Shown here one piece after another: positions 1 to 64,000 of a stretch of 64,000 nucleotides of DNA. The stretch's first letter is position 1. Every line of letters begins with the position of its first letter. Both the position numbers and the translations under genes were made by a program. Origin of the DNA: Siphonobacter aquaeclarae (lineage in GTDB: Bacteria; Bacteroidota; Bacteroidia; Cytophagales; Spirosomataceae); contig NZ_FNGS01000002.1 of the NCBI RefSeq assembly GCF_900103285.1, positions 474,064 through 538,063 on the forward strand, in the 5' to 3' direction. The notes beneath the pieces are model-generated. The model did not search any database. It was not told where the DNA came from and was given only the letters and a program-made list of their open reading frames with translations.

Positions 1-466
1 CCCGGAGTCCCATTGCCTGGTTGTATACCCGAAGCGTATCGTCCGGAGAAGCGTTGGGAGCTACTTCGAGAAGGATATGCGACGCGTTGATTTCTTCTTT
101 CAACCGGTCGTATGCCTCTTTGACGAGAGCTTCGGTCACCTGTTTGTCGGTCATGAACGACTGAGCCGAAACCTTGCGGTAGCCGGCCAGCTCTTCCCGG
201 AAGGCGGCAGTCGTATCGATCCCCTGGCTTTCGCCGGCCAGTACTTTCAGTTTGTAGTTGATAAACAGCGGCAGGTAATCCCGCACGCCGGCCGATTCGT
301 TGAGGCTGTCGGCACCTACCGGGTTTTTCCGGAAATGGTATAAAAACTCGCCTGCCGTTACTTTTTTAGGCCCAATGGTCATCAGCACAGGATCATCAGG
401 TTTCTGGGCAAAGGCACTTGAAGCAATAAAAAATGAAAACGCAGCCCACCGAAGCGACTTATACAT
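1..466 (-). CDS. Periplasmic peptidyl-prolyl isomerase, SurA/PpiC-like (partial, C-terminus off the left edge)
   Basis: The visible 155 residues start with a signal peptide (MYKSLRWAAFSFFIASSAFA, then Q). They continue with a segment typical of Bacteroidota SurA-like isomerases: a short first-domain strand (VLMTIGPKKVTAGEFLYHFRK), a helical region, and the start of the parvulin domain (INASHILLEVAPNASPDDTL). Parvulin domains assist folding of outer-membrane and secreted proteins in the periplasm. The catalytic part lies outside the window, so activity cannot be judged. A second in-frame ATG at 487 is possible, but the one at 466 gives the cleaner signal peptide. It is transcribed away from the neighbouring lipoprotein operon end, with about 100 bases between. 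Confidence 0.8.
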   Translation of the reverse strand, partial: MYKSLRWAAFSFFIASSAFAQKPDDPVLMTIGPKKVTAGEFLYHFRKNPVGADSLNESAGVRDYLPLFINYKLKVLAGESQGIDTTAAFREELAGYRKVSAQSFMTDKQVTEALVKEAYDRLKEEINASHILLEVAPNASPDDTLRVYNQAMGLR

Positions 467-567
467 ATCTGAATAGTTGGGATTCATCCGAGCTTAACCG
501 ATTTGCGAGCGGATTTATTGCTCAAAGATAGGGATTATGCATTTTTTCGAAAGCGGCTTTCCGGCGC

Positions 568-1218
568 TTACTCGACGGAGATACGGAATTTTACGTCATA
601 CCGGTAGCGATTGAACCGGGCCGACTTCTGGAAACGAACCGGTATGTTGACCGTTCCGCGCACCAGCTCCGAATCCCGGCGGTCGAGGTTCCAGGTACCA
701 AGCACGTCATCCGGATCCAGTTTGTCCGAATGATCCAGCGCAATACCTGCCGCTTGCAGAGACATAACCAGGTAGCCGAGGGGGTTTGTCACTTCAGTCG
801 CTTCGAGCAGGGCGGCCGCACTTCCCGCCATTCCGGTATATTTCCGGATCTGACCGACAAGCCGCTGCGCTTTGCTGTAGTCTTCTATCTCCATGAGTAC
901 GGCCGTTGCCACGATTTTCGACTCCGGCGGTACGACTACCTTCACCGGCTGAAAATCGGCAAAGCGGTCTCCCTTCCGCGTCTTCTGCACGCCCCAGGCC
1001 GCATGCGCGGTTGAAACCAGCTGGTTTTTACTGTTGAGTACGCTGACAGACCAGGCCATCATCAGCTCGTCGTACCGGGTCAGGCTTTCCTGGATGGAAA
1101 CGGCATTCAGTTCGGTGGGCGCCAGAACCAGCACGCGGTCTCGGGGAGGCGCGACTTTGGCCGTCTTACAACCCGGGAGAAGGCCTGCCAGCAGAACACA
1201 GAACAACAGCTTTCTCAT
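568..1218 (-). CDS. Putative lipoprotein, function unknown
   Basis: 216 residues. The start at 1218 gives a short signal peptide ending in a lipobox (LLPGC), so the mature protein should be lipid-anchored at about residue 17. No known domain is recognised. The start overlaps the stop of the preceding gene by four bases (ATGA, 1215-1218), so translation is probably coupled to it. That makes this the last gene of a three-gene operon beginning with aguA. The C-terminal half reads like a beta-rich domain (VNIPVRFQKSARFNRYRYDV). An upstream extension of the frame to 1323 is rejected because it lacks a signal peptide and lies inside the neighbouring gene. Confidence 0.75.
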   Translation of the reverse strand: MRKLLFCVLLAGLLPGCKTAKVAPPRDRVLVLAPTELNAVSIQESLTRYDELMMAWSVSVLNSKNQLVSTAHAAWGVQKTRKGDRFADFQPVKVVVPPESKIVATAVLMEIEDYSKAQRLVGQIRKYTGMAGSAAALLEATEVTNPLGYLVMSLQAAGIALDHSDKLDPDDVLGTWNLDRRDSELVRGTVNIPVRFQKSARFNRYRYDVKFRISVE

Positions 1219-1556
1219 ACTATTTCTTCGATCACGGAAGTACCTGCCTCGCCGCCCGTCCACTGCCAGCTTTCGTGGAGACGGATCAGGCCCGACGGCA
1301 GTCGTTCCGGTACAGACACACAACTACCGGAACGGATTTCTCCGCCGGTATTGACGTGTTGATAGTGCATCGTAATAACCCCTTCCGGCGAAACCCGGCC
1401 GATGATGTTTCCTTTCCGGATAGCGCCGCCGGCATACTCCGCCCACAGCAGATCCCCTTCCTGGAAGTACTGAAAGATGGTTTCTCCGCTTACTTCACCG
1501 GAATCGGAGTTGACGACGGCCCGAAACCGTCGTCTATGGTAGTCAAAGGCACTCAT
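1215..1556 (-). CDS. Small protein of the family often labelled 'N-acetylglutamate synthase' (no GNAT domain)
   Basis: 113 residues. The pattern of NSDSGEVSGETIFQYFQEGD, AEYAGGAIRKGNIIGRV, MHYQHVNTGGEIRSGSC and RLHESWQWTGGEAGTSVIEE matches a widespread ~110-residue beta-rich family. From memory, databases call it n-acetylglutamate synthase, although nothing in it resembles an acetyltransferase. The function should be treated as unknown. It is locked between aguA and a lipoprotein by 4-base ATGA overlaps at both ends (1553-1556 and 1215-1218), so the three are co-translated. Confidence 0.75.
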   Translation of the reverse strand: MSAFDYHRRRFRAVVNSDSGEVSGETIFQYFQEGDLLWAEYAGGAIRKGNIIGRVSPEGVITMHYQHVNTGGEIRSGSCVSVPERLPSGLIRLHESWQWTGGEAGTSVIEEIV

Positions 1557-2590
1557 ACGAGCGGCTCCTGTTGGCTGAGGCAGTGGAAGCTTCCCTGACC
1601 CCAGATAATTTCGTCTGCGAGCAGGGGGATAACCTTCCGTCCGGGGAAGGCCTGCTCCAGAATACCGATAGCGCGGTCGTCGTTCGGATTATTGAACACC
1701 GGAACAATTACCCCGGCGTTACAGATGAGGAAGTTGGCGTAGCTGCCCGGTGTACGGAAGTCATTGATATACACCGGCTTTGGCATCGGCAACTCAATGA
1801 TATTGAGCTGTTTGCCGTTCAGCAACCGCATTTCTTTCAGCATCTGCAGGTTGGTCTGAAGGATGGTGTGGTTTTCGTCGGACGGGTCTTCTTCGACACA
1901 GGCGACGACGGTATCTTCGTTGACAAACCGGGTGGTATCGTCGATATGGCCATCGGTATCGTCTCCCACAATTCCGCCTTCTACCCAGAGTACCTGGTCC
2001 ATTCCATAGAAATCACACAGGTACCGCTCGATCTGCGCCTGGTTGAGGTGCGGGTTGCGATTGGGATTCAGCAGGCAGGACTTCGACGTCAGCACGGTAC
2101 CGGCGCCGTTGAATTCCACTGATCCGCCTTCCATGACGATACCCGGAGATACGTGCGGCAGGTTGAGGTATTGTGCGATGGCAACGGGCAGGAAATCATC
2201 GTCGCCGTACGGCGGATACTTCCCTCCCCAGGCATTGTATTCCCAGTTGACGATCATCCGCTCGCCGGTAGCGGGGTTGATCAGAAAAGCCGGGCCGTGG
2301 TCGCGGCACCAGGCGTCGTTGGTCGGGTTGATGACGATGCGAATACGATCGAGGTCCACTCCCGCTTCTGACAACCATTGCAATACCCTGGCTTTCAGCC
2401 GAATATCATTCACATTGAGGCAAACAAGCTCTCCTTCGGAAATCGCTTTGATAAACTGAAGGTACTGCGGGCGCATGCGGTCGAGCTTGTCATCCTGCCA
2501 GGAATGATCGTTATGGGGAAAGGTCAGCCAGGTCGCGCGGTGCGGGTGCCATTCAGGCGGAAAGAAAAAACCTTGTTCTTTGGGAGTCAT
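1553..2590 (-). CDS. aguA: Agmatine deiminase
   Basis: 345 residues, the usual length. This is a peptidyl-arginine-deiminase-fold enzyme that hydrolyses agmatine to N-carbamoylputrescine and ammonia in the cytoplasm. Seen in the sequence are the substrate-binding MEGGSVEFNGAGTVL, the GDDTDGHIDD block with the catalytic His and Asp, and the C-terminal GSFHCLSQQEP with the nucleophile Cys at about residue 337. It is the first gene of a three-gene operon. The partner enzyme AguB is encoded separately at 11843-12715. Divergent from DUF3500 at 2735, with a GC-rich hairpin between. Confidence 0.95.
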   Translation of the reverse strand: MTPKEQGFFFPPEWHPHRATWLTFPHNDHSWQDDKLDRMRPQYLQFIKAISEGELVCLNVNDIRLKARVLQWLSEAGVDLDRIRIVINPTNDAWCRDHGPAFLINPATGERMIVNWEYNAWGGKYPPYGDDDFLPVAIAQYLNLPHVSPGIVMEGGSVEFNGAGTVLTSKSCLLNPNRNPHLNQAQIERYLCDFYGMDQVLWVEGGIVGDDTDGHIDDTTRFVNEDTVVACVEEDPSDENHTILQTNLQMLKEMRLLNGKQLNIIELPMPKPVYINDFRTPGSYANFLICNAGVIVPVFNNPNDDRAIGILEQAFPGRKVIPLLADEIIWGQGSFHCLSQQEPLV

Positions 2591-2609
2591 GGTACGTCAA
2601 TATCGGAAT

Positions 2610-2640
2610 GCGGCGCGGGCGGCTTCGCCGCCCGCGCCGC
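2610..2640. repeat. GC-rich UUCG hairpin, REP-like
   Basis: A perfect 14 bp palindrome (GCGGCGCGGGCGGC, loop TTC, then its complement) in the divergent spacer between aguA and the DUF3500 gene. It cannot be a terminator for either gene because both start here and point away. A shorter relative with the same core (GGCGCGGGC-TTC-GCCCGCGCC) lies at 22028-22056, which suggests a dispersed element. Confidence 0.7.
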
Positions 2641-2734
2641 AAAGATAGCACCCTCCGCCGGGAACTTCCGGTTGGCCCGCACCGGATTTTCCGTCCTTCT
2701 TTCGCTAACTTACCTCCCACTTTCCTCTATCCTC

Positions 2735-3745
2735 ATGAAACGATACCTCCTCCTTCTGTCGGTGTGCTGCTGCTGTTGCACAGCCCTGGCACAGGCGCCG
2801 TGGCAGGCAGCGAACCGGTTTATCACCGCGCTGGATGCTTCGCAACGCGCCAAAGCAAGTTTTTCGTTTGACGACGCCGAGCGCTACAACTGGTTTTTCG
2901 TGCCGATCGACCGGAAAGGGCTTCCGCTCAAGGAACTGACGGCGGCGCAGCACCAGGCTGCGCTGGACCTTCTCCGGGCGTCGCTCAGCGAGGAGGGTTC
3001 ACAGAAAGCCCTGGCTATTATTCAACTGGAAATCCTGTTGAAAGAACTGGAAAACCGAGGGCCGGACGATCATTACCGCGATCCGGGGAAGTACTATTTC
3101 AGTTTTTTCGGAACACCTGCCGCTGCCGGCGCCTGGGCCTGGCGAATCGAAGGGCACCATCTTTCTCTCCATTTCTCGTCGGTCAACGGGAAGGTCGTTT
3201 CCGGCACTCCTACCTTTTTCGGGTCCAATCCGGCACGGATTCCAAAGGGAGCCGATGAAGGAAAGATGATTCTCCAAGCAGAAGCTGAACTCGGCTTTCA
3301 GTTATTGGAATCGCTTACACCTGAACAGCAGAAAAAGGCAATTGTCTCCGATCGGGCGCCGCATGACATCCTGACCGGCAATTCCCGGAAAGCCTTGTTG
3401 CAAAAAGAAGAAGGTATTCTGTTTGCCGAACTGACGAAAGCGCAACAGCAGCTGTACCTCCGGCTTCTCGGGCAATATGTCCGGAATTACCCGCTGGGTT
3501 TTTCCCGGGAATTCATGGAGAAAATTGAAAAAGCCGGGCTCGATCACCTGCGGTTTGCCTGGGCCGGCGGCCGTAAATGGGGCGAAGGGCATTACTACCG
3601 CCTTCAAAACGCAGCGGTGCTGGTTGAATATGACTGCACGCAGAACAACGCCAACCATATTCATACCGTCGTCCGTGATCTCAGCAATGATTTCGGAGAA
3701 GATGTATTGCAAAAACACTACCGGCAGGAGCACCCGGGCCATTGA
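2735..3745 (+). CDS. Secreted DUF3500 family protein
   Basis: 336 residues from ATG 2735, which begins a signal peptide with an odd Cys run (MKRYLLLLSVCCCCCTALAQ). The body has the DUF3500 signatures as remembered: SFDDAERYNWFFVPIDRKGL, WAWRIEGHHLSLHFSSVNGK, TPTFFGSNPARIPKG, SDRAPHDILTGN. A C-terminal histidine and acidic cluster (EYDCTQNNANHIHTVVRDL) could bind metal. Biochemical function is unknown. The open frame continues upstream to 2378, but that part is antisense to aguA. Its stop TGA overlaps a possible ATG of the next gene (TGATG at 3743-3747). Confidence 0.85.
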   Translation: MKRYLLLLSVCCCCCTALAQAPWQAANRFITALDASQRAKASFSFDDAERYNWFFVPIDRKGLPLKELTAAQHQAALDLLRASLSEEGSQKALAIIQLEILLKELENRGPDDHYRDPGKYYFSFFGTPAAAGAWAWRIEGHHLSLHFSSVNGKVVSGTPTFFGSNPARIPKGADEGKMILQAEAELGFQLLESLTPEQQKKAIVSDRAPHDILTGNSRKALLQKEEGILFAELTKAQQQLYLRLLGQYVRNYPLGFSREFMEKIEKAGLDHLRFAWAGGRKWGEGHYYRLQNAAVLVEYDCTQNNANHIHTVVRDLSNDFGEDVLQKHYRQEHPGH

Positions 3746-3750
3746 TGCCT

Positions 3751-3758
3751 TATTTTTG
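3751..3758 (+). promoter_or_regulatory. -7 promoter box directly before a start codon
   Basis: TATTTTTG fits the Bacteroidota -7 consensus TAnnTTTG and lies only four bases before ATG 3763. A transcript started from it would be nearly leaderless. No clear -33 TTTG is seen at the right distance. Confidence 0.5.
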
Positions 3759-3762
3759 CAGC

Positions 3763-4338
3763 ATGCGTGACTCTGCTTTTCTGCAACAGCTTTTTGCCGG
3801 TGAACAGGTATTCCTGATTCCTGAACCTGATGACGTTTCTCCGGAAATTCCTGTACCGGCGGCTGCCGCTCCGGTAGTTGCTGCTGAACAGCCGGTAGAA
3901 GAGCCGGTTGCGGAGGCTCCTGTTGCCGCTCCTGTACCCGATCCGATTCCGGCGACGCCTGTCGCTGAGCCCCTGCCTGCGGCCTTCAGGCATCAGGTAC
4001 TGATTCTGGTGGATAATCCGTCGGCGGAAGACCTGACCCTCCTCGAAAACATCCTCAAGGCTGTCAATCTTTCGCTGGATTCGGTGGAGTTGCTCGACCT
4101 GGCCAAGGTGGCAGGCCTGCGCTACAAGGAGTTGCTCAACGACCAGTATCTGCATCACCTGTTGTCGTTCGGCGTGCCGCTGAAGAAGGTCGGTCTTCAG
4201 ATCTTTCTCATGCCGTATCAGGCCCGGCAGGTGGAAGGGGTTCAGTTTTTGCTCGTCGATCCGCTGCAGGATATCCAGGCTGATAAAGACAAGAAAAAAG
4301 CCCTCTGGAGGGTACTGAAGCAGTTGTTTACGATCTGA
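3763..4338 (+). CDS. Small Pro/Ala-linker protein, possible DNA polymerase III psi-like (HolD) subunit
   Basis: 191 residues from ATG 3763 (197 if the coupled ATG at 3745 is used). The layout is a short N-terminal peptide (MRDSAFLQQLFAGEQVFLI), then a Pro/Ala/Val-rich linker of about 55 residues, then a compact C-terminal domain from about residue 70. The domain runs HQVLILVDNPSAEDLTLLEN, ILKAVNLSLDSVELLDL, then GVQFLLVDPLQDIQADKDKK and ALWRVLKQLF. The order of hydrophobic strand, 'LLE.IL.A..LS.D.V.LL' helix, and closing 'L..I..D...K..LW' resembles E. coli HolD psi as I recall it. A short peptide on a linker would suit a clamp-loader partner. No annotated relative is certain; see findings. 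Confidence 0.7.
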   Translation: MRDSAFLQQLFAGEQVFLIPEPDDVSPEIPVPAAAAPVVAAEQPVEEPVAEAPVAAPVPDPIPATPVAEPLPAAFRHQVLILVDNPSAEDLTLLENILKAVNLSLDSVELLDLAKVAGLRYKELLNDQYLHHLLSFGVPLKKVGLQIFLMPYQARQVEGVQFLLVDPLQDIQADKDKKKALWRVLKQLFTI

Positions 4339-4625
4339 TACGATTCTGACTATCAGGCGTTTTTTGTTATTTTTTCAATTTTCCACCTGTCTTGTACCGA
4401 CGAAACCGCCCGTTTTTACGTTAGTATCGGGTGTCAGGACATTTATCGCCGCCTTTCCGTTGAAACACTTTATTCAGGCCTCCCGTCGCACGGCCTATTC
4501 ACGAGCTTTCACCCGAATACAGCTTCCATCCTTCGAAACATTTCTACTTCACTAATCAGGCATTCATACCGTTTCCGGCCGGAAACAGCCAATGCCGCTT
4601 TGTCTTATTTACCAATACGAATCGG

Positions 4626-5900
4626 ATGGAAAAAAACGAGCAACAGGACCCGGACTACCACCACGGCTATTCCAGCGGAATGGACCGGGCAAATCCCGAA
4701 ATATACGAAGGTTACTTATCGAGCGTGGTTAGTTACGACCGCCTTCGTCACCTCATCACCGACTACCGGGAAGAGTTGAAGGAGGCCGACCAGGATTTCC
4801 GGCAAACGCGTGAAGAGCAGCTCCAGACGTATGGCGCCCTTCAGCAGCATGTCGGAAAACTGGACGCTATTCAGAAAGAAGTCGGCCGGCAGGACAGGCA
4901 GGTACAGGAGACCGAAGCCGAAATAGAAGAACTGGAAGACCGCTACCGCAAAGCTGCTCCCAAATACTCCCTTTTTGCCGGGTTGCTGTACTTCGTGGCG
5001 GGGCTTTCGTTTGTGGCCGGTGACCTGATTATTTCCCACGAAATCGTCGCCTATGCCCTCAATATCCGGAATACCACCGAAGCCTGGTTTTTTGCGGTAG
5101 GTCTGGCGATGGTATCGATTCTGCTGAAGCCGGTTTACGACCGGCTGATTGAAGGTCCGTATCTGCAGAATCAGGAGTCGAGCCGGAAACTATATGCCGT
5201 TTTCAAACTAACCCTGGCTGTTTTCTCGATACTGACGCTCTTTATTCTGGGCTGGTTCCGGTACGAAGCCTACCGGACTGACAAGCTCAAGCAAGCCATT
5301 ACCCAGAACGTCAAAAACCTTCAGCTCCAGCAGTCCGACCCCAACTCCTCGGCTGCTATCCAGCAGGTAGAGAAGCAGCTCCAGCAGGTAGACGTCCTGA
5401 ATCAGGGGCTGGTGACGAGCCCGTTTGCCCTCGCGTCGTTTGTACTGAGCGGCGTGCTGTTTGCCGTTGCCGGCGCCGTTTGTCTCGGGATTTCGTTCCC
5501 GGTACTACAAGGCTTCTGGTTCCGGTGGCTGCAGGCTGGTCCACGGCTGAAACGGCTGAAAAAGCTGCGTGCCGGTCAGTTGCAGGCCCTTTCTGAAACG
5601 GAGCAGGGCATGACCGAGCATCAGATCCGCAAGGAAACGCTTGAAAACAAACTCGAAACGCTGACGCCCCTCGCCGATCTCGACCAGCGGCGGAAAGACC
5701 TCCGGGAAATCATCCGCAAACTGGAAGAAGAATGCAAGGTGGCGGAAATCAACCGGCGTATCGCGGCTTTCAACGACGGTTTCTCCAAAGGCGAGCACGC
5801 CCGCAGCCAGATGGACGAAGACGAGTGGAAGCAGTCGCGGAACGGCATCAAAACCAACGGACATCATACCGAGCCGAAAGTCAACGGAGAGTCCCATTAA
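4626..5900 (+). CDS. Membrane protein with two coiled coils, function unknown
   Basis: 424 residues. An N-terminal soluble part carries a long coiled coil at about residues 45-110 (heptads rich in E, Q, R). Four predicted membrane segments follow, near residues 115-137, 153-175, 192-212 and 267-292. Between the third and fourth is a Gln-rich loop with a second short coiled coil. The C-terminal third (about 305-400) is again charged coiled coil. The ends are strongly charged and presumably cytoplasmic. No family is recognised. The pattern suits a scaffold or stress protein rather than an enzyme or transporter. The 287 bases upstream (4339-4625) show no gene. Confidence 0.8.
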   Translation: MEKNEQQDPDYHHGYSSGMDRANPEIYEGYLSSVVSYDRLRHLITDYREELKEADQDFRQTREEQLQTYGALQQHVGKLDAIQKEVGRQDRQVQETEAEIEELEDRYRKAAPKYSLFAGLLYFVAGLSFVAGDLIISHEIVAYALNIRNTTEAWFFAVGLAMVSILLKPVYDRLIEGPYLQNQESSRKLYAVFKLTLAVFSILTLFILGWFRYEAYRTDKLKQAITQNVKNLQLQQSDPNSSAAIQQVEKQLQQVDVLNQGLVTSPFALASFVLSGVLFAVAGAVCLGISFPVLQGFWFRWLQAGPRLKRLKKLRAGQLQALSETEQGMTEHQIRKETLENKLETLTPLADLDQRRKDLREIIRKLEEECKVAEINRRIAAFNDGFSKGEHARSQMDEDEWKQSRNGIKTNGHHTEPKVNGESH

Positions 5901-5903
5901 TCA

Positions 5904-5934
5904 AAAAAGCCCGTCGGATTTCGACGGGCTTTTT
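5904..5934. terminator. Bidirectional rho-independent terminator
   Basis: A 13 bp perfect stem (AAAAAGCCCGTCG / CGACGGGCTTTTT) with a 5-base loop lies in the 39-base gap between the convergent genes ending at 5900 and 5940. The A and T runs serve both directions. Confidence 0.9.
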
Positions 5935-5939
5935 GGTTG

Positions 5940-6950
5940 CTAGTTATTGCTGACCGTGTGGCTACCTTTCTCATAAGGAGTACCAAACCGGTAGTTGGCT
6001 GCTTTGTAAAGTTCTTCTTCCGGCAGGGATTTGAAGTACTCGTACGTGCGCCGGAGACCTTCTTCCCGGGCGATCTGCGGCTCCCATTTGAGAATCTCGC
6101 GGGCACGGGTGATATCCGGACGGCGCTGCTTCGGATCGTCCTGCGGCAGGGGCTTGAAGATCAGTTGCTGGGTAGTTCCCGTGAGCTTGATGATCTCTTC
6201 CCCGAACTGCTTGATGGTGATTTCAACGGGGTTACCGATGTTGACCGGCTCGGCATAGTCGCTCTTCAACAGGCGGTAAATACCTTCCACCAGGTCGTCT
6301 ACATAGCAGAACGAGCGGGTTTGGGAACCGTCGCCGAATACCGTCAGGTCTTCTCCGCGAATCGCCTGACCGATAAATGCCGGCAGTACGCGGCCGTCGT
6401 TCAACCGCATCCGGGGACCATAGGTATTGAAGATCCGGACGATGCGGGTCTCGACGCCGTGGTAGCGGTGGTAGGCCATGGTAATGGCTTCCTGGAAACG
6501 CTTCGCTTCGTCATATACGCCGCGGGGACCGATCGGGTTGACGTGGCCCCAGTAGTCTTCCGTCTGCGGGTGAACCAGGGGATCGCCGTATACTTCCGAC
6601 GTCGACGCTACCAGAATCCGGGCGCCTTTGGCTTTCGCCAGCCCCAGGCAGTTGTGCGTACCGAGGGACCCTACTTTCAGCGTCTGAATCGGGATTTTGA
6701 GGTAATCAATCGGGCTGGCCGGACTGGCAAAATGAAGGATATAGTCGAGGTCACCGGAAATATCGATGTACTTGGAGACATCGTGGTGGATGAATTCGAA
6801 CGTCGGCAGGGAACGCAGGTGCTCGATATTCTTCAGGTCACCCGTGATCAGGTTATCCATCCCGATGACGTAGCAGCCCTCCTTGATAAACCGGTCACAC
6901 AAATGGGATCCCAGAAAACCGGCCGCACCGGTGATTAAGACTCGTTTCAT
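5940..6950 (-). CDS. UDP-glucuronate decarboxylase (UDP-xylose synthase), NAD-dependent SDR
   Basis: 336 residues, extended SDR family. It oxidises and decarboxylates UDP-glucuronate to UDP-xylose. Seen are the NAD-binding [10 protein letters not shown] at the N-terminus, the catalytic block [20 protein letters not shown], then YDEAK (Tyr and Lys), and the family-typical [17 protein letters not shown]. The length and this block match bacterial UXS better than UDP-glucose epimerases. It follows ugd by 53 bases on the same strand, so both probably form one operon that turns UDP-glucose into UDP-xylose for surface glycans. Confidence 0.9.
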
Positions 6951-7003
6951 ACAGAAAGTAGAAGATAAAGAATCAGCGGGGAAGTGCTCCCCGCTGACGT
7001 CTG

Positions 7004-8320
7004 TTAGTTTATTTTCTCACGACCGACAGAGATATAGGTATATCCCCGTTCGCGCATATCGTCGAGTTCGTAGACGTTCCGTCCGTCAAAGATCACTTTA
7101 TTTTTCAGACGGGTTTCGATTTTTTCGAATTCCGGAGTACGGAATTGCGGCCATTCCGTCATGATCATCAGGGCGTCGGCGTCGACCAGGGCCGAGTAGG
7201 CATCCTTGGTGAATGTCACCTTCGGTCCGATATCGGAAAGGTTGGCCACGTTTTCCATCGCTTCCGGATCATAGGCTTTGACAGAAGCGCCACGGGCCAG
7301 CAGCTCACGGATGTTGTACAACGCGGGCGCTTCGCGGATATCATCGGTGTAAGGCTTGAAGGCCAGCCCCCATACCGCGATGGTTTTGCCTTTGAGGTCG
7401 CCCCCGAAATAACTTTCCACGTGCGGAATCAGCTTGGTCTTCTGGTCTTCGTTGACCGTCATCACCGACTTGAGAATGGCGAAGTCGTATGCGTAATCTT
7501 CTGACGTCTTGTGCAATGCCTGAACGTCTTTCGGGAAGCAGGAGCCACCGTACCCGATCCCTGCAAAGAGGAACCGCTTGCCGATCCGGCTGTCGGTCCC
7601 GATCCCGCGGCGGATATCGTCTACATTCGCGCCAACCCGCTCGCACAGGTTCGCGATTTCATTCATAAAGGTAATTTTCACGGCCAGGAACGCGTTGGCG
7701 GCATATTTGGTCATTTCTGCCGAACGTTCATCCATGAAAATAATGGGGTTCCCCTGACGGACCAGCGGCGCATAAAGCTTATTCATCATTGCGCGGGCCT
7801 TGTCGGAGCTCGTTCCGATGACGACGCGGTCCGGCTTCATGAAATCTTCCACCGCGACGCCCTCCCGGAGAAATTCCGGGTTGGAAATGACGTCGAAATC
7901 GACAGTTGCATTGGCTGCGATGGCTTCCCGGACTTTCTCAGCGGTTCCGACAGGTACCGTTGATTTGTCGATGACGACCGCATAATGCTTCAGCAGCGGT
8001 CCGAGGTCTTTGGCGACGCCGAGGATGTATTTCAGGTCGGCTGAACCGTCTTCGCCCGGAGGCGTCGGCAGGGCCAGGAAGATGACTTCGGCGCCTTCGA
8101 TTCCTTCTGCCAGGGAGGTCGTGAATTGCAGGCGTCCTTCCGCGGAGTTACGCAGAAACAGCTCTTCCAGACCCGGTTCATAAATGGGAATAATCCCGCT
8201 TTTCATTTTCTCGACCTTGCGCGCGTCGATATCGATACAAGTGACCTGGTTGCCCGTTTCTGCAAAACAGGTCCCCGTTACCAGACCTACATAGCCCGTT
8301 CCTACTACGGCTAATTTCAT
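7004..8320 (-). CDS. ugd: UDP-glucose 6-dehydrogenase
   Basis: 438 residues, the normal length. It oxidises UDP-glucose to UDP-glucuronate with two NAD+. The N-terminal Rossmann motif is [17 protein letters not shown]. Substrate-binding [21 protein letters not shown] and the helix [17 protein letters not shown] follow. The catalytic Cys is in [10 protein letters not shown], and a C-terminal UDP-binding domain closes the chain ([18 protein letters not shown]). It is the first gene of the ugd-uxs pair. A -7-like box sits about 70 bases upstream. Confidence 0.95.
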
Positions 8321-8676
8321 ATGTATGACAGTTCGTTGAACAGATTAAATCAACTGGGTGGATTTTGCACTTTCTAAATAAGTGGCACAAAAATAGAGTA
8401 TTTCGGTAAATGCCGCCTTCCGGAGCCTGATTTTGACTAAACGGCCGCCAAAGAGCAGTTTGAGGTGGTTTTTGCGCCGTAATCACCGATACGTTCTGCC
8501 GGACGAAGCCTATTCCGACGGTAAACAGGTAGCGGGGCGTCTGCTTCGTCTTTCTCAAAAATTGAACTATTCCTTTTTCAGATAGTCTTATAATTTGTTT
8601 TATAGAGAAAAATACCCTCCTTTACGAAAACCGGTCGGTAAAACCGGCAGGTTCTCATTCATCAACAGCTGAAGAA
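8321..8676. other. Divergent intergenic region, no gene seen
   Basis: 356 bases between ugd (minus) and the acyl-CoA dehydrogenase (plus). It holds a minus-strand -7 box at 8388-8395 and, on the plus strand, an AT-rich TATAATTTG stretch near 8589-8597 that may be the promoter of the dehydrogenase. No convincing open frame or RNA structure is visible. Confidence 0.5.
8388..8395 (-). promoter_or_regulatory. -7 box upstream of ugd
   Basis: On the minus strand this reads TATTTTTG, matching TAnnTTTG. It is 68-75 bases before the ugd start. The -33 element is not clear. Confidence 0.45.
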
Positions 8677-9822
8677 ATGCTTTTATCAACCGACACACAG
8701 GCCAACTGTGACCTGATTGCTGCCTCCGTCCGGGATTTCGCCGTTCGGAACATACAGCCACACGTACGGGAGTGGGACGACGCGCAGTTTTTCCCGAAAG
8801 ACCTTTTTCATCGTCTCGGCGAACTGGGTGTGATGGGCGTGCTGGTACCGGAGCAATACGGCGGCGCCGGCTTCGGCTATGCCGAGTATGTGACGGCCAT
8901 CGTCGAATTGTCGCGCGTGGACCCGTCTATCGGCTTATCCATGGCGGCGCATAACTCCCTCTGCACCAACCATATTCTGTTGTTCGGAAACGAATGGCAG
9001 AAGAATACGTTTCTCCCGAAACTCGCTTCCGGGGAATGGCTCGGCGCCTGGGGCCTGACTGAACCCAATACAGGATCAGACGCCGGTAACATGCGGACCG
9101 TCGCCATTCGGGACGGAGACCATTGGGTACTAAACGGCGCCAAGAACTTTATTACGCATGGAAAAAGCGGCGACGTCGCCGTTGTCATTGCGCGTACGGG
9201 TACGGCGGGCGACCGCCACCACTCCACTGCTTTTGTCGTCGAGCGGGATACGCCCGGCTTTTCCGGCGGACGCAAGGAAGACAAACTCGGCATGCGGGCG
9301 TCTGAAACGGCGGAAATGCTTTTTCAGGACTGCCGTATTCCGGATACGCATCGGCTCGGAGAAGTGGGCGAAGGCTTCGTTCAGTCGCTCAAGGTACTCG
9401 ACGGCGGCCGCATTTCGATCGCAGCCCTCAGCCTCGGTACCGCGATCGGCGCATACGAGCATGCTCTCGCGTATGCCCAGCAGCGGGAGCAATTCGGAAA
9501 GAAGATCGCTGATTTTCAGGCTATAGGCTTCAAACTGGCAGATATGGCAACGGAAATCGAAGCAGCGCGCCTCCTTACCTTTCACGCCGCGGCGCTGAAA
9601 GATCAGAACCTTCCTGTCACCAAAGCATCGGCAATGGCGAAGCTATATGCATCGGAGGTGTCGGTGCGCGTTGCCAACGAAGCCGTGCAGATTTTCGGGG
9701 GATATGGTTTTACGAAAGACTACCCCGTTGAGAAATACTACCGCGACTGCAAGCTCTGCACCATCGGAGAAGGTACCAGCGAAATTCAGAAACTGGTGAT
9801 TTCGAGGCAGATATTGAAATAG
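8677..9822 (+). CDS. Acyl-CoA dehydrogenase (short/medium-chain type)
   Basis: 381 residues, full length. This FAD enzyme makes the first double bond in acyl-CoA beta-oxidation or branched-chain amino acid breakdown. Recognisable parts are the N-terminal helical domain ([20 protein letters not shown]), the FAD-binding [32 protein letters not shown] and [21 protein letters not shown]. The C-terminal [12 protein letters not shown] block holds the catalytic Glu at the butyryl-CoA-dehydrogenase position. Substrate chain length cannot be told. Its stop codon runs into the first unit of a heptamer repeat array. Confidence 0.93.
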
Positions 9823-9973
9823 GCTGTAAGCAGTAGGCTGTAGGCTGTAGGCTGTAAGCTGTAAGCTATAGGCTTTAGAATATCGTCCCGATTTGTGTCG
9901 TGTACAGCCTATTGCCAGGAGCCTATAGCATACTGCCTACAGCTTATAGCCTCTTGCTTACTGCTTAAAGCCC
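9821..9973. repeat. Opposed arrays of degenerate 7 bp units
   Basis: Left arm 9821-9876 is eight consecutive heptamers of consensus A[AG]GC[AT][AG]T (AGGCTGT, AAGCAGT, AGGCTGT three times, AAGCTGT, AAGCTAT, AGGCTTT). Right arm 9904-9973 is ten heptamers of the reverse complement (for example ACAGCCT, ATAGCAT, ACTGCCT, ACAGCTT). A 27-base spacer separates them. The array fills most of the gap between the dehydrogenase and polX and includes part of the dehydrogenase stop codon. Confidence 0.85.
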
Positions 9974-10011
9974 TTTTCCCCGTATCTTTCCCCCCAAAAA
10001 CCAAACGACCC

Positions 10012-11709
10012 GTGACCAACGAAGCGATCGTAGAATTGCTGGAGCTGACAGCCAAGCTGCTGGAGCTCCACGGAGAAAATGACTTCAAAATCCGCGGCTA
10101 TTCGACGGCGGTTTTTAACCTCGATAAATCGACCGCCGACCTCTCCTCCCTTACCCTGGCGGAGCTGTCTTTGCAGCCGGGAGTGGGCAAGAGTATTGCC
10201 TCGAAAATAGACGAAATCCGGACGACAGGTACTTCGAAAGAACTCACCGAACTGCTTTCCAAAACACCGGAAGGTATTCTGGAGATGTTCCGGATTAAAG
10301 GCATCGGTCCGAAAAAGATCCGGGTTATCTGGCAGGAACTGGGTATCACGGATACCCGGGAGCTCATGCTGGCCTGCGAAAACGGCGAAATCGCCAAGCT
10401 CAAAGGTTTCGGCGAAAAAACGCAGGAGACCATTCGGACTAACCTGCTCTTCCTTCAGACCAACTCCTCCAAACTGCGTATGGACAAGGCCCAGGCGCTG
10501 GCGGAAGTGTTGTATGATACGCTCGAAAAGCAGTTTCAGGTGGAAATTACGGGAGATGTACGCCGAAAAATGGAGGTTGTTGACGAGATACAGCTTGTCG
10601 TCGGCGCCGAAGACCCCCTGGCTGTGCAGCGCTACCTCAATGCGCAGGACTTTCTTCAACAGGATGAAAAAGCCTCTACGCCGTTTACCTGGCGCGGGCG
10701 GTTTACCGATAAGCATATTCCGGTGGAAGTGACGGTCACACAACCGGCACTTTTTGCCAATCAGGTATTGATTCGCTCGGCATCGGAAGCTCACCTCAAT
10801 CACGTCGTCGAGAATACGACATTGCTGCGTGTGGCGTCAAAAGAGCCGTTCGACAGCGAAGAGGCCATTTACGCGAAGCTGGGCCTGCCCTACCTTTCTC
10901 CTGAATTGCGGGAAGGCGGGGATGAGTTTGAACCGGAATCGCCGCGGCGGCGGCCCGACCTGATTACCTGGGAAGCCCTCCGCGGGACGGTCCATAACCA
11001 CTCCACCTGGTCCGACGGCCAGCATACGCTCGAGCAAATGGCCCGGGCTGCCGCTGCCCTCGGACTGGAATACCTGGGTATCGCGGACCATTCCAAGACG
11101 GCTTTCTATGCACGCGGGCTTTCCGAAGAACAGATCCTCGACCAGCATAAGGAAATTGATCAGCTCAACCAGAAATTTGTAGCAGAAGGACTTAACTTCC
11201 GTATTTTCAGAGGAATAGAATCAGATATTTTGAGCGATGGATCGCTGGATTACCCGGACGATGTACTGGCCTCTTTCGAGTTTATCGTTGCCTCCGTACA
11301 CTCCAACCTGACGATGACGGAAGAAAAAGCGATGCAGCGGCTGATCCGGGCTGTCGAAAATCCGTATACGACGATTCTCGGTCACCCGACCGGGCGCCTG
11401 CTCCTCTCGCGCCCCGGCTATCCGGTCAACCATACCTACCTGATCGACGCATGTGCAGCCAATGGCGTTGTGCTGGAGTTGAATGCCAGTCCATACCGGC
11501 TCGATGTCGACTGGCGCTGGATTCCCTATGCGCTCGAAAAAGGCGTTCTGATTTCCATCAATCCGGACGCCCACGAAATGGACGGATACCTCGATATGCA
11601 CTACGGCGTAGCCGTGGCCCGCAAAGGCGGCCTGACCGTTCCGATGACGTTCAATGCCCTCGGCGCCGCTGATATGGACGCCTACCTCCGCCGCCGCAGA
11701 GGGCTTTGA
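10012..11709 (+). CDS. polX: PolX-type protein: HhH + degenerate polymerase X domain + PHP phosphoesterase
   Basis: 565 residues from GTG 10012. The frame extends to 9895, but that stretch is the heptamer array. Residues 1-150 hold helix-hairpin-helix DNA-binding segments (LQPGVGKSIASKI, RIKGIGPKKIR, LKGFGEKTQET). Residues about 155-310 correspond to the polymerase X palm and thumb. However, the catalytic Asp-x-Asp is Glu192-Ile-Gln194 (VVDEIQLVV), and the third Asp appears to be Glu239. The C-terminal PHP domain (about 325-560) keeps all visible metal ligands: HNHSTWSDG, ADHSKT, GIESDIL, VASVHSN, GHPTGR, PDAH. It is probably a nuclease or phosphatase with DNA-binding scaffolding rather than a polymerase. 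A weak -7 box (TATCTTTC, 9982) precedes it. Confidence 0.88.
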   Translation: MTNEAIVELLELTAKLLELHGENDFKIRGYSTAVFNLDKSTADLSSLTLAELSLQPGVGKSIASKIDEIRTTGTSKELTELLSKTPEGILEMFRIKGIGPKKIRVIWQELGITDTRELMLACENGEIAKLKGFGEKTQETIRTNLLFLQTNSSKLRMDKAQALAEVLYDTLEKQFQVEITGDVRRKMEVVDEIQLVVGAEDPLAVQRYLNAQDFLQQDEKASTPFTWRGRFTDKHIPVEVTVTQPALFANQVLIRSASEAHLNHVVENTTLLRVASKEPFDSEEAIYAKLGLPYLSPELREGGDEFEPESPRRRPDLITWEALRGTVHNHSTWSDGQHTLEQMARAAAALGLEYLGIADHSKTAFYARGLSEEQILDQHKEIDQLNQKFVAEGLNFRIFRGIESDILSDGSLDYPDDVLASFEFIVASVHSNLTMTEEKAMQRLIRAVENPYTTILGHPTGRLLLSRPGYPVNHTYLIDACAANGVVLELNASPYRLDVDWRWIPYALEKGVLISINPDAHEMDGYLDMHYGVAVARKGGLTVPMTFNALGAADMDAYLRRRRGL

Positions 11710-11723
11710 TTCAAAAAACTTCC

Positions 11724-11762
11724 TGCCTGCCCGCTCCGAAAAGGGGTGGGCAGGCATTTATT
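11724..11762 (+). terminator. Terminator after polX
   Basis: Stem TGCCTGCCC (11724-11732) pairs with GGGCAGGCA (11748-11756), followed by TTTATTTTG. The tail overlaps a TATTTTGC that could be the -7 box of aguB, 80 bases downstream. Confidence 0.75.
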
Positions 11763-11842
11763 TTGCACCGCGAACGATCCGGATCCGATCCGGGTTGCTC
11801 CTGTACGGACCGGCAGAAAGCCGGTCATACTTCACTCCGAAA

Positions 11843-12715
11843 ATGACCCGTAAAGTAAACGTCGGGCTGGTACAGATGTCGTGTTCGGCAGATGTACAGG
11901 CCAATTTCCGGAAAGCGGAAGCCGGCATCCGAGAGGCGGCTGCCAAAGGCGCGCAGATCGTCTGCCTGCAGGAACTCTTCACGTCCCTGTATTTCTGTGA
12001 TGTCGAAGATCCGGCGAATTTTAACCTGGCGGAACCGATCCCGGGGCCGTCGACCGACCGCCTACAGACGCTTGCCGCCGAGCTGGGCGTCGTCATCGTC
12101 GCTTCCCTCTTTGAGAAGCGTGCTGCCGGTCTGTACCATAATACCACCGCCATCCTCGATGCCGACGGCTCGTATCTTGGCAAATACCGGAAAATGCATA
12201 TTCCGGATGATCCGGGGTATTACGAAAAATACTATTTCACACCCGGGGACCTGGGTTACAAGGTTTTTGAAACAAAATACGCCAAAATCGGCGTGCTGAT
12301 CTGCTGGGATCAGTGGTACCCGGAAGCATCGCGGATTACGGCGCTGATGGGCGCGGAAATCCTGTTTTACCCGACTGCGATCGGCTGGGATGTCAATGAG
12401 CCCGACGCGACGGTCAATCAGGAACAATACGATGCCTGGCAGACCATTCAGCGCAGCCATGCCGTAGCCAACGGCGTATACGTGGTTTCGGTGAACCGGG
12501 TAGGCCGCGAAGCCGACCAGCAGTTCTGGGGCGGGAGCTTCGTGGCGAAACCTCACGGAAGTCTGCTGTACCTGGCGCCTCATAACGAGGAAGTTGTTCA
12601 TGTTCAGGAACTTGACATGGCGGTGTCCGACCATATCCGTACGACCTGGCCCTACTTCCGCGACCGGCGCATCGATTCTTATCAGCCGATTACCCGGCGG
12701 TTTATAGACGAATAA
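11843..12715 (+). CDS. aguB: N-carbamoylputrescine amidase (carbon-nitrogen hydrolase)
   Basis: 290 residues from ATG 11843; the longer open frame upstream overlaps polX and is not used. It is a nitrilase-superfamily enzyme releasing putrescine, CO2 and ammonia from N-carbamoylputrescine. The catalytic triad is visible: Glu in CLQELFTSLYF, Lys in YRKMHIPDDPGYYEKYYF, Cys in GVLICWDQWYPEASR. The sequences PDDPGYYEKYYFTPGDLGYK and SVNRVG are typical of AguB rather than other nitrilases. Together with AguA at 1553-2590 it completes agmatine to putrescine, although the genes are not linked in one operon. Confidence 0.92.
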   Translation: MTRKVNVGLVQMSCSADVQANFRKAEAGIREAAAKGAQIVCLQELFTSLYFCDVEDPANFNLAEPIPGPSTDRLQTLAAELGVVIVASLFEKRAAGLYHNTTAILDADGSYLGKYRKMHIPDDPGYYEKYYFTPGDLGYKVFETKYAKIGVLICWDQWYPEASRITALMGAEILFYPTAIGWDVNEPDATVNQEQYDAWQTIQRSHAVANGVYVVSVNRVGREADQQFWGGSFVAKPHGSLLYLAPHNEEVVHVQELDMAVSDHIRTTWPYFRDRRIDSYQPITRRFIDE

Positions 12716-12717
12716 CG

Positions 12718-12746
12718 AAGGCGGTTCAAACCGCCTTTTCTTTTTT
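12718..12746 (+). terminator. Terminator after aguB
   Basis: AAGGCGGTT (12718-12726) pairs with AACCGCCTT (12729-12737), followed by a pyrimidine tract with many T. It ends just before the GTG start of the next gene. Confidence 0.75.
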
Positions 12747-12749
12747 CCT

Positions 12750-13613
12750 GTGAAGAATACCTTTATCCTGAACGGCCTGCTCTTTGCGGCACTGTGGGCC
12801 TCCGCTTCTTCTGCCGCCAAATTCGGGCTGCTTTCGGTTGAGCCGATGGTTTTGTTTGACATCCGCTTTTTCGGGGCCGGTACCCTCCTGCTCCTGTATG
12901 CCCTGCTGGTGGAACGGCAACGCCTGCCCCGGGACGGGGAGTGGAAGCAACTCCTGGTTTTCGGCCTGCTGAATACGACAATCTACCTCGGTTTTTTTGT
13001 TTTCGCGATGAAGCAGGTAGCCGCGGGAATAGGCAGTCTGGCGACGGCCACCAATCCCCTGCTGATCACGGTTATTTCCGCTTTCTGGACGCGAAAGAAA
13101 GTGGAAAAGGGCGAATGGCTCGCCATTGCGCTGGGTATGACCGGCGTGGCTATCGCAACTTATCCCCTGCTGCAAAACAGCTTTGCCACGCCGCAGGGAC
13201 TGCTATTGCTCTTCCTGAGTATGGTTTCATATTCGGCGGCGACGATCTACTATTCCGAGATCGACTGGAAACTATCCCGCAGCAGTATCAACGGTTGGCA
13301 AAACGTGATAGCGGGTTTGATGAGTATTCCGCTGATCTGGCTCTTTCACAAGGAAGATAACCATTTTGACGCCCGCTTCTGGGGCGCGGAAATCTGGTTG
13401 ATGATACCGGTGTCGGTTCTCGCCATCCAGGTATGGCTCAAGCTGTTGAAGACGGATGCTGTGCGGGCATCGCTTTTCCTGTTTTTATGCCCGGTTTTCG
13501 GATTTGCGTATGCGACGTTTTTGCTGGATGAACCGTTTACGTGGTATACCGTCGCCGGTACAGCCTTTGTATTGACGGGTTTGTGGATCGGGCAGCGGGT
13601 GAGGCGGGGGTAA
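12750..13613 (+). CDS. EamA/DMT family transporter
   Basis: 287 residues from a GTG start. Ten hydrophobic segments form two repeated EamA units (first ALWASASSAAKFGLL to TYPLL, second GLLLLFLSMVSYSAATIYYS to LTGLWIGQRV), as in drug/metabolite exporters of the inner membrane. The substrate cannot be predicted. The last five codons (CGG GTG AGG CGG GGG) and the stop TAA lie inside the left arm of a long inverted repeat. The convergent flippase ends in the mirrored sequence. Confidence 0.88.
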   Translation: MKNTFILNGLLFAALWASASSAAKFGLLSVEPMVLFDIRFFGAGTLLLLYALLVERQRLPRDGEWKQLLVFGLLNTTIYLGFFVFAMKQVAAGIGSLATATNPLLITVISAFWTRKKVEKGEWLAIALGMTGVAIATYPLLQNSFATPQGLLLLFLSMVSYSAATIYYSEIDWKLSRSSINGWQNVIAGLMSIPLIWLFHKEDNHFDARFWGAEIWLMIPVSVLAIQVWLKLLKTDAVRASLFLFLCPVFGFAYATFLLDEPFTWYTVAGTAFVLTGLWIGQRVRRG

Positions 13614-14029
13614 TCGGTAATCGGTTTTCAGTTTTCGGTTTATTGTTTTCAGTTGGAAGAGAGAGGGGTTTGTGATTTGGGGAGGTTTGTGATTTGCAGT
13701 AGGCGCAGCCTACTAATTAAAAAAGTGCGTAGCGGATGCTACGCACGGCGGGAGAGGGTTCAGGTAATACTATTTCGATAATAGAGACATAGGGGCTTGC
13801 CTGGTTGACAGGCTCAGTTTCTGTTGAGTTTAAGTGTTCAACTGTCCTTAGCGCTAAACCAGTCGTATTGGCCGCCGTGCGTAGCATCCGCTACGCACTT
13901 TTTTAATTAGTAGGCTGCGCCTACTGCAAATCACAAACCTCCCCAAATCACAAACCCCTCTCTCTTCCAACTGAAAACAATAAACCGAAAACTGAAAACC
14001 GATTACCGATTACCCCCGCTTCACCCGCT
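13594..14029. repeat. 158 bp inverted repeat with a structured 120 bp centre
   Basis: Left arm 13594-13751 and right arm 13872-14029 are reverse complements with, by base-by-base reading, one mismatch (13603/14020). The arms contain 7 bp periodic words (TAATCGG twice, CGGTTTT/CAGTTTT), a tandem GTTTGTGATTTG, and nested palindromes at 13698-13714 and 13725-13746 (GTGCGTAGC-GGAT-GCTACGCAC). The centre (13752-13871) has three small hairpins: 13770-13784, 13799-13813 and 13823-13842. The outer ends reach into the final codons of both convergent genes. No open frame or transposase is present. Confidence 0.93.
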
Positions 14030-15557
14030 TCATCACCGTCGCAAACAATCCGTTGACTTCGGGTGAAATACGGAAATAAATCAGCAGCGTTGCGAAAACA
14101 AGCGTTACGACTGACCCGCGGAGGGCAATACCGAGTAAGTGCGTCCAGGTATCGTGCCCGAGGTCGGGAACGAGGAAAGAAGCGGCATAGGCGGCGAGGC
14201 CGACGCCTGCGGCCCGGAGTGTTTCGCCGCTGAAGGGAACAATGCGGAACTTCCACCAGACAAACGCCCCGCGGGCGATGCTGTAGGAGGTTATCGTGAT
14301 CGCCGTCGCCATGGCCGCACCGGTAAACCCGAACGCCGGAATCAGCACGTGATTCAACGCGATATTGGCGACGCCAAGCAGCAGAACCAGCGCTGTCGAC
14401 ACTTTATAATACCGGGAATATCCCATGATTTCGCTTGACATTCCCCCCGACATATCCAGCAGGCTGGTGAGCGAAAACAGCAGGACAACCGTCGTACCTT
14501 CCCGGAAAACGTCACCCTTCGGCATCAGACCAAACAGGTCGCCGAGGCTCGTCCAGATTCCCACAAAAAGAAAAAGACCCGCCAGCAACTGGTGCAGCGC
14601 CACTTTGCGGTGCATGTTCTGGGTCGAAGCGTAGTCTTCCTGCATCAGGGACTGCGCTACCAGCGGTATGGCAATCTGTGTCAGGGATTTACGTGGTATC
14701 TCGATCATGGAGGCGATCAGGTAGGCAATGAAGAAAATCCCGGCTTCGCGCTGCCCCTGGTAGTGCCCGATCATGGATTGGTCCAGGTACTTGCACAACG
14801 AAGTACCGACAGCGCCAAGCGCCGCAACTCCGCCGAAGCGGATCATGTCTTTCAGGACCGGACGGACAAGATCCCACGAAATCGAAGCGAGATACAGCTT
14901 CCCCATCCCTGCCAGGTATACCAGCAACCCAAGACTGATGAGACCGTAGGACAGTACGTACAACGTCACAAACGTCTCAAAATCAATCCAGTGCAGGCCA
15001 TAGGCGATGATAACGCCCATGTTGGCGAGTTTTACGACGACCTCCCGCAGTACGGCCGGAACGGCAATACGCTGGAGATTCCGGCAATAGGATTCCAGCA
15101 CGCCCTGCAACAGGTTGAAGCCTGTCAGCCAGACAAGCAGAAAGTAGTTATCGACCAGTTCCGGCGACTTTTCCTGGTAATAGGCCGTAAACCAGGCCTT
15201 TCCCCCGAAATACACCGCCATATACAGCAGAAAATAAAAGCCTGTATAGAGCAGCAAAAACGTCAGAAAACCGTGGTGACGGGCCTCGTCGTCGCGAAAG
15301 CGGCTGAAATACCGGTCGGCGATGGACGGTCCCCCGAAATTGAAAATTGAATAAAACAGCAGCCCCATCATGAAGAGGGAGCGGGTAAGTCCCAGCTCGG
15401 CCTCTGTCAGGATTTTGGTAGCTACCCAGAGTTGATTGACGGAGCCGATGGCTACTCCGAAATACGTAACGAAGCTGGCCTTCAGGCTCTGGCGAATGAC
15501 GATTCCCAAGGATACAAGAGTCTTAAACTTCCCACTCAAACGTAATCGCCTGCTCAA
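14010..15557 (-). CDS. Polysaccharide/lipid flippase-like membrane protein (MOP superfamily)
   Basis: 515 residues with about 12-14 hydrophobic segments, resembling Wzx/MATE-type exporters that flip lipid-linked sugars across the inner membrane. Typical parts are the N-terminal SFVTYFGVAIGSVNQLWVA and the later SRYYKVSTALVLLLGVANIA. ATG 15557 overlaps the end of the OsmC gene by 35 bases. A TTG at 15509 would reduce the overlap and cannot be excluded. Its last codons (GTG AAG CGG GGG TAA) are part of the inverted repeat. No other glycan genes adjoin it, so the substrate is unknown. Confidence 0.85.
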   Translation of the reverse strand: MSRRLRLSGKFKTLVSLGIVIRQSLKASFVTYFGVAIGSVNQLWVATKILTEAELGLTRSLFMMGLLFYSIFNFGGPSIADRYFSRFRDDEARHHGFLTFLLLYTGFYFLLYMAVYFGGKAWFTAYYQEKSPELVDNYFLLVWLTGFNLLQGVLESYCRNLQRIAVPAVLREVVVKLANMGVIIAYGLHWIDFETFVTLYVLSYGLISLGLLVYLAGMGKLYLASISWDLVRPVLKDMIRFGGVAALGAVGTSLCKYLDQSMIGHYQGQREAGIFFIAYLIASMIEIPRKSLTQIAIPLVAQSLMQEDYASTQNMHRKVALHQLLAGLFLFVGIWTSLGDLFGLMPKGDVFREGTTVVLLFSLTSLLDMSGGMSSEIMGYSRYYKVSTALVLLLGVANIALNHVLIPAFGFTGAAMATAITITSYSIARGAFVWWKFRIVPFSGETLRAAGVGLAAYAASFLVPDLGHDTWTHLLGIALRGSVVTLVFATLLIYFRISPEVNGLFATVMKRVKRG

Positions 15558-15936
15558 TATCCGGATGGAGGCTGAGCGCTACCGGGCAGGTATGGGCGGC
15601 ATGTTCGAGTTTTTTCTTTTCCTCGTCGGACAAGGGCTTGCCGGTCTTCATCGTCAGGGCTACTTCCACCCGGTTGATTTTACGGGGACTGGCCGCCATA
15701 CCCTTCGTAATGTCGATGGTCGTACCGACCAGGTCAATTCCGTCCCGGCGCGCCACGATTCCCATGATCGTCATCATACACGACCCCAGGGCAGTAGCAA
15801 CCAGATCGGTCGGGGAAAAGGCCTCTCCCCTGCCGTGGTTATCGACCGGCGCATCGGTAAGAATACGGGTACCGGATTGAAGATGAGTCGCTTCGGTGCG
15901 GAGCTCGCCGAGGTAGGAAATCTGTGCGGTTGCCAT
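15523..15936 (-). CDS. OsmC family protein
   Basis: 137 residues from ATG 15936 (MATAQISYLGELRTEATH). OsmC/Ohr proteins reduce organic peroxides with two Cys. Seen are the block FSPTDLVATALGSCMMTIMG with the first Cys and HTCPVALSLHP with the second. The overall length fits the OsmC rather than the Ohr branch, but hydroperoxide specificity is an inference. A good -7 box (TACCTTTG) is 32-39 bases upstream. The flippase start lies inside its 3' end. Confidence 0.9.
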   Translation of the reverse strand: MATAQISYLGELRTEATHLQSGTRILTDAPVDNHGRGEAFSPTDLVATALGSCMMTIMGIVARRDGIDLVGTTIDITKGMAASPRKINRVEVALTMKTGKPLSDEEKKKLEHAAHTCPVALSLHPDIEQAITFEWEV

Positions 15937-15967
15937 AGGCAGGTAACGGGGATAAGAGTACAGGCAG

Positions 15968-15975
15968 CAAAGGTA
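15968..15975 (-). promoter_or_regulatory. -7 box of the osmC-like gene
   Basis: TACCTTTG on the minus strand matches TAnnTTTG exactly, 32 bases before the ATG. Confidence 0.6.
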
Positions 15976-16094
15976 CGCTGATTCCGGCTTGAACGGACGA
16001 CACAGACGTCGCGATTCCTGAAATCCGGCCGGAAGCAGCGGAGTGAATCCCGGTGGAAACCGCAACTTTTTCTCCGCATTCGCGGTTAGCCGAT

Positions 16095-16102
16095 TACCTT
16101 TG
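16095..16102 (+). promoter_or_regulatory. -7 box of lipA
   Basis: TACCTTTG matches TAnnTTTG exactly, 44 bases before ATG 16147. It supports that start over the TTG at 16114. Confidence 0.6.
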
Positions 16103-16146
16103 CGGTATTAACCTTGCGTTGGGAATCGTACGAAAACGATACTGGG

Positions 16147-17055
16147 ATGATAGAACTACCCGTTGTGGCACCCTCCGGTGCGGCACCCTCCGGCGCGAAT
16201 ATGCCCGGATCTTCTACCCGTAAGCCTGATTGGCTGCGGGTTAAACTGCCGACAGGACCGGAATACCGGAATGTCCGGCAGATTGTCGACGAATACAAAC
16301 TTCATACGATTTGTCAATCGGGTAACTGCCCGAACATGGGAGAATGCTGGGGCGCCGGAACGGCCACCTTCATGATCCTCGGAAATGTCTGTACACGTTC
16401 CTGCACGTTCTGCGCGGTGGCGACGGGCCGTCCGAACGAATACGATGCCGACGAACCCCGCCGGGTAGCCGAAGCGATTAAACTGATGGGCGTCAAGCAC
16501 GCCGTTATTACTTCTGTCAACCGCGACGAACTGAAAGACCGCGGCGCTGAAATCTGGCATCAGACCGTGAAGCTGACGAAGGAGCTGAGCCCGTCTACCA
16601 CCATCGAAACCCTGATTCCCGATACCAAGGGAAACTGGGCAGCCCTGGAAACGATGATCTCCGCCGGCCAGGAAGTAGTTTCACATAACATGGAAACGGT
16701 AGAGCGGCTGTACCGCCCGGTGCGTCCGCAGGCGAAGTATGCCCGCAGCCTGGAGCAGATCCGCCGGACGAAGGACTTCGGCAAGCGAACCAAAACCGGT
16801 ATCATGCTCGGTCTCGGCGAAACGAAAGACGAAGTTTTTCTGGCGATGGACGACCTCGTAGAAAACGGGCTGGATATTCTGACGCTGGGCCAGTACCTTC
16901 AGCCGACGAAGATGCACCACGAAGTCATCGAGTGGATTCACCCCGATACCTTCGCGATGTACCGTGAAGAAGGAGAAAAGAGAGGAATCAAGTATGTGGA
17001 GGCGGGACCGCTGGTTCGATCCAGTTACCATGCCGAACGCCACGTGAACGTATAG
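16147..17055 (+). CDS. lipA: Lipoyl synthase
   Basis: 302 residues. This radical-SAM enzyme inserts two sulfurs into protein-bound octanoyl groups to make lipoyl cofactor. The auxiliary cluster ligands are in [13 protein letters not shown]. The radical-SAM CxxxCxxC is in [10 protein letters not shown]. The C-terminal serine motif is in [10 protein letters not shown]. The N-terminus carries a small duplicated [10 protein letters not shown] coded by a near-perfect 15-base repeat. The upstream TTG at 16114 would add 11 residues but lies just after the -7 box. Monocistronic between a promoter and a strong terminator. Confidence 0.96.
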
Positions 17056-17063
17056 CGTACCGA

Positions 17064-17092
17064 ACCCCGCCCGAACGGCGGGGTCCTTTTTT
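17064..17092 (+). terminator. Terminator after lipA
   Basis: ACCCCGCC (17064-17071) pairs with GGCGGGGT (17077-17084) around a 5-base loop, followed by CC and six T. Confidence 0.88.
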
Positions 17093-17130
17093 AAACAAAA
17101 GACTTGTTTCAGGGGTTAAAACGATGCTGA

Positions 17131-18351
17131 TTGCCTGTTAGTCATCAACCCGGAACACCGTTGCATTTCGATATCGTCATTACCGGCGGCGGCATGGCCG
17201 GGCTGAGTCTGGCGTGGCACCTGAGCCGCAGCCCGCTGCGTGATAAAAAAATCCTCCTCATCGACCGGGAGCCCAAAGACCGGAACGACCGCACCTGGGG
17301 TTTCTGGGAAGCGGGAGATGGTCCCTTCGAGTCTGTTCTCAGCCGGCAGTGGTCGTCCGTCTGGTTTCATGGTTCCGGCGGATTTTCCGCAAAGCTGGGA
17401 CTCGGCCCCTATCGGTATAAACTTCTCCGGGGTATTGATTTCTACCGGTTTGTCCGGGCTGAACTCGCTGCCTGCCCTTCGGTGGAATACTGCTGTTCTC
17501 CGATTCTCTCCATTACATCTTCTGCTTCCGTTGCTACTGTTACGACGGAAAAGGGAGTATTTACGGCCGACTGGTGCTTTGATAGTACCCACCTTCTTCA
17601 AGCCGTTCGCGGCGGAGATATTTCGTCCCATTCGCAGAATCTTCTCCAGCATTTCAAGGGATGGGTAATCCGGACAAAAGAACCTGCTTTTGACACCGAA
17701 ACGCCCGTCATGATGGACTTTCGTATTCCCCAGCAGGGAGAATGCCGGTTTGTTTACGTATTGCCTTACTCGGCCACGGAGGCGCTTATTGAGTTTACCC
17801 TGTTTACGGAGGCACTACTCGAAGAAAGCGCTTACCGGCAGGGACTGATGGACTACATCCGGAATTTTACCGGCATCCGGGAATTTGAGATCGTGGAAGA
17901 AGAGTTCGGCATTATCCCCATGACAGATGAGAAGACGTATGAGCAGCCTTCGCCCCGCGTTATCCGGATCGGCACAGCGGGCGGCTATACGCGGGCGAGC
18001 ACCGGGTATACCTTCACCCGGACGCAGAAGCGCCTGCAGCAATTGGTAGCAAACCTGAGCCGAAATTGGGAGAAATCGCCCGTGGAAAAGCTCCCCGCTC
18101 CCATCCCGCTCCGTTTCCGGTTTTACGATCAGGTATTTTTAAATGTCTTTTTACAGAAAAGATATGCAGCGGCTCCGGTATTTACCGACCTCTACCGAAA
18201 AAACCCCGCCGAAAGAATCTTTCGTTTTCTGGACGAAGAAACCGGCTTTCCGGAGGACCTTCGGGTACTTTACTCCGTAGCCATTTGGCCGTTTACCGTT
18301 GCCGCCGGTGCGGTCCTCTTCCGAAACATCTCGGAAAAGTTCAAGCGATGA
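17131..18351 (+). CDS. crtY: Lycopene cyclase family flavoprotein
   Basis: About 400 residues. It has an N-terminal FAD-binding DIVITGGGMAGLSLAWHLSR and the family-typical NDRTWGFWEAGDGPF. It also has an internal CRFVYVLPYSATEALIEFT and GTAGGYTRASTGYTFTRTQ, as in CrtY/CrtL cyclases that close the beta-ionone rings of carotenoids at the membrane. No ATG is available: the ATG at 17124 stops after five codons. The start is therefore TTG 17131 or, giving the usual N-terminus, TTG 17161. No other carotenoid gene is in the window. The next gene, metK, has its own promoter. Confidence 0.85.
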   Translation: MPVSHQPGTPLHFDIVITGGGMAGLSLAWHLSRSPLRDKKILLIDREPKDRNDRTWGFWEAGDGPFESVLSRQWSSVWFHGSGGFSAKLGLGPYRYKLLRGIDFYRFVRAELAACPSVEYCCSPILSITSSASVATVTTEKGVFTADWCFDSTHLLQAVRGGDISSHSQNLLQHFKGWVIRTKEPAFDTETPVMMDFRIPQQGECRFVYVLPYSATEALIEFTLFTEALLEESAYRQGLMDYIRNFTGIREFEIVEEEFGIIPMTDEKTYEQPSPRVIRIGTAGGYTRASTGYTFTRTQKRLQQLVANLSRNWEKSPVEKLPAPIPLRFRFYDQVFLNVFLQKRYAAAPVFTDLYRKNPAERIFRFLDEETGFPEDLRVLYSVAIWPFTVAAGAVLFRNISEKFKR

Positions 18352-18360
18352 CCTGCCGGA

Positions 18361-18392
18361 TTTGGTGAATTTGGGGGGAATGTACAATTTTG
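18361..18392 (+). promoter_or_regulatory. Putative metK promoter
   Basis: TTTG at 18361-18364 and a TACAATTTTG at 18383-18392, 18 bases apart, resemble the Bacteroidota -33/-7 pair, though the -7 has two extra bases. It would produce a leader of about 180 bases. Confidence 0.45.
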
Positions 18393-18394
18393 CA

Positions 18395-18578
18395 GGAGTA
18401 TCCAGAGGCTCCGGTAAGGGCACCAACCGAGTTTAGAACGCTACGGTGGTTTGACGATACGGGCTTTTCACCTGACAATCAGGATATTGAAAAGTCAAAA
18501 CACGTTCGAAACCTTCCCACTTGCCCGGATTGCGAGAAATCGTTTATTCGTAATTCCCAACATCAATTTTTAAGGAAA
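18395..18578 (+). promoter_or_regulatory. Structured 5' leader of metK, riboswitch candidate of unassigned class
   Basis: A closing helix GTATC (18398-18402) / GATAC (18456-18460) encloses a hairpin formed by ACC-A-CCG (18422-18429) with CGGTGGT (18444-18450). A second, longer hairpin follows: CTTTTC (18464-18469) and CCTGA (18471-18475) pair with TCAGG (18479-18483) and GAAAAG (18489-18494). The opening TATCCAGAGG is like the start of SAM-I aptamers, but the GGAGGGA and GGCAACC core is missing. The pairings were found by eye. Control of a SAM synthetase makes SAM sensing the first guess. Confidence 0.45.
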
Positions 18579-19835
18579 ATGCCTTATTTGTTCACTTCAG
18601 AATCTGTATCCGAAGGACATCCCGACAAAGTTGCCGATCAGATCTCAGACGCCCTTATCGATAATTTCCTGGCTTTCGATCCCCAGTCGAAAGTAGCGTG
18701 TGAAACCCTCGTCACAACCGGGCAGGTAATCCTGGCCGGGGAAGTCAAATCAAGCACCTATCTTGACGTTCAGAGCATTGCCCGCGAGGTTATCCGGAAA
18801 ATCGGATATACCAAGTCGGAATATATGTTTGAAGCGCATTCCTGCGGTGTTCTTTCCGCTATTCACGAACAATCCGCCGATATCAACCAGGGTGTTGACC
18901 GGTCGAGCCCCGAAGAACAGGGCGCCGGCGACCAGGGTATGATGTTCGGGTATGCAACGAAGGAGACGGAAAATTACATGCCGCTCGCCCTCGACCTGGC
19001 ACACAAAATCCTGAAAGAGCTGAGCGAAATCCGGAACTACGAAGCGGAACTCCTGCCCTACCTCCGTCCGGATGCGAAGTCGCAGGTAACCATCGAATAC
19101 AGCGACGACAACGTTCCCCAGCGCATTGATACCATTGTCGTTTCCACACAGCACGATGATTTTGCTGCGGATGAAATCATGCTGGCGAAGATTCGTGAGG
19201 ACATCGTCAACATTGTCATTCCCCGCGTCAAGGCCAAAGTGAAGCCTGAGCTTCAAAAGCTGTTTGACGGAACGATCACGTACCACATCAACCCGACCGG
19301 CAAATTTGTCATCGGTGGCCCGCACGGCGATACCGGTCTGACCGGACGCAAGATTATCGTCGATACCTACGGCGGCAAGGGCGCGCACGGCGGTGGTGCT
19401 TTCTCCGGAAAAGATCCCTCGAAAGTAGACCGCTCAGCTGCCTATGCCACGCGTCACATTGCCAAGAACCTGGTCGCTGCCGGCGTGGCAGACGAGATCC
19501 TGGTTCAGGTTTCCTACGCAATCGGCGTGGCAGAGCCCTGCGGCTTGTACGTCAATACGTACGGCACGTCGAAAGTTGGCCTGACGGATGGCGAAATCGC
19601 GCAGAAAGTAGGTCAGATCTTCGATATGCGCCCGTACTTCATCGAGCAACGCCTCAAGCTTCGTAACCCGATCTATTCGGAAACCGCTGCCTACGGACAC
19701 ATGGGCCGTGAGCACCAGGTGGTAACGAAGACGTTCCGCTCTCCGGACGGCGCCGTGGTCGAGAAGGAAGTAGAACTGTTCACCTGGGAGAAACTTGACT
19801 ACGCAGACCGCGTGAAAGCGGCCTTTGGTCTCTGA
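18579..19835 (+). CDS. metK: S-adenosylmethionine synthetase
   Basis: 418 residues. It condenses methionine and ATP to SAM. The motifs are the N-terminal [23 protein letters not shown]-binding [12 protein letters not shown], the P-loop-like [20 protein letters not shown], then [19 protein letters not shown]. The open frame runs upstream to 18390 without a stop, but the leader has no plausible start and the homologous N-terminus begins at [15 protein letters not shown]. The gene is followed by a strong terminator. Confidence 0.97.
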
Positions 19836-19855
19836 TCCTGACTTTCCCTGAAAAG

Positions 19856-19884
19856 GCTGCTCTGTTTGACAGAGCAGCTTTTTT
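19856..19884 (+). terminator. Terminator after metK
   Basis: GCTGCTCTG (19856-19864) pairs with CAGAGCAGC (19870-19878) around TTTGA, then six T. Confidence 0.92.
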
Positions 19885-19949
19885 GTTTCCGGCGATAAAA
19901 TCTACGGGAGGGCCTTCTATCTTTAGCGGCATTGTTCAACCCGGATCAG

Positions 19950-22031
19950 ATGGAAGAAGAGTCCCTTCGCCGCCTTCAGGACGAAGTAGAGCGGCTATCC
20001 CGCCAATTGACGGACGCCCAGCAGCAGCTGCAGGATGTTCGGCGGCAACTACATGCATTAGCCGGCCGGCCTTCCGGTGTACCAATACCACCTCCCGCGC
20101 CCGCGCCAAAGCCGGCGCCAATACCTCCGAGACCCATCGCCAAAGCCCCAACCGAAGCCTACATCGGTGGGAACTTGCTCAGCAAAGTTGGCATCGCCGC
20201 ACTGGTCATTGGAATGGCCATTTTCGTCAAGTATGCGTTTGACAACGATCTGATAGGACCATGGGGCCGCTTGCTGATGGGCTGGGGAATAGGCTGTGGT
20301 CTGGTAGCCCTGGCACTCTTCCTGAAACCCCGCTACCTGACCTATAGCGCTGTACTGCTGAGCGGAGGCGTGGCTACGGTGTATTTTACGACATACGCTT
20401 CGTTTTATTTCTATCATTTCGTCCCGTCGCCGGTTGCATTTGCTGTCATGGTCGCGACGACCCTTGTCACTGTCTGGCTGGCTACCTTGTATGATGTGGA
20501 GTGGATTGGCCTTTTCGGGCTTGTCGGCGCCTATGCCGTACCTTTTCTGGTCGGCGGAAACGGCGCACCGTGGGGACTTTTCACCTACATGACGATTTTG
20601 AATACCGGCGTTCTGGTACTTTCATACCGAAAAGACTGGCGGAAAATGAACCTGTTTGCCTTTCTGGTGACGTGGACCATTTTCGTAGCCTTTGTGCTGG
20701 ATAGCAGTCGGCCGGGGTACTTTTGGACCAGCCTGGTCTTTGGAAGCATCTTCTTTCTGATGCTGTATGCCGCCCTGCTCATTCACGACACAGCCGCAAA
20801 CTCCCGGCAGGCCGTTCTGATCATTCTCAATGCGCTGGTATTTCTTGTCGCCGGGCGGATTGTCCTGAAAGAAAATCCGGATTGGATACTCTTTCTCGCC
20901 GCCAATGCGGGGATACATGCAGGCGTGGCCTGGTGGCTGCGAGTACGGAATCGTTCGTTGTCGCTCACGGCCTGGTCCCTTTGCATTGTCTCCGGAATTG
21001 TTCTGGAAGAGGCCGCTGTAGGCCCCTCATTCCTGCTCCTGACCGGCATGGCAGGAGCCTGGGCATTCTACCTGACCGGATTGCAGCGAAGCATGCTTTT
21101 TCTGGTACGCTGGGGTATCGTACTGGCAGTTCTTTCGGTGCTGGTACTGTTCCGTGATTTATCCCTGCAGGCGGTTGATCATCAGGTAACAGCCTATATG
21201 AATTCTGTTTTTGTCAAACGCTTCGTGGCACTGACGTTGCTGGGCGGTATGGTATGGGCAGGCTTTTATCGTTTTCACGACCGGCGTTCTGCTTCCTGGC
21301 TCGGCGCATTGCTGTTTCTGGCCGCCTATCCCGCCGGATGGATGGAATGCTACCTGCATGGTCTGGCCGGCTCTTCATCCTTTACCCTCTTCACAGGCAC
21401 GTATCTCGGCATTTCACTGCTGTTGATTGCACGGGACGCAGGGCCGGTCTGGCGGGCGATCGGCCTGGTACTGAGCGTTGTACTCTGGCTGTATCTACTG
21501 GCTGATCAGCCGTTTAGCCATCTCCGAACCCTCCGACTGGCACATCCGGATACATCCGGTGCGCTCCGGTATGCGTTGTATGCGGCCGTTGCGCTGGCCA
21601 CGGCCGGGTGTTTTCTGGTGATGCGAAAAGCCTCTTCACAGCGCGTCCGGCAGGCCGCCGTCTACCTTCCGCTGGCGGCTGCCTGGTACCTGGGCAGCGA
21701 AGAGCTCGTCTCGCTTTTTGTCGGGACAGACAAAACCGCTGCCGCCGATCACTACCAACAGGCGTATCACGCCGGATGGAGCGTATTGTGGGGTGTTTAT
21801 TCGTTTGTGCTGGTGGGTATAGGCTTCGGACGGCAATGGAAGCCTTTCCGGCTGGCGGGAATCACTCTGTTTGGCATCGTGGTGGCCAAACTGCTGCTGT
21901 ATGACCTGAGCGGGCTGTCTTCCGGCGGCAAGATTGTGGTCTTCCTGAGCGTGGGGGTATTGTTGCTGCTGGCGTCGTTTCTCTATCAGAAATTTCGCCT
22001 GCCAGAGGAGAAAAAGGAAGCAAATGACTGA
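19950..22031 (+). CDS. DUF2339 polytopic membrane protein
   Basis: 693 residues from ATG 19950; the frame is open from a TTG at 19932. An N-terminal coiled coil (about 1-40) and a Pro-rich linker (PPPAPAPKPAPIPPRP) are followed by some 20 hydrophobic segments, beginning with the family hallmark GGNLLSKVGIAALVIGMAIF. That is the DUF2339 architecture. Function is unknown; the fold suggests an inner-membrane protein with no evident catalytic residues. A TATCTTTA box at 19918-19925 supports the ATG. It is convergent with lepB, with a hairpin overlapping its stop codon. Confidence 0.88.
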   Translation: MEEESLRRLQDEVERLSRQLTDAQQQLQDVRRQLHALAGRPSGVPIPPPAPAPKPAPIPPRPIAKAPTEAYIGGNLLSKVGIAALVIGMAIFVKYAFDNDLIGPWGRLLMGWGIGCGLVALALFLKPRYLTYSAVLLSGGVATVYFTTYASFYFYHFVPSPVAFAVMVATTLVTVWLATLYDVEWIGLFGLVGAYAVPFLVGGNGAPWGLFTYMTILNTGVLVLSYRKDWRKMNLFAFLVTWTIFVAFVLDSSRPGYFWTSLVFGSIFFLMLYAALLIHDTAANSRQAVLIILNALVFLVAGRIVLKENPDWILFLAANAGIHAGVAWWLRVRNRSLSLTAWSLCIVSGIVLEEAAVGPSFLLLTGMAGAWAFYLTGLQRSMLFLVRWGIVLAVLSVLVLFRDLSLQAVDHQVTAYMNSVFVKRFVALTLLGGMVWAGFYRFHDRRSASWLGALLFLAAYPAGWMECYLHGLAGSSSFTLFTGTYLGISLLLIARDAGPVWRAIGLVLSVVLWLYLLADQPFSHLRTLRLAHPDTSGALRYALYAAVALATAGCFLVMRKASSQRVRQAAVYLPLAAAWYLGSEELVSLFVGTDKTAAADHYQQAYHAGWSVLWGVYSFVLVGIGFGRQWKPFRLAGITLFGIVVAKLLLYDLSGLSSGGKIVVFLSVGVLLLLASFLYQKFRLPEEKKEAND

Positions 22032-22056
22032 GGCGCGGGCTTCGCCCGCGCCTCAG
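22028..22056. terminator. GC-rich UUCG hairpin between convergent genes
   Basis: A perfect 13 bp palindrome (CTGAGGCGCGGGC, loop TTC, complement) overlaps the stop of the DUF2339 gene and ends five bases before the lepB stop. It has no T tail, so it is either a factor-assisted terminator or a REP-like element related to 2610-2640. Confidence 0.6.
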
Positions 22057-22060
22057 TTCC

Positions 22061-23203
22061 CTACCGGATAGGCCGGAACAGCCGGCTCCACCGAACCGTA
22101 TGCCAGCTATCTCCTGGAACCGGGTCGAGTGACATCCACACAAACACCGCTTTTCCGACGACGTGGTCTTCCGGAACAAACCCCCAATACCGGGAGTCGT
22201 CGGAATTATGCCGGTTGTCCCCCATCATGAAATAATAATCCTGCGTAAAGGTGTAGGAAACGAGGTCTTTTCCATTGATTTTAAGCCGATTACCGGACAC
22301 CTCGACGTCTTTCTGATGTTCGTACCGACGGATAACCGGACCGTAAACCGCCATTGTCCGCGCATTGACGGGAATAGTCATTCCTTTTTTGGGTACCAGC
22401 AGCGGGCCGAAGTTATCGCGGTTCCAGGCATATGCCGGAGTGCCGTAGATGCCCGGTTCCGCGCGACCGGGTTCTTCCGTCATCGGTTCGAGACGCTGTA
22501 CCCAATCCTGGCTTTTCAGGTCGTCCGCCACTTCCCGCGTGGTCAAAATCTGATAGCCGATTTTGTGAACGGCTCCGGTCGAATCCTGCTCTTCCACCGG
22601 CTGCCAGTTGATAAACGGGCCTTCCTTGGAAGCAAAGTCATTCACAATACCGTATTTCCGGAAAAAGCGATCATCCAGTTCTTCCGTCGTACGCAGCAAA
22701 TAACTGGTCTGCGCGCCGGCTGGAGGCGCCATCTCCTTTCCGTTTACGAAAACATGTTCGCGGCGAATCTCAACTACATCCCCCGGCGTGCCGATGCACC
22801 GTTTGATGAGGTACGTCCGGAGATCCATCGGGTAATCCGGTTCGCCGGGTTTCGGAGGAGGAAAGTTAAAGACGACAACATCTCCGGAACGAACATGCGT
22901 AAAGCCCGGCAGCCGGTAAGTCGGCAACTGGATCAGATCGGTGTAGGATGGAATATTCGTACCCCAGATTTTCTGGTGCGTCAGCGGAACCTGCAGGGGC
23001 GTCTGTGGTGTGCGGATTCCGTAATGTAGTTTGCTCACAAATAAAAAATCCCCCACCATAAGCGAATGCTCCATAGAGGGGGTCGGAATGGCAAATGCTT
23101 CCAGGGTCAGGAAACGAATGAGCGTCGCGGCTACAACCGCAAAAGCGAGGGAGTGAAACCACTCGCGAACGGGAGAGCGGCGGGTCTTTTTTCGACTGAA
23201 CAT
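22061..23203 (-). CDS. lepB: Signal peptidase I
   Basis: 380 residues from ATG 23203. It cleaves signal peptides at the periplasmic face of the inner membrane. One N-terminal membrane segment (FHSLAFAVVAATLIRFL) leads into the catalytic Ser in IPTPSMEHSLMVGDFLFVSK, and the general-base Lys is in YLIKRCIGTPGD. The C-terminal MMGDNRHNSDDSRYWGFVP is conserved. A long insert between the Lys box and this motif is usual in Bacteroidota. The frame extends to a TTG at 23233, but that TTG is part of a -7 box, so ATG 23203 is preferred. Confidence 0.94.
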   Translation of the reverse strand: MFSRKKTRRSPVREWFHSLAFAVVAATLIRFLTLEAFAIPTPSMEHSLMVGDFLFVSKLHYGIRTPQTPLQVPLTHQKIWGTNIPSYTDLIQLPTYRLPGFTHVRSGDVVVFNFPPPKPGEPDYPMDLRTYLIKRCIGTPGDVVEIRREHVFVNGKEMAPPAGAQTSYLLRTTEELDDRFFRKYGIVNDFASKEGPFINWQPVEEQDSTGAVHKIGYQILTTREVADDLKSQDWVQRLEPMTEEPGRAEPGIYGTPAYAWNRDNFGPLLVPKKGMTIPVNARTMAVYGPVIRRYEHQKDVEVSGNRLKINGKDLVSYTFTQDYYFMMGDNRHNSDDSRYWGFVPEDHVVGKAVFVWMSLDPVPGDSWHTVRWSRLFRPIR

Positions 23204-23229
23204 AGGCTTGATCGCTTGGAATGATGCGT

Positions 23230-23237
23230 CCAAACTA
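23230..23237 (-). promoter_or_regulatory. Possible -7 box of lepB
   Basis: TAGTTTGG on the minus strand, 27 bases before ATG 23203, is close to TAnnTTTG. Confidence 0.4.
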
Positions 23238-23266
23238 GCCGGTAACCCGCCTGACTCCGAGGGCTT

Positions 23267-23683
23267 TTACACAGACGGCATCTTACTCATGTCCATGTGC
23301 AGGACGTTCCAGCGATGCCCGTCCGGATCTACAAAACCGCCTCCGTACATCCATCCCTGATCGGAAGGCTTTCCATAGACGGTGCCTCCGGCGGCTTCCG
23401 CTTTGCGGAGGACTTCATCCACTTCTTCCCGGCTGGAGGCGTCGAACGATATCAGTATTTCATTGCCTTTTGTTGTGTCCGCTACGGCATTGCCGCAGAA
23501 TCCGGCAAAGGCCGCTTCTTCGAACAGCATCAGTACGATTCCCTTGTTACCGAGGAGAAGGCTGGCGGAATCGGGCCGGTCGCCGTAATGCGCATTAAAC
23601 GTGAATCCAAGCGCGGAGAAAAACGCTTTCGCCCGCGCGACGTCTTTCACAGGGAGATTAATCCAGAAGTCAGTAGCAGCCAT
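23267..23683 (-). CDS. VOC (glyoxalase/bleomycin-resistance) family protein
   Basis: 138 residues from ATG 23683 (MAATDFWINLPVKDVARAKA). The two beta-alpha-beta-beta-beta units of the VOC fold are apparent: the first INLPVKDVARAKAFFSALGF, the second ISFDASSREEVDEVLRKAEA, then GGFVDPDGHRWNVLHMD. The latter carries the usual second-module end. Metal ligands are not clearly conserved, so neither glyoxalase nor dioxygenase activity can be assigned. The open frame upstream to 23788 has no supporting signal. Confidence 0.85.
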   Translation of the reverse strand: MAATDFWINLPVKDVARAKAFFSALGFTFNAHYGDRPDSASLLLGNKGIVLMLFEEAAFAGFCGNAVADTTKGNEILISFDASSREEVDEVLRKAEAAGGTVYGKPSDQGWMYGGGFVDPDGHRWNVLHMDMSKMPSV

Positions 23684-24077
23684 TGTATCAGAAAGAGAGA
23701 AGGTTCGGAACGAATATACAGCATATCTGCAATCCGTCTTTGCTCTCTTCAGGAAAGGGACGGGCGAATAGATCCTTCCTGCTGTCACCCAAATGCGCCG
23801 GAAAATCGACTCACCGTATTTAGCCTTTCTCCTCTGCTGTTTTTGGAGGCAGAATATAGATAAGATTCCCTACCTAAAATGACAAGATTTCCCCCCCTGG
23901 CGTCCGGATGCGTTTCCGATATTCGCTCTGTTTCGACCATTGCCCCCCGCTTTTGTGCAGTTACTCGAATGGCCGCGGCCTACATACCAAAAAATAAGTA
24001 GGTTTCCCATGCATTGTGATCCGCAAAGCTCACATGATTAACACAATTCGATTGTTCACTCTTAATTCTATCTCTTC
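23684..24077. other. Divergent intergenic region, no gene seen
   Basis: 394 bases between the VOC gene (minus) and a secreted protein (plus). It is AT-richer than the surroundings, with a run of eight C near 23891 and a TTG...TATC pair just before 24078 that might be a promoter. No open frame, repeat array or clear RNA structure was recognised. Confidence 0.4.
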
Positions 24078-25439
24078 ATGCGATTTCTTTACCTCGCACT
24101 CGGCTGTCTCGCGCTGCCGCTGGTGGCATCTGCCCAATCCAAAATCAAAGATGGTACTGTTTCCGGCAGCGGGTCGCTGCCCAACAGTGCGGCAATCCTG
24201 GAATTAGAGAGCTCGAATAAAGGGCTTCTCTACCCGCGCGTCGCGCTGTCTTCCAACACAACGACCTGGTCTCTGACCGGCAGCCCGATCGCCGGCATGG
24301 CCGTTTACAATACCAATTCAGCGCTTTCAAGCGTCAATACGGCCTATCCTGCACTGGCGGGCGGTATTGGTATCTATTACTGGGACGGTACCGGCTGGGT
24401 GGGAACAAAACCTTCCGCCGGCGGCGACTTCTGGAGCCTTACCGGTAATGCCGGAACGGACCCGCTTGTCAATTTCCTCGGAACAACCGACACCAAACCC
24501 CTTCGTTTCAAAGCTGGCAACGTGTATTCCGGTTACATCGGTCTTTCTTCTTACCCCGGTGGCGGCAGCCAGGATCTGAACACGGCATTCGGCTATGGAG
24601 CAGGCGGCGACGTTGTCAACCGCATGACGACAACCGGCGCTTTCCGGAAAATGACCGCTGTCGGACATATGGCACTTGGCGGCGCAACGCTGGCTGCCGG
24701 AGCCAATCTGACAGAAAATACGGCCATCGGGTTTGAAGCCGGTAAGGCTCTTGCCGGAACGAGCCATCGGAACACGCTGGTCGGCTCGATTGCGGGCGGC
24801 GGAATAAGTCAGGGTACGTTGAATACCCTCGTCGGCCAGGCCGCGATGGCCAGTGCTACCGGAGGAGACGGAAACGTATTCGTCGGTCAGGGTACCGGCT
24901 CGGTTTCCACGGGACCATTCAGCAACAACACCTACATCGGTACCCAGGCAGGGCTAAACAGCGGCGGAAGCGGGAATATCCACATCGGGTACAATGCCGG
25001 TTATAATAACGCCGCCAGCAACCGGCTGATGATTGACAATTCCCAGACGAATACCCCGCTGATTGACGGCGATATGGCCAATCGCGTTCTGACTGTCAAT
25101 AATTCCCTGGTAATACGCGGCTCGTTCACATCACCCATCAAGAGTGTTACGGCCGATTATACCCTGACGGAAACCGACTATACGGTCGTGTGTCGTCAAA
25201 CGTCTGCGATCACCATCAGTTTGCCGGACCCCGCCACATGCGCCGGCCGGATGTACTATATCATTAATAACGGAACCGTTTCAGTCAACACCAACTATTC
25301 CTTTGAAGTAGCAACCGGTGTTACCCAGAACTTCATCCCGAGAGCATTGCAGGGAATCAGCAGTCCGAATCCCAATTTCGGACAGAAGTACCTGCTGCAA
25401 AGCGACGGGACACAATGGGTGCTGATTTCTTTGGGGTAG
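24078..25439 (+). CDS. Secreted repeat protein of tail-fibre/adhesin type
   Basis: 453 residues with signal peptide MRFLYLALGCLALPLVASAQ. The middle (about residues 165-320) contains at least eight imperfect repeats of the form N-x-hydrophobic-x-G-x-x-A-G: NTAFGYGAG, MTAVGHMALG, NTAIGFEAG, NTLVGSIAG, NTLVGQAAM, NVFVGQGTG, NTYIGTQAG, NIHIGYNAG. Such repeats are seen in proteins related to phage tail fibres and trimeric adhesins, and they probably form a beta-roll or coil. The C-terminal part (YTLTETDYTVVCRQ, SLPDPATCAGRMYYI) resembles receptor-binding tail-fibre ends. No T9SS sorting domain is seen. The following gene is 103 bases downstream, probably co-transcribed. Confidence 0.8.
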   Translation: MRFLYLALGCLALPLVASAQSKIKDGTVSGSGSLPNSAAILELESSNKGLLYPRVALSSNTTTWSLTGSPIAGMAVYNTNSALSSVNTAYPALAGGIGIYYWDGTGWVGTKPSAGGDFWSLTGNAGTDPLVNFLGTTDTKPLRFKAGNVYSGYIGLSSYPGGGSQDLNTAFGYGAGGDVVNRMTTTGAFRKMTAVGHMALGGATLAAGANLTENTAIGFEAGKALAGTSHRNTLVGSIAGGGISQGTLNTLVGQAAMASATGGDGNVFVGQGTGSVSTGPFSNNTYIGTQAGLNSGGSGNIHIGYNAGYNNAASNRLMIDNSQTNTPLIDGDMANRVLTVNNSLVIRGSFTSPIKSVTADYTLTETDYTVVCRQTSAITISLPDPATCAGRMYYIINNGTVSVNTNYSFEVATGVTQNFIPRALQGISSPNPNFGQKYLLQSDGTQWVLISLG

Positions 25440-25542
25440 GAAGATCGGCGACCTCAAATCTGCTTTCCATTTGAGGCGATAATCCGTGTTTTTATGTGTG
25501 AAGGACGTTAAATCAACACAAATGATAACAGCTATAATTGGC

Positions 25543-27084
25543 ATGCATCTCAGGCGGGATGTTCTGATGCTACTGTTTTTCCTGACGCCGGTAGTTGCGC
25601 TGGCCCAGGCGCCAGGCAGCACGACCGTCTATGGCGGACCGCTTCAGACGGTTTCGCTGTCGGCAGGATCTACCCTTGCCGACGCCGCCGAAACCCTGTA
25701 CATCGGCCCGGGAACCTACGTTATCGACGGAACCTGGGAAATCTACAGTAAAAACGTCGTCATCGACCCGGCAGCAGTCATAACCGGCTCCGGAACGATT
25801 CATTTTTTCAATCCGTCCGCTGCGGGCGGAGCCGCCAGCCAGACGCTGGTGGACGGTAACACCGCCGCACCGATTGATGTAAACCTGGTACTCGATAATC
25901 CGGATGGCCTGCAATTGAAGGAAATACCTGTTTCACCGGACCTGACAGCCGCCGGATTCAGTGACAATCCGGCTGCGTCGACGCTGCAGGTGGGGAAAGA
26001 CCTGCTCCTGGCAACGGACGGCGCGAATGTGTTTCTGGGAACCGGTACTGCCGGCGACCTGGCGTTTGACGCAGACGCGACGATCTCCGGTTACGGCGTC
26101 AACCGGATGGTAGTGACCAATAATTCCACGCTGAGCCACATGACGAAGGAAAACCTGGCTTCGGCGTTTGTTTTCCCGGTGGGCATTGCGGCCGGAGATT
26201 ACACGCCGGCAACGGTAGCGCCGGCGTCTGCCACGACTATCCACGTAAGCGTACAGGACTATTCGGCCTCGCCTCCGGTTATTCCGGCTCCGGCCAAAGG
26301 CATGGCGCGGACGTGGCAAGTATTCGGCGATGCATCTGTTCCCGCCACGCTTACACTTCAGCACAATGTGGCGACGAATGGCAGCAGCTATACCGATGCC
26401 TCGGCTTTTGTGACGCAATACAACGGGAGCGGGTGGAGCAGCCCGGGCACAGTCGACTACGTCAGTCCGGGTATTCATACGCACACCGGATACTCGTTGC
26501 CATCGTCGGCGGACAATACCGCCTTTTTCTCGAAAACGAGCGACGCGGTCACGCCCCTGCCCGTGACGCTTGTAGCCTTCTCTGCGACGCCGGAAGGTCC
26601 TTCGGTAAAACTGGCCTGGCGTACCTCCCAGGAGTCCAACAGCGATTACTACGCCGTTCAGCATAGTCTGGATGCCCGTACCTGGCATACGCTCGGAACG
26701 ATTCCGGCGGCCGGAGAAAGTCAGGGCTTCAGGCAGTATGGCTTCACGGATGGCGCACCGGCTAACGGTGTCAATTATTACCGGTTGCTGATGGTGGACA
26801 AAGACAGGACCGCCAAGTATTCTGACGTTCGTTCTGTCGAAATCCAGGTAGTCTCCGGCCTGAAGGTCTATCCGAATCCGGTGGTTGATCGGCTGTCTGT
26901 TACCTCCCCCAATTGGTCTGACGTACGGTCTGTCCGGGTGGTTTCGTTGCAGGGACAAGTGGTGTATGAGGACGGGCCTGTCACAGAAATTGGCGTCCGC
27001 CACCTTGCACCGGGCGTTTATGTCCTGCAGCTCGCGAGATCGGGCGGAGGAGTAGAGCAGAAAAAGTTTGTTATTGTACGATAG
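25543..27084 (+). CDS. Secreted protein with type IX secretion C-terminal sorting domain
   Basis: 513 residues from ATG 25543, which begins a good signal peptide (MHLRRDVLMLLFFLTPVVAL, then AQ). An in-frame ATG lies at 25522. The body is a large beta-rich region without recognised enzyme motifs. The segment VKLAWRTSQESNSDYYAVQH matches the fibronectin-like unit often placed before the sorting domain. The end LKVYPNPVVDRLSV, then APGVYVLQLARSGG and KKFVIVR, is a type A T9SS domain. It should be exported across the outer membrane and anchored or released. Confidence 0.88.
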   Translation: MHLRRDVLMLLFFLTPVVALAQAPGSTTVYGGPLQTVSLSAGSTLADAAETLYIGPGTYVIDGTWEIYSKNVVIDPAAVITGSGTIHFFNPSAAGGAASQTLVDGNTAAPIDVNLVLDNPDGLQLKEIPVSPDLTAAGFSDNPAASTLQVGKDLLLATDGANVFLGTGTAGDLAFDADATISGYGVNRMVVTNNSTLSHMTKENLASAFVFPVGIAAGDYTPATVAPASATTIHVSVQDYSASPPVIPAPAKGMARTWQVFGDASVPATLTLQHNVATNGSSYTDASAFVTQYNGSGWSSPGTVDYVSPGIHTHTGYSLPSSADNTAFFSKTSDAVTPLPVTLVAFSATPEGPSVKLAWRTSQESNSDYYAVQHSLDARTWHTLGTIPAAGESQGFRQYGFTDGAPANGVNYYRLLMVDKDRTAKYSDVRSVEIQVVSGLKVYPNPVVDRLSVTSPNWSDVRSVRVVSLQGQVVYEDGPVTEIGVRHLAPGVYVLQLARSGGGVEQKKFVIVR

Positions 27085-27087
27085 AGG

Positions 27088-27120
27088 AATCGGGCCGGCA
27101 AATGCCGGCCCGATTGGTTT
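27088..27120 (+). terminator. Terminator-like hairpin
   Basis: AATCGGGCCGGCA (27088-27100) pairs with TGCCGGCCCGATT (27103-27115), followed by GGTTTTA. It sits three bases after the preceding stop. Confidence 0.75.
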
Positions 27121-27228
27121 TATGGAAATAGTAGTGTGTATTTGTCGGATTTTCGGGAAATCTGTTCTTCGTCGGTGAAATTACCTCCCAGAGAACGACC
27201 GATATCAGGCCTCTCTCCTCTTTTTCCC

Positions 27229-27945
27229 TCACCTCACAAACAAACAATAATTACACCGATGCCTTACCTGCCTGTAAGATACACCCAGGTAGTTTCCCGG
27301 AGAAGGATCATTCCAGTCCAGCCGGACGATATACATCCCTTTCCGGGGCGGGAAAAAGACCGCTTCTCCGTTTTTATCTGTTTCGAGCGCTTTCTCCCAG
27401 TTGTCGGGATTAAAAATCCGAAGGCGGGTGCCAGGTTCAACAGGCCGACTGTCGAGGTATGGCCGGATAACCCATAGGCGGTCACGGGACGCCAGCTCCA
27501 GATCGAGCCGCTGCTGCGCGCCGGAAATACCCATCCCTTTTCCAACCCGATAGCCGGTACACAGGTATTCGACCGGGCGGACATTGATGCCGCCCGTTGC
27601 CGACCGGTCCACGACCGGAAGCTCTTCGTTTATTCCCAGTATCCGGTAAAATCCATTTTTTTCAGGAGTAAACCAGCCTTCCAGGCATGCCCGCTCCGGC
27701 TTGAGCGGCAGCTCTTTCCGCTGCCCGCTGCCGTCGACGATCGTCACCCTGAACCCACGGAGATACAACGGGTCCGTTTCCCGCTTCCGAACGCCATACT
27801 CGTCGATTTCACCGTAACAGACCCGAACCCGGACGGGCTCATGCCGTTTTCCGGAACCCTGAATGTCGAACCAATAACCGTGTGCCAACCCCTTGAAAGG
27901 CGCCAGCAACAGGCACAATAGGCCTATACTTCTAAGAAGCTTCAT
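27229..27945 (-). CDS. DUF4198-like periplasmic protein
   Basis: 238 residues. The signal peptide ends in GLAHGYWFDI; the mature N-terminus beginning with His is characteristic of DUF4198/NikM-like proteins, where it is thought to bind metal. Two beta-sandwich parts follow, the second ending GEAVFFPPRKGMYIVRLDWN. Several Cys (YLCTGYRVG, HRCNYCLFVR) could form disulfides. The role is unknown, with possible involvement in metal uptake. It stands alone between two lipoprotein or secreted genes. Confidence 0.75.
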   Translation of the reverse strand: MKLLRSIGLLCLLLAPFKGLAHGYWFDIQGSGKRHEPVRVRVCYGEIDEYGVRKRETDPLYLRGFRVTIVDGSGQRKELPLKPERACLEGWFTPEKNGFYRILGINEELPVVDRSATGGINVRPVEYLCTGYRVGKGMGISGAQQRLDLELASRDRLWVIRPYLDSRPVEPGTRLRIFNPDNWEKALETDKNGEAVFFPPRKGMYIVRLDWNDPSPGNYLGVSYRQVRHRCNYCLFVR

Positions 27946-28027
27946 GGAAAGAAACGCCGGTACCCGGCGGCAGTAATCTCCGCAAAACTAAACCATCCGG
28001 ACCGAATGCCGCTTCTTTCCGCAGGCC

Positions 28028-28777
28028 TTACTCGCACCTGGAGTACGTCAGGTTGAAAACATTCCCCGTATTCCCGGAATGCACAAAACTGTTCAGACGC
28101 CCGGTGGCGTCAAAATCATAGGTATATTGCTGGGTAAAGGTGAAGGTCTTCCCATCTGCGGTCCACATTCGTACCCACTTATTGAGGAGGTGTTTCGACG
28201 TCAGCGGAACCCCGTAAAAGATCACCGACAGCATCACAAACTGCGCCTGCTGGCTTCCGGGCAGGCCATTCAGCCGGTGCAGCACGTAATCCAGTTTGAA
28301 GTTATTTATCTCTGTCTTTCCCTTCGCGTCCGTCACCTTTCCGGCAATATCAGTCGGGTCTCCGTTGGCGTCATAGGTATACTGATAACGGAGCGTAGTA
28401 CCGTCGTCAGTGGTCAGCGTCGCATTCGTCAGCTGTCCCAGCGGATTGAAGGCGAACAGCGCTCCATCCAGTATAACACTCTGAATGACCGCATCTTTGT
28501 ACACTGTTGAAATATCGCCGGATGGGTCGCTGAGCTTTCCCGCCGCGTCATAGGAATAGGCATGCGTCTGCGTCAGGCCGTCTTCCGTCGTCGTCAATCC
28601 GGTGATACGTAACTGCTCGTCCACATCGCAAATCAGGTCAAAATCCGTTTTCGTTGTCTTAATCTCTGTTGTCCGGCACAGGGAGCCGGTCACCGGCGGG
28701 TCGCTGTTCTTTTTGCAACCCGGAAGCAGCCCGATCAGCAGGAGTACTGCCGCACCTACGATACGTTTCGGAGCCAT
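28028..28777 (-). CDS. Lipoprotein with YD-like repeats
   Basis: 249 residues with a lipobox (LLPGCKKNSDPP). The mature part contains short tyrosine-rich turns like YD/RHS units (AYSYDAAGKLSD, YTYDANGDPTD, YTYDFDATGRLN), suggesting a small beta-sheet protein of the DUF4595 kind. It is probably anchored at the outer membrane or exposed at the surface. No operon partner is adjacent, and function is unknown. Confidence 0.78.
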   Translation of the reverse strand: MAPKRIVGAAVLLLIGLLPGCKKNSDPPVTGSLCRTTEIKTTKTDFDLICDVDEQLRITGLTTTEDGLTQTHAYSYDAAGKLSDPSGDISTVYKDAVIQSVILDGALFAFNPLGQLTNATLTTDDGTTLRYQYTYDANGDPTDIAGKVTDAKGKTEINNFKLDYVLHRLNGLPGSQQAQFVMLSVIFYGVPLTSKHLLNKWVRMWTADGKTFTFTQQYTYDFDATGRLNSFVHSGNTGNVFNLTYSRCE

Positions 28778-28865
28778 GAAATTTTACCGGTTTTTCGAAC
28801 AAAACTTCATGAAAGTTACTCATTACCAGCACAATACAACTACCGTTCACGAACTGCCGGGCAAC

Positions 28866-28892
28866 AAAAAAAGAGGCTCCTTCCGGAGCCTC
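28866..28892 (-). terminator. Terminator after raiA
   Basis: GAGGCTCC (28873-28880) pairs with GGAGCCTC (28885-28892) around TTCC. In the minus direction a run of seven T follows (28866-28872). Confidence 0.88.
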
Positions 28893-28914
28893 CCTGTTAT
28901 ATGAGCGGATCGGC

Positions 28915-29271
28915 CTATGCGATCTCTTCCTCTTCTTCGACGATGACAGTAGCCTGCTTCGGGGCGGTTTTATCTTTTGCTTTTTCTTTGACGCGCTTCA
29001 CCTGAGTCTTGGCTACATCGAGCGCCAGGTCGGTCGCTTCCTCGAACGTGGTTCCGCTTTCTTTGACGAAAATGGAACCGCCCGGGATATACAGTTTGAT
29101 TTCGACGATTTTATTATGCACTTTACTCGACTCTCCTTTGTCCAGCTTCAGGTATACTTCTCCGCTGGTGATCCGATCATAGAACTGATCAAGCTTGTTG
29201 AGTTTGGCTTGCACAAAATCGAGCAGCTTGCTATCTGCATCGAAACGAACTGATTGCACTTGCAGTTTCAT
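28915..29271 (-). CDS. raiA: Ribosome hibernation factor, HPF/RaiA family
   Basis: 118 residues from ATG 29271 (MKLQVQSVRFDADSKLLDFV); an ATG at 29283 would add four. HPF/RaiA binds the small subunit decoding site during slow growth. The beta-alpha-beta-beta-beta-alpha pattern is visible, with the basic helix VKRVKEKAKDKTAPK. A Glu-rich tail (VEEEEEIA) ends the chain. It lacks the C-terminal dimerisation domain of long HPF, so it is the short type. Single gene with its own terminator. Confidence 0.9.
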   Translation of the reverse strand: MKLQVQSVRFDADSKLLDFVQAKLNKLDQFYDRITSGEVYLKLDKGESSKVHNKIVEIKLYIPGGSIFVKESGTTFEEATDLALDVAKTQVKRVKEKAKDKTAPKQATVIVEEEEEIA

Positions 29272-29500
29272 ACGCACACTCATTTAAGGGTTCAACTTTC
29301 TCCTTTTCCTTCCAGTACCCACCCGGTCCGAAGCCTGTTCCACACACGGTTGAAACCCCTTCGTCCCGGGTCCGGCGACTGTTAGGAGAGGTGAACCTAG
29401 GCAGCCTTCGCCAAAAAGTCAAGGATAATGATCAATAAAATCGGGGCTTTCGGACAAACGGTTACCCACTTCCCGTTCTGGTCAGAAATCCGCCTGAAAG
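29272..29500. other. Upstream region of raiA, no gene seen
   Basis: The gap between raiA and nadE (335 bases in all) holds the nadE terminator at its right end. On the minus strand it also has a purine-rich AAGGAAAAGGAGAAAG just before raiA and a TTGAC...TAGGTTC pair near 29390-29420 that may be its promoter. I checked for a tRNA and see no T-arm motif. Confidence 0.4.
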
Positions 29501-29540
29501 GAAAAAGAAAAGACCGGTTTCGTTGGGGAAACCGGTCTTT
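29501..29540 (-). terminator. Terminator after nadE
   Basis: A 13 bp stem at 29509-29521 and 29528-29540 (AAGACCGGTTTC core) has a 6-base loop. It is flanked by an A run on the left and a T run on the right, so it can act in both directions. nadE on the minus strand is the nearest user. Confidence 0.85.
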
Positions 29541-29606
29541 TTTTCTCTTATTGCGAGTTTTAAAAATATCAGCATACTGTCCTGATTATCAGACAGTAAC
29601 CTTTTC

Positions 29607-31619
29607 TTAACTGCCAAATCCAATACGTTTCCGGCCGGCAGACTGCTGCTCCCGCAGCTCAGCCAGCTCCCGCTCAAACCCACCTGACAGGATCGGGAAC
29701 CGCAGCCATGTTCTCGGATCCAGGTTGTGATCGTCAACGTGAAAACTCGGCGCGTACCGTTCCCGCTTCCACTGATTCCGGCTCCAGAGACGGAAAAAAC
29801 GCTCGGTCCACGACAGCAGTTTTTCCCGGGAATACACCGACTCAAAATCCACTTCCAGTTTCCGGAGAACTTCCTTCGGCGGTTGCTTGTCCCGGAAGCC
29901 GTACGCCTCGATGGCGTTGAGTACTTCGTAGGGCATGAGGTCGTCTTCGTCGGTTTGCTTGCGGTCCGGCGGCCGTAGCTCGGCCGTTGGCTGCAGGTTG
30001 TTCATCGCGTGTAGTCCCTTGATCGTCAGGCCGCCTCCCAGGCCGGTTTCTTCCAGCCAACGGAGCCAGTGGCGCAGAAAGGTCTTGTCAATTCCGGCCA
30101 GCGGGGAGATACTGCCGGAGGTATCGCCGTCCATCGTTGCATACCCCACCGCCGCTTCCGACCGGTTGGAGGTCGCCAGTAACAGGCAGTTGTACACGTT
30201 CGTCAGCAGCCACGCGCCCGGGGCCCGTACCCGCGCCTGAATATTCTGCAGCGCGATGTCATCGGTATCCCAGCCGAGCTTCCGGCCGAGACCGTCTTCG
30301 ATGAGCGACTTATACGTTTCCACCAAACCATTGATGTTGACATCGTGGAAATCGGCGTTGAGATCTTCCGCCAGGGACGTAGCCGAGTACTTGGTTTCGG
30401 CAGACGAATTTTCCGTTCCCTGCCAGATGCAGTGCAGCAGATGCCCGACGATTCCGCGGGCGTCTTTGGCCCCCTGAATCGCCGGAATATGGCTTAATTT
30501 CTGTTTAAATCCGTCGAGCCCGATGCTCTGAATACCCAGGTCTACCATGAGATAGACGAGCGCGGCGCAGGCCGACGAATCAGCCCCGCCCGACAGCGAA
30601 ACCACAAAGCCCTGCGCCCGGCTTTTCCGCAGGTAGTCAAACAGCGCCAGGGATACTGCCCGGGCAAATTCTTCTTCTTTCAGGAACCCGTTTGCTTCCC
30701 AGGATTCCAGTTGATATACATGACGCTCCGGCGCCATATCCGGCCATTGGAAAGGCACGGGTACTTCGAGGGCTTCTGCCGCTTTCGGAAATGCCGCGCG
30801 GTTCTGTGCCTGCTCGACGCGACCCTTTTCAAGGTCTACCGTCGCTGTCAGTAAATAATGATCGGTGTAGCTGAATCGCGTGCCTGATACGAGCATTTCA
30901 CCAGACTGCGCAATCATCGCGTCTCCGTCATAAATCGCCCGGCCGGCTTCGTTACCGAGGAGGTTGGTATAGACGTAGACACACCCGAACGCGCGACTAC
31001 CGTCCTGCACAAAACGCTCCCGCGTGTGGCTTTTGTGGAAGCTGAAGTGACTGGCCGAGGGATTCAGGATAATATCCACGCCACGGGCATACAGGTCGCG
31101 ACCGGGGCGGTTGGCAATCCAGGCATCCTCGCAGATTTCGAACCCGATCCGAACGCCGGCAACGTCGAAGACGAGGTCTCCGGCGGGATAATCCACACCG
31201 TTGATCCGCAACGTGGTCCGCTCTCCCGGCGCCCAGGCATGAAACCACCGGGTTTCGTAGTGAATGCCGTTGTTGGCCAGGTTTTTCTTCAGGACAAAAC
31301 CCCGAATCTGCTTGTTGACGATGAAGCAGGAGGCGTTGTAGACTTTGTTATGGAGGACGACCGGCAATCCGACCGACACAGCCATGTCCGTCGTCAGGTG
31401 ACGGACTTCTTCCAGTTGCGCGAGGGCCGTTTCCGCCACATACGGGGCAAAAAACATGTCCTCACAGCCATATCCCGACAGGCTCAGTTCCGGCAGGCAA
31501 AGAAGAGATACCCGTTTCTGCCGGGCTTCTTCGATGGCTTCGGTAATGGCCTGGAGGTTTCCTTTCCAGTCGAGGGGCGTGGTATTGACGACCCCCGCCG
31601 CGAGTTTGATCAGCTTCAT
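29607..31619 (-). CDS. nadE: Glutamine-dependent NAD+ synthetase
   Basis: 670 residues, the two-domain form. The N-terminal nitrilase-type glutaminase (about 1-280) has Glu in CLPELSLSGYGCED, Lys in VLKKNLAN and Cys in GFEICEDAW. The C-terminal synthetase has the PP-loop SLSGGADSSACAALVYL and the deamido-NAD site (NRSEAAVGYATMDGDTSGSI). It makes NAD+ from NaAD, ATP and glutamine-derived ammonia. Single gene followed by a bidirectional terminator. Confidence 0.96.
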   Translation of the reverse strand: MKLIKLAAGVVNTTPLDWKGNLQAITEAIEEARQKRVSLLCLPELSLSGYGCEDMFFAPYVAETALAQLEEVRHLTTDMAVSVGLPVVLHNKVYNASCFIVNKQIRGFVLKKNLANNGIHYETRWFHAWAPGERTTLRINGVDYPAGDLVFDVAGVRIGFEICEDAWIANRPGRDLYARGVDIILNPSASHFSFHKSHTRERFVQDGSRAFGCVYVYTNLLGNEAGRAIYDGDAMIAQSGEMLVSGTRFSYTDHYLLTATVDLEKGRVEQAQNRAAFPKAAEALEVPVPFQWPDMAPERHVYQLESWEANGFLKEEEFARAVSLALFDYLRKSRAQGFVVSLSGGADSSACAALVYLMVDLGIQSIGLDGFKQKLSHIPAIQGAKDARGIVGHLLHCIWQGTENSSAETKYSATSLAEDLNADFHDVNINGLVETYKSLIEDGLGRKLGWDTDDIALQNIQARVRAPGAWLLTNVYNCLLLATSNRSEAAVGYATMDGDTSGSISPLAGIDKTFLRHWLRWLEETGLGGGLTIKGLHAMNNLQPTAELRPPDRKQTDEDDLMPYEVLNAIEAYGFRDKQPPKEVLRKLEVDFESVYSREKLLSWTERFFRLWSRNQWKRERYAPSFHVDDHNLDPRTWLRFPILSGGFERELAELREQQSAGRKRIGFGS

Positions 31620-31709
31620 AAATCCTTCGTTCGAAACATCGGTTGTTTTTCAACACACCGAAGACCCGACAAATTCCGTCAGTCGGGCGAATATACAGGA
31701 TTTAGGCTG

Positions 31710-32462
31710 TCACGGAAGGATGGCGGCGAGTTTGGGCAGCTCGTCGGAGCCGATGTAGTCGAGGCCGATCTCCCGGAGTGTCCGGTAGCCGAGGTCCGTA
31801 TTGGGCGTTCCCCAGACGCGGGTCTTTTGCCCGCGGGCATGCGCTTCCCGCACAAAATCAACGAGTTTCTGACGGATTTCCGGCGAGAGGGCCTCTTTTC
31901 CCGGCCAGTACTTCCCGAATTCCGTAAAACTGGCGCTCACCAAGGGTACGCGTTTCCGGGCTTCTGCGGGATAGGTAGTCGTAATGCGTCCGTCAAACGA
32001 AATAATCGGATCATACTTGCCGAAATCAGCCGGAGCGGGCATAGCGCCGCTGACAACTACGTGTACGTGTCTCAGCTCTTTGGCGTGTTCCAGAAGTTGT
32101 TTTTCGAGTATGGGCAGGGCAGCGGCGTCCTTCAGGTCTATCATCAGCTGAAGCTCCTTCTTTTTCGGATAGGGAAAGCCCTTGTTGTCGGCAATGTGCC
32201 TGAGAAGCGGCGTGAGGTAAAGGCTACGGAAGGTGCGCTCAGGGCGGATATCCTTGCGGTCATGCGCCACCATCAGCTCCCCTTCCTGCAGATACACATC
32301 GGCCTCAATTGATCCGAAACCGAGGTCCCAGGCAGCCTCAAACGGGCGAGCCTGCTCGTAGTCATTATGGGAATGCGCCTGCGGGCGATAGACAAATCCG
32401 GATTGGGCCAACAAGTGTCCCGAAACAAACAGGCAGGCAACAGCCAGACGAAGGAATTTCAT
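31710..32462 (-). CDS. Secreted PI-PLC/GDPD-like phosphodiesterase
   Basis: 250 residues with signal peptide (MKFLRLAVACLFVSGHLLAQ). The motif AHSHNDYEQARPF, then GSIEADVYLQEGELMVAHD with His and Asp/Glu ligands, matches the TIM-barrel glycerophosphodiester phosphodiesterase superfamily (the 'altered inheritance/AIM6-like' branch). The C-terminal TRVWGTPNTDLGYRTLREIG ends the barrel. It probably acts in the periplasm on glycerol- or inositol-phosphodiesters; the substrate is inferred only. Confidence 0.85.
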   Translation of the reverse strand: MKFLRLAVACLFVSGHLLAQSGFVYRPQAHSHNDYEQARPFEAAWDLGFGSIEADVYLQEGELMVAHDRKDIRPERTFRSLYLTPLLRHIADNKGFPYPKKKELQLMIDLKDAAALPILEKQLLEHAKELRHVHVVVSGAMPAPADFGKYDPIISFDGRITTTYPAEARKRVPLVSASFTEFGKYWPGKEALSPEIRQKLVDFVREAHARGQKTRVWGTPNTDLGYRTLREIGLDYIGSDELPKLAAILP

Positions 32463-32557
32463 AGAAGCGAGAGATTGCAGGCTGCAAAGAACGGGAATCC
32501 GGCGGGATGCTGCGCGGATAGGCAGCTTTAAGAAATCATGAAGTTCGCGCAGGCGCT

Positions 32558-32588
32558 ATTCTGCCGCCGGTTCAACCCGCGGCAGAAT
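32558..32588. other. Hairpin in the lipoprotein-phosphodiesterase gap
   Basis: ATTCTGCCGC (32558-32567) pairs with GCGGCAGAAT (32579-32588). It follows the lipoprotein stop on the minus strand but lacks a T tail. Confidence 0.5.
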
Positions 32589-32607
32589 ACCACCCTGTTT
32601 TGCCGCG

Positions 32608-33042
32608 CTATTTCACCCGGACATACGTCTCCGTAATAATCCGGTCGATACCCAGTTCCTTGATCTGCTCCTTGCCCGTCTGTATCAGCGTATCATTCTG
32701 AATACGAACGGTAAACGTAAACGACTTGCCCTCCCACGGCCGGTAACTGCAGTAGTCGAGGTGTTCGGTGTACTGATCGCCCTCGAGCGTGTATGACCCG
32801 CCGCCTGCGGTAAAGGCCGCCGAGGTGGAGTCCTTACCGCCCTTTAAGTCGTGATCGAGGAAGGAAAAATGCGTGTCATTCAGCATTTTAAGCATTTTCT
32901 TACCCTCGTGGGTGTCGAGGGTTTCTTTGCCGTTTTCATTGGTTTTGGCGGAAACCAGTTGCCAGGTACCCTGGAGGCCGGAGTGCGACTGGCAGGCTGT
33001 CAGAAAAAGTCCTGACAGGAACAGAAGTGCAGTTTTGTTCAT
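32608..33042 (-). CDS. Lipocalin-like lipoprotein (DUF4488-like)
   Basis: 144 residues with lipobox (GLFLTACQSH). The opening LQGTWQLVSAKTNENGKE and the strand pattern ending ELGIDRIITETYVRVK resemble small eight-stranded lipocalin-type domains common in Bacteroidota (DUF4488). No ligand is evident. It is divergent from another lipoprotein gene at 33156. Confidence 0.75.
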   Translation of the reverse strand: MNKTALLFLSGLFLTACQSHSGLQGTWQLVSAKTNENGKETLDTHEGKKMLKMLNDTHFSFLDHDLKGGKDSTSAAFTAGGGSYTLEGDQYTEHLDYCSYRPWEGKSFTFTVRIQNDTLIQTGKEQIKELGIDRIITETYVRVK

Positions 33043-33155
33043 TGTGTGAATAAAGTAGCCGCTGAGCGGAGTCCTAAAAATAGTTAACAGGATACCATAA
33101 TTTCCATTCGCCGTCTACATTTCCCCTGTTCGTCTGAAAACCTTTTTCCAATCCC

Positions 33156-33959
33156 ATGAAACACCTTGTCCTGGCAATGGCTTCGAGCCTGTTCCTCTCC
33201 TCCTGTGTCTCCTACTCCCAGTACTTTCAGGTTTGCCGCACGTCGTTCGATCCGGAAATGAAACGTACCGGCGATGCCATCACATTCGAAGACGCCCACT
33301 GCATCGTTACCTATAATTTGTGGGACAAGGGCGGTAACATCGGTTTTGAATTTTACAATAAGACCGACCAGACCATTTTCCTGCGGATGGATGAGTCCTT
33401 CCTGATTGTAAACGGTATTGCCTATGATTACTTTCAAGGAAGGACGTTCGAGCATTCGTCCAACCGAGGCATTGCTCAGGGAGGACTGACTACTTCGTCG
33501 ACTCCCACGGCCACCGGTTCTTCCGGAACCGCCTCGGGCTCGGCCAATCTTCGTACGTTCGGGCATTCGGTATCGTACCTGGAAGACCGCCTGATCGCCA
33601 TTCCGTCCCGAACCGCCAAAATCATCTCGGAGTATCATGTGACCGATGCAGCGCTGCGGAACTGCGACCTGCCGGTGTACCCCGACCGGCGCGCGCCCGT
33701 AACGCTGCTTTTCACCCGGAAAAACAGCCCGCTCGTTTTTTCCAACCGCCTCTCCTATCATACGCCTGCGGCGCTGCCGGTGCAGATCGAGAATACGTTT
33801 TTTGTATCCGAAATCACCAATTTGGGTGAAGCGCAGGCGATGGAGTATGCACCCGCCGACGATTGCACGGAAAACCGTTCCTATACCCGGAAAATCGTGA
33901 AAGGTGCCGCGCCGGATAAGTTCTTCATTCCGTACCGGCCGGAAACCGGGTTGCCCTGA
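33156..33959 (+). CDS. Putative lipoprotein, function unknown
   Basis: 267 residues. The signal peptide ends in SLFLSSCVSYSQYF (lipobox LSSC). The mature part starts with a beta-sandwich-like section (IVTYNLWDKGGNIGFEFYNK, TIFLRMDESFLIVNG), and a Ser/Thr/Gly-rich loop follows (TTSSTPTATGSSGTASGS). Conserved-looking aromatic and cysteine residues are present (RNCDLPVYPDRRAP, DDCTENRSY). No family is assigned. A weak hairpin (33971-34010) follows it. Confidence 0.72.
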   Translation: MKHLVLAMASSLFLSSCVSYSQYFQVCRTSFDPEMKRTGDAITFEDAHCIVTYNLWDKGGNIGFEFYNKTDQTIFLRMDESFLIVNGIAYDYFQGRTFEHSSNRGIAQGGLTTSSTPTATGSSGTASGSANLRTFGHSVSYLEDRLIAIPSRTAKIISEYHVTDAALRNCDLPVYPDRRAPVTLLFTRKNSPLVFSNRLSYHTPAALPVQIENTFFVSEITNLGEAQAMEYAPADDCTENRSYTRKIVKGAAPDKFFIPYRPETGLP

Positions 33960-34121
33960 TTGGTTGAAAAAACAGCGCCGGAGTGATAACTTCCGATCGG
34001 GCTCTGTTTTTCCTTTATACTTTGCATTGATTGGACGAAAGCCGGCATACTTAGGCTGATCCGGCGCCAACACTACCCAGCCAATTCACTGATAATCAAT
34101 CCTATTTAAAATTTACTACAA

Positions 34122-34168
34122 AAAATAGACCGATCGGTTTGTTTTTTCAAAACCGATCGGTCTATTTT
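34122..34168. promoter_or_regulatory. Double palindromic operator of the TetR gene
   Basis: Two 19-base sites, AAAATAGACCGATCGGTTT (34122-34140) and its exact reverse complement (34150-34168), are separated by nine bases. Each holds the palindrome ACCGATCGGT. They end eight bases before the TetR start. A third copy lies at 34771-34794 before the SDR gene. Confidence 0.88.
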
Positions 34169-34176
34169 GTCTCACC

Positions 34177-34758
34177 ATGACAAAAGCAGAACGCACCCGG
34201 CAGTTTATCATTGAGCAGTCCGCCCCGATCTTCAACAGGAAGGGAATGGCCGGGACGGCGGTCAGTGACCTGATGGAAGCGACGAAACTGGCCAAGGGCG
34301 GTATCTACGGAAACTTTGAGAGCAAGGAAGAGATCGGCGCCGAAGCGTTCTCCTACCTGAGCAAAGGCCTGTATGCCCGCCTTGAGAGCCTGGCTTCGCA
34401 AGACCGGCCCGCCCCTGCGCGGATGGCGGCCCTGGTCGGTTTTTACCGGACCGGGTCGACACCCGGCGGTTGCCCGCTCCTGAATTTCGGGATGGAAGCC
34501 GACGACACCAACCCCCTGATCCGTCAGCGGGTGGCCCGGCAGATCGAGGCAACCCAGGAACTATTCCGGCGCGTGCTTGAAGAGGGAAAACAGCGGGGAG
34601 AGTTCAGCGAATCGCTTGACCCTCAGTCTTTCTCCGTGAAAATGTTTGCCCTCATCGAAGGCGGTATCATGCTGGGATGTGTCCAGCAGGATGTCAGCCG
34701 GCTCCATCTGGTATTGGACTTACTGGAAGCGGAATTGCAGACGTACGTGGCTTCATAA
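34177..34758 (+). CDS. TetR/AcrR family repressor
   Basis: 193 residues. The N-terminal DNA-binding domain is AERTRQFIIEQSAPIFNRKG and TAVSDLMEATKLAKGGIYGN, then FESKEE, with the usual helix-turn-helix. The C-terminal ligand domain contains GCPLLNFGMEADDTNP, typical of the TetR_C_16/YxaF-like branch that controls neighbouring oxidoreductases. The same operator sequence precedes both this gene and the adjacent SDR, so it most likely represses both and is released by a small, perhaps electrophilic, ligand. Confidence 0.92.
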   Translation: MTKAERTRQFIIEQSAPIFNRKGMAGTAVSDLMEATKLAKGGIYGNFESKEEIGAEAFSYLSKGLYARLESLASQDRPAPARMAALVGFYRTGSTPGGCPLLNFGMEADDTNPLIRQRVARQIEATQELFRRVLEEGKQRGEFSESLDPQSFSVKMFALIEGGIMLGCVQQDVSRLHLVLDLLEAELQTYVAS

Positions 34759-34770
34759 TTTTTTTACCCA

Positions 34771-34794
34771 AAAACAGACCGTTCGGTCTATTTT
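34771..34794. promoter_or_regulatory. TetR operator before the SDR gene
   Basis: AAAACAGACCGTTCGGTCTA (34771-34790) continues with TTTT, an almost perfect 24-base palindrome. It shares AGACCG and CGGTCTATTTT with the double operator at 34122-34168 and lies 17 bases before the SDR start. Confidence 0.88.
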
Positions 34795-34811
34795 CTAAAC
34801 TCGTCAAAGTC

Positions 34812-35558
34812 ATGTCTACAGTAGCATTTATTACCGGAGGAAACCGCGGAATCGGGCTTGAAACCGCCCGTCAACTGGGAAAAGAAGGTGTTATCCCCGT
34901 CATTGGCTCGCGGGACGCAGAAGCGGGGCGGCAGGCTGTGGCCGAATTACAGGCCGAAGGTATTCCGGCGGATTTCATCGTCTTCGAAGCGTCGAGTACG
35001 GCCGACCGGGACGCGGCCTATGCCTATTTCAGTGACAAATACGGCCGCCTGGACGTCCTCGTCAACAACGCAGGGCTTGGCCTGGAAGGACAACCCGCAG
35101 AGTCTATCGGCCGGGCGGACGCCACCAGCGGCGTATCGGAAGAAACGCTCCGTCAGACCTTTGAAGCAAACTTTTTTGGCGTCGTCCTGTTGACTCAGAA
35201 ACTGCTTCCCCTCCTGAAAAAATCACAAGCGGGCCGTATTGTCAACGTGTCGAGCGTGCTCGGGTCGCTGACACTCCACAGCGATCCGGAAGCGTCGATC
35301 TACCCGATCAAAATGTTTGCCTATGATACTTCCAAAACCGCGCTGAACGCCTTTACCGTGCACCTCGCCCACGAGCTGAAGGATACCACGATCAAGGTCA
35401 ACTCCGCACACCCCGGCTGGGTTCAGACCCGCCTTGGAGGCAGCGTAGCTCCGCTGACGGAAGCCGACGGTGCGAAAACAAGCGTACAATTAGCGACGGT
35501 CGGCGCAGACGGCCCTACGGGTCAGTTGCACCACCTCGGCCAGGTACTTCCCTGGTAG
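34812..35558 (+). CDS. Short-chain dehydrogenase/reductase
   Basis: 248 residues from ATG 34812. Classical SDR: cofactor motif TGGNRGIGLETARQLG, NNAG, catalytic Ser in RIVNVSSVLGSL, Tyr-x-x-x-Lys in YDTSK, and NSAHPGWVQT. The carbonyl-reductase-like spacing, with an acidic insert after NNAG, resembles plant and human carbonyl reductases (CBR-like), suggesting NADPH. The substrate is unknown. Controlled by the adjacent TetR protein through the operator 17 bases upstream. Confidence 0.9.
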   Translation: MSTVAFITGGNRGIGLETARQLGKEGVIPVIGSRDAEAGRQAVAELQAEGIPADFIVFEASSTADRDAAYAYFSDKYGRLDVLVNNAGLGLEGQPAESIGRADATSGVSEETLRQTFEANFFGVVLLTQKLLPLLKKSQAGRIVNVSSVLGSLTLHSDPEASIYPIKMFAYDTSKTALNAFTVHLAHELKDTTIKVNSAHPGWVQTRLGGSVAPLTEADGAKTSVQLATVGADGPTGQLHHLGQVLPW

Positions 35559-35559
35559 C

Positions 35560-35590
35560 AAAAAAGGCAGGAAAATTTCCTGCCTTTTTT
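35560..35590. terminator. Terminator between convergent SDR and acylase genes
   Basis: AAAAAAGGCAGGAAA is followed at once by its complement ending in six T. The stem GGCAGGA/TCCTGCC works in both directions. Confidence 0.88.
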
Positions 35591-35607
35591 GTTTTTGAAG
35601 AGATGGA

Positions 35608-38004
35608 TCAGGGCCGGAAGGTAATTTTCCGGTCGCCCGCCACTTTCACGATCGCCTCCTTATTCATCAGCTCGGGCCTGGCTTCTCCGCTGGCGAAGAG
35701 CTCGGCCTGGTCTTTGTAATGCTCACTGGAGACCACGCCCGACTGGCCCGTCGGCAAGCATCCCGTGCCGTTGAGCGGATCGGCAAAATCGACGATTCGC
35801 CGGAGCGCCGGCCCGTAAGTTACTTTGTACAGGCCTGTTGAGTCGATGTGAAAATCCAGGTTATTAATGGTTTCCCGTCCGCCCGGCACCGGGTACGGCC
35901 CGACGTTGAACAGGCGTCCGAGCAGGTCAGAAGCCACGGAAATGGGGTGTTTGTGTTCCAGCGTATGGACTTTTTCCCAGTTCCAGACTTTCCGGTCGGT
36001 TCCGAGCTGGGCTTCCAGATCTGCTACTGCTGCTTTGAAAGCCTCATTCAGAATCTGTTTGCGGGTTTCCTTCGCGGGGGTATGCACATTGTCCCACCAC
36101 GGCGAGGCGTCGTTCCGGAGGAAAGAAGCCATATTCCGCTTGAAGCTGGTGGTATTGAGGAAGTTGGTTTCTCCCAGCTCATCCTGTATGGCCAGGCGGT
36201 AAATATGCCAGATCCATTTGTAGAAAAGAGTCGGTTCGGTACTGGCCAGCTCGTGTACACCCGACCACCGCGCGAGGAGCTCGGCGTCGGCGGAGGGTCG
36301 GTCAACCAGCGGAAGTATATCCTTCAGTATCAGGGGATACTCCGGATTCGTCACGTCGTTGATGACCTTGCGTACCTCCTGCGGCGTCCAGTCCTTTTTA
36401 TCGGTAAAGATCAGTTGCTCGATCCGCCGGGCGCGGTCGCCGGGCACGTAGTACCCCGGCACCAGGCCGTTCCCCATATCAGCCGGCTGGTTATTGGCGG
36501 AATACAGCACGCCGCGCGGCGGGTTGAGTATCTGCGGGTTTTGGGAGAAATCATACCAGCCGACGGGGTCGTCATTTCCCGTCGATCCGTCGAGCATGAC
36601 ATAGGGCCGGACACCCGCCGGGCGTTTCGGCAAGCGGGCTACGGCCCACCACGCGATGTTTCCTTTGGTATCGCCCCACATGATATTCAGGCCGGGCGCG
36701 TGGATCTTCGCGGCCTGGGCAGCGGCTTCGGTCGCATCGGATGAATGCGCCAGTCCGTAAAAGGCTTCTGCCAGCCGGCTCGGAAATTTGTAATAGGTCC
36801 ACCAAAGGGCGATGGGCTGCTGCCGGTGGTCTTTCAGCCCGTCGAAGACGTCATGAATCAGGATACCGTGGCGTGACTCCCGTACATCGAGCGCCACATC
36901 GCTTGAATCCTTGATATGGATGGTTTCCTTCCGGACCGAGAGGTTTTCCCAGTGATCTTTGAACCATACCTGCCCGGGGTTTTCGGGATTGGCTTTTTCC
37001 CGGTAAAAATCTACGTCGTCGTTTTCAAACATCGTCAGCCCCCAGCCTCCCTTGTCACTGTGACCGAGCGCGCCAAAGGGCGTACCAGCCAGAAAACTGC
37101 CGTAAAAATTGAATCCCGGAGCATTCAGGTGGGCTTCGTACCAGACGGATGGCTGTGCAAAACCAATGTGGGTATCATTCGAAAGAATCGGCTTGCCGGA
37201 GCGTGTTTTCTTTCCGGAAATCACCCAGCCGTTGGATCCGTGGTAGGGAGGATACGGCAGGTCCAGGGCCTGAAACCGGCCTGCTACCTGTGCCAATACG
37301 CCCGCTGCGCCTACTACCGCCGGGTCAGGCGTATGTTGGGTGGGAATCATGGGTTCGTCAACCGGCCAGTCGCCCGCCATGTCTTTCAGATACGCAGGCC
37401 CCCATTTTTCGGCGATGGTCGTAAACACCGCTTCCGACCGGAAGGCTTCCGCAAAACCATAGCCCATGTACCCCTGGATGATTTCGACGTCTTCAACGGT
37501 AAAAGGTGTTTTGGGAATCTTGGCCAGTTCAAAATCAAGCGGAGTTTCTCCGGTCGAGATATAGGCGTTGATACCTTTGACATACGCCTCCATCGCCTTC
37601 ACAAACGGCGCCTGCGGTTGTTTGCGGTAAACCGAATCGATGGTTTGCCGGGCGTAGTGGCGGAAACTCAGGGTGCGGAAGAACCGGTCTGTAGGCAGCG
37701 CCTTCGCCCCGAATACTTCCGAAAGCCGTCCGTCTGCCAGGCGCCGCAACATTTCCATCTGAAACAGGCGGTCCTGCGCATGCACGTATCCGAAGGCATA
37801 AAAGAGATCTTCCTCGTTTTCGGCATATATATGCGGAACGCCGTAGTCGTCGTAATAGGCCTCTACCGGAGCTTTCAGGCCGGGAAGGGATAGCTCGTTC
37901 GACAGGTTCGGCGTCTTATTCCGGAAGAGAAAGAGCCAACCCGCGGCCACGGCAACGACAACCACTATCAGGAGGGTGAAGAGAATACGCTTAAGCCATT
38001 TCAT
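35608..38004 (-). CDS. Penicillin-acylase family Ntn hydrolase
   Basis: 798 residues, a normal length for the precursor. An N-terminal membrane segment (LLIVVVVAVAAGWLFLF) anchors it. The alpha chain is followed by the self-cleavage site before Ser257 in HGSNGWVISGKKT, the nucleophile of the beta chain. PYYVPGDRARRIEQLI and the C-terminal region complete the Ntn fold. These enzymes hydrolyse amides such as penicillins or acyl-homoserine lactones. The true substrate is unknown, and periplasmic location is inferred. Single gene. Confidence 0.9.
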   Translation of the reverse strand: MKWLKRILFTLLIVVVVAVAAGWLFLFRNKTPNLSNELSLPGLKAPVEAYYDDYGVPHIYAENEEDLFYAFGYVHAQDRLFQMEMLRRLADGRLSEVFGAKALPTDRFFRTLSFRHYARQTIDSVYRKQPQAPFVKAMEAYVKGINAYISTGETPLDFELAKIPKTPFTVEDVEIIQGYMGYGFAEAFRSEAVFTTIAEKWGPAYLKDMAGDWPVDEPMIPTQHTPDPAVVGAAGVLAQVAGRFQALDLPYPPYHGSNGWVISGKKTRSGKPILSNDTHIGFAQPSVWYEAHLNAPGFNFYGSFLAGTPFGALGHSDKGGWGLTMFENDDVDFYREKANPENPGQVWFKDHWENLSVRKETIHIKDSSDVALDVRESRHGILIHDVFDGLKDHRQQPIALWWTYYKFPSRLAEAFYGLAHSSDATEAAAQAAKIHAPGLNIMWGDTKGNIAWWAVARLPKRPAGVRPYVMLDGSTGNDDPVGWYDFSQNPQILNPPRGVLYSANNQPADMGNGLVPGYYVPGDRARRIEQLIFTDKKDWTPQEVRKVINDVTNPEYPLILKDILPLVDRPSADAELLARWSGVHELASTEPTLFYKWIWHIYRLAIQDELGETNFLNTTSFKRNMASFLRNDASPWWDNVHTPAKETRKQILNEAFKAAVADLEAQLGTDRKVWNWEKVHTLEHKHPISVASDLLGRLFNVGPYPVPGGRETINNLDFHIDSTGLYKVTYGPALRRIVDFADPLNGTGCLPTGQSGVVSSEHYKDQAELFASGEARPELMNKEAIVKVAGDRKITFRP

Positions 38005-38054
38005 GGGGGTGTGTTTTTAGCAGGATGCGCGGCCAATCTACAGATTCCCCCGTA

Positions 38055-38088
38055 AAAGAAAAACCCCCGGCGCGACCGCCGGGGGTTT
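38055..38088 (-). terminator. Terminator of the TonB-receptor operon
   Basis: AAACCCCCGGCG (38061-38072) pairs with CGCCGGGGGTTT (38077-38088) around CGAC. On the minus strand a T-rich run follows. It is five bases after the last gene of the operon. Confidence 0.88.
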
Positions 38089-38092
38089 CCTG

Positions 38093-40345
38093 TTACAATT
38101 GCTTTTTCACCTCGAAGGTCAGTCGCCGGCTGCCCGGCGCACCTGACTCCGATAATCCCTGAATGTCAACCTCGTAGGTCCCTTCCAGGTCGCCGGTGTA
38201 GAAGTTCAGCTGCTGCCGTCCGCCCGCCTCGGGTACCCAGTGCAGGAGATGGCGGAAGTCGGCGAGGCGGTTGTCCCGCTGCTCTTTCGCGTCGTACCGG
38301 GGCGCGTAAAATTCGCGGCGGTTTTGCACGCCTTCGTAGGAAGTCACCAGGCCCTCGGGCTGAAACCCGGCCACGTCTCCTTTATAGCTACGGAAGCTGA
38401 CGATGCCGTCGAAGGTTAACGGGCCGAGGAAATACCGCGTATTCACCACGTCCAGTCTCCTGATTTTCAGAGGATCAATGGCGAGTAGCCTGTTAATATC
38501 CTGCACCGGTACGCCGTCGAGCAGTACCAGCGGCGGGCGGGTAAATTCATACTGCCCGCGGAAGACCATCAGGAAGGAAAACCGCCCTCGGTGGCGGCGC
38601 ACATCCACTTCCGGGACATATTCCCGCATGACTTCCTCCAGAAGCGGAAACCGTGTATAATCATCCAGAAAATACGTTTTATCGGCGATGCCGTAAAAGG
38701 CCACGGTATCGGTCCGCTGGACAGGCGCATAGGGCTGGAAAAACGCGTTGAACGTCTGCATAGACAGGCTCCGCTCCAGCAGGGGGTCGGCCAGATTCTT
38801 GTCAAATACCATCGGAGGTACCTTGTCGTCGCTCCGCGCTTCCGCAAAGGGAGACTGAAGCTCAATCCGTTTCAGGGTATCTCCTGTTGCCGCTACGATT
38901 TCATTCGGCCCGGCGAAGTGCTTCATCGGGAAAAATACCTTCCCGTTTTTGTCACTCAGCGCCGTATACAGCCATACGTGCCGGCCCGGGGCAGCCAGAA
39001 AAGCGGGCTCGTCGGCGGCAGGGCGGCCGTCGGCCGTCAGTACTTTTCCAGTCACGACATGCTCGTCAATTTCGGGCAGGTAAGTAGGTTCAAACGGCTT
39101 GTCGTCCCACCGGAACCGGCTCCAGCCGTGCGTGAGCATGACCAGATCAGCGGCCGACTCCGGCGCGTCCAGGTAGTATGAAGACGCCTCTACGGTACCT
39201 TTCAGATCCGACCGCATCCAGAGATAACTGGCAATATCTTCACTTTCAGGCTGCTGCAGGGAATCCAGGCGATAGACCGCGACCGACAGGCTCGCCGAAT
39301 CAGCGGCCAGGTCGAGCAGTACTTTGTCGCGGGTATTGTATACCTGTTTGTTGCTTTTGGCGTCGATAGTCAGGCGACGGCGCGGCTTGCGGAATATCAG
39401 GCGCTCGCAAACCGGCCGCTGCGCCGCATCAAAAAAGGTCAGGTGCGAAATACCCTCGCCCAATGCCGCGGCAGGAATCGATACCGCCGCTTTTCCGCCG
39501 GGAAACGACACCGGCTGCGCGTACCCAACCTTCCGGCGGGTATGGACGAGGAGATAGCCGTTGCGGTCGGCCGTCGACGTAATTTCTACCTGCGCGCTTC
39601 CGTTCTCTCCCGGTTGCAGCCGCAGCGCATATCCGTAGGTCTGCGTGGCCGGAAGGGGATATTCTCCGCGGCCGGCTATCACTGCCCGGTAGGTATCCCC
39701 GGCGACGGGCGTCAGGTCAAAGCTGCCGAGACCGAAGCGCTCGGTCCGGAAGCTGGCAACGGTTTCGTTGCGCTGGTTGACAACCGAGCCGGAAAGGTCC
39801 ACGCCCTTGCCCCGCTCGTCAATACCCCGGAACGCCACCCGGCCCGGCAAACCGGCCACCAGGTTCCCTCCTTCCGGGAAGAAGGTCAGTTCCAGCTCCT
39901 TCTCCGGTGCGGTGGCCGGTACTTTGGTGAAGGTATTGGCGACCGTCACCGTCTTCGAAAAGAAAAACTCCGCTCCGAAATTCTTCATCCACTGGGTATA
40001 GGCCCGGAGGGTATAGTTTCCGGAAGCCAGGGCCGATGGGAGCAGCAGCATGCCATTGCCCCGGCCGTTGTGAAGGGCGATTTTGGCCTGCAGCACGGGA
40101 GTCTGCCCTTTGTCGAGCAGCTCAACATATGCTACCTTACTAATATCCAGTGGCTTATGATTCGTTCCGTCGACATAATACAGGCGAAACCAGATACTTT
40201 CTCCGACAACGTAAAACGTCCGGTCGGTATGGAGGTACATCTTTTCCGTCAGCGGCGCCTGCTGTTCCAGGCGCTGCCGCGGGTCCTGAGCCCGCAGCAC
40301 AAACGGGGCGAGCAGTCCGATCAGGAATAAAAGGGGCTGTTTCAT
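38093..40345 (-). CDS. MG2-domain outer protein with TonB plug-like C-terminus
   Basis: 750 residues with signal peptide (MKQPLLFLIGLLAPFVLRAQ). Near residue 35 the motif YLHTDRTFYVVGESIWFRLY opens an alpha-2-macroglobulin MG2-like domain; further beta domains follow. Residues about 590-690 resemble a TonB-receptor plug (RPPLVLLDGVPVQDINRLLA, then IRRLDVVNTRYFLGPLTFDG). This combination is common in Bacteroidota and its role is unknown, perhaps handling a protein or peptide ligand on the cell surface. Last gene of the operon, 13 bases after DUF4249. Confidence 0.85.
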   Translation of the reverse strand: MKQPLLFLIGLLAPFVLRAQDPRQRLEQQAPLTEKMYLHTDRTFYVVGESIWFRLYYVDGTNHKPLDISKVAYVELLDKGQTPVLQAKIALHNGRGNGMLLLPSALASGNYTLRAYTQWMKNFGAEFFFSKTVTVANTFTKVPATAPEKELELTFFPEGGNLVAGLPGRVAFRGIDERGKGVDLSGSVVNQRNETVASFRTERFGLGSFDLTPVAGDTYRAVIAGRGEYPLPATQTYGYALRLQPGENGSAQVEITSTADRNGYLLVHTRRKVGYAQPVSFPGGKAAVSIPAAALGEGISHLTFFDAAQRPVCERLIFRKPRRRLTIDAKSNKQVYNTRDKVLLDLAADSASLSVAVYRLDSLQQPESEDIASYLWMRSDLKGTVEASSYYLDAPESAADLVMLTHGWSRFRWDDKPFEPTYLPEIDEHVVTGKVLTADGRPAADEPAFLAAPGRHVWLYTALSDKNGKVFFPMKHFAGPNEIVAATGDTLKRIELQSPFAEARSDDKVPPMVFDKNLADPLLERSLSMQTFNAFFQPYAPVQRTDTVAFYGIADKTYFLDDYTRFPLLEEVMREYVPEVDVRRHRGRFSFLMVFRGQYEFTRPPLVLLDGVPVQDINRLLAIDPLKIRRLDVVNTRYFLGPLTFDGIVSFRSYKGDVAGFQPEGLVTSYEGVQNRREFYAPRYDAKEQRDNRLADFRHLLHWVPEAGGRQQLNFYTGDLEGTYEVDIQGLSESGAPGSRRLTFEVKKQL

Positions 40346-40358
40346 CGTCAGGGTGCGG

Positions 40359-41483
40359 TTAAAACCAGGAAGGTTTGGTCAGGGTCCCTCCCATCCGCCG
40401 GCAATCGGCGCAGACGGGAGGCACTATCAGATACCGGCTTGGCGGCGGCTCGTCAATCGTGCCGATAATCATCCCGGCGTCGTCAATCAGCGAACGTATG
40501 TCCATAAACTCGAGTGTATCCGGGGGCGACGGGCAGGACGGGAACGAACCCGGGTACCAGCTTTTGAAGTCAGCCGGCGTTACAGTGATCCGTTTCTTCT
40601 TTTCCGAAACCGCTGAGAAATACCCGAATACCAGTTCGTCTTTGTTATTGACGCTGTGGAAATTACCGGTGAGAACTGACGGCTGCGGGTCAAAAATCCC
40701 ACCGGTCGTTTCAGTCGTTTTCGCCAGCTGGTCCCAGTACTCGTATGCATCCTGAGTCAGGGCATACTGGCGGACGAGCAGGCTGTACTTGACCAGCAGT
40801 TTGTTGCTGGCGTTGAGAATCGTCACGACGGGATAGTTCCGGATGACGTCGTCGGTGAGTTTCGCTGAGGTAGCGATCATGATGTTACCGGGAAGATCGG
40901 TCCGCCAGCAGGTCGTCAGGTTTTCAGCCCGGGGCTCAATCTTCCCGTTCTTCACGAGAATGTACGACCCGTACGCGCTCCGGAATTCATACGTTTCCTC
41001 TACTTTCCAGCGATAAAAACGGGTATTTCCGGTAGCGTCGTGCGTATTGACGACGAAGTTCATCTTCCCCTCCGACTGGTACATTCTCCAGGAAACGCTG
41101 TCGATATCCGGCGTCTGTTTGACCGGCACATATTCAGACGCATACCCCTTTCCACCGACATTGACAGTGAGCATGAAGTTTTCCGTCACCGGAAAACTCC
41201 TCGGCGCCAGGAAGTAATTGCCGCTGCCTTTGTCGGTGAAGGTATAGGTCGTGCCTTTGTCGCCCACGACGCGGACTACCGCGCCGGTTACGACCGTCGG
41301 CACGGTTTTATCCGACAGCCCCTGCGTACGGGACAGCGAGATATACGACGTATCTCCGCCGGTATTCAGAAACCCGTTGATGACGAGGTACTTCCCGTCC
41401 TTATTCGCATCCGACGGATTGAACGGGTCAATGCAGCCGGCCACGACGAGCGTCAGTATCAAAAATAGGACCCCGTATTTCAT
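40359..41483 (-). CDS. DUF4249 lipoprotein
   Basis: 374 residues with lipobox (TLVVAGCIDPF). The N-terminal CIDPFNPSDANKDGKYLVIN, the central YRWKVEETYEF and the C-terminal PPVCADCRRMGGTLTKPSWF are DUF4249 marks. DUF4249 genes nearly always follow a TonB receptor, as here: the receptor stop and this ATG share one base (TGATG, 41481-41485). It likely acts as the receptor's surface partner. Confidence 0.9.
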   Translation of the reverse strand: MKYGVLFLILTLVVAGCIDPFNPSDANKDGKYLVINGFLNTGGDTSYISLSRTQGLSDKTVPTVVTGAVVRVVGDKGTTYTFTDKGSGNYFLAPRSFPVTENFMLTVNVGGKGYASEYVPVKQTPDIDSVSWRMYQSEGKMNFVVNTHDATGNTRFYRWKVEETYEFRSAYGSYILVKNGKIEPRAENLTTCWRTDLPGNIMIATSAKLTDDVIRNYPVVTILNASNKLLVKYSLLVRQYALTQDAYEYWDQLAKTTETTGGIFDPQPSVLTGNFHSVNNKDELVFGYFSAVSEKKKRITVTPADFKSWYPGSFPSCPSPPDTLEFMDIRSLIDDAGMIIGTIDEPPPSRYLIVPPVCADCRRMGGTLTKPSWF

Positions 41484-44248
41484 CAGAATTTAAAGTTGTA
41501 AGTGAGACTCGGGATAGGCTGTCCGAAGATCGACAGCTTGTATCCTTTGATACTGCCGTTTTCGGTGACGAAGAAGACCGAGTACGGGTTCTTCCGCCCG
41601 AGGAGGTTATAGACCGATATCGTCCAGGAGCTGTGCGCCAGCTTTCGTACCCGGTGATTGCCTTCAATATTCAGCCCGAAATCCATGCGGATATAATCGG
41701 GTATGCGTGCCTGGTTGCGTTCGGCATAGTACGTCCGGACAACACCATCCATATAGTACTTTCCGACCGGAGGCGTATAGGGTCTGCCCGTACTGTAGTT
41801 GAAATTCAGCGACAAACTGAACCGCCGGTTCACCCGGTAGTTGCCGATGAGGGAAAAATCATGCGGCTTGTCGTAGTTGGCCGGATAGTAGTTGCCGTTG
41901 TTCGGCGCGTCCGGCGACGACGGATCGTCTGCCTTCAGCAGCGTCCGGGCGTAGGTGTAGCTGGCCCAGCCGTTGAGTTTACCCGTCAGTTTCTTGAGCA
42001 GGATTTCGACGCCGTAGGCTTTACCCGTGGTCGAGATCACCGCCGTTTCGATCTGCTTGTTCAGGATGAGGGAATCTCCGCTTTTGTAATCGAGCACATG
42101 GCGGAGTTTTTTGTAGTATCCTTCGACAGACAACTCCACCGAACCCGACCGCAGCGTCTTGTACAAGCCGAGCGAAAACTGCTGGCCCTGCTGGGGTTTC
42201 AGGTAGGAATCGCTGAGTTTCCAGATATCCGTCGGCGAAATGGCCGCCGTATTCGACAGCATTTGCAGGTACTGCCGGGTTGTATTGAAACCGGCTTTGA
42301 CGGAAAACGACGCCGAGGCCATGTACCGCAGCGACACCCGGTACTCCGGCCCGAGGTAGTTTTGAATAATCGCCCCGCTGCCATAGGTATCAAATTGCCG
42401 GATATACTTCTTTTCAATCGGCAGGCCTTCGGCATAGCGGGCTACGCTCCGCGGGCCGAGGTACTGGAAGAACGACACGCGAACACCGCCCGTCAGCGCC
42501 AGCTGCGGGTTGACGTCATACCGCTCCGAGAAATACACCGCACTTTCCACGCCCTGCTCCGGTTCAACAATCTCCGGTTTTACGAGCGACGCGCTTCCGC
42601 GCGGCCGAAACGTACCCGACTGGATTTTGTAGAGAGACGACGACAATCCCATGTCAAACGTATGCCGGTTGGTGGGAATGTAGCTCAGGTCGGCCTTGGC
42701 CTGGTACTGCCGGATCCGGAAGGCCAGGTCAAAGGCATTCTCCGGCATCTGTTCTCCCTGAATATCATAGCGGTAGCTGCTGTAGGAACCGGTAAACGTC
42801 CCGAAGAGCCTCGGGTTGAAAATACGCTTCCACTTCAGTGAGCCGAGTTCCGACTGGTACCGGTAAACGGTATCCGAGTTGAACTTGAACTGATCGGAGC
42901 TTTTGTACGCGCTGAGTGTCAGGCTGTTCCGCTGGTTGATTTCGTGGTTGATCTGAACGTTGACGTCGTAAAAGGACGCCCGGCTTTTGTTGTACCGCAC
43001 GTCTGTCACCTGCTTGAGGAGCCAGTTGGAGTACGACGAGCGCCCGCTCACCATCACCGAGGTACGTTCCTTGATGATGGGTCCTTCGAGGGTCAGACGA
43101 CCCGTCAGCAGACCGATCCCGCCCGAGCCCGAAAACTTCCGCTTGTTGCCTTCGCGGGTATTGATTTCGAGGACAGAGGACAGCCGCCCGCCCAGCCGCG
43201 CCGGCATATCGCTTTTATACAGTTCAATATCTTTGAGAATGTCCGGGTTAAACGCCGAAAAGAACCCGAACAGGTGAGATGGATTAAATACCGTCGCATC
43301 GTTAAACAGAATCAGGTTCTGGTCGGTCGATCCGCCCCGTACGTTCAGGCCGGTGCTGCTCTCCCCCGTGGTTTTAACGCCGGGAAGCGTCATCACAACC
43401 CGCAGGGCGTCGGTTTCCCCGAAGGCCGTCGGTACCTGTTTCATCGTTTTGAGCGTCACGCGGGAAACGCCCATCTGGTTGCTTTTCACGCTGGCGTCGA
43501 GGTCCGATTTCACGAGGATTTCTTTCAGGGCGACGACGTTCTCGATCAGGTCGATATTCAGTTTTCCGCTGGAATACAGCACAATCTGCCGGTGGGATTC
43601 CCGCATGCCGACGCTCCTGACCTTCAGCATGTGTTTGCCGCGCGGCAGGGTAAGCGTGTAGTAGCCGAGGGCGTCGGTCGACACGCCGATGGAAGGCTTC
43701 TCCAGAAAGACGGAGGCGCCGATAACCGGCTCACCCGTGACGATATTCCGGACGTATCCGTTGACCGTCGCCGTCCCTTCCCGGATCCGGAATGTTTTGA
43801 TTCCGACATCATAGACCTTGTTTTCGGCGTTCGACAACAGCCGGGCGGCCATTTCCTGGTCCTGAAAAACATATCCGACAGAAGTATCCGCTTCCGCGGC
43901 CGGGTCGAAGATGCCTGTCGGCAGGCGCGTCACGATGGCGCGCTCGCGGGTGACAAATACCCGGTGCCGGGCGTCAATGGCATACCGCAGGTCGGTACCC
44001 CGGAAAAGGTCCCGCAGAAACGCTGCCAGCGGCTGGTCTTTTACTTCCCCGGAAATAAATACGCTGTCGGTATCGGCTTTGCGGTAGTAGAAATAGTAGT
44101 CGGACTGCGCCTCGATCTGCTTCACCCATTCCGAAAACTTCAGGTTCACAGCCGATCCGCTTACCGAACGGCCGTCGAACCGGTACTGCGCCGACGCCGG
44201 CCGGCAGCAGAAACACAGCAGGAAAAGAATCGGTATAAGTGCTTTCAT
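41483..44248 (-). CDS. TonB-dependent receptor with N-terminal STN domain
   Basis: 921 residues. After the signal peptide comes an STN domain (about 25-95: FSEWVKQIEAQSDYYFYYRK, LRDLFRGTDLRYAIDARHRV), then a carboxypeptidase-like beta domain (about 160-250: VNGYVRNIVTGEPVIGASVF), the plug (GLNVRGGSTDQNLILFNDAT) and the beta-barrel. STN domains normally signal to an anti-sigma factor, but no sigma/anti-sigma pair is present here. It follows the upstream gene without a gap (TAGATG). The substrate is unknown. Confidence 0.93.
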   Translation of the reverse strand: MKALIPILFLLCFCCRPASAQYRFDGRSVSGSAVNLKFSEWVKQIEAQSDYYFYYRKADTDSVFISGEVKDQPLAAFLRDLFRGTDLRYAIDARHRVFVTRERAIVTRLPTGIFDPAAEADTSVGYVFQDQEMAARLLSNAENKVYDVGIKTFRIREGTATVNGYVRNIVTGEPVIGASVFLEKPSIGVSTDALGYYTLTLPRGKHMLKVRSVGMRESHRQIVLYSSGKLNIDLIENVVALKEILVKSDLDASVKSNQMGVSRVTLKTMKQVPTAFGETDALRVVMTLPGVKTTGESSTGLNVRGGSTDQNLILFNDATVFNPSHLFGFFSAFNPDILKDIELYKSDMPARLGGRLSSVLEINTREGNKRKFSGSGGIGLLTGRLTLEGPIIKERTSVMVSGRSSYSNWLLKQVTDVRYNKSRASFYDVNVQINHEINQRNSLTLSAYKSSDQFKFNSDTVYRYQSELGSLKWKRIFNPRLFGTFTGSYSSYRYDIQGEQMPENAFDLAFRIRQYQAKADLSYIPTNRHTFDMGLSSSLYKIQSGTFRPRGSASLVKPEIVEPEQGVESAVYFSERYDVNPQLALTGGVRVSFFQYLGPRSVARYAEGLPIEKKYIRQFDTYGSGAIIQNYLGPEYRVSLRYMASASFSVKAGFNTTRQYLQMLSNTAAISPTDIWKLSDSYLKPQQGQQFSLGLYKTLRSGSVELSVEGYYKKLRHVLDYKSGDSLILNKQIETAVISTTGKAYGVEILLKKLTGKLNGWASYTYARTLLKADDPSSPDAPNNGNYYPANYDKPHDFSLIGNYRVNRRFSLSLNFNYSTGRPYTPPVGKYYMDGVVRTYYAERNQARIPDYIRMDFGLNIEGNHRVRKLAHSSWTISVYNLLGRKNPYSVFFVTENGSIKGYKLSIFGQPIPSLTYNFKF

Positions 44249-44968
44249 CTAGATCTGGTCGTAGTGGGCGATAAGTTGGGTGAGGGCCTCTTCCCAGTTG
44301 TCCCGGAAAGGCAGCTTGCGCAGGTATTTCCGCAACTCCCGCTTTTTTTCCGGGAATGCCGCCCAGATCGCTTTCCGGTTTTTGACGGAGAGGTATTTGC
44401 CGTCCTTCCGGACGAAGTAGGAGTCTTTTTCAGTGTAGATGATGTTGACCCGCTGTTCGGAAAGGTCTTCCCGGCGTTCTTTCATCCGTTTGCAGTACAG
44501 CGGCGTTTTTCCTTCGTACAATACCTCGTAAAATCCGGGCCGGATGTCTTTTTCCAGCCGGACAAAACGGTGGGTACCGATGCGGAACGAACTGACGCCG
44601 ATGCCGGGGAGAATCAGCCGCTGATAGCCGCTGGAATACCGGACAACGACCAGGTCCCGGTAAATGTCGTATACAAGGGGAACGTCGTTGTAAAGCCCGC
44701 CGTCGAAGGTCAGGGAAGCCGGCTGCCAGTCCATCGACTCAAAAAACTGGTGGCCGGTCGGACGGAATTCCATGACGGTGTATTCCCGCCCGTTGTAAAA
44801 AGCTGCTGAAGCGGCCGTCGCCTTTCGGTAGAGGTCTACGACGGGGCCTGCGGCAGGCGGTCCTGCGGCAGGATCGCCTGCCGCAGGCGGTCCCGGGTCC
44901 TGGGCGAACGCCTGTCCGGCCAGCAGGAGTATTCCCGCTGCCTGTAAGAGGTATCGTGGAGTCGGCAT
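44249..44968 (-). CDS. Secreted protein with Pro/Ala repeat, first gene of the receptor operon
   Basis: 239 residues from ATG 44968. The signal peptide ([20 protein letters not shown]) is followed by a GPPAAGDPAAGPPAAGP stretch, then a domain without known family (EYTVMEFRPTGHQFFESMDW, IRPGFYEVLYEGKTPLYCKR, ending WEEALTQLIAHYDQI). The repeat is encoded by three copies of an 11-base CCTGC/GGCAGG palindromic unit near 44848-44892. The stop abuts the receptor ATG, so it is translated with it. It could be a periplasmic partner of the STN receptor. Confidence 0.78.
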   Translation of the reverse strand: MPTPRYLLQAAGILLLAGQAFAQDPGPPAAGDPAAGPPAAGPVVDLYRKATAASAAFYNGREYTVMEFRPTGHQFFESMDWQPASLTFDGGLYNDVPLVYDIYRDLVVVRYSSGYQRLILPGIGVSSFRIGTHRFVRLEKDIRPGFYEVLYEGKTPLYCKRMKERREDLSEQRVNIIYTEKDSYFVRKDGKYLSVKNRKAIWAAFPEKKRELRKYLRKLPFRDNWEEALTQLIAHYDQI

Positions 44969-45318
44969 AGAGGTACAGTGATACGATCGGGTGTTCGGGT
45001 TTTCGACAACCAAGGTAGAACTTTATACTGCTATTTTGCCAATGCCAAAAAGGAATGCGATTGAAACAGCCTTTTCTGCGACGTTTTTTCGGATGATCCG
45101 ACGGGTTACAGACACTATTCTATTCCGGAAGGTTGGAGACCGGCATGGCCGTTTTTTTGCCGCTTCTTTCCTGTTCTTCCTTCTTTTTTGTCACTCGTCG
45201 AAAAAATCGGATTTTCTGCCGGACCAGCTTCATTTTTGGGAAAGGAGTACCTGCCGGAGACCGTACTTTTCCGCGATTCTGTATCTTTCGGGTAAACATT
45301 TATTCCTGCTGCAATTCC
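44969..45318. other. Divergent intergenic region with promoters, no gene seen
   Basis: 350 bases between the receptor operon (minus) and a plus-strand gene. It holds a minus -7 box at 45010-45017 and a plus -7 box TATCTTTC at 45282-45289, 30 bases before ATG 45319. The plus-strand frame from 45133 is open through the region but lacks a protein-like sequence. Confidence 0.5.
45010..45017 (-). promoter_or_regulatory. -7 box of the TonB-receptor operon
   Basis: TACCTTGG on the minus strand with a TTGG 21 bases upstream, 42 bases before ATG 44968. Close to but not exactly the consensus. Confidence 0.45.
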
Positions 45319-45717
45319 ATGCACCTGAACGTCACGCCGCCTGAAGGCCAACCGGTTTACGAAGGAGAGATCGCCTCTTACTGGTTTGAAGACGGCATAC
45401 TTGTCTCTCTTTCAAAAAGTATCCGGCGGACGGTTCCGCTGATTGCCGGTAACGTCGCGTTTGTAAAAGAACTGACCGGAGGCAAACCCGTTCCCCTGCT
45501 GATTTACCTGAGCAAATCACCGGTACCGGACAAGGAAACCCGGGCGTTTTCAACCACCCAGCTTCCTGTTATTTACTCGGCGATGGCCATGGTTTCACCG
45601 CCGGGATTATCCCGGTTTATCATGAACCTGCTGTTCCGTTTTCAATCACCACCCATTCCGATGAAATCGTTCCCTGATGTGGACGAGGCGAAGGCATGGC
45701 TGCAACAGTTTAAATAG
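45319..45717 (+). CDS. STAS/SpoIIAA-like small protein
   Basis: 132 residues from ATG 45319. The pattern GEIASYWFEDGILVSLSKS, LLIYLSKSPVPDKETRAF and a final MKSFPDVDEAKAWLQQFK fits a small cytoplasmic alpha/beta domain of the SpoIIAA/STAS-like kind found alone in Bacteroidota. The role is unknown. The -7 box TATCTTTC (45282) supports this start. It is followed by a membrane protein gene 30 bases on. Confidence 0.7.
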   Translation: MHLNVTPPEGQPVYEGEIASYWFEDGILVSLSKSIRRTVPLIAGNVAFVKELTGGKPVPLLIYLSKSPVPDKETRAFSTTQLPVIYSAMAMVSPPGLSRFIMNLLFRFQSPPIPMKSFPDVDEAKAWLQQFK

Positions 45718-45747
45718 ACTTTTCAACGACTTCAACCAATCTATTCC

Positions 45748-46005
45748 ATGAATCTCCTCATCTCCCTCCTCGTCGGCGCGATAGCCGGATGGCTCGCCGA
45801 CAAATTGTTTTCCCGCTTTTCCTTTTCCCTGATCGTGCAGTTGCTGCTCGGTATTGTGGGCGGCTGGGTGGGCGGCTGGCTCCTGGGCGACGACCTCGAA
45901 GTCGTCCTCGGCCTCCCTTCCATTCTCTCCCGCATCCTGACGGCTTTCCTCGGCGCGATCCTGATCCTGTTTATCGCCGGGCTGATCAAGGGAAAGGCGA
46001 AGTAG
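45748..46005 (+). CDS. GlsB/YeaQ/YmgE family membrane protein
   Basis: 85 residues with three membrane segments separated by glycine-rich turns (LISLLVGAIAGWLADKLF, LLLGIVGGWVGGWLLGDD, ILTAFLGAILILFIAGLIKG). This matches the small stress-linked 'transglycosylase-associated' family of the inner membrane. That historical name does not prove enzyme activity. It ends just before a very strong terminator. Confidence 0.88.
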   Translation: MNLLISLLVGAIAGWLADKLFSRFSFSLIVQLLLGIVGGWVGGWLLGDDLEVVLGLPSILSRILTAFLGAILILFIAGLIKGKAK

Positions 46006-46016
46006 TACTTTTCGCA

Positions 46017-46061
46017 AAAGCAGAAAGAGGCGCTCCGGTTCGGAGCGCCTCTTTCTGCTTT
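46017..46061. terminator. Bidirectional terminator, 21 bp perfect stem
   Basis: The arms 46017-46037 and 46041-46061 are perfect complements around GTT, with AAA and TTT ends. They lie between convergent genes. Confidence 0.93.
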
Positions 46062-46074
46062 GCGTTTTTCGGGG

Positions 46075-46548
46075 TTAGTCTCCATCGTAGGCGCGCTGGA
46101 GGGCCGCCATGTCAATTTTGTCCATTTGCAGCATAGCCTGCATCACCCGGCCGGAGCGGGATGGATCGGCATCGTATAACAGCTTGCCGAGCAGCGTCGG
46201 GATGATCTGCCAGGAAATACCGAAGGGATCGACCAGCCAGCCGCAGCGGTCTTTCCGGCCGCCGGCCGACAGCTTTTCCCAGAGTTCATCTACCTCCTCC
46301 TGGGTTTCGCAATTCACAAAGAAGGAAATGGCAGGCGTAAACCGGAACTGCGGCCCGGCGTTGAGGGCCATGAACTCCTGCCCTTCGATTTCAAAGGTTC
46401 CGGTCATGACCTGCCCGGCTTTTCCGGGAACATCGTCTCCGTACCGGTGTACGCTTTTGATATGCGCATTTTTGAAGACGGACAGGTAGAAGTTCATGGC
46501 TTCTTCGGCTTTGTCGTCGAACCAGAGAAAAGGCGTGATTTTTTGCAT
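46075..46548 (-). CDS. VOC-fold protein, PhnB/3-demethylubiquinone methyltransferase-like
   Basis: 157 residues from ATG 46548 (MQKITPFLWFDDKAEEAMNF). The family shows KITPFLWFDDKAEEA, FYLSVFKNAHI and the C-terminal CGWLVDPFGISWQIIP. Despite the database label, PhnB-like proteins are VOC dimers of unknown activity, not methyltransferases. Probably the last gene after the DNA-metabolism-like gene at 46642. Confidence 0.88.
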   Translation of the reverse strand: MQKITPFLWFDDKAEEAMNFYLSVFKNAHIKSVHRYGDDVPGKAGQVMTGTFEIEGQEFMALNAGPQFRFTPAISFFVNCETQEEVDELWEKLSAGGRKDRCGWLVDPFGISWQIIPTLLGKLLYDADPSRSGRVMQAMLQMDKIDMAALQRAYDGD

Positions 46549-46641
46549 GGTTGTGTTTGCTTTGTTTGGATGAAGCAAACTTACCGGGAATGTTCTCACG
46601 CATAAATCCCTGATTCCGACAATAAAAGGGGTGATTTGCGC

Positions 46642-47358
46642 CTAGGCCTCTTCCTGCATTTCGGCGAGGTAACTCCAGAACCGCTGCGGGAGATTTTTCA
46701 CCGCCAGGGAGCCTTGAAACGACCTATTTCCGAGATACGTCTGCCAGATCGCCGTGAAGGCTTCGGTACGCGCTCCGCCTTCTCCGGCCGGTTCCAGCCG
46801 AAACAGCTTCACTGACTTTTTATCGTAATACAGCCCGTAATTTCGGCGGATGTCGTAAATGATCCATGTATGATGTGCGTACCGGCCCGAGAAATGCCGG
46901 GCCAGCAGGGGCAGGACGTTGAACCGGGGATTGACTGTCGCATACAGTACCCCGTCTCCGCTTTGCTGAAAACGGACGTGCGCCTCGGTCTGGTGCATTT
47001 CGCGTTCGATGCGCGACGCAATCTGCCGCACATACAGGACGTCGTCGTGACTGTAGTTTTTCTCTGCACCGGGAACTTCACTGAATACGTACAGCGCATA
47101 GCCAAACAGGTGTACCGGGCTTTCGGATAATTCCGACAAAAACGTACAGCAAAAAGCTCTCCAGCCGGCGGCCGACAGGCGCTGCCGCAAACCCGACGCC
47201 ACCCGTTGCGCTTTTTCGGCGTCCCGGCGGACCACGTGCACTTTTCCCGGAGCGCTTGTTCCGGTCTGAATCCGGATAGGCCCCGGATTCCGGGCATACC
47301 AGTCAAAAATCAGGGTCAGAAACCCTTCCAGACTTCCGTCAAACAGGTACGTTTCCAT
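46642..47358 (-). CDS. Putative DNA metabolism protein (TIGR03915/DUF4130 family)
   Basis: 238 residues from ATG 47358. The opening METYLFDGSLEGFLTLIFDW, FSGRYAHHTWIIYDIRRNYG and the final LPQRFWSYLAEMQEEA are typical of TIGR03915. That family is usually encoded next to a radical-SAM partner (TIGR03916) and suspected in DNA repair or modification. Here the partner is absent from the flanking genes. A possible promoter (TTTG...TACTTAGA) lies upstream near 47400-47430. Confidence 0.82.
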   Translation of the reverse strand: METYLFDGSLEGFLTLIFDWYARNPGPIRIQTGTSAPGKVHVVRRDAEKAQRVASGLRQRLSAAGWRAFCCTFLSELSESPVHLFGYALYVFSEVPGAEKNYSHDDVLYVRQIASRIEREMHQTEAHVRFQQSGDGVLYATVNPRFNVLPLLARHFSGRYAHHTWIIYDIRRNYGLYYDKKSVKLFRLEPAGEGGARTEAFTAIWQTYLGNRSFQGSLAVKNLPQRFWSYLAEMQEEA

Positions 47359-47487
47359 GGGTGACAACAGGAGAGGCGAAGCGCGGGGAGATTCTCCGGC
47401 AATTCTTCATTTGTCTAAGTATCTTAATCAATCCGATACAAATATCTACGATTTTTGATCAATAATTAGAACAAATGGCTGTAAAAA

Positions 47488-48255
47488 TTATTCTACAGGT
47501 ATATTTTGTCTCCGTTTTTCACTCATTCTTTCGCCCGACCGTTCCGCTGTTTTCGACCCATACAAACCGGTTGCGCATCCGCCGAAATACGAAATCTCCT
47601 CTGTATCAAGACCTGCCTCACGAAAGCGGCCTGTTACCTGCGATACCGACCCGAACCGCGACGTATACCGCCAGAGCATGCGGTACTCCGTCGGATTGCC
47701 GAGAAACAGCCAGCCGAGTACCGGGATTACCTTCCCCAGGTAAAATCCATAGAAAAACCGAAGCGCGGCATTATCGGGCCGGGATACCTCGATAAACGCA
47801 AACCGCCCCCCCGGCTTCAGAATCCGGCGTACTTCTCCCGCCAGCCGGTCCAGCTGTTCGGGACTGAAAGTTTTCAGGCCGAATGCGCAGGTCACGACAT
47901 CGTAATAGCCGGACGGAAGACTACTCTCCAGCACATCCTCGTTCCGGAGCAGTATCTGCCCGCCAAACCGCCGGAGGTTTTTCTCCTCTGCCTTTTTGAG
48001 CATTTCATCCGAAAAATCAAGCGCGGTAAAACGGGCCTCCGGAAACCGGCGGCGAACGCCCTCCCAGGTCTCGCCCATCCCGGTCAGCAGGTCGATTACC
48101 TCCAGCGGGCCGCCCGTGGCAGGTATATGCCGGAGAAACTGCCGCCTCCAGCGCAGCGAAAAGCCGAAAGAGGTAATGTAGTTCATGCGTTCATAGGAAC
48201 CGGACATCCGGTCGAAGAGCTCCCGGACGAACGCGGGCTGGTACATAGCATCCAT
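47488..48255 (-). CDS. Class I SAM methyltransferase, UbiE/MenG-like
   Basis: 255 residues from ATG 48255; the frame extends to a TTG at 48288 that overlaps a TATTTTGC -7 box. The SAM-binding motif I is VIDLLTGMGETWEGV, with ALDFSDEM after it. The family-typical RELFDRMSGSYERMNYITSF and VRRILKPGGRFAFIEVSRPD resemble menaquinone/ubiquinone C-methylases. The normal G-x-G is present as LTGMGE. The C-terminal 25 residues are charged and unrelated to the family. Not linked to other menaquinone genes. Confidence 0.82.
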   Translation of the reverse strand: MDAMYQPAFVRELFDRMSGSYERMNYITSFGFSLRWRRQFLRHIPATGGPLEVIDLLTGMGETWEGVRRRFPEARFTALDFSDEMLKKAEEKNLRRFGGQILLRNEDVLESSLPSGYYDVVTCAFGLKTFSPEQLDRLAGEVRRILKPGGRFAFIEVSRPDNAALRFFYGFYLGKVIPVLGWLFLGNPTEYRMLWRYTSRFGSVSQVTGRFREAGLDTEEISYFGGCATGLYGSKTAERSGERMSEKRRQNIPVE

Positions 48256-48312
48256 AAAGGTCTGTCGGATTGGATCAGAAGCCTGCAAAATAGCATCGAT
48301 CAGCCGGAAACA

Positions 48313-48343
48313 GTAATCCCCGGCCGTTTTGGCCGGGGATTAC
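48313..48343 (-). terminator. Terminator of the fructan operon
   Basis: GTAATCCCCGGCC pairs with its 13-base complement around GTTTT, just after the GH32 stop on the minus strand. The tail is only moderately T-rich. Confidence 0.8.
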
Positions 48344-48362
48344 AAATCTGAGAATTACTGGA

Positions 48363-49889
48363 CTACCGTAACTGCTTCACTACCACATTCTTAAACACCG
48401 CCTTCCCTCCTTTTCCGAAAAGCGATACCGGCTCTCCGGGTTTTTCGGGGAAGATGTGCTCCGTCAGGACCGCTTCTCCGCCGTTGAGGTAGATTTCCAG
48501 GAGAGAAGCATCCCGGACGACCCGCACCGATACCGGTCCTTTGCCTACCGGCGCGGCATCTGCGCTCGGGAAGGCTTTGTGAAACGACACGTTTCCGGAA
48601 TGCCGGCGATCAAGCTCCACGCTGCCGCTCTTCACCCGGAGGATTGTTTCCTGCTCCCCGTTTTTGTCGAGTACCAGGCCGGCTTCTCCACCGGCAGGGT
48701 CTACCGTGAAGGAGATATCGAGCCTGTCGCCCGTAGCCTTCGGCAGCGCCTTTGTCTCATCCTTAAGGGAAACTGACGCCAGCTTCTCCACCGTTTCCTG
48801 CCGCACGCCCGTCAAAACCGGCTCCTGCACCAGCACCAAACCACCCGGGGTACGTTTGAGCGATACTTCGCGGGCGAGGGTCATGCTGCCGCGGAACGGG
48901 CTCGTCGGGACTTTCCCGGCGTACTCCCAGTTGAGTGCCCAACCCAGAATCAGGGGTTTCGGACGCGATTTGGGGCGGTGGTTGAATTCAATAGCTGCGT
49001 AAAAGTCCTTGCCCCAGTCGAGTACGTTGCCAAACGCCGGCGATCCGGGGTTCGGGTTATCCTTATCGGCCCGGAAGGTTTTTCCGTCAAACTCACCGAC
49101 AAAATACTGCATTCCGACATACCCCGGCGTCCGGTGCCCGGACGATACCAGCAGTACCCATTTCTCTTTTCCCTTTTCGTTTGTGACAGGCGCCTTAAAC
49201 AGCGCCGGGCACTCCCAGATCTTGGTTATGTCTCCCTGCGGCCCGAACTCGCCGGTTTTGTTCCATTTTTTCAGGTCGGGAGATTCATAAAAGTAAATCT
49301 GATGCTTGTCCGGCTTGGCGACGGCCATGACCCACTTCTTTTCCGGCTCGTACCACGAAACGTTCGGGTCCCGGAAGGTCGGGGTATTGAGCGTCAGGAC
49401 GGGGTTACCGGAGTACTGCTGCCAGGTACGCCCCTTGTCGGCGCTGAAGGCCAGGTTCTGCTGCTGGAGGAGTTCTTCGCCCTTGGCGTGGATATGGCCG
49501 GTGTAGATGGCTACCAGGCAATCTTTTGTACCAGACGGGCACAGGCCGCTTTTATTCCCGGCATCGACGACGGCGCTGCCGGAAAATATCATCGTTTCGC
49601 TCTTTCCGTCGGGGTTCGGAAACTCGGGTAATGCCAGCGGCAGGTGCTCCCAGTGCGTCAGGTCTTTGCTGACGGCGTGCCCCCAGCTCATGTGTCCCCA
49701 GGTATCACCTAAGGGATTGTACTGGTAAAAGATGTGGTACTCGCCATCGAGATAGACCAGCCCGTTCGGGTCGTTGGTCCAGTTTTTCTCCGGAGCGAAG
49801 TGAAAAGACGGGCGGTACTTTTCCGCCGTCTGCGCCATCCCGGCCTGCGTAAGCAGGAGAAGGGCAGCAGCGAGGGGGAGTTTTTTCAT
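48363..49889 (-). CDS. GH32 fructanase (levanase/inulinase/exo-fructosidase type)
   Basis: 508 residues with signal peptide (MKKLPLAAALLLLTQAGMAQ). The GH32 catalytic residues are visible: nucleophile Asp40 in WTNDPNGLVY, the RDP motif in FRDPNVSWY and the acid/base Glu in WECPALFKAP. A C-terminal beta-sandwich (from about residue 350) ends in VSLFGKGGKAVFKNVVVKQ. A type I signal peptide without lipobox suggests a periplasmic enzyme cutting imported fructo-oligosaccharides or sucrose to fructose. Last gene of the fructan locus, downstream of SusD and a heptamer array. Confidence 0.94.
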   Translation of the reverse strand: MKKLPLAAALLLLTQAGMAQTAEKYRPSFHFAPEKNWTNDPNGLVYLDGEYHIFYQYNPLGDTWGHMSWGHAVSKDLTHWEHLPLALPEFPNPDGKSETMIFSGSAVVDAGNKSGLCPSGTKDCLVAIYTGHIHAKGEELLQQQNLAFSADKGRTWQQYSGNPVLTLNTPTFRDPNVSWYEPEKKWVMAVAKPDKHQIYFYESPDLKKWNKTGEFGPQGDITKIWECPALFKAPVTNEKGKEKWVLLVSSGHRTPGYVGMQYFVGEFDGKTFRADKDNPNPGSPAFGNVLDWGKDFYAAIEFNHRPKSRPKPLILGWALNWEYAGKVPTSPFRGSMTLAREVSLKRTPGGLVLVQEPVLTGVRQETVEKLASVSLKDETKALPKATGDRLDISFTVDPAGGEAGLVLDKNGEQETILRVKSGSVELDRRHSGNVSFHKAFPSADAAPVGKGPVSVRVVRDASLLEIYLNGGEAVLTEHIFPEKPGEPVSLFGKGGKAVFKNVVVKQLR

Positions 49890-49923
49890 GGGTTTGAGAG
49901 GGGTTTCTGGATGGAAGCGTTTT

Positions 49924-50022
49924 CAGTCTTCAGTCTTCAGTCTTCAGTTTTCGGTTTTCAGTTTTCGGTTTTCAGTTTACAGTCCGGCTAACTGAAAACT
50001 GTAAACCGAAAACCGAAAACTG
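49924..50022. repeat. Heptamer array with inverted arm inside the fructan operon
   Basis: Eight consecutive 7-base units run from 49924 to 49979 (CAGTCTT three times, CAGTTTT, CGGTTTT, CAGTTTT, CGGTTTT, CAGTTTA). After a spacer, the reverse complement recurs at 49991-50022. The part 49959-49983 pairs with 49998-50022 in 24 of 25 positions, with a 14-base loop. The words CGGTTTT and CAGTTTT also occur in the large inverted repeat at 13594-14029. It lies between the susD and GH32 coding regions. Confidence 0.88.
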
Positions 50023-50026
50023 CTTT

Positions 50027-51742
50027 TCAATATCCCGGATTCTGCTGATACAACCCCTTCGTAAACGTGATTTCGCGTTGGGGGATCGGGAGGTACTCAT
50101 CGCGGCCGGCGGTGAAGCGTGCGCCGTTCAGGAATCCGTGCCGGGTTTTCTCCTTGTCAAGGTAGGCGTTGAGTGTTTCGGCTGCAATACCCCAGCGGAC
50201 GAGGTCAAAAAACCGCGGTCCTTCCGTTGCGAACTCCAGCCGGCGCTCCCATTGCAGCGCCTTACGGGCATATGCCTGGGTCCAGCCGGTTGAGGTATAG
50301 GATTTGATGAGGTATTTCGACGGGTCCGTACCGTCGGCCTTTTTGGTCCGGCCGGTGCTGCCTGCCGCCCGCTCCCGCAGCTTGTTGATCAGCGGAAGCG
50401 CCAGGTCCTGCTGACCAAGCTCAATGTACGCCTCTGCCTGCCAGAGCAGTACGTCGGCATACCGGATGACGTCGATGTTTTTGGCCGTTCCCATAAACGG
50501 TCCCTGCTTTTTGTAGGCCGAGCTGGTAGCCAGCTGCTGGGATTTCATCGTCTGAAAGTATCCGTATACCCCCGGATCACGTACCCAGGCATTGCTGAAG
50601 GGCAGTGCCGCGTTGTACTTGTACGGATGGCCGTCGATTCCGATGGTATGGTCTACCCGGGGATCTACCGTCGCCGTTTTGAAGTCAATTTCTCCATTGT
50701 TAAAAGTATCGAACTTCGGCAGGCCGTTTGCATCCGTTCCGAACGCGTTCGCCAGGTTTTGCGACGGCTGGTGGAATCCGCAGCAACCGTACTGTGGCGC
50801 GCCGTGGGGGTAGTTCAGGCCGTCTTCGGTATTGACGCGGCCGAGCGTCGTACCGTCGTTGATCGAAAACTGGATGGCAAAAACGGACTCTTTTCCATTA
50901 TCAAATTCCGGCAGGAAGTTCTGCGCAAAATCCGGGTGCAGGTCGTACTTGCCGGAGCTGATGACCTGTTGAGTCAGCGTCACGACTTCCTGAAGGCGGG
51001 TTTTGTTGATATTCACGACTTTATGCTTGTCGTCCTGCTCGTACGCTTGAAACAGGCGGGTTTTGGCGAGGTATGCCGCCGCTGAGAGCTTATTGGCCCG
51101 GCCAACCTGCGTCTGCGAAGCGGGCAGGTTATCCACCGCAAACTGAAAATCATCGCCGATTTTGTTCCAGAGCTGGTCGTTGCCGAGCTGCCGGTTGGAC
51201 GTTGCCAGGATCTGGTCGTTCGTCAGCGTCTCATCTACATACGGAATCGCCCCGAAGAGCATTTTCAGCATGAAATGGGCATGCCCGCGCAGAAAGCGAA
51301 GCTCAGCCTGGCGGATTTTCTTATTGGGGAAGGCCGTCTCGGTCAGGTTGTTGATCGAGCGCAGGCCTACATTCGCCCGGGAAATAGCCTTGTAATAGTT
51401 TTCCCAGGTGTAGGGATGGTAAAACCCGCCACCCTGCTGCGGCTGCGTGAGGTTATACTGCTCGTAAAAGTTAATATCCTGCAAATCAGCAACGCCGCCG
51501 CCGCCCTTGTAGGCGTCGTCCGAGCGCACACTCCCGTACACCCACATGCTGGCGATGGGGCCGATCATGTCGCCGTTGCCGATACCGGCATAGGCGGCGG
51601 TGACGAGGGCTTCGGCGTTGGCGGCGGAAGTAACGTTGTCGGACGACAGCGTACCCTTCGGTTCATAGTCAAGAAAATTGCTGCACGAGGTCACGGTCAG
51701 GACGGCGGCCAGCGGAAGTAGCGTATGGAATATCTTTTTCAT
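50027..51742 (-). CDS. SusD/RagB outer-membrane glycan-binding lipoprotein
   Basis: 571 residues. The lipobox is VTSCSNFLDYEPKG. The alpha-helical TPR-like core is seen in YKAISRANVGLRSINNLTET and RQAELRFLRGHAHFMLKMLF. The C-terminal RKALQWERRLEFATEGPRFF (then DLVRWG) is the standard SusD ending. It binds the glycan at the cell surface and caps the SusC barrel. The susC stop is five bases upstream of its ATG. Fructan is inferred from the GH32 and fructokinase neighbours. Confidence 0.95.
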   Translation of the reverse strand: MKKIFHTLLPLAAVLTVTSCSNFLDYEPKGTLSSDNVTSAANAEALVTAAYAGIGNGDMIGPIASMWVYGSVRSDDAYKGGGGVADLQDINFYEQYNLTQPQQGGGFYHPYTWENYYKAISRANVGLRSINNLTETAFPNKKIRQAELRFLRGHAHFMLKMLFGAIPYVDETLTNDQILATSNRQLGNDQLWNKIGDDFQFAVDNLPASQTQVGRANKLSAAAYLAKTRLFQAYEQDDKHKVVNINKTRLQEVVTLTQQVISSGKYDLHPDFAQNFLPEFDNGKESVFAIQFSINDGTTLGRVNTEDGLNYPHGAPQYGCCGFHQPSQNLANAFGTDANGLPKFDTFNNGEIDFKTATVDPRVDHTIGIDGHPYKYNAALPFSNAWVRDPGVYGYFQTMKSQQLATSSAYKKQGPFMGTAKNIDVIRYADVLLWQAEAYIELGQQDLALPLINKLRERAAGSTGRTKKADGTDPSKYLIKSYTSTGWTQAYARKALQWERRLEFATEGPRFFDLVRWGIAAETLNAYLDKEKTRHGFLNGARFTAGRDEYLPIPQREITFTKGLYQQNPGY

Positions 51743-51746
51743 CGGT

Positions 51747-54700
51747 TCAGAATGAGACGTTTAAGCCAAAAGTGTAGGTACGCGGCACGGGGATGTCGTT
51801 GACATTGATCCGCTCGGGATCAGGCCCCTGGAACTTCCGCGCCTTCACCCAGAAGAGGTTTTCGGCCATGAGGTACAGGCGGAGGCTACCCAGCCCGAAG
51901 CGCTCGTTGAACACCTTCGGCACATTGAAGCCAAGCTGTACATTCCGGAGTTTGAAGTACGACGTGTTGACGTTGAAGTAGTCGGAAGTACGGGTTTCGT
52001 CGTTTCCGTCCGACAGCGTCAGGGCAGGTACTGCCGAGGTCGGGTTCTGCGCTGTCCAGGCCTTGAATACGCCCGGCCCGACGTTGTCTCTTCCCCGGAT
52101 AAAATCATTGTAGAACGTGTAGGGATCAAAGCCCGTGCGGCCGGCAATACCCGATCCGAATACCGACAGATCAAAGTTTTTATAGCCGATGTCGATGCGG
52201 GCGCTGTACTCCAGGCCCGGGAGCGTTGTCCCGAAAAATTCCTGATCGAGGGAGTTGATGACGCCGTCGCCATTGAGGTCCCGGTACCGGATACGTCCCG
52301 GCGCTGCGCCTACCTGTTTGGCGTGGCCGTCTACTTCAGACTGATTCTGGAAGATGCCGTCTGTCCGGTACCCGAAGAGATCGAGTTGGGAATGGCCGAT
52401 GATCGTCGTCACAGCATTACCCGCGAAGGCCGAACGTACTTCTTCCGGCAGTACCGTAATCTTGTCGCGGAAGCGGGCGAAGTTGGCAAAGAGGCTGTAG
52501 GTAAAGTCACCAACCGGCTTTCCATGATACCCGAGGGAAAGCTCAAAGCCTTTGTTCGTCTTCGTCGCACCGTTGACAAAACGCAGCTGCCCTTCACCCA
52601 CCGCCGATGCTACCGGCGGCTTGATGAGGATATCCCGGGTCTGGCGGGTGAAGTAATCGAATGATCCATAGAGACTTCCGTTGAGGAAGGCGAAATCTAC
52701 CCCGACGTTGAGTTCGTCTGTCGTTTCCCATTTCAACGCCGTATTGGAGCCCTGGGTCTGGACAAAGCCGGAGGGCAGCGTCCCGCTTTTCGAACCGTTC
52801 AGGTCATAGGCCGTACCTACGTTCCAGTATTGATCGAAGAAGGGATTATGCCCGTTGGTCACCTGCGACGCCAGCGTACCATACCGGGCTTCGAACAGAC
52901 CGAAGCGGGCGAGGTCGCCAATATCCTGGTTACCAATCCGGCCGACACCGGCGCGTACTTTCAGGCTGCTGATAGCTTTTACGTTCGAAAGGAACGCTTC
53001 CTTATCCAGTCTCCAGCCGACCGACGCCGCCGGGAAAAAGCCGTACCGGTTCTGGTCCCCGAAGCGGGAAGACCCATCCCGGCGGAGTGTCAGCGCGGCC
53101 AGGTACCGGTCCGAGAAGGCATAGTCGACGCGGGCAAACTGGGAGAGCAGGCGGGAGCCAGTCGACGTACCCATGCTGCTCGCATTCCCCGACGCCGCGC
53201 TCAGCACGAAGTAGTCTTCCGACTGTACGGCAAAGTTTTCGCGGTACGAAACAACGTCGTCGAGGTTATCGCGGATGGCTTCCATCCCGGCCAGAAACTT
53301 GAACTGATGCTGGTTCAGGTTGAGGGCATACCGCAGGGTATTCGTCCACGTGAGGCTGAGGAACTTGTTGGTGGTCAGCGTCATGTTGTTGAGCGAACGC
53401 GCAATGAATCCTTCGGTAAACGACTGTTCGATGTTTTTGAAGGAATACCCGGCATTATCCATCCCGACAGACGTCCGGAGGACGAGGTCTTTCACCGGTT
53501 CAATCTCCGCATATACATTGCCGAACAGGAAGGTACGCTTCGTTTTGTCCCAGCGGTTGATGTACTGCATGTGAAGCGGGTTGTTCCGGTCGGAATACCC
53601 GGAGCCGAGCGGCCCGGCAAACTCCCCGGTTTTGGTGTAGACGGGGATCGTCGGGGCGAGGGTAATGGCCAGGCCGGGCGTCGGCGCGCCGCCGAGGTCG
53701 GTTGCGGCAGGCGTTTCCTTCGACGACGTCGCCTGGAGGTTCATACCGAACTTGAAACGACCGTCCCATTTGCTCAATTGCCCGTTTACGCGGCCGGTCA
53801 TCCGCTCGTAGCCCGTATACTTCAGCATTCCCGAATTCCGGAGATAGCTGACGTTCACGGCAATAGAGGCATTTTTCGTGCCGCTGGAGATCGTCAGGTC
53901 GTTGTTGGTGACAATACCCCGCTGGTAAAGTTCCTTCTGCCAGTCAGTATCGCCGACGGGTACATTGGGATCTCCGCCGACGTACGGCTTCACCGTTACC
54001 TTGTTCAGGACCGGGTTGTTGTAGTCTTTGTTCCAGTCGAAATCATAAATCTCACCGTATCCCGAAGCCGGGTCTACCTTGTCGTTGACAGAGGCCTGCC
54101 ACAGCGCCCGGCCGCGGTCGGCTGCGTTCAGCATCTTAAAGCGTTCCGGTTTTTCGGTTTGTGCGGAGATACTGGAGTTCAGCTGGACGGTTACTTTTCC
54201 GTCGGTGTTCCCGCCGTTTTTGGTGGTGACGATGATGACGCCGTTGGAAGCCCGCGCCCCGTAGATCGACGCCGAAGAGGCATCCTTCAATACCTGTACC
54301 GACTGTATGGTACTGGCATTCAGGCTCTGGAATACCTGGCTGCGCTTCGTCGGCACGCCGTCGATGACATACAGCGGGTCGTTATTCCCCAGGGTATTCG
54401 CCCCGCGAATGAGGATACGGCTGCTTTCTCCGGAGGCACTACCGGTTTTTTCGATGTATAACCCCGGCACCCGCCCCTGTAAAGCCTGCATGGGGTTACC
54501 GGAGGTCGTGTTTTTGATGGAGGCGACTTCTACCACGGCTACGGCTCCGGTCAGGTCTTCTTTCCGGGAAGTGGTATACCCGAGGACGACTACCTCCGCC
54601 AGCTGGCTACCGGCGACGAGGGCGATGGAGACGTTCGTTAACCCCGCAACGGCTACTTCCTGCGTCGTATACCCGATGTAGGAGACTTTGAGCGACTTTG

Positions 54701-54899
54701 CATTATCGGCAACACGGAGGGAGAATTTCCCCTGCGGGTCGGTGACAGTACCGGTGGTGGTACCGGTGACGACGATGCTGGCGCCGACGAGGGGTTCGTT
54801 CGTTTTCGAATCGAACACCGATCCGGTCAGCACCCGCTGGGCCACCGCCACCTGGACGGTCGTCCACAGGATAATCAGCGTAAATAGATACTTGTTCAT
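51747..54899 (-). CDS. SusC/RagA TonB-dependent transporter
   Basis: 1050 residues. A signal peptide precedes a carboxypeptidase-like domain (VLTGSVFDSKTNEPLVGASI). Then come a TonB box (AEVVVLGYTTSRKEDLTGAV), the plug with the SusC signature LQGRVPGLYIEKTGSASGES and GNNDPLYVIDGVP, and a 22-strand barrel ending GRTYTFGLNVSF-like (PRTYTFGLNVSF). It imports the oligosaccharide captured by SusD across the outer membrane. Two small hairpins precede its start, as often seen before susC genes. Confidence 0.95.
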   Translation of the reverse strand: MNKYLFTLIILWTTVQVAVAQRVLTGSVFDSKTNEPLVGASIVVTGTTTGTVTDPQGKFSLRVADNAKSLKVSYIGYTTQEVAVAGLTNVSIALVAGSQLAEVVVLGYTTSRKEDLTGAVAVVEVASIKNTTSGNPMQALQGRVPGLYIEKTGSASGESSRILIRGANTLGNNDPLYVIDGVPTKRSQVFQSLNASTIQSVQVLKDASSASIYGARASNGVIIVTTKNGGNTDGKVTVQLNSSISAQTEKPERFKMLNAADRGRALWQASVNDKVDPASGYGEIYDFDWNKDYNNPVLNKVTVKPYVGGDPNVPVGDTDWQKELYQRGIVTNNDLTISSGTKNASIAVNVSYLRNSGMLKYTGYERMTGRVNGQLSKWDGRFKFGMNLQATSSKETPAATDLGGAPTPGLAITLAPTIPVYTKTGEFAGPLGSGYSDRNNPLHMQYINRWDKTKRTFLFGNVYAEIEPVKDLVLRTSVGMDNAGYSFKNIEQSFTEGFIARSLNNMTLTTNKFLSLTWTNTLRYALNLNQHQFKFLAGMEAIRDNLDDVVSYRENFAVQSEDYFVLSAASGNASSMGTSTGSRLLSQFARVDYAFSDRYLAALTLRRDGSSRFGDQNRYGFFPAASVGWRLDKEAFLSNVKAISSLKVRAGVGRIGNQDIGDLARFGLFEARYGTLASQVTNGHNPFFDQYWNVGTAYDLNGSKSGTLPSGFVQTQGSNTALKWETTDELNVGVDFAFLNGSLYGSFDYFTRQTRDILIKPPVASAVGEGQLRFVNGATKTNKGFELSLGYHGKPVGDFTYSLFANFARFRDKITVLPEEVRSAFAGNAVTTIIGHSQLDLFGYRTDGIFQNQSEVDGHAKQVGAAPGRIRYRDLNGDGVINSLDQEFFGTTLPGLEYSARIDIGYKNFDLSVFGSGIAGRTGFDPYTFYNDFIRGRDNVGPGVFKAWTAQNPTSAVPALTLSDGNDETRTSDYFNVNTSYFKLRNVQLGFNVPKVFNERFGLGSLRLYLMAENLFWVKARKFQGPDPERINVNDIPVPRTYTFGLNVSF

Positions 54900-54936
54900 A
54901 GGCGTTTACAGAAAGATTAGCGATAAAAGAGAGAAT

Positions 54937-54974
54937 GGAGGGGCAAAGCAGTTCCTCCCGCACAGCAGGTGCGG
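54937..54974 (-). other. Two mutually exclusive hairpins before susC
   Basis: CCGCAC (54958-54963) pairs with GTGCGG (54969-54974). GGAGG (54937-54941) can pair with CCTCC (54954-54958). They share one base and lie 38-75 bases before the susC start, in the 100-base gap after the fructokinase. Possible mRNA processing or attenuation site. Confidence 0.5.
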
Positions 54975-54999
54975 TTAGTCAATCCGGTCAGGGAATGGG

Positions 55000-55890
55000 T
55001 TATCCGGCGGTCACAGTCATCAGTTTTCGGATGTCGGCGTCGGTGTATGAAGGCGTAGCTCCGCGCTGCGTCGCAACATAGGCGCCTGTCGCGCAGGCAA
55101 TATCCAGCGCTTCTTTCGGGTCACGGTCGAGGTGGTACAGCAACGCCGCCAGGAAGGAATCTCCGGCGCCGATGGTATCCTGTACATCAACCGTCAGGCC
55201 GGGGCTTTCCCAAAACTGCCCGTTGTGCCAGAGGCAGGCGCCGTTTTCACCCCGGGTGACGCAGACGGTCCGTACACCGAAGCGGTCAGCCAGGTGGCGC
55301 ATCGCGGTTTCCTCGTCGCCGGGATACTCATACCAGGAAGTCACCTCCGCCAGTTCATGGTGGTTCATCTTGACGATATCCGCGTGCTGAAGGAGGTATT
55401 CGACTATGCTCCGGGTATAATGCGGAGGCCGCAGGTTGATGTCGAATACCTTCCGGCGGGCATTATTCAGGAGGGCGTAAAGGGTTTCCCGGCTTTTCGG
55501 GCTGCGGGCGCCGAGGCTGCCGAAAAGGAAAAAATCGGCGGCGGCGACACGTTGGCTGAGGTCTTCGTCCCAGTGAATGTAATCCCAGGCCACCGGCTGG
55601 ACGATCTGGTAGGTAACCTCGTTGCGGTCGCTTACGTTGGCTTTCACGACACCGGTCAGGTGTGTTTTGCCCCGCCGGATGGTTTCGTCCGGAATACCTT
55701 TTTCCCGGAGAAAATCCAGCAGCTCGATGCCCAGTTCGTCTTCCCCCACCCTGCTGATCAGCACGGCGTCGAATCCGCTCTGCCGGGCATGAAAGGCGAC
55801 ATTGAAGGGCGCTCCTCCGGCCTGGCGGCCCGAAGGAAGAATGTCCCAGAGAATTTCTCCAAAACAAACCATCGTCGGTTGTGAACTCAT
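55000..55890 (-). CDS. PfkB-family fructokinase
   Basis: 296 residues. The N-terminal FGEILWDILPSGRQAGGAPF is the sugar-binding signature of bacterial fructokinases. The C-terminal VDVQDTIGAGDSFLAALLYH contains the anion hole and catalytic Asp. It phosphorylates cytoplasmic fructose to fructose-6-phosphate. It starts three bases after the transporter stop and precedes susC by 100 bases, in the same operon. Confidence 0.92.
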   Translation of the reverse strand: MSSQPTMVCFGEILWDILPSGRQAGGAPFNVAFHARQSGFDAVLISRVGEDELGIELLDFLREKGIPDETIRRGKTHLTGVVKANVSDRNEVTYQIVQPVAWDYIHWDEDLSQRVAAADFFLFGSLGARSPKSRETLYALLNNARRKVFDINLRPPHYTRSIVEYLLQHADIVKMNHHELAEVTSWYEYPGDEETAMRHLADRFGVRTVCVTRGENGACLWHNGQFWESPGLTVDVQDTIGAGDSFLAALLYHLDRDPKEALDIACATGAYVATQRGATPSYTDADIRKLMTVTAG

Positions 55891-55893
55891 TTT

Positions 55894-57207
55894 CTAGTGA
55901 ATGACAAGCGTTTTTTCAATCTGTTCGAGACTCGTCCCTTTGGTTTCGGGCATGACTTTCCAGACAAACAGCAGCTGGAGAAACATCATGACCGCGAAAA
56001 AGAGGAAGGTGTGGCCCCCGCCCAGTTTTTCGGCGAAATAAGGAAAGGTGAAAGCAATGACGGTGGCCATCAGCCAGTGGGTGAAGCTGCCGAGCGCCTG
56101 GCCTTTGGCACGGACGCTGTTCGGGAATATCTCCGAAATAAATACCCAGATAACCGCTCCCTGGGAGAAGGCGAAAAAGGCGATGTAGACAAAGAGGAAG
56201 ACCGGTACGCCGTCGAACTGCTGGGTATAAAACGCCCGGGACACCAGGCCCAGCGTGGCAATGACGCCGAACGAGCCGATGAGCATGAGTGTCCGGCGGC
56301 CAAACCGGTCGATGACGTTCATCGCCAGCAGCGTAAACCCGAAGTTGACCAGGCCGATGCCGGCCGTCGACAGCAGCGAAGAGCTCTTACCCAGCCCGGC
56401 CATCTCGAAAATACGCGGGGCATAATAAATGATCGCGTTGATACCGGAAACCTGGTTGAAGAAGGCAAAAACGATCGCGAGAAAGACCGGAAAGCGGTTT
56501 TCTTTCGCCCACAGGTTTCCGGAAGAAACAGCGGACTGCAGGCGGGCGGATTGAATGGCGAGAATATCCTGATCCACGGTATCCGGGCTCACGACTGCCA
56601 GTACCGCCCGCGCGCCGGCTACGTCGCCGCGGTTGGTAATCAGCCAGCGGGGACTCTCCGGTACGCGGAAAAGCAGCAGGAAAAACAGCAGGGACGGCAC
56701 CGCCTGTACGCCCAGCATCCAGCGCCAGGCGTTGTCTCCCAGGTTTTCAAAGAGGTAATTCGAGAGATAGGCGATCAGAATACCGAAGACTACGTTGAAC
56801 TGGAAGAGGGCGACCATCTTTCCACGCGAACGTGCCGGAGAAATTTCAGAGATATACAGCGGCGCAGTAACCGACGAAGCCCCTACTCCCAGGCCTCCCA
56901 GAAAACGGAAAATGAGAAATGGAACCCAGGAAGGCGATACGGCAGCTCCGATCGATGACACGAGGTACAGCGCGGCGATGCCGAAGAGCGTATTCCGGCG
57001 GCCGAAGCGGTCTGACGGTATCCCACCCGTCAGCGCGCCGAGTACTGTACCGATCAGCGCGATGGAGACCGTCAGGCCGTGTTCGAATACATCGAGGTGC
57101 CAGAGCTGCTGGATGGCCCGTTCTGCGCCGGAAATAACCGCGGTATCAAACCCGAACAGAAACCCGCCGAGTGCAATGACAACAGACCAGAGGAAGACTT
57201 TTTTCAT
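55894..57207 (-). CDS. Sugar-porter MFS transporter (probable fructose importer)
   Basis: 437 residues from ATG 57207; the frame extends to a TTG at 57225. Twelve membrane segments carry sugar-porter signatures: GFLFGFDTAVISGA, SDRFGRRNTL, FRVPESPRWL, QVSGINAIIYYAPRIF, DRFGRRTLMLIG and the final PETKGTSLEQIE. In the fructan locus it is the inner-membrane importer that feeds the adjacent fructokinase. First gene of the operon, with the putative regulator sites upstream. Confidence 0.93.
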   Translation of the reverse strand: MKKVFLWSVVIALGGFLFGFDTAVISGAERAIQQLWHLDVFEHGLTVSIALIGTVLGALTGGIPSDRFGRRNTLFGIAALYLVSSIGAAVSPSWVPFLIFRFLGGLGVGASSVTAPLYISEISPARSRGKMVALFQFNVVFGILIAYLSNYLFENLGDNAWRWMLGVQAVPSLLFFLLLFRVPESPRWLITNRGDVAGARAVLAVVSPDTVDQDILAIQSARLQSAVSSGNLWAKENRFPVFLAIVFAFFNQVSGINAIIYYAPRIFEMAGLGKSSSLLSTAGIGLVNFGFTLLAMNVIDRFGRRTLMLIGSFGVIATLGLVSRAFYTQQFDGVPVFLFVYIAFFAFSQGAVIWVFISEIFPNSVRAKGQALGSFTHWLMATVIAFTFPYFAEKLGGGHTFLFFAVMMFLQLLFVWKVMPETKGTSLEQIEKTLVIH

Positions 57208-57248
57208 ACAGGAATTTTTGACCAAAATTGGCCGTCTTCCTCCCGCTG

Positions 57249-57278
57249 ATAGTTAAAGGAAATCTCAAAATAGTTAAA
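57249..57278. repeat. Second direct repeat in the fructan operon leader
   Basis: ATAGTTAAA at 57249-57257 and 57270-57278, 21 bases apart, between the putative promoter and the transporter start. It could be a further protein site or overlap an alternative -7 box (TATTTTGA on the minus strand). Confidence 0.55.
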
Positions 57279-57338
57279 CTTTGATGCATGCCGCCGCCGA
57301 CCCGCCAAATCCCTCAGAAACAAGGTTTTTGTATTTTT

Positions 57339-57399
57339 TGAAGATACTTTTGACCTTTCGGTTCTTTCAGTTTTGTTACACGGTTTTCAGTTTTGTTAC
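57339..57399 (-). promoter_or_regulatory. Putative hybrid-regulator binding site and promoter of the fructan operon
   Basis: On the minus strand, GTAACAAAACTGAAA occurs twice (57399-57385 and 57379-57365), exactly 20 bases apart. The -7-like TATCTTCA (57346-57339) begins 18 bases after the second copy. Two 15-base direct repeats on the same helix face next to a promoter are what is expected for a dimeric AraC-type activator. The adjacent hybrid sensor has such a domain. Confidence 0.7.
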
Positions 57400-57403
57400 G
57401 TCT

Positions 57404-60127
57404 TCAGCGCTGCGCGTGCAAATTTTTAAACTCTGAGGGTGAAATGTTGTACTTCGCCTTGAAGGCCGTAGAGAAATACGTGGGCGACGAGAATCCTACC
57501 CGATAGGCTACCTCCGCGATGGTCACCGGTTCCGAAACCAGCAGATGCCGCGCCCGCGTCAGGCGGATGTTCTGGATAAAGTCTGTCACGCCGCAATCAA
57601 GGAGGGCTTTGACCTTGCGGTACAGCTGCACGCGGGAGAGCCCCATTTCCCGCGCGAGCTCGTCGACGCTCATGTCGGAGCGCTGCAGGTTTTTCTCTAC
57701 GAGTTCAGTCAGGTCCTGGATGAATTTCCGGTCGGTTCGCTGGGTCACCGGCACGGACGTATCGATCGACAGTTCCCGCCGGAAATGTTCACGAACAAGC
57801 TCCCTGTTCTTCAGAAGCGTTTGCAGGCTTTCGAGCAGGAACGTCGGGTCAAAGGGTTTGGTCAGGTATAGATCGGCTCCTGTCCGAACCCCTTCGATCT
57901 GCTGGTCCGACGCCGAGCGGGCCGTCAGCAGTACCAGGGGAATGTGGGACGTGCGCCAGTCCTGTTTCAGGGCTTCGGCGATTTCCAGGCCGCTTCTGCC
58001 GGGGAGCATCACGTCCGATACAATCAGATCGGGTAATGTATCAATGGCCAGAGACAGGCCGCTTTCGCCGTCGGCTGCCTCGACTACCTGAAAACGGGCG
58101 CCGAGTTTCCGCGCCAGGAAAGAACGGAGTTCGTCGTTGTCCTCGATGAGGAGTACCGTCGCCGAACCTTCTGCCGATACCGGTAACGCCTCCTCCGGCT
58201 GCCGTTCTTCGTCCGTCCATTCCGCGACGGAAGCTGCCGGAAGCGCTTCGGCTTGATCGGGCAACAGCGCCGGCTTTCCGGCCGGCATGCTGATTTCAAA
58301 CGTACTGCCTTTGCCCGGCGTACTGCGCACCGAAATAGACCCGTGGTGCAATTGAACCAGCTCCCTGGCAAGCGCCAGGCCAATGCCTGAACTCATCGGA
58401 GACGGGGTCTTTCCCTGGTAAAACCATTCAAAAATATGCCGCTGCTCCTCCTCTGAAATACCGGGGCCGGTATCTTCCACGCGCAGGCGGACGGAGTCTC
58501 CGGCGGGTTGTAGCACAACTGTAATCGTTCCCTGATCAGGCGTATACTTAAAGGCATTGGCAAGGAGGTTGAAAACGGCCTTGTCGAGCAGGTTGGCGTC
58601 GAACCACACCGGAATCCGGGCCTCCGACGGGAGAAACCGCAATTGAATACCCCGCTGCCGGGCGGTCTTTTCAAATGCCGGAATAATCTTGCGGATAAAG
58701 TCGACCAGGTCTTGCTCTGCAATGCGGACCGGCATTTTCCCGACTTCAATCTTCCGGAAATCCATCAGCTGGTTGATGAGCTTGAGAAGAAGGCGGGCAT
58801 TTCGCCGGACCACCTCGAGGTCTTTCCGATGAGACGGCGCCAGGTCCGGCGCAGCGAGCAATTCATCCACCGGACCGAGAATCAGCGTCAGCGGCGTCCG
58901 GAGTTCGTGTGAGAAGTTCGTAAAAAAGCGAAGTTTGACTTCGGTAGATTCCCTTGCCTGATCGGCCATTTCGGCGATGCGGTTGCGTTGGGCGGAGATC
59001 TCCGCGTTCTGTTTTTCCAGGGTCCGGGAGAAACGGCGATTCTGACGGAGTGATCTATACGCAATCAACGCAAAAGCCAGCGCCGCCAGCAGAGACGCCC
59101 CGACAATGTACAGTACCGTTTGCTGGCTGGTGTACAGCCGGGTTTGCTCCTGGATTCGCTCCTGCTGCCGGTGGATGTCGTGTTGCTGGCTGACGATCTT
59201 CTCCGACTGCTGCTTCAGAATATGGACGTTGGTCGAATCAATGACGAGGGTGCCAAGTATGTTTTCCTTTTCATAAGGCTCTTTCCGGAGAATCTTCAGG
59301 GCGGTGCGAATGGCCTCTTCTCCGCCTGTGGGGTACAGCAGGGTACCTGCAAAGACGCCATCCTGCACAAACTGGATCCCGCCGCTGGCGCCCGAAAGCC
59401 CGTCGACCCCGACTATCTTCACCCGGTGCTCCAGTCCCAGTTCTTTGCAAACCAGGTACGCACCGAGCGCCATGCGGTCGTTGTGCGCAAAAATCAGGTC
59501 CGTTTCCGGGTGGGCTTTCAGGACGGCGGGCAGGCGGGGCATGACGTATTTGCGCTCCCAGTCGCCGTTGACCGTCGCCACCACCCGAATCCCCGGATAG
59601 GCTTTCAGTGCCGATACAAATGCCGAGTGCCGCTCGCTTGCCGCCGATGCCGAAGGCGTACCCGTGATTTCGAGTACATTTCCCTGTTTATGGAGCAACT
59701 CGCCAACATACTGCCCGGCCGTCCGGCCGATCTGGAGGTTATCGCCGCCGACATATGACGTATAGAGCTTGGAGTTGGTCCGCCTGTCGACAATAATAAC
59801 CGGTATTCCCCTGTTGAAAACTTCTTCGACGAGCGGAGTGATGGGTTCGGCTTCGTTGGGGGATATGATGAGGAGGTCGATGCCTTCGTCCATCAACTCC
59901 CGTATCTGGCGGATCTGAAGCTGGCTGTCGTCGTGGGCGTCTTTCAGAATCAGGCGGACGCCGGGATGAAAGCTCAGTTCTTTTTCCATGCTTTCCTGCA
60001 TGGCTTTCCGCCATTCGTCTCCGTTGGTACACTGGGCAAAGCCGATGGTATACTGCTTTTCATTCGGGCCGGGGGTACATCCCGCGAAAATTCCGATGAA
60101 AAAGGAAAGGAGGGCGACGTATTTCAA
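57404..60127 (-). CDS. Hybrid two-component system regulator with periplasmic sugar-binding sensor
   Basis: 907 residues. The start appears to be TTG 60127, as no ATG precedes the signal sequence. A Cys at residue 17 (IGIFAGC) may be lipidated. A periplasmic-binding-protein type I domain (about 25-300: TIGFAQCTNGDEWRKAMQES, AHNDRMALGAYLV) is followed by one membrane helix (about 340), HisKA (FFTNFSHELRTPLTLILGPV), HATPase, receiver (IEDNDELRSFL, SDVMLPG) and C-terminal AraC HTH. This is the layout of the B. thetaiotaomicron fructose sensor BT1754, so a free fructose signal is inferred. Promoter-like TACTTTTA lies about 30 bases upstream. Confidence 0.94.
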   Translation of the reverse strand: MKYVALLSFFIGIFAGCTPGPNEKQYTIGFAQCTNGDEWRKAMQESMEKELSFHPGVRLILKDAHDDSQLQIRQIRELMDEGIDLLIISPNEAEPITPLVEEVFNRGIPVIIVDRRTNSKLYTSYVGGDNLQIGRTAGQYVGELLHKQGNVLEITGTPSASAASERHSAFVSALKAYPGIRVVATVNGDWERKYVMPRLPAVLKAHPETDLIFAHNDRMALGAYLVCKELGLEHRVKIVGVDGLSGASGGIQFVQDGVFAGTLLYPTGGEEAIRTALKILRKEPYEKENILGTLVIDSTNVHILKQQSEKIVSQQHDIHRQQERIQEQTRLYTSQQTVLYIVGASLLAALAFALIAYRSLRQNRRFSRTLEKQNAEISAQRNRIAEMADQARESTEVKLRFFTNFSHELRTPLTLILGPVDELLAAPDLAPSHRKDLEVVRRNARLLLKLINQLMDFRKIEVGKMPVRIAEQDLVDFIRKIIPAFEKTARQRGIQLRFLPSEARIPVWFDANLLDKAVFNLLANAFKYTPDQGTITVVLQPAGDSVRLRVEDTGPGISEEEQRHIFEWFYQGKTPSPMSSGIGLALARELVQLHHGSISVRSTPGKGSTFEISMPAGKPALLPDQAEALPAASVAEWTDEERQPEEALPVSAEGSATVLLIEDNDELRSFLARKLGARFQVVEAADGESGLSLAIDTLPDLIVSDVMLPGRSGLEIAEALKQDWRTSHIPLVLLTARSASDQQIEGVRTGADLYLTKPFDPTFLLESLQTLLKNRELVREHFRRELSIDTSVPVTQRTDRKFIQDLTELVEKNLQRSDMSVDELAREMGLSRVQLYRKVKALLDCGVTDFIQNIRLTRARHLLVSEPVTIAEVAYRVGFSSPTYFSTAFKAKYNISPSEFKNLHAQR

Positions 60128-60426
60128 CGAGGTATTGTCTAAGTGTTCTGTAAAAGTAGCGCTTCTTTTTTATTCCCCTCCGGGGGAAGAAGCAGCTTCA
60201 TCCGCTCGGAAATACACACGCTGCCCGGCCGGTATTTCGCAAGCGGTTTTACGGCAGATTGAGGGCGGTTCGCTGTCGGATTCTTCCGGCTCCCCTTTCT
60301 TTTTTTGTCCGGCACCTCACTGACAGGATACGTTTGCATCGTCGGAACGCTGTCCGGCACAGGAAAAGTGAACAGCGCCGTCAACCTTCAACCTGCTATC
60401 ATATCCCTCATTTTGTATCAGTCGCC

Positions 60427-61338
60427 ATGTATCGTCTTCTTTTCTTCATCTGTCTTTCCGTCACTGCGGGAAACGCCCTCGCTCAGGGTGTCCCTCAGAG
60501 CCTCCCCTATCAGGGTATTGCCCGCAATGCTGCCGGGCAGCCGCTCGCCAATACGTCTATTACTGTCCGCCTGAGTATTCGCGATGCCCTTTCCGGCGGG
60601 AATACGCTGTACACCGAAACCAAAAGTGTCGCAACCAGCGGCTCCGGCCTGTATTCTCTGGTGATCCACGACGGCAGCGGCGCCTTTTCCGGTGACTGGA
60701 ATTCCATCAACTGGGCAGCGGGCGCCCGGTTTCTGAAAACGGAAATAGACCCGGCCAATGGTTCGTCCTTTCTGGATTTCGGGACGGTTCAGTTGCAGAG
60801 CGTGCCGTATGCGCTGACGGCGGGGAAGGCTGTGGATCAGAAGCTATCAGAGCTGAAGGACGTCAGTACATCCGCTCTTCTCCCGGGAGACCGCCTCGAG
60901 TGGAGCGGATCCGGTTGGAAAAACGCAGCGAAAAGTCAGACATATTCCTTCGCCGGACCGATACCCTCCCTTTCCGGGAACAATTCGGTCTATGTATTTG
61001 CCGGCCCGGCGGCAACGCTCGCTGTCACTTCTTCCGACCAGGTAATAAAAGGCGGTGCAGTAGCTCCGCTCGGGTTTCAGACCGGGGCAAGTCCGGCTAC
61101 GGTCCGGATCGGCATGGGTTACCAGCGAATCGATATTTCCGGGCAGCCCATCGTGAATTTCGTGGGAAGCAATTATGCCACCCACCGGCTGATTGCCGAA
61201 CGACGTACCTACTCCGCGTTCGGATCGGTGACTGGTCTGGCACCGGGCACCTACAAAGTTGGTATGGTAGTACTGAACGGAGCCCCAGCCGTTGTCAGTG
61301 ACAATGATTATGTCAACGGCTGGGTCACAGTAGAATAA
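60427..61338 (+). CDS. Secreted protein, first of a tandem duplicate
   Basis: 303 residues from ATG 60427 with signal peptide (MYRLLFFICLSVTAGNALAQ). The N-terminal domain (PYQGIARNAAGQPLANTSIT, LYTETKSVATSGSGLYSLVI, FLKTEIDPANGSSFLDFG) is frequent at the start of Bacteroidota surface and tail-fibre-like proteins. The C-terminal part (NNSVYVFAGPAATLAV to NDYVNGWVTVE) is shared with the next gene. No T9SS signal is seen. It belongs to a three-gene plus-strand cluster that runs towards the hybrid sensor at 63046. Confidence 0.8.
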   Translation: MYRLLFFICLSVTAGNALAQGVPQSLPYQGIARNAAGQPLANTSITVRLSIRDALSGGNTLYTETKSVATSGSGLYSLVIHDGSGAFSGDWNSINWAAGARFLKTEIDPANGSSFLDFGTVQLQSVPYALTAGKAVDQKLSELKDVSTSALLPGDRLEWSGSGWKNAAKSQTYSFAGPIPSLSGNNSVYVFAGPAATLAVTSSDQVIKGGAVAPLGFQTGASPATVRIGMGYQRIDISGQPIVNFVGSNYATHRLIAERRTYSAFGSVTGLAPGTYKVGMVVLNGAPAVVSDNDYVNGWVTVE

Positions 61339-61356
61339 TCTTTCCACCACATCATT

Positions 61357-62271
61357 ATGCAACGCTTCCTGTTTGGGTTTCTCCTGATCAGTCAGGGGCT
61401 CTTCGCCCAGGTACCTCAGCGAATTCCGTATCAGGGTATTGCCCGCAATGCTGCCGGGCAGCCCCTCGCCAATACAACGATTGCGATCCGCCTTCACGTC
61501 CGCGACGCCATTTCCGGTGGAAATACCCTCTATACAGAAACGAAAAGCGTCGGGACAACCGCGTCCGGTCTCTACTCCCTGGTTATTCATGACGGTACGG
61601 GAATGGTCACGGGCGACTGGAACGCCATCAACTGGGCAACCGGCGCCCGCTTTCTCAAAACCGAAATCGACCCGGCCAATGGCAATTCCTTCCTTGATTT
61701 CGGGACTGTTGAACTGCAAAGCGTACCCTACGCGTTCGTCGCCGATCAGGTCGTGAATCAGCGACTTGGCGGCCTGAAAGATGTCTCGGCTCCCGCTCCC
61801 GCTGTCGGTGATATCCTGCAATGGAACGGTACTGCCTGGACAAATGCGGCGAAAACGGCTTCCGGCGTCACCGCCGCGGGGTTCAGCGGTCACATACAGT
61901 CGATAGCCGGAAACAATTCGGTGTATGTATTTGCCGGACCCGCGGCTACGGTAACTGTTTCCGGCCCTAATCAGGTATTGGTCGGATCGGCAGAAGCGGT
62001 ACTTGGTTTTCAGGCAGGTGCGTCTCCAGGCGCGGTGCGAATCGGAATCTGCTATCAGCGGATTGATATTCCCAACCAACCGGTAACCAATTTCGTCGGC
62101 CCTGATTACACGACGCATCGTGTTGTCAGTGAACGCCGGACCTACCCGGCCTCCGGCCACGTAACCGGCCTTCCCGCCGGGATGTATAAAATCGGGGTCG
62201 GTGTTCTCAATTCGACAAGCGCGATACTGGCTGATGTCGATTTTGTAAACGGCTATGTTCTCGTCCTTTAA
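61357..62271 (+). CDS. Secreted protein, second tandem duplicate
   Basis: 304 residues with signal peptide (MQRFLFGFLLISQGLFAQ). It is a clear paralogue of the preceding gene over the whole length. A 47-base DNA stretch (60508-60554 and 61429-61475) differs at one base, so the duplication is recent or homogenised locally. The central linker (about 165-190) differs most. Gap to the previous gene is 18 bases, to the next 12. Confidence 0.82.
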   Translation: MQRFLFGFLLISQGLFAQVPQRIPYQGIARNAAGQPLANTTIAIRLHVRDAISGGNTLYTETKSVGTTASGLYSLVIHDGTGMVTGDWNAINWATGARFLKTEIDPANGNSFLDFGTVELQSVPYAFVADQVVNQRLGGLKDVSAPAPAVGDILQWNGTAWTNAAKTASGVTAAGFSGHIQSIAGNNSVYVFAGPAATVTVSGPNQVLVGSAEAVLGFQAGASPGAVRIGICYQRIDIPNQPVTNFVGPDYTTHRVVSERRTYPASGHVTGLPAGMYKIGVGVLNSTSAILADVDFVNGYVLVL

Positions 62272-62283
62272 TCCATCCAACCC

Positions 62284-63009
62284 ATGTTTCGGTATTTTCT
62301 GTTTTTCTTCGTGATCAGCAGCCGGATTTTTGCCCAGCAGGGGCCGGTCTCCGCCGCAGCGGGCACCCAGGCCGGCGGGTATCTGATCGAGTTTTCAGTG
62401 GGCGACGTCTTCGCGTCGACGGTGCAGAACGGGTCTTTCTCGAACACCGGCGGTATTCTTCAGCCTGAGGCTGTATCGGGTCCGTTGCCCGTCCGGTTAC
62501 TATCGTTTTCCGTTTCGGCAGAAGGCTCCTCGGCTGTCCTTCTGCGCTGGCATACCGCCGAAGAAATCAATACGTCACATTTTGATGTCGAGCAGAGCGT
62601 GACCGGTCGTGCCTGGCGCGTTGCAGGCCGTGTCTATCCGACCGGCGGCCCGGCAAGGGGCGCTTCTTACGCATTCACGGATTTCGATCCGGCCGACGGT
62701 GTCAGTTATTACCGTCTGCGCATAGCCGACAATGACAATACCGCATCGTATAGCTCTATCCGTAGCATTGTAACCGACCGCCCCTCCGCGTGGGTGATGT
62801 ATCCCAATCCGGCCGCGCACTATGTCCGCTTCGGTAAGCTGGCGGCGGTCCGGGCGATTTCGGTCCGGGATATGCAGGGACAGCTTCGTTACCGGTCGGC
62901 TCAGACAGGTGAAGTGGACGTTCATACCTGGCCCGCCGGACTTTATGCAGTGATCGTCGAGCACACCAACGGCTCGGTGGAAACCCGGAAACTGATGGTT
63001 GTCCGCTGA
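62284..63009 (+). CDS. Small T9SS cargo protein
   Basis: 241 residues with signal peptide (MFRYFLFFFVISSRIFAQ). The N-terminal part (GGYLIEFSVGDVFASTVQNG) is a short beta region. The VLLRWHTAEEINTSHFDVEQ unit and the C-terminal sorting domain (WVMYPNPAAHYVRFGKLAAV, TWPAGLYAVIVEH, RKLMVVR) mark export by type IX secretion. Probably co-transcribed with the duplicated pair upstream. Confidence 0.87.
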   Translation: MFRYFLFFFVISSRIFAQQGPVSAAAGTQAGGYLIEFSVGDVFASTVQNGSFSNTGGILQPEAVSGPLPVRLLSFSVSAEGSSAVLLRWHTAEEINTSHFDVEQSVTGRAWRVAGRVYPTGGPARGASYAFTDFDPADGVSYYRLRIADNDNTASYSSIRSIVTDRPSAWVMYPNPAAHYVRFGKLAAVRAISVRDMQGQLRYRSAQTGEVDVHTWPAGLYAVIVEHTNGSVETRKLMVVR

Positions 63010-63045
63010 CAGACATTTTACCATCTTTGTTTTTTCCCCATCCGC

Positions 63046-64000
63046 ATGGTCAAACGGTTGTTGCTGCTTCTGACAGGAATACTGGGTCTGATACATTCGA
63101 TTCAGGCGCGCATTCCCGAACCCCAGTTCAAACACCTGACACAGAAGCAGGGCCTCCCCGACATGAACATCCGGAGTTTTGCTCAGGACCAGTACGGATT
63201 TGTGTGGATCGGGACGTACAATGGACTTTGCCGGTTCGACGGCCGGAAAATTCGTTCCTATTTTCACAACCGGAACGATCCCTTTTCGCTGCCCGGCAAC
63301 TACATCACCTCTCTTCATGCCGGTAACTCCGGGCGGCTGTGGATTGGCTGCGAGGAAACGCTGTGTCTTTTCGAGGAAAGGACGCAGCGTTTTCTCTCCT
63401 TCCGGCTCCCGGGCGGCGGGAAAATTTACGGCATTACCGAAGGCCCGGAAGGGATTCTCTGGCTGGCAACCGGCGGCGGGCTGGTTTCATTCCACCTCCG
63501 CGAACGCCGGTTTACCGTTCAGCCGCCGGTCGCCCAAAACCCGCTTGCCCGTCCGGTTGTCCAGATGGCGGCTGCCCCCGAAGGAACGCTGTACCTGGTC
63601 ACACCCGACGGAATTGTGCTGTACAACATCATCACCCGCCGTATCAGGCTGTTCCGCCGGGAGTACCTTGCCGGAAACGATGACGACGAGGTACTGGCAA
63701 TTGCACCCGACCGCGAAGGTAACCTCTGGTACGCTGCCGGAGACCAGGCATCCTTCATCGGAAAACTGGACCCGGTATCCGGAAAAATCCTTGAAAAACT
63801 GCCGCTGTACCGCTTTTTTGACACCCGTACAGACCATATCCGAAGCCTGCTCACCGACCGGCGGGGCCGTCTCTGGATCGCCGCCAACGTCGGAGGCCTG
63901 CTTTTCTATGATCCTCCCCGGCAGGAATACCGGCAGTTTACGCATGACCCTCTTGTGGAAGGCAGCCTGAGCGGAGCCGGTTCGGCCAGGCTCTTCGCCG
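63046..64000 (+). CDS. Beta-propeller sensor of a hybrid two-component system (partial, C-terminus off the right edge)
   Basis: The visible 318 residues start with a signal peptide (MVKRLLLLLTGILGLIHSIQ). They continue with Reg_prop repeats: GLPDMNIRSFAQDQYGFVWI, GTYNGLCRFDG, SLHAGNSGRLWIGCEETLCL, ITEGPEGILWLATGGGLVSF, LAIAPDREGNLWYAAGD, LLTDRRGRLWIAANVGGLLF. These build the periplasmic propellers of large Bacteroidota hybrid sensors. Kinase and DNA-binding domains should lie beyond the window. A TTG...CATCTTTG pair about 20-47 bases upstream may be the promoter. Confidence 0.85.
   Translation, partial: MVKRLLLLLTGILGLIHSIQARIPEPQFKHLTQKQGLPDMNIRSFAQDQYGFVWIGTYNGLCRFDGRKIRSYFHNRNDPFSLPGNYITSLHAGNSGRLWIGCEETLCLFEERTQRFLSFRLPGGGKIYGITEGPEGILWLATGGGLVSFHLRERRFTVQPPVAQNPLARPVVQMAAAPEGTLYLVTPDGIVLYNIITRRIRLFRREYLAGNDDDEVLAIAPDREGNLWYAAGDQASFIGKLDPVSGKILEKLPLYRFFDTRTDHIRSLLTDRRGRLWIAANVGGLLFYDPPRQEYRQFTHDPLVEGSLSGAGSARLFA

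Follow-up and report, generated by a model that had tools for sequence, protein, structure and literature searches.

REP sequences of the CGTC type occur in Bacteroidetes without a transposase, and REP dimers have been described near the 3' ends of genes, some of them inside longer palindromes (PMC3733652). Sets of the heptamer TAACTGA lie mostly upstream of start codons in the genome in which they have been studied most (PMC4679880), and a survey of stem-loops found them concentrated in convergent intergenic regions near stop codons (PMC1590033). Template switching homogenises the arms of inverted repeats and can alter several adjacent codons at once (PMC8604942, PMC8794818, PMC7202029), and the mitochondria of Nematomorpha carry long perfect inverted repeats whose coding arms evolve in concert (PMC6649704). 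The locus described here bears on the question of how bacteria come to have, and retain, long perfect palindromes. It lies in a stretch of 64,000 nucleotides of the Siphonobacter aquaeclarae genome (contig NZ_FNGS01000002.1, positions 474,064 to 538,063 of the forward strand), which we call the window, and comprises the following features.

12750..13613, plus strand: EamA/DMT transporter gene, convergent neighbour (gene call)
13594..13751, plus strand: left arm of the long inverted repeat, 158 nt (inverted-repeat search)
13594..13613, plus strand: transporter coding end within the arm, CGG GTG AGG CGG GGG TAA (sequence, congener tails)
13611..13656, plus strand: outer shell with a 7-base period, TAATCGG TAATCGG TTTTCAG TTTTCGG TTTATTG TTTTCAG TTGG (sequence)
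13657..13697, plus strand: linker with a 13-nt direct repeat, GGTTTGTGATTTG twice (inverted-repeat and genome search)
13698..13749, plus strand: U unit, composed of a 7-bp hairpin, an AT linker, a 9-bp hairpin and GGC (covariance model, fold)
13719..13746, minus strand: predicted intrinsic terminator for flippase transcripts (consensus match only)
13752..13871, no strand: centre, 120 nt (genome search and fold test)
13872..14029, minus strand: right arm, identical at 157/158 positions to the reverse-complemented left arm (inverted-repeat search and sequence)
13874..13925, minus strand: second copy of the U unit, inverted (covariance model, fold)
13877..13904, plus strand: predicted intrinsic terminator for transporter transcripts, GTGCGTAGCATCCGCTACGCAC TTTTTT (consensus match only)
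13926..13966, minus strand: right-arm copy of the linker (inverted-repeat and genome search)
13967..14012, minus strand: counterpart of the outer shell next to the flippase, pointing inward (sequence)
14010..14029, minus strand: flippase coding end within the arm, CGG GTG AAG CGG GGG TAA (sequence, congener tails)
14010..15557, minus strand: flippase/polysaccharide biosynthesis membrane protein gene, convergent neighbour (gene call)

Re-analysis returned the arms (13594-13751 and 13872-14029), their one mismatch and the 120-nt centre exactly as in the original prediction. The arms are 99% complementary in the inverted-repeat search and differ only at G13603 and T14020. Their outer bases are coding, as had also been claimed, and comprise the last 20 nt of each gene with its stop codon (13611-13613 on the plus strand for the transporter and 14010-14012 on the minus strand for the flippase), the transporter ending in RVRRG and the flippase in RVKRG. 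Folded as a single strand, the palindrome reaches -353.8 kcal/mol, compared to -131 ± 6 in shuffles (z = -36), and shuffled genome sequence contained no inverted repeat of 25 nt or more. The three small hairpins previously noticed in the centre are not significant, as this segment folds no better than its shuffles (z = -0.87); the significant hairpins sit within the arms, in the U unit (z about -5). No clear relative of the centre was found elsewhere in its own genome, and the element matches no RNA family described in Rfam at E up to 1. When the whole element was compared to its own genome, about 150 matching pieces were obtained; the arms are non-unique outside the linker, and for the linker itself (13657-13697) no other locus in this genome appeared among the matches listed.

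Each arm is a mosaic which consists, from the outside in, of the 7-base-periodic shell, a locus-specific linker and the 52-nt U unit. U reads AGTAGGCGCAGCCTACT AATTAAAAAA GTGCGTAGCGGATGCTACGCAC GGC, with an AT stretch joining its two hairpins, and its stems covary: 18 cells were changed on both sides, compared to 4.3 ± 1.6 in shuffles, and this value was reached by 0 of 500. Searched with a covariance model, U has 38 copies in S. aquaeclarae, 49 in Siphonobacter sp. BAB-5405, 21 in another congener and none in a further three; elsewhere in a family sample of 61 genomes the model gave marginal, partial matches only. These genome-wide counts are based on searches and three 400-kb samples. An exact search for U in named genomes matched BAB-5405 alone, and none of the viral contigs searched with the U pattern contained it; among the genomes searched, U is restricted to Siphonobacter. 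Most copies in S. aquaeclarae form inverted pairs 100-200 nt apart, and 11 of 22 U clusters lie between convergent genes, where 14% of gene pairs would be expected (p = 7e-5).

U resembles the REP sequences of the GTAG and CGTC superfamilies (PMC3733652) in its short hairpin units, covarying stems, mostly inverted pairing and intergenic location near 3' ends, and with 38 copies it is a dispersed short palindromic unit like them. However, U has two hairpins and an AT linker that gives a T-tract, and it is found within locus-specific arms which reach coding ends. Neither is the unpaired GTAG or CGTC tag of REP present, as GTAG falls within the first stem of U and no CGTC precedes the second. A RAYT/REP origin found no support, since the single Y1_Tnp gene of the genome has another palindrome, and not U, at its flanks. 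This other palindrome (L122, 1290-1399) has the sequence GACCCCGAAGGGGTC...GCCCGGCATGCAATGCCGGGC, and a similar repeat adjoins U copies in BAB-5405 (L131, L134).

Heptamer arrays are found throughout the genus. The shell ending in TTGG is frequent only in S. aquaeclarae (52 exact matches, compared to 0-5 in each relative), and shell motifs that lie close together are paired facing inward, as in terminal inverted repeats. Among 48 sampled heptamer arrays with an upstream gene on the same strand, 31 begin 1-13 nt past its stop codon, and several of the others come after a GC hairpin with a T-tract; in the window, the shell on the transporter side opens with the stop codon. Seven-base intergenic arrays are likewise formed by the STRR sequences of cyanobacteria, which are heptamer direct repeats. 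The TAACTGA arrays (PMC4679880) also share with the shell a seven-base intergenic arrangement, a sporadic distribution, an occurrence in some Bacteroidetes and a related CTGA core. In contrast to them, arrays of the window type usually have four units, form inward-paired palindrome shells and lie just after stop codons. U dimers nested in heptamer shells, with arms extending to or past both stop codons, were not found in the open-licence literature that we searched.

A nested palindrome of this kind is borne by many other gene 3' ends in S. aquaeclarae, starting at the stop codon or slightly inside it and decayed to various degrees, and each has a linker of its own that recurs, inverted, in the two arms. 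The window palindrome is the cleanest among dozens at gene ends in this genome and the most perfect of those found (157/158), the others decaying to about 75%. These loci were picked by similarity to the window element, except those from the 400-kb samples, and their genes were called with a simple hexamer-score script that reproduced the genes of the window. The unselected 400-kb samples, taken from three Siphonobacter genomes, yielded 22 long inverted repeats, none of them inside genes or between divergent genes, and shuffled sequence yielded none.

When arm was aligned to arm at eight loci, sequence found only at that locus was present in both arms, as with the linker GGGTTACCCAGCGCAGCCG...GGCGCAGGAG of L033 and the linker GGCCGGCGTAATTGCCGGCCTTCTGCGTTTTCGG of L024. 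Because such locus-unique linkers are inverted in both arms, the arms should have come from local inverted copying and not from the insertion of one standard element. Locus-specific linkers and graded decay are what would be expected if local inverted copying were followed by decay, whereas insertion of a standard element would give a shared interior and is not expected to produce this pattern. Moreover, U units are closer within loci (0.075) than between loci (0.136; permutation p = 5e-5). The earlier suggestion that the arms are kept alike by gene conversion is therefore supported in substance, as the arms are concerted within loci and their linkers are locus-specific.

Homogenisation that includes non-repeat sequence is also a feature of quasipalindrome correction, but there the tracts are mostly short (PMC8604942, PMC8794818, PMC7202029), whereas the window arms have 158 bp and join two convergent gene ends. 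The palindromes of Nematomorpha (PMC6649704) differ in another respect, since both of their arms lie within genes and the window palindrome captures terminal codons only. We regard template switching and recombination between the arms as equal candidates at the window locus. Two points speak against such copying: for one bacterial template switch a tract of 158 bp is long, and SbcD, part of an enzyme that attacks long hairpins, is present. As SbcD occurs in all six genomes, its loss was ruled out as the cause of palindrome build-up.

The flanking genes give an indication of the direction of copying. The transporter ends in GQRVRRG in the window and in GQRAGK, GQRSGK or GQKK in five congeners, all five of which differ from it; the flippase ends in KRVKRG in the window and in KKVRKTNP, KKTRKLKY and QKTRKTKY in three congeners. 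As the flippase tail resembles those of congeners (KKVRK), the flippase arm is the likely donor, and as the transporter tail does not, the flippase end has probably been copied over that of the transporter. Judging from this conservation of tails, copying would have proceeded from flippase to transporter, and extension of the palindrome has probably rewritten the last few residues of the transporter. What looks like a second case, with a different donor, is L052, where the arms span both stop codons: a response regulator there ends in WMGK, a tail retained in two congeners, and the gene facing it, which has no relatives in the genus, ends in MVGK, the shared tail being short. A protein end thus seems to have been changed by growth of the palindrome at two loci or more. 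At L022, too, stop codons are shared by way of the arms. Positions 2000-2650 of L022 form a compound locus with multiple U pieces in direct and inverted orientation and duplicated linkers, as if inverted copying had occurred more than once.

In the nearest congeners (60-75% protein identity) the transporter and flippase genes are not adjacent, and where both could be placed on one contig they are about 42 kb apart, so that the junction in the window is itself lineage-specific. Over 12750-32450 of the window the gene order is unlike that of the congeners, in which two genes matching 29610-32450 sit between the transporter and the flippase; the palindrome occupies the lineage-specific junction.

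With respect to function, a terminator scan of the window element gave exactly one consensus match per strand, a GC-rich hairpin and T-tract downstream of each gene. It is the second hairpin of U that, when read on the other strand and followed by TTTTTT, matches an intrinsic terminator. As each U carries one such match, one for each strand, a pair could stop transcription from both convergent genes, and a bidirectional terminator pair would be the most economical role for it. U pairs in S. aquaeclarae nearly always place the terminator hairpin outside, so that each gene reaches its predicted terminator in the arm nearer to it; the window pair is reversed, and the predicted terminator is reached in the far arm. 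Were both terminators functional, the 3' untranslated regions of the two genes would have an overlap of some 186 nt, and the complete hairpin would be contained in neither transcript. That either transcript forms a very long hairpin, as was originally supposed, is hence doubtful, because the predicted terminators would end it ~33 nt into the second arm. The idea of a structural terminator survives in part, in the predicted intrinsic terminator that the arms carry on each strand and in the location of the family at gene 3' ends. Compared to the bidirectional intrinsic terminators of convergent genes (PMC1590033), the window palindrome has arms far longer than needed, two predicted terminators and repeat-family content.

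The explanation that we favour, with a probability of roughly 0.6, is that a REP-like U pair with a bidirectional terminator has grown symmetrically by inverted copying at the DNA level. Its core would be the paired two-hairpin U units, each supplying the hairpin-plus-T terminator of one strand. The sequence around this core would have been duplicated in inverted orientation, and the arms would be kept symmetrical by DNA-level copying between them, whether by gene conversion or by quasipalindrome correction, in which the template is switched at the replication fork. Outward copying would have halted on meeting the flanking genes, and in the window it would have replaced the final codons of the transporter with those of the flippase. 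The sequences directly show the anatomy of the palindrome, its family, the concerted arms with their locus-specific linkers, the altered transporter tail, the covariation of U stems and the location at 3' ends; how copying worked, which way it ran and a role in termination we infer from sequence comparison, the mechanism being read from its outcomes. Of the nested 3'-end palindromes that form this genome-wide class, the one in the window is the most perfect and probably the youngest. The genome holds a series of them graded from 99% perfection to severe decay, in which flanking genes mark the direction of copying.

The alternative that survives best, although we consider it unlikely, is a mobile miniature element: either U or the shell bounded by heptamers would be a non-autonomous transposon which has inverted ends and inserts where genes end. 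The dispersal of both motifs in S. aquaeclarae (38 U copies and 52 exact shell motifs), the inward pairing of close shell motifs and a U copy number that ranges from 0 to 49 across congeners would all agree with mobility. However, the members have no cargo in common, most of each arm, the interior and the linkers being locus-specific; the only Y1 transposase gene has no U nearby; viral contigs lack U; and no target duplication is visible at the window arms, as judged from the window sequence alone. As to the mobile palindromic element first proposed, the 52-nt U is at best an improbable candidate and the 436-bp structure none, given the missing shared cargo, linked transposase and visible target duplication. 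A bolder version of our own explanation seems improbable to us, namely an active genome-wide process in Siphonobacter which makes stop-codon-anchored inverted duplicates between gene 3' ends, perhaps with dedicated proteins recognising the shell or U, and repeatedly moves C-terminal codons between unrelated convergent genes.

Somewhat less probable still is that selection on RNA holds the arms together, a very long 3' hairpin being needed for termination or mRNA stability. This would account for the position at gene 3' ends, with 0 of 22 inverted repeats between divergent genes in three genomes, for the very strong fold of the window palindrome and for the covariation of U stems. Nevertheless, termination needs far less than a 158-bp stem, and the predicted terminators would cut transcripts before the full stem is made. 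Furthermore, arm mismatches on the sense strand of tandem loci (28 G-U, 27 A-C and 75 transversions) show no excess of pairs tolerated in RNA, so that a process at the DNA level accounts for the symmetry of the arms better than selection for a stem in RNA does. A separate, post hoc observation on the tandem-gene palindromes L029-L058 is that, on the contig plus strand, A-C mismatches outnumber G-T ones (44 vs 11) whichever strand is sense; this excess is not seen at convergent loci.

An assembly or amplification artefact, that is, a chimeric hairpin at a repeat, might be suspected from the absence of the gene junction in congeners and from a draft assembly of 19 contigs, but it is very hard to reconcile with arms that differ by one base and reach into two different genes, with the internal position of the window in an 896-kb contig and with the many independent loci of the same assembly that share this architecture at every stage of decay. 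Equally implausible is an invertible switch, also among the original suggestions, in which the centre is flipped by recombination between the arms, as long near-identical inverted arms could recombine but no promoter-like site was found in 13500-14120, both flanking genes point inward and the immediate neighbours include no recombinase.

Other palindromes were observed in and outside the window. One at 49916-50022 is a smaller TTTTCAG/TTTTCGG palindrome with arms of 33 nt and a loop of 12 nt, located 7 nt past a stop codon on the minus strand. Another, at a gene 3' end (9822-9972), is made of TAGGCTG/TAAGCAG heptamers, with arms of 53 nt and a spacer of 45 nt, and the 400-kb samples (L220-L239, L260-L279) contain gene-end palindromes of GGGCATG in S. 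aquaeclarae and of TAGTTGT and GTTTAGG in another genome (G003). As the latter are built from other 7-base units, the formation of heptamer palindromes is not tied to a single motif.
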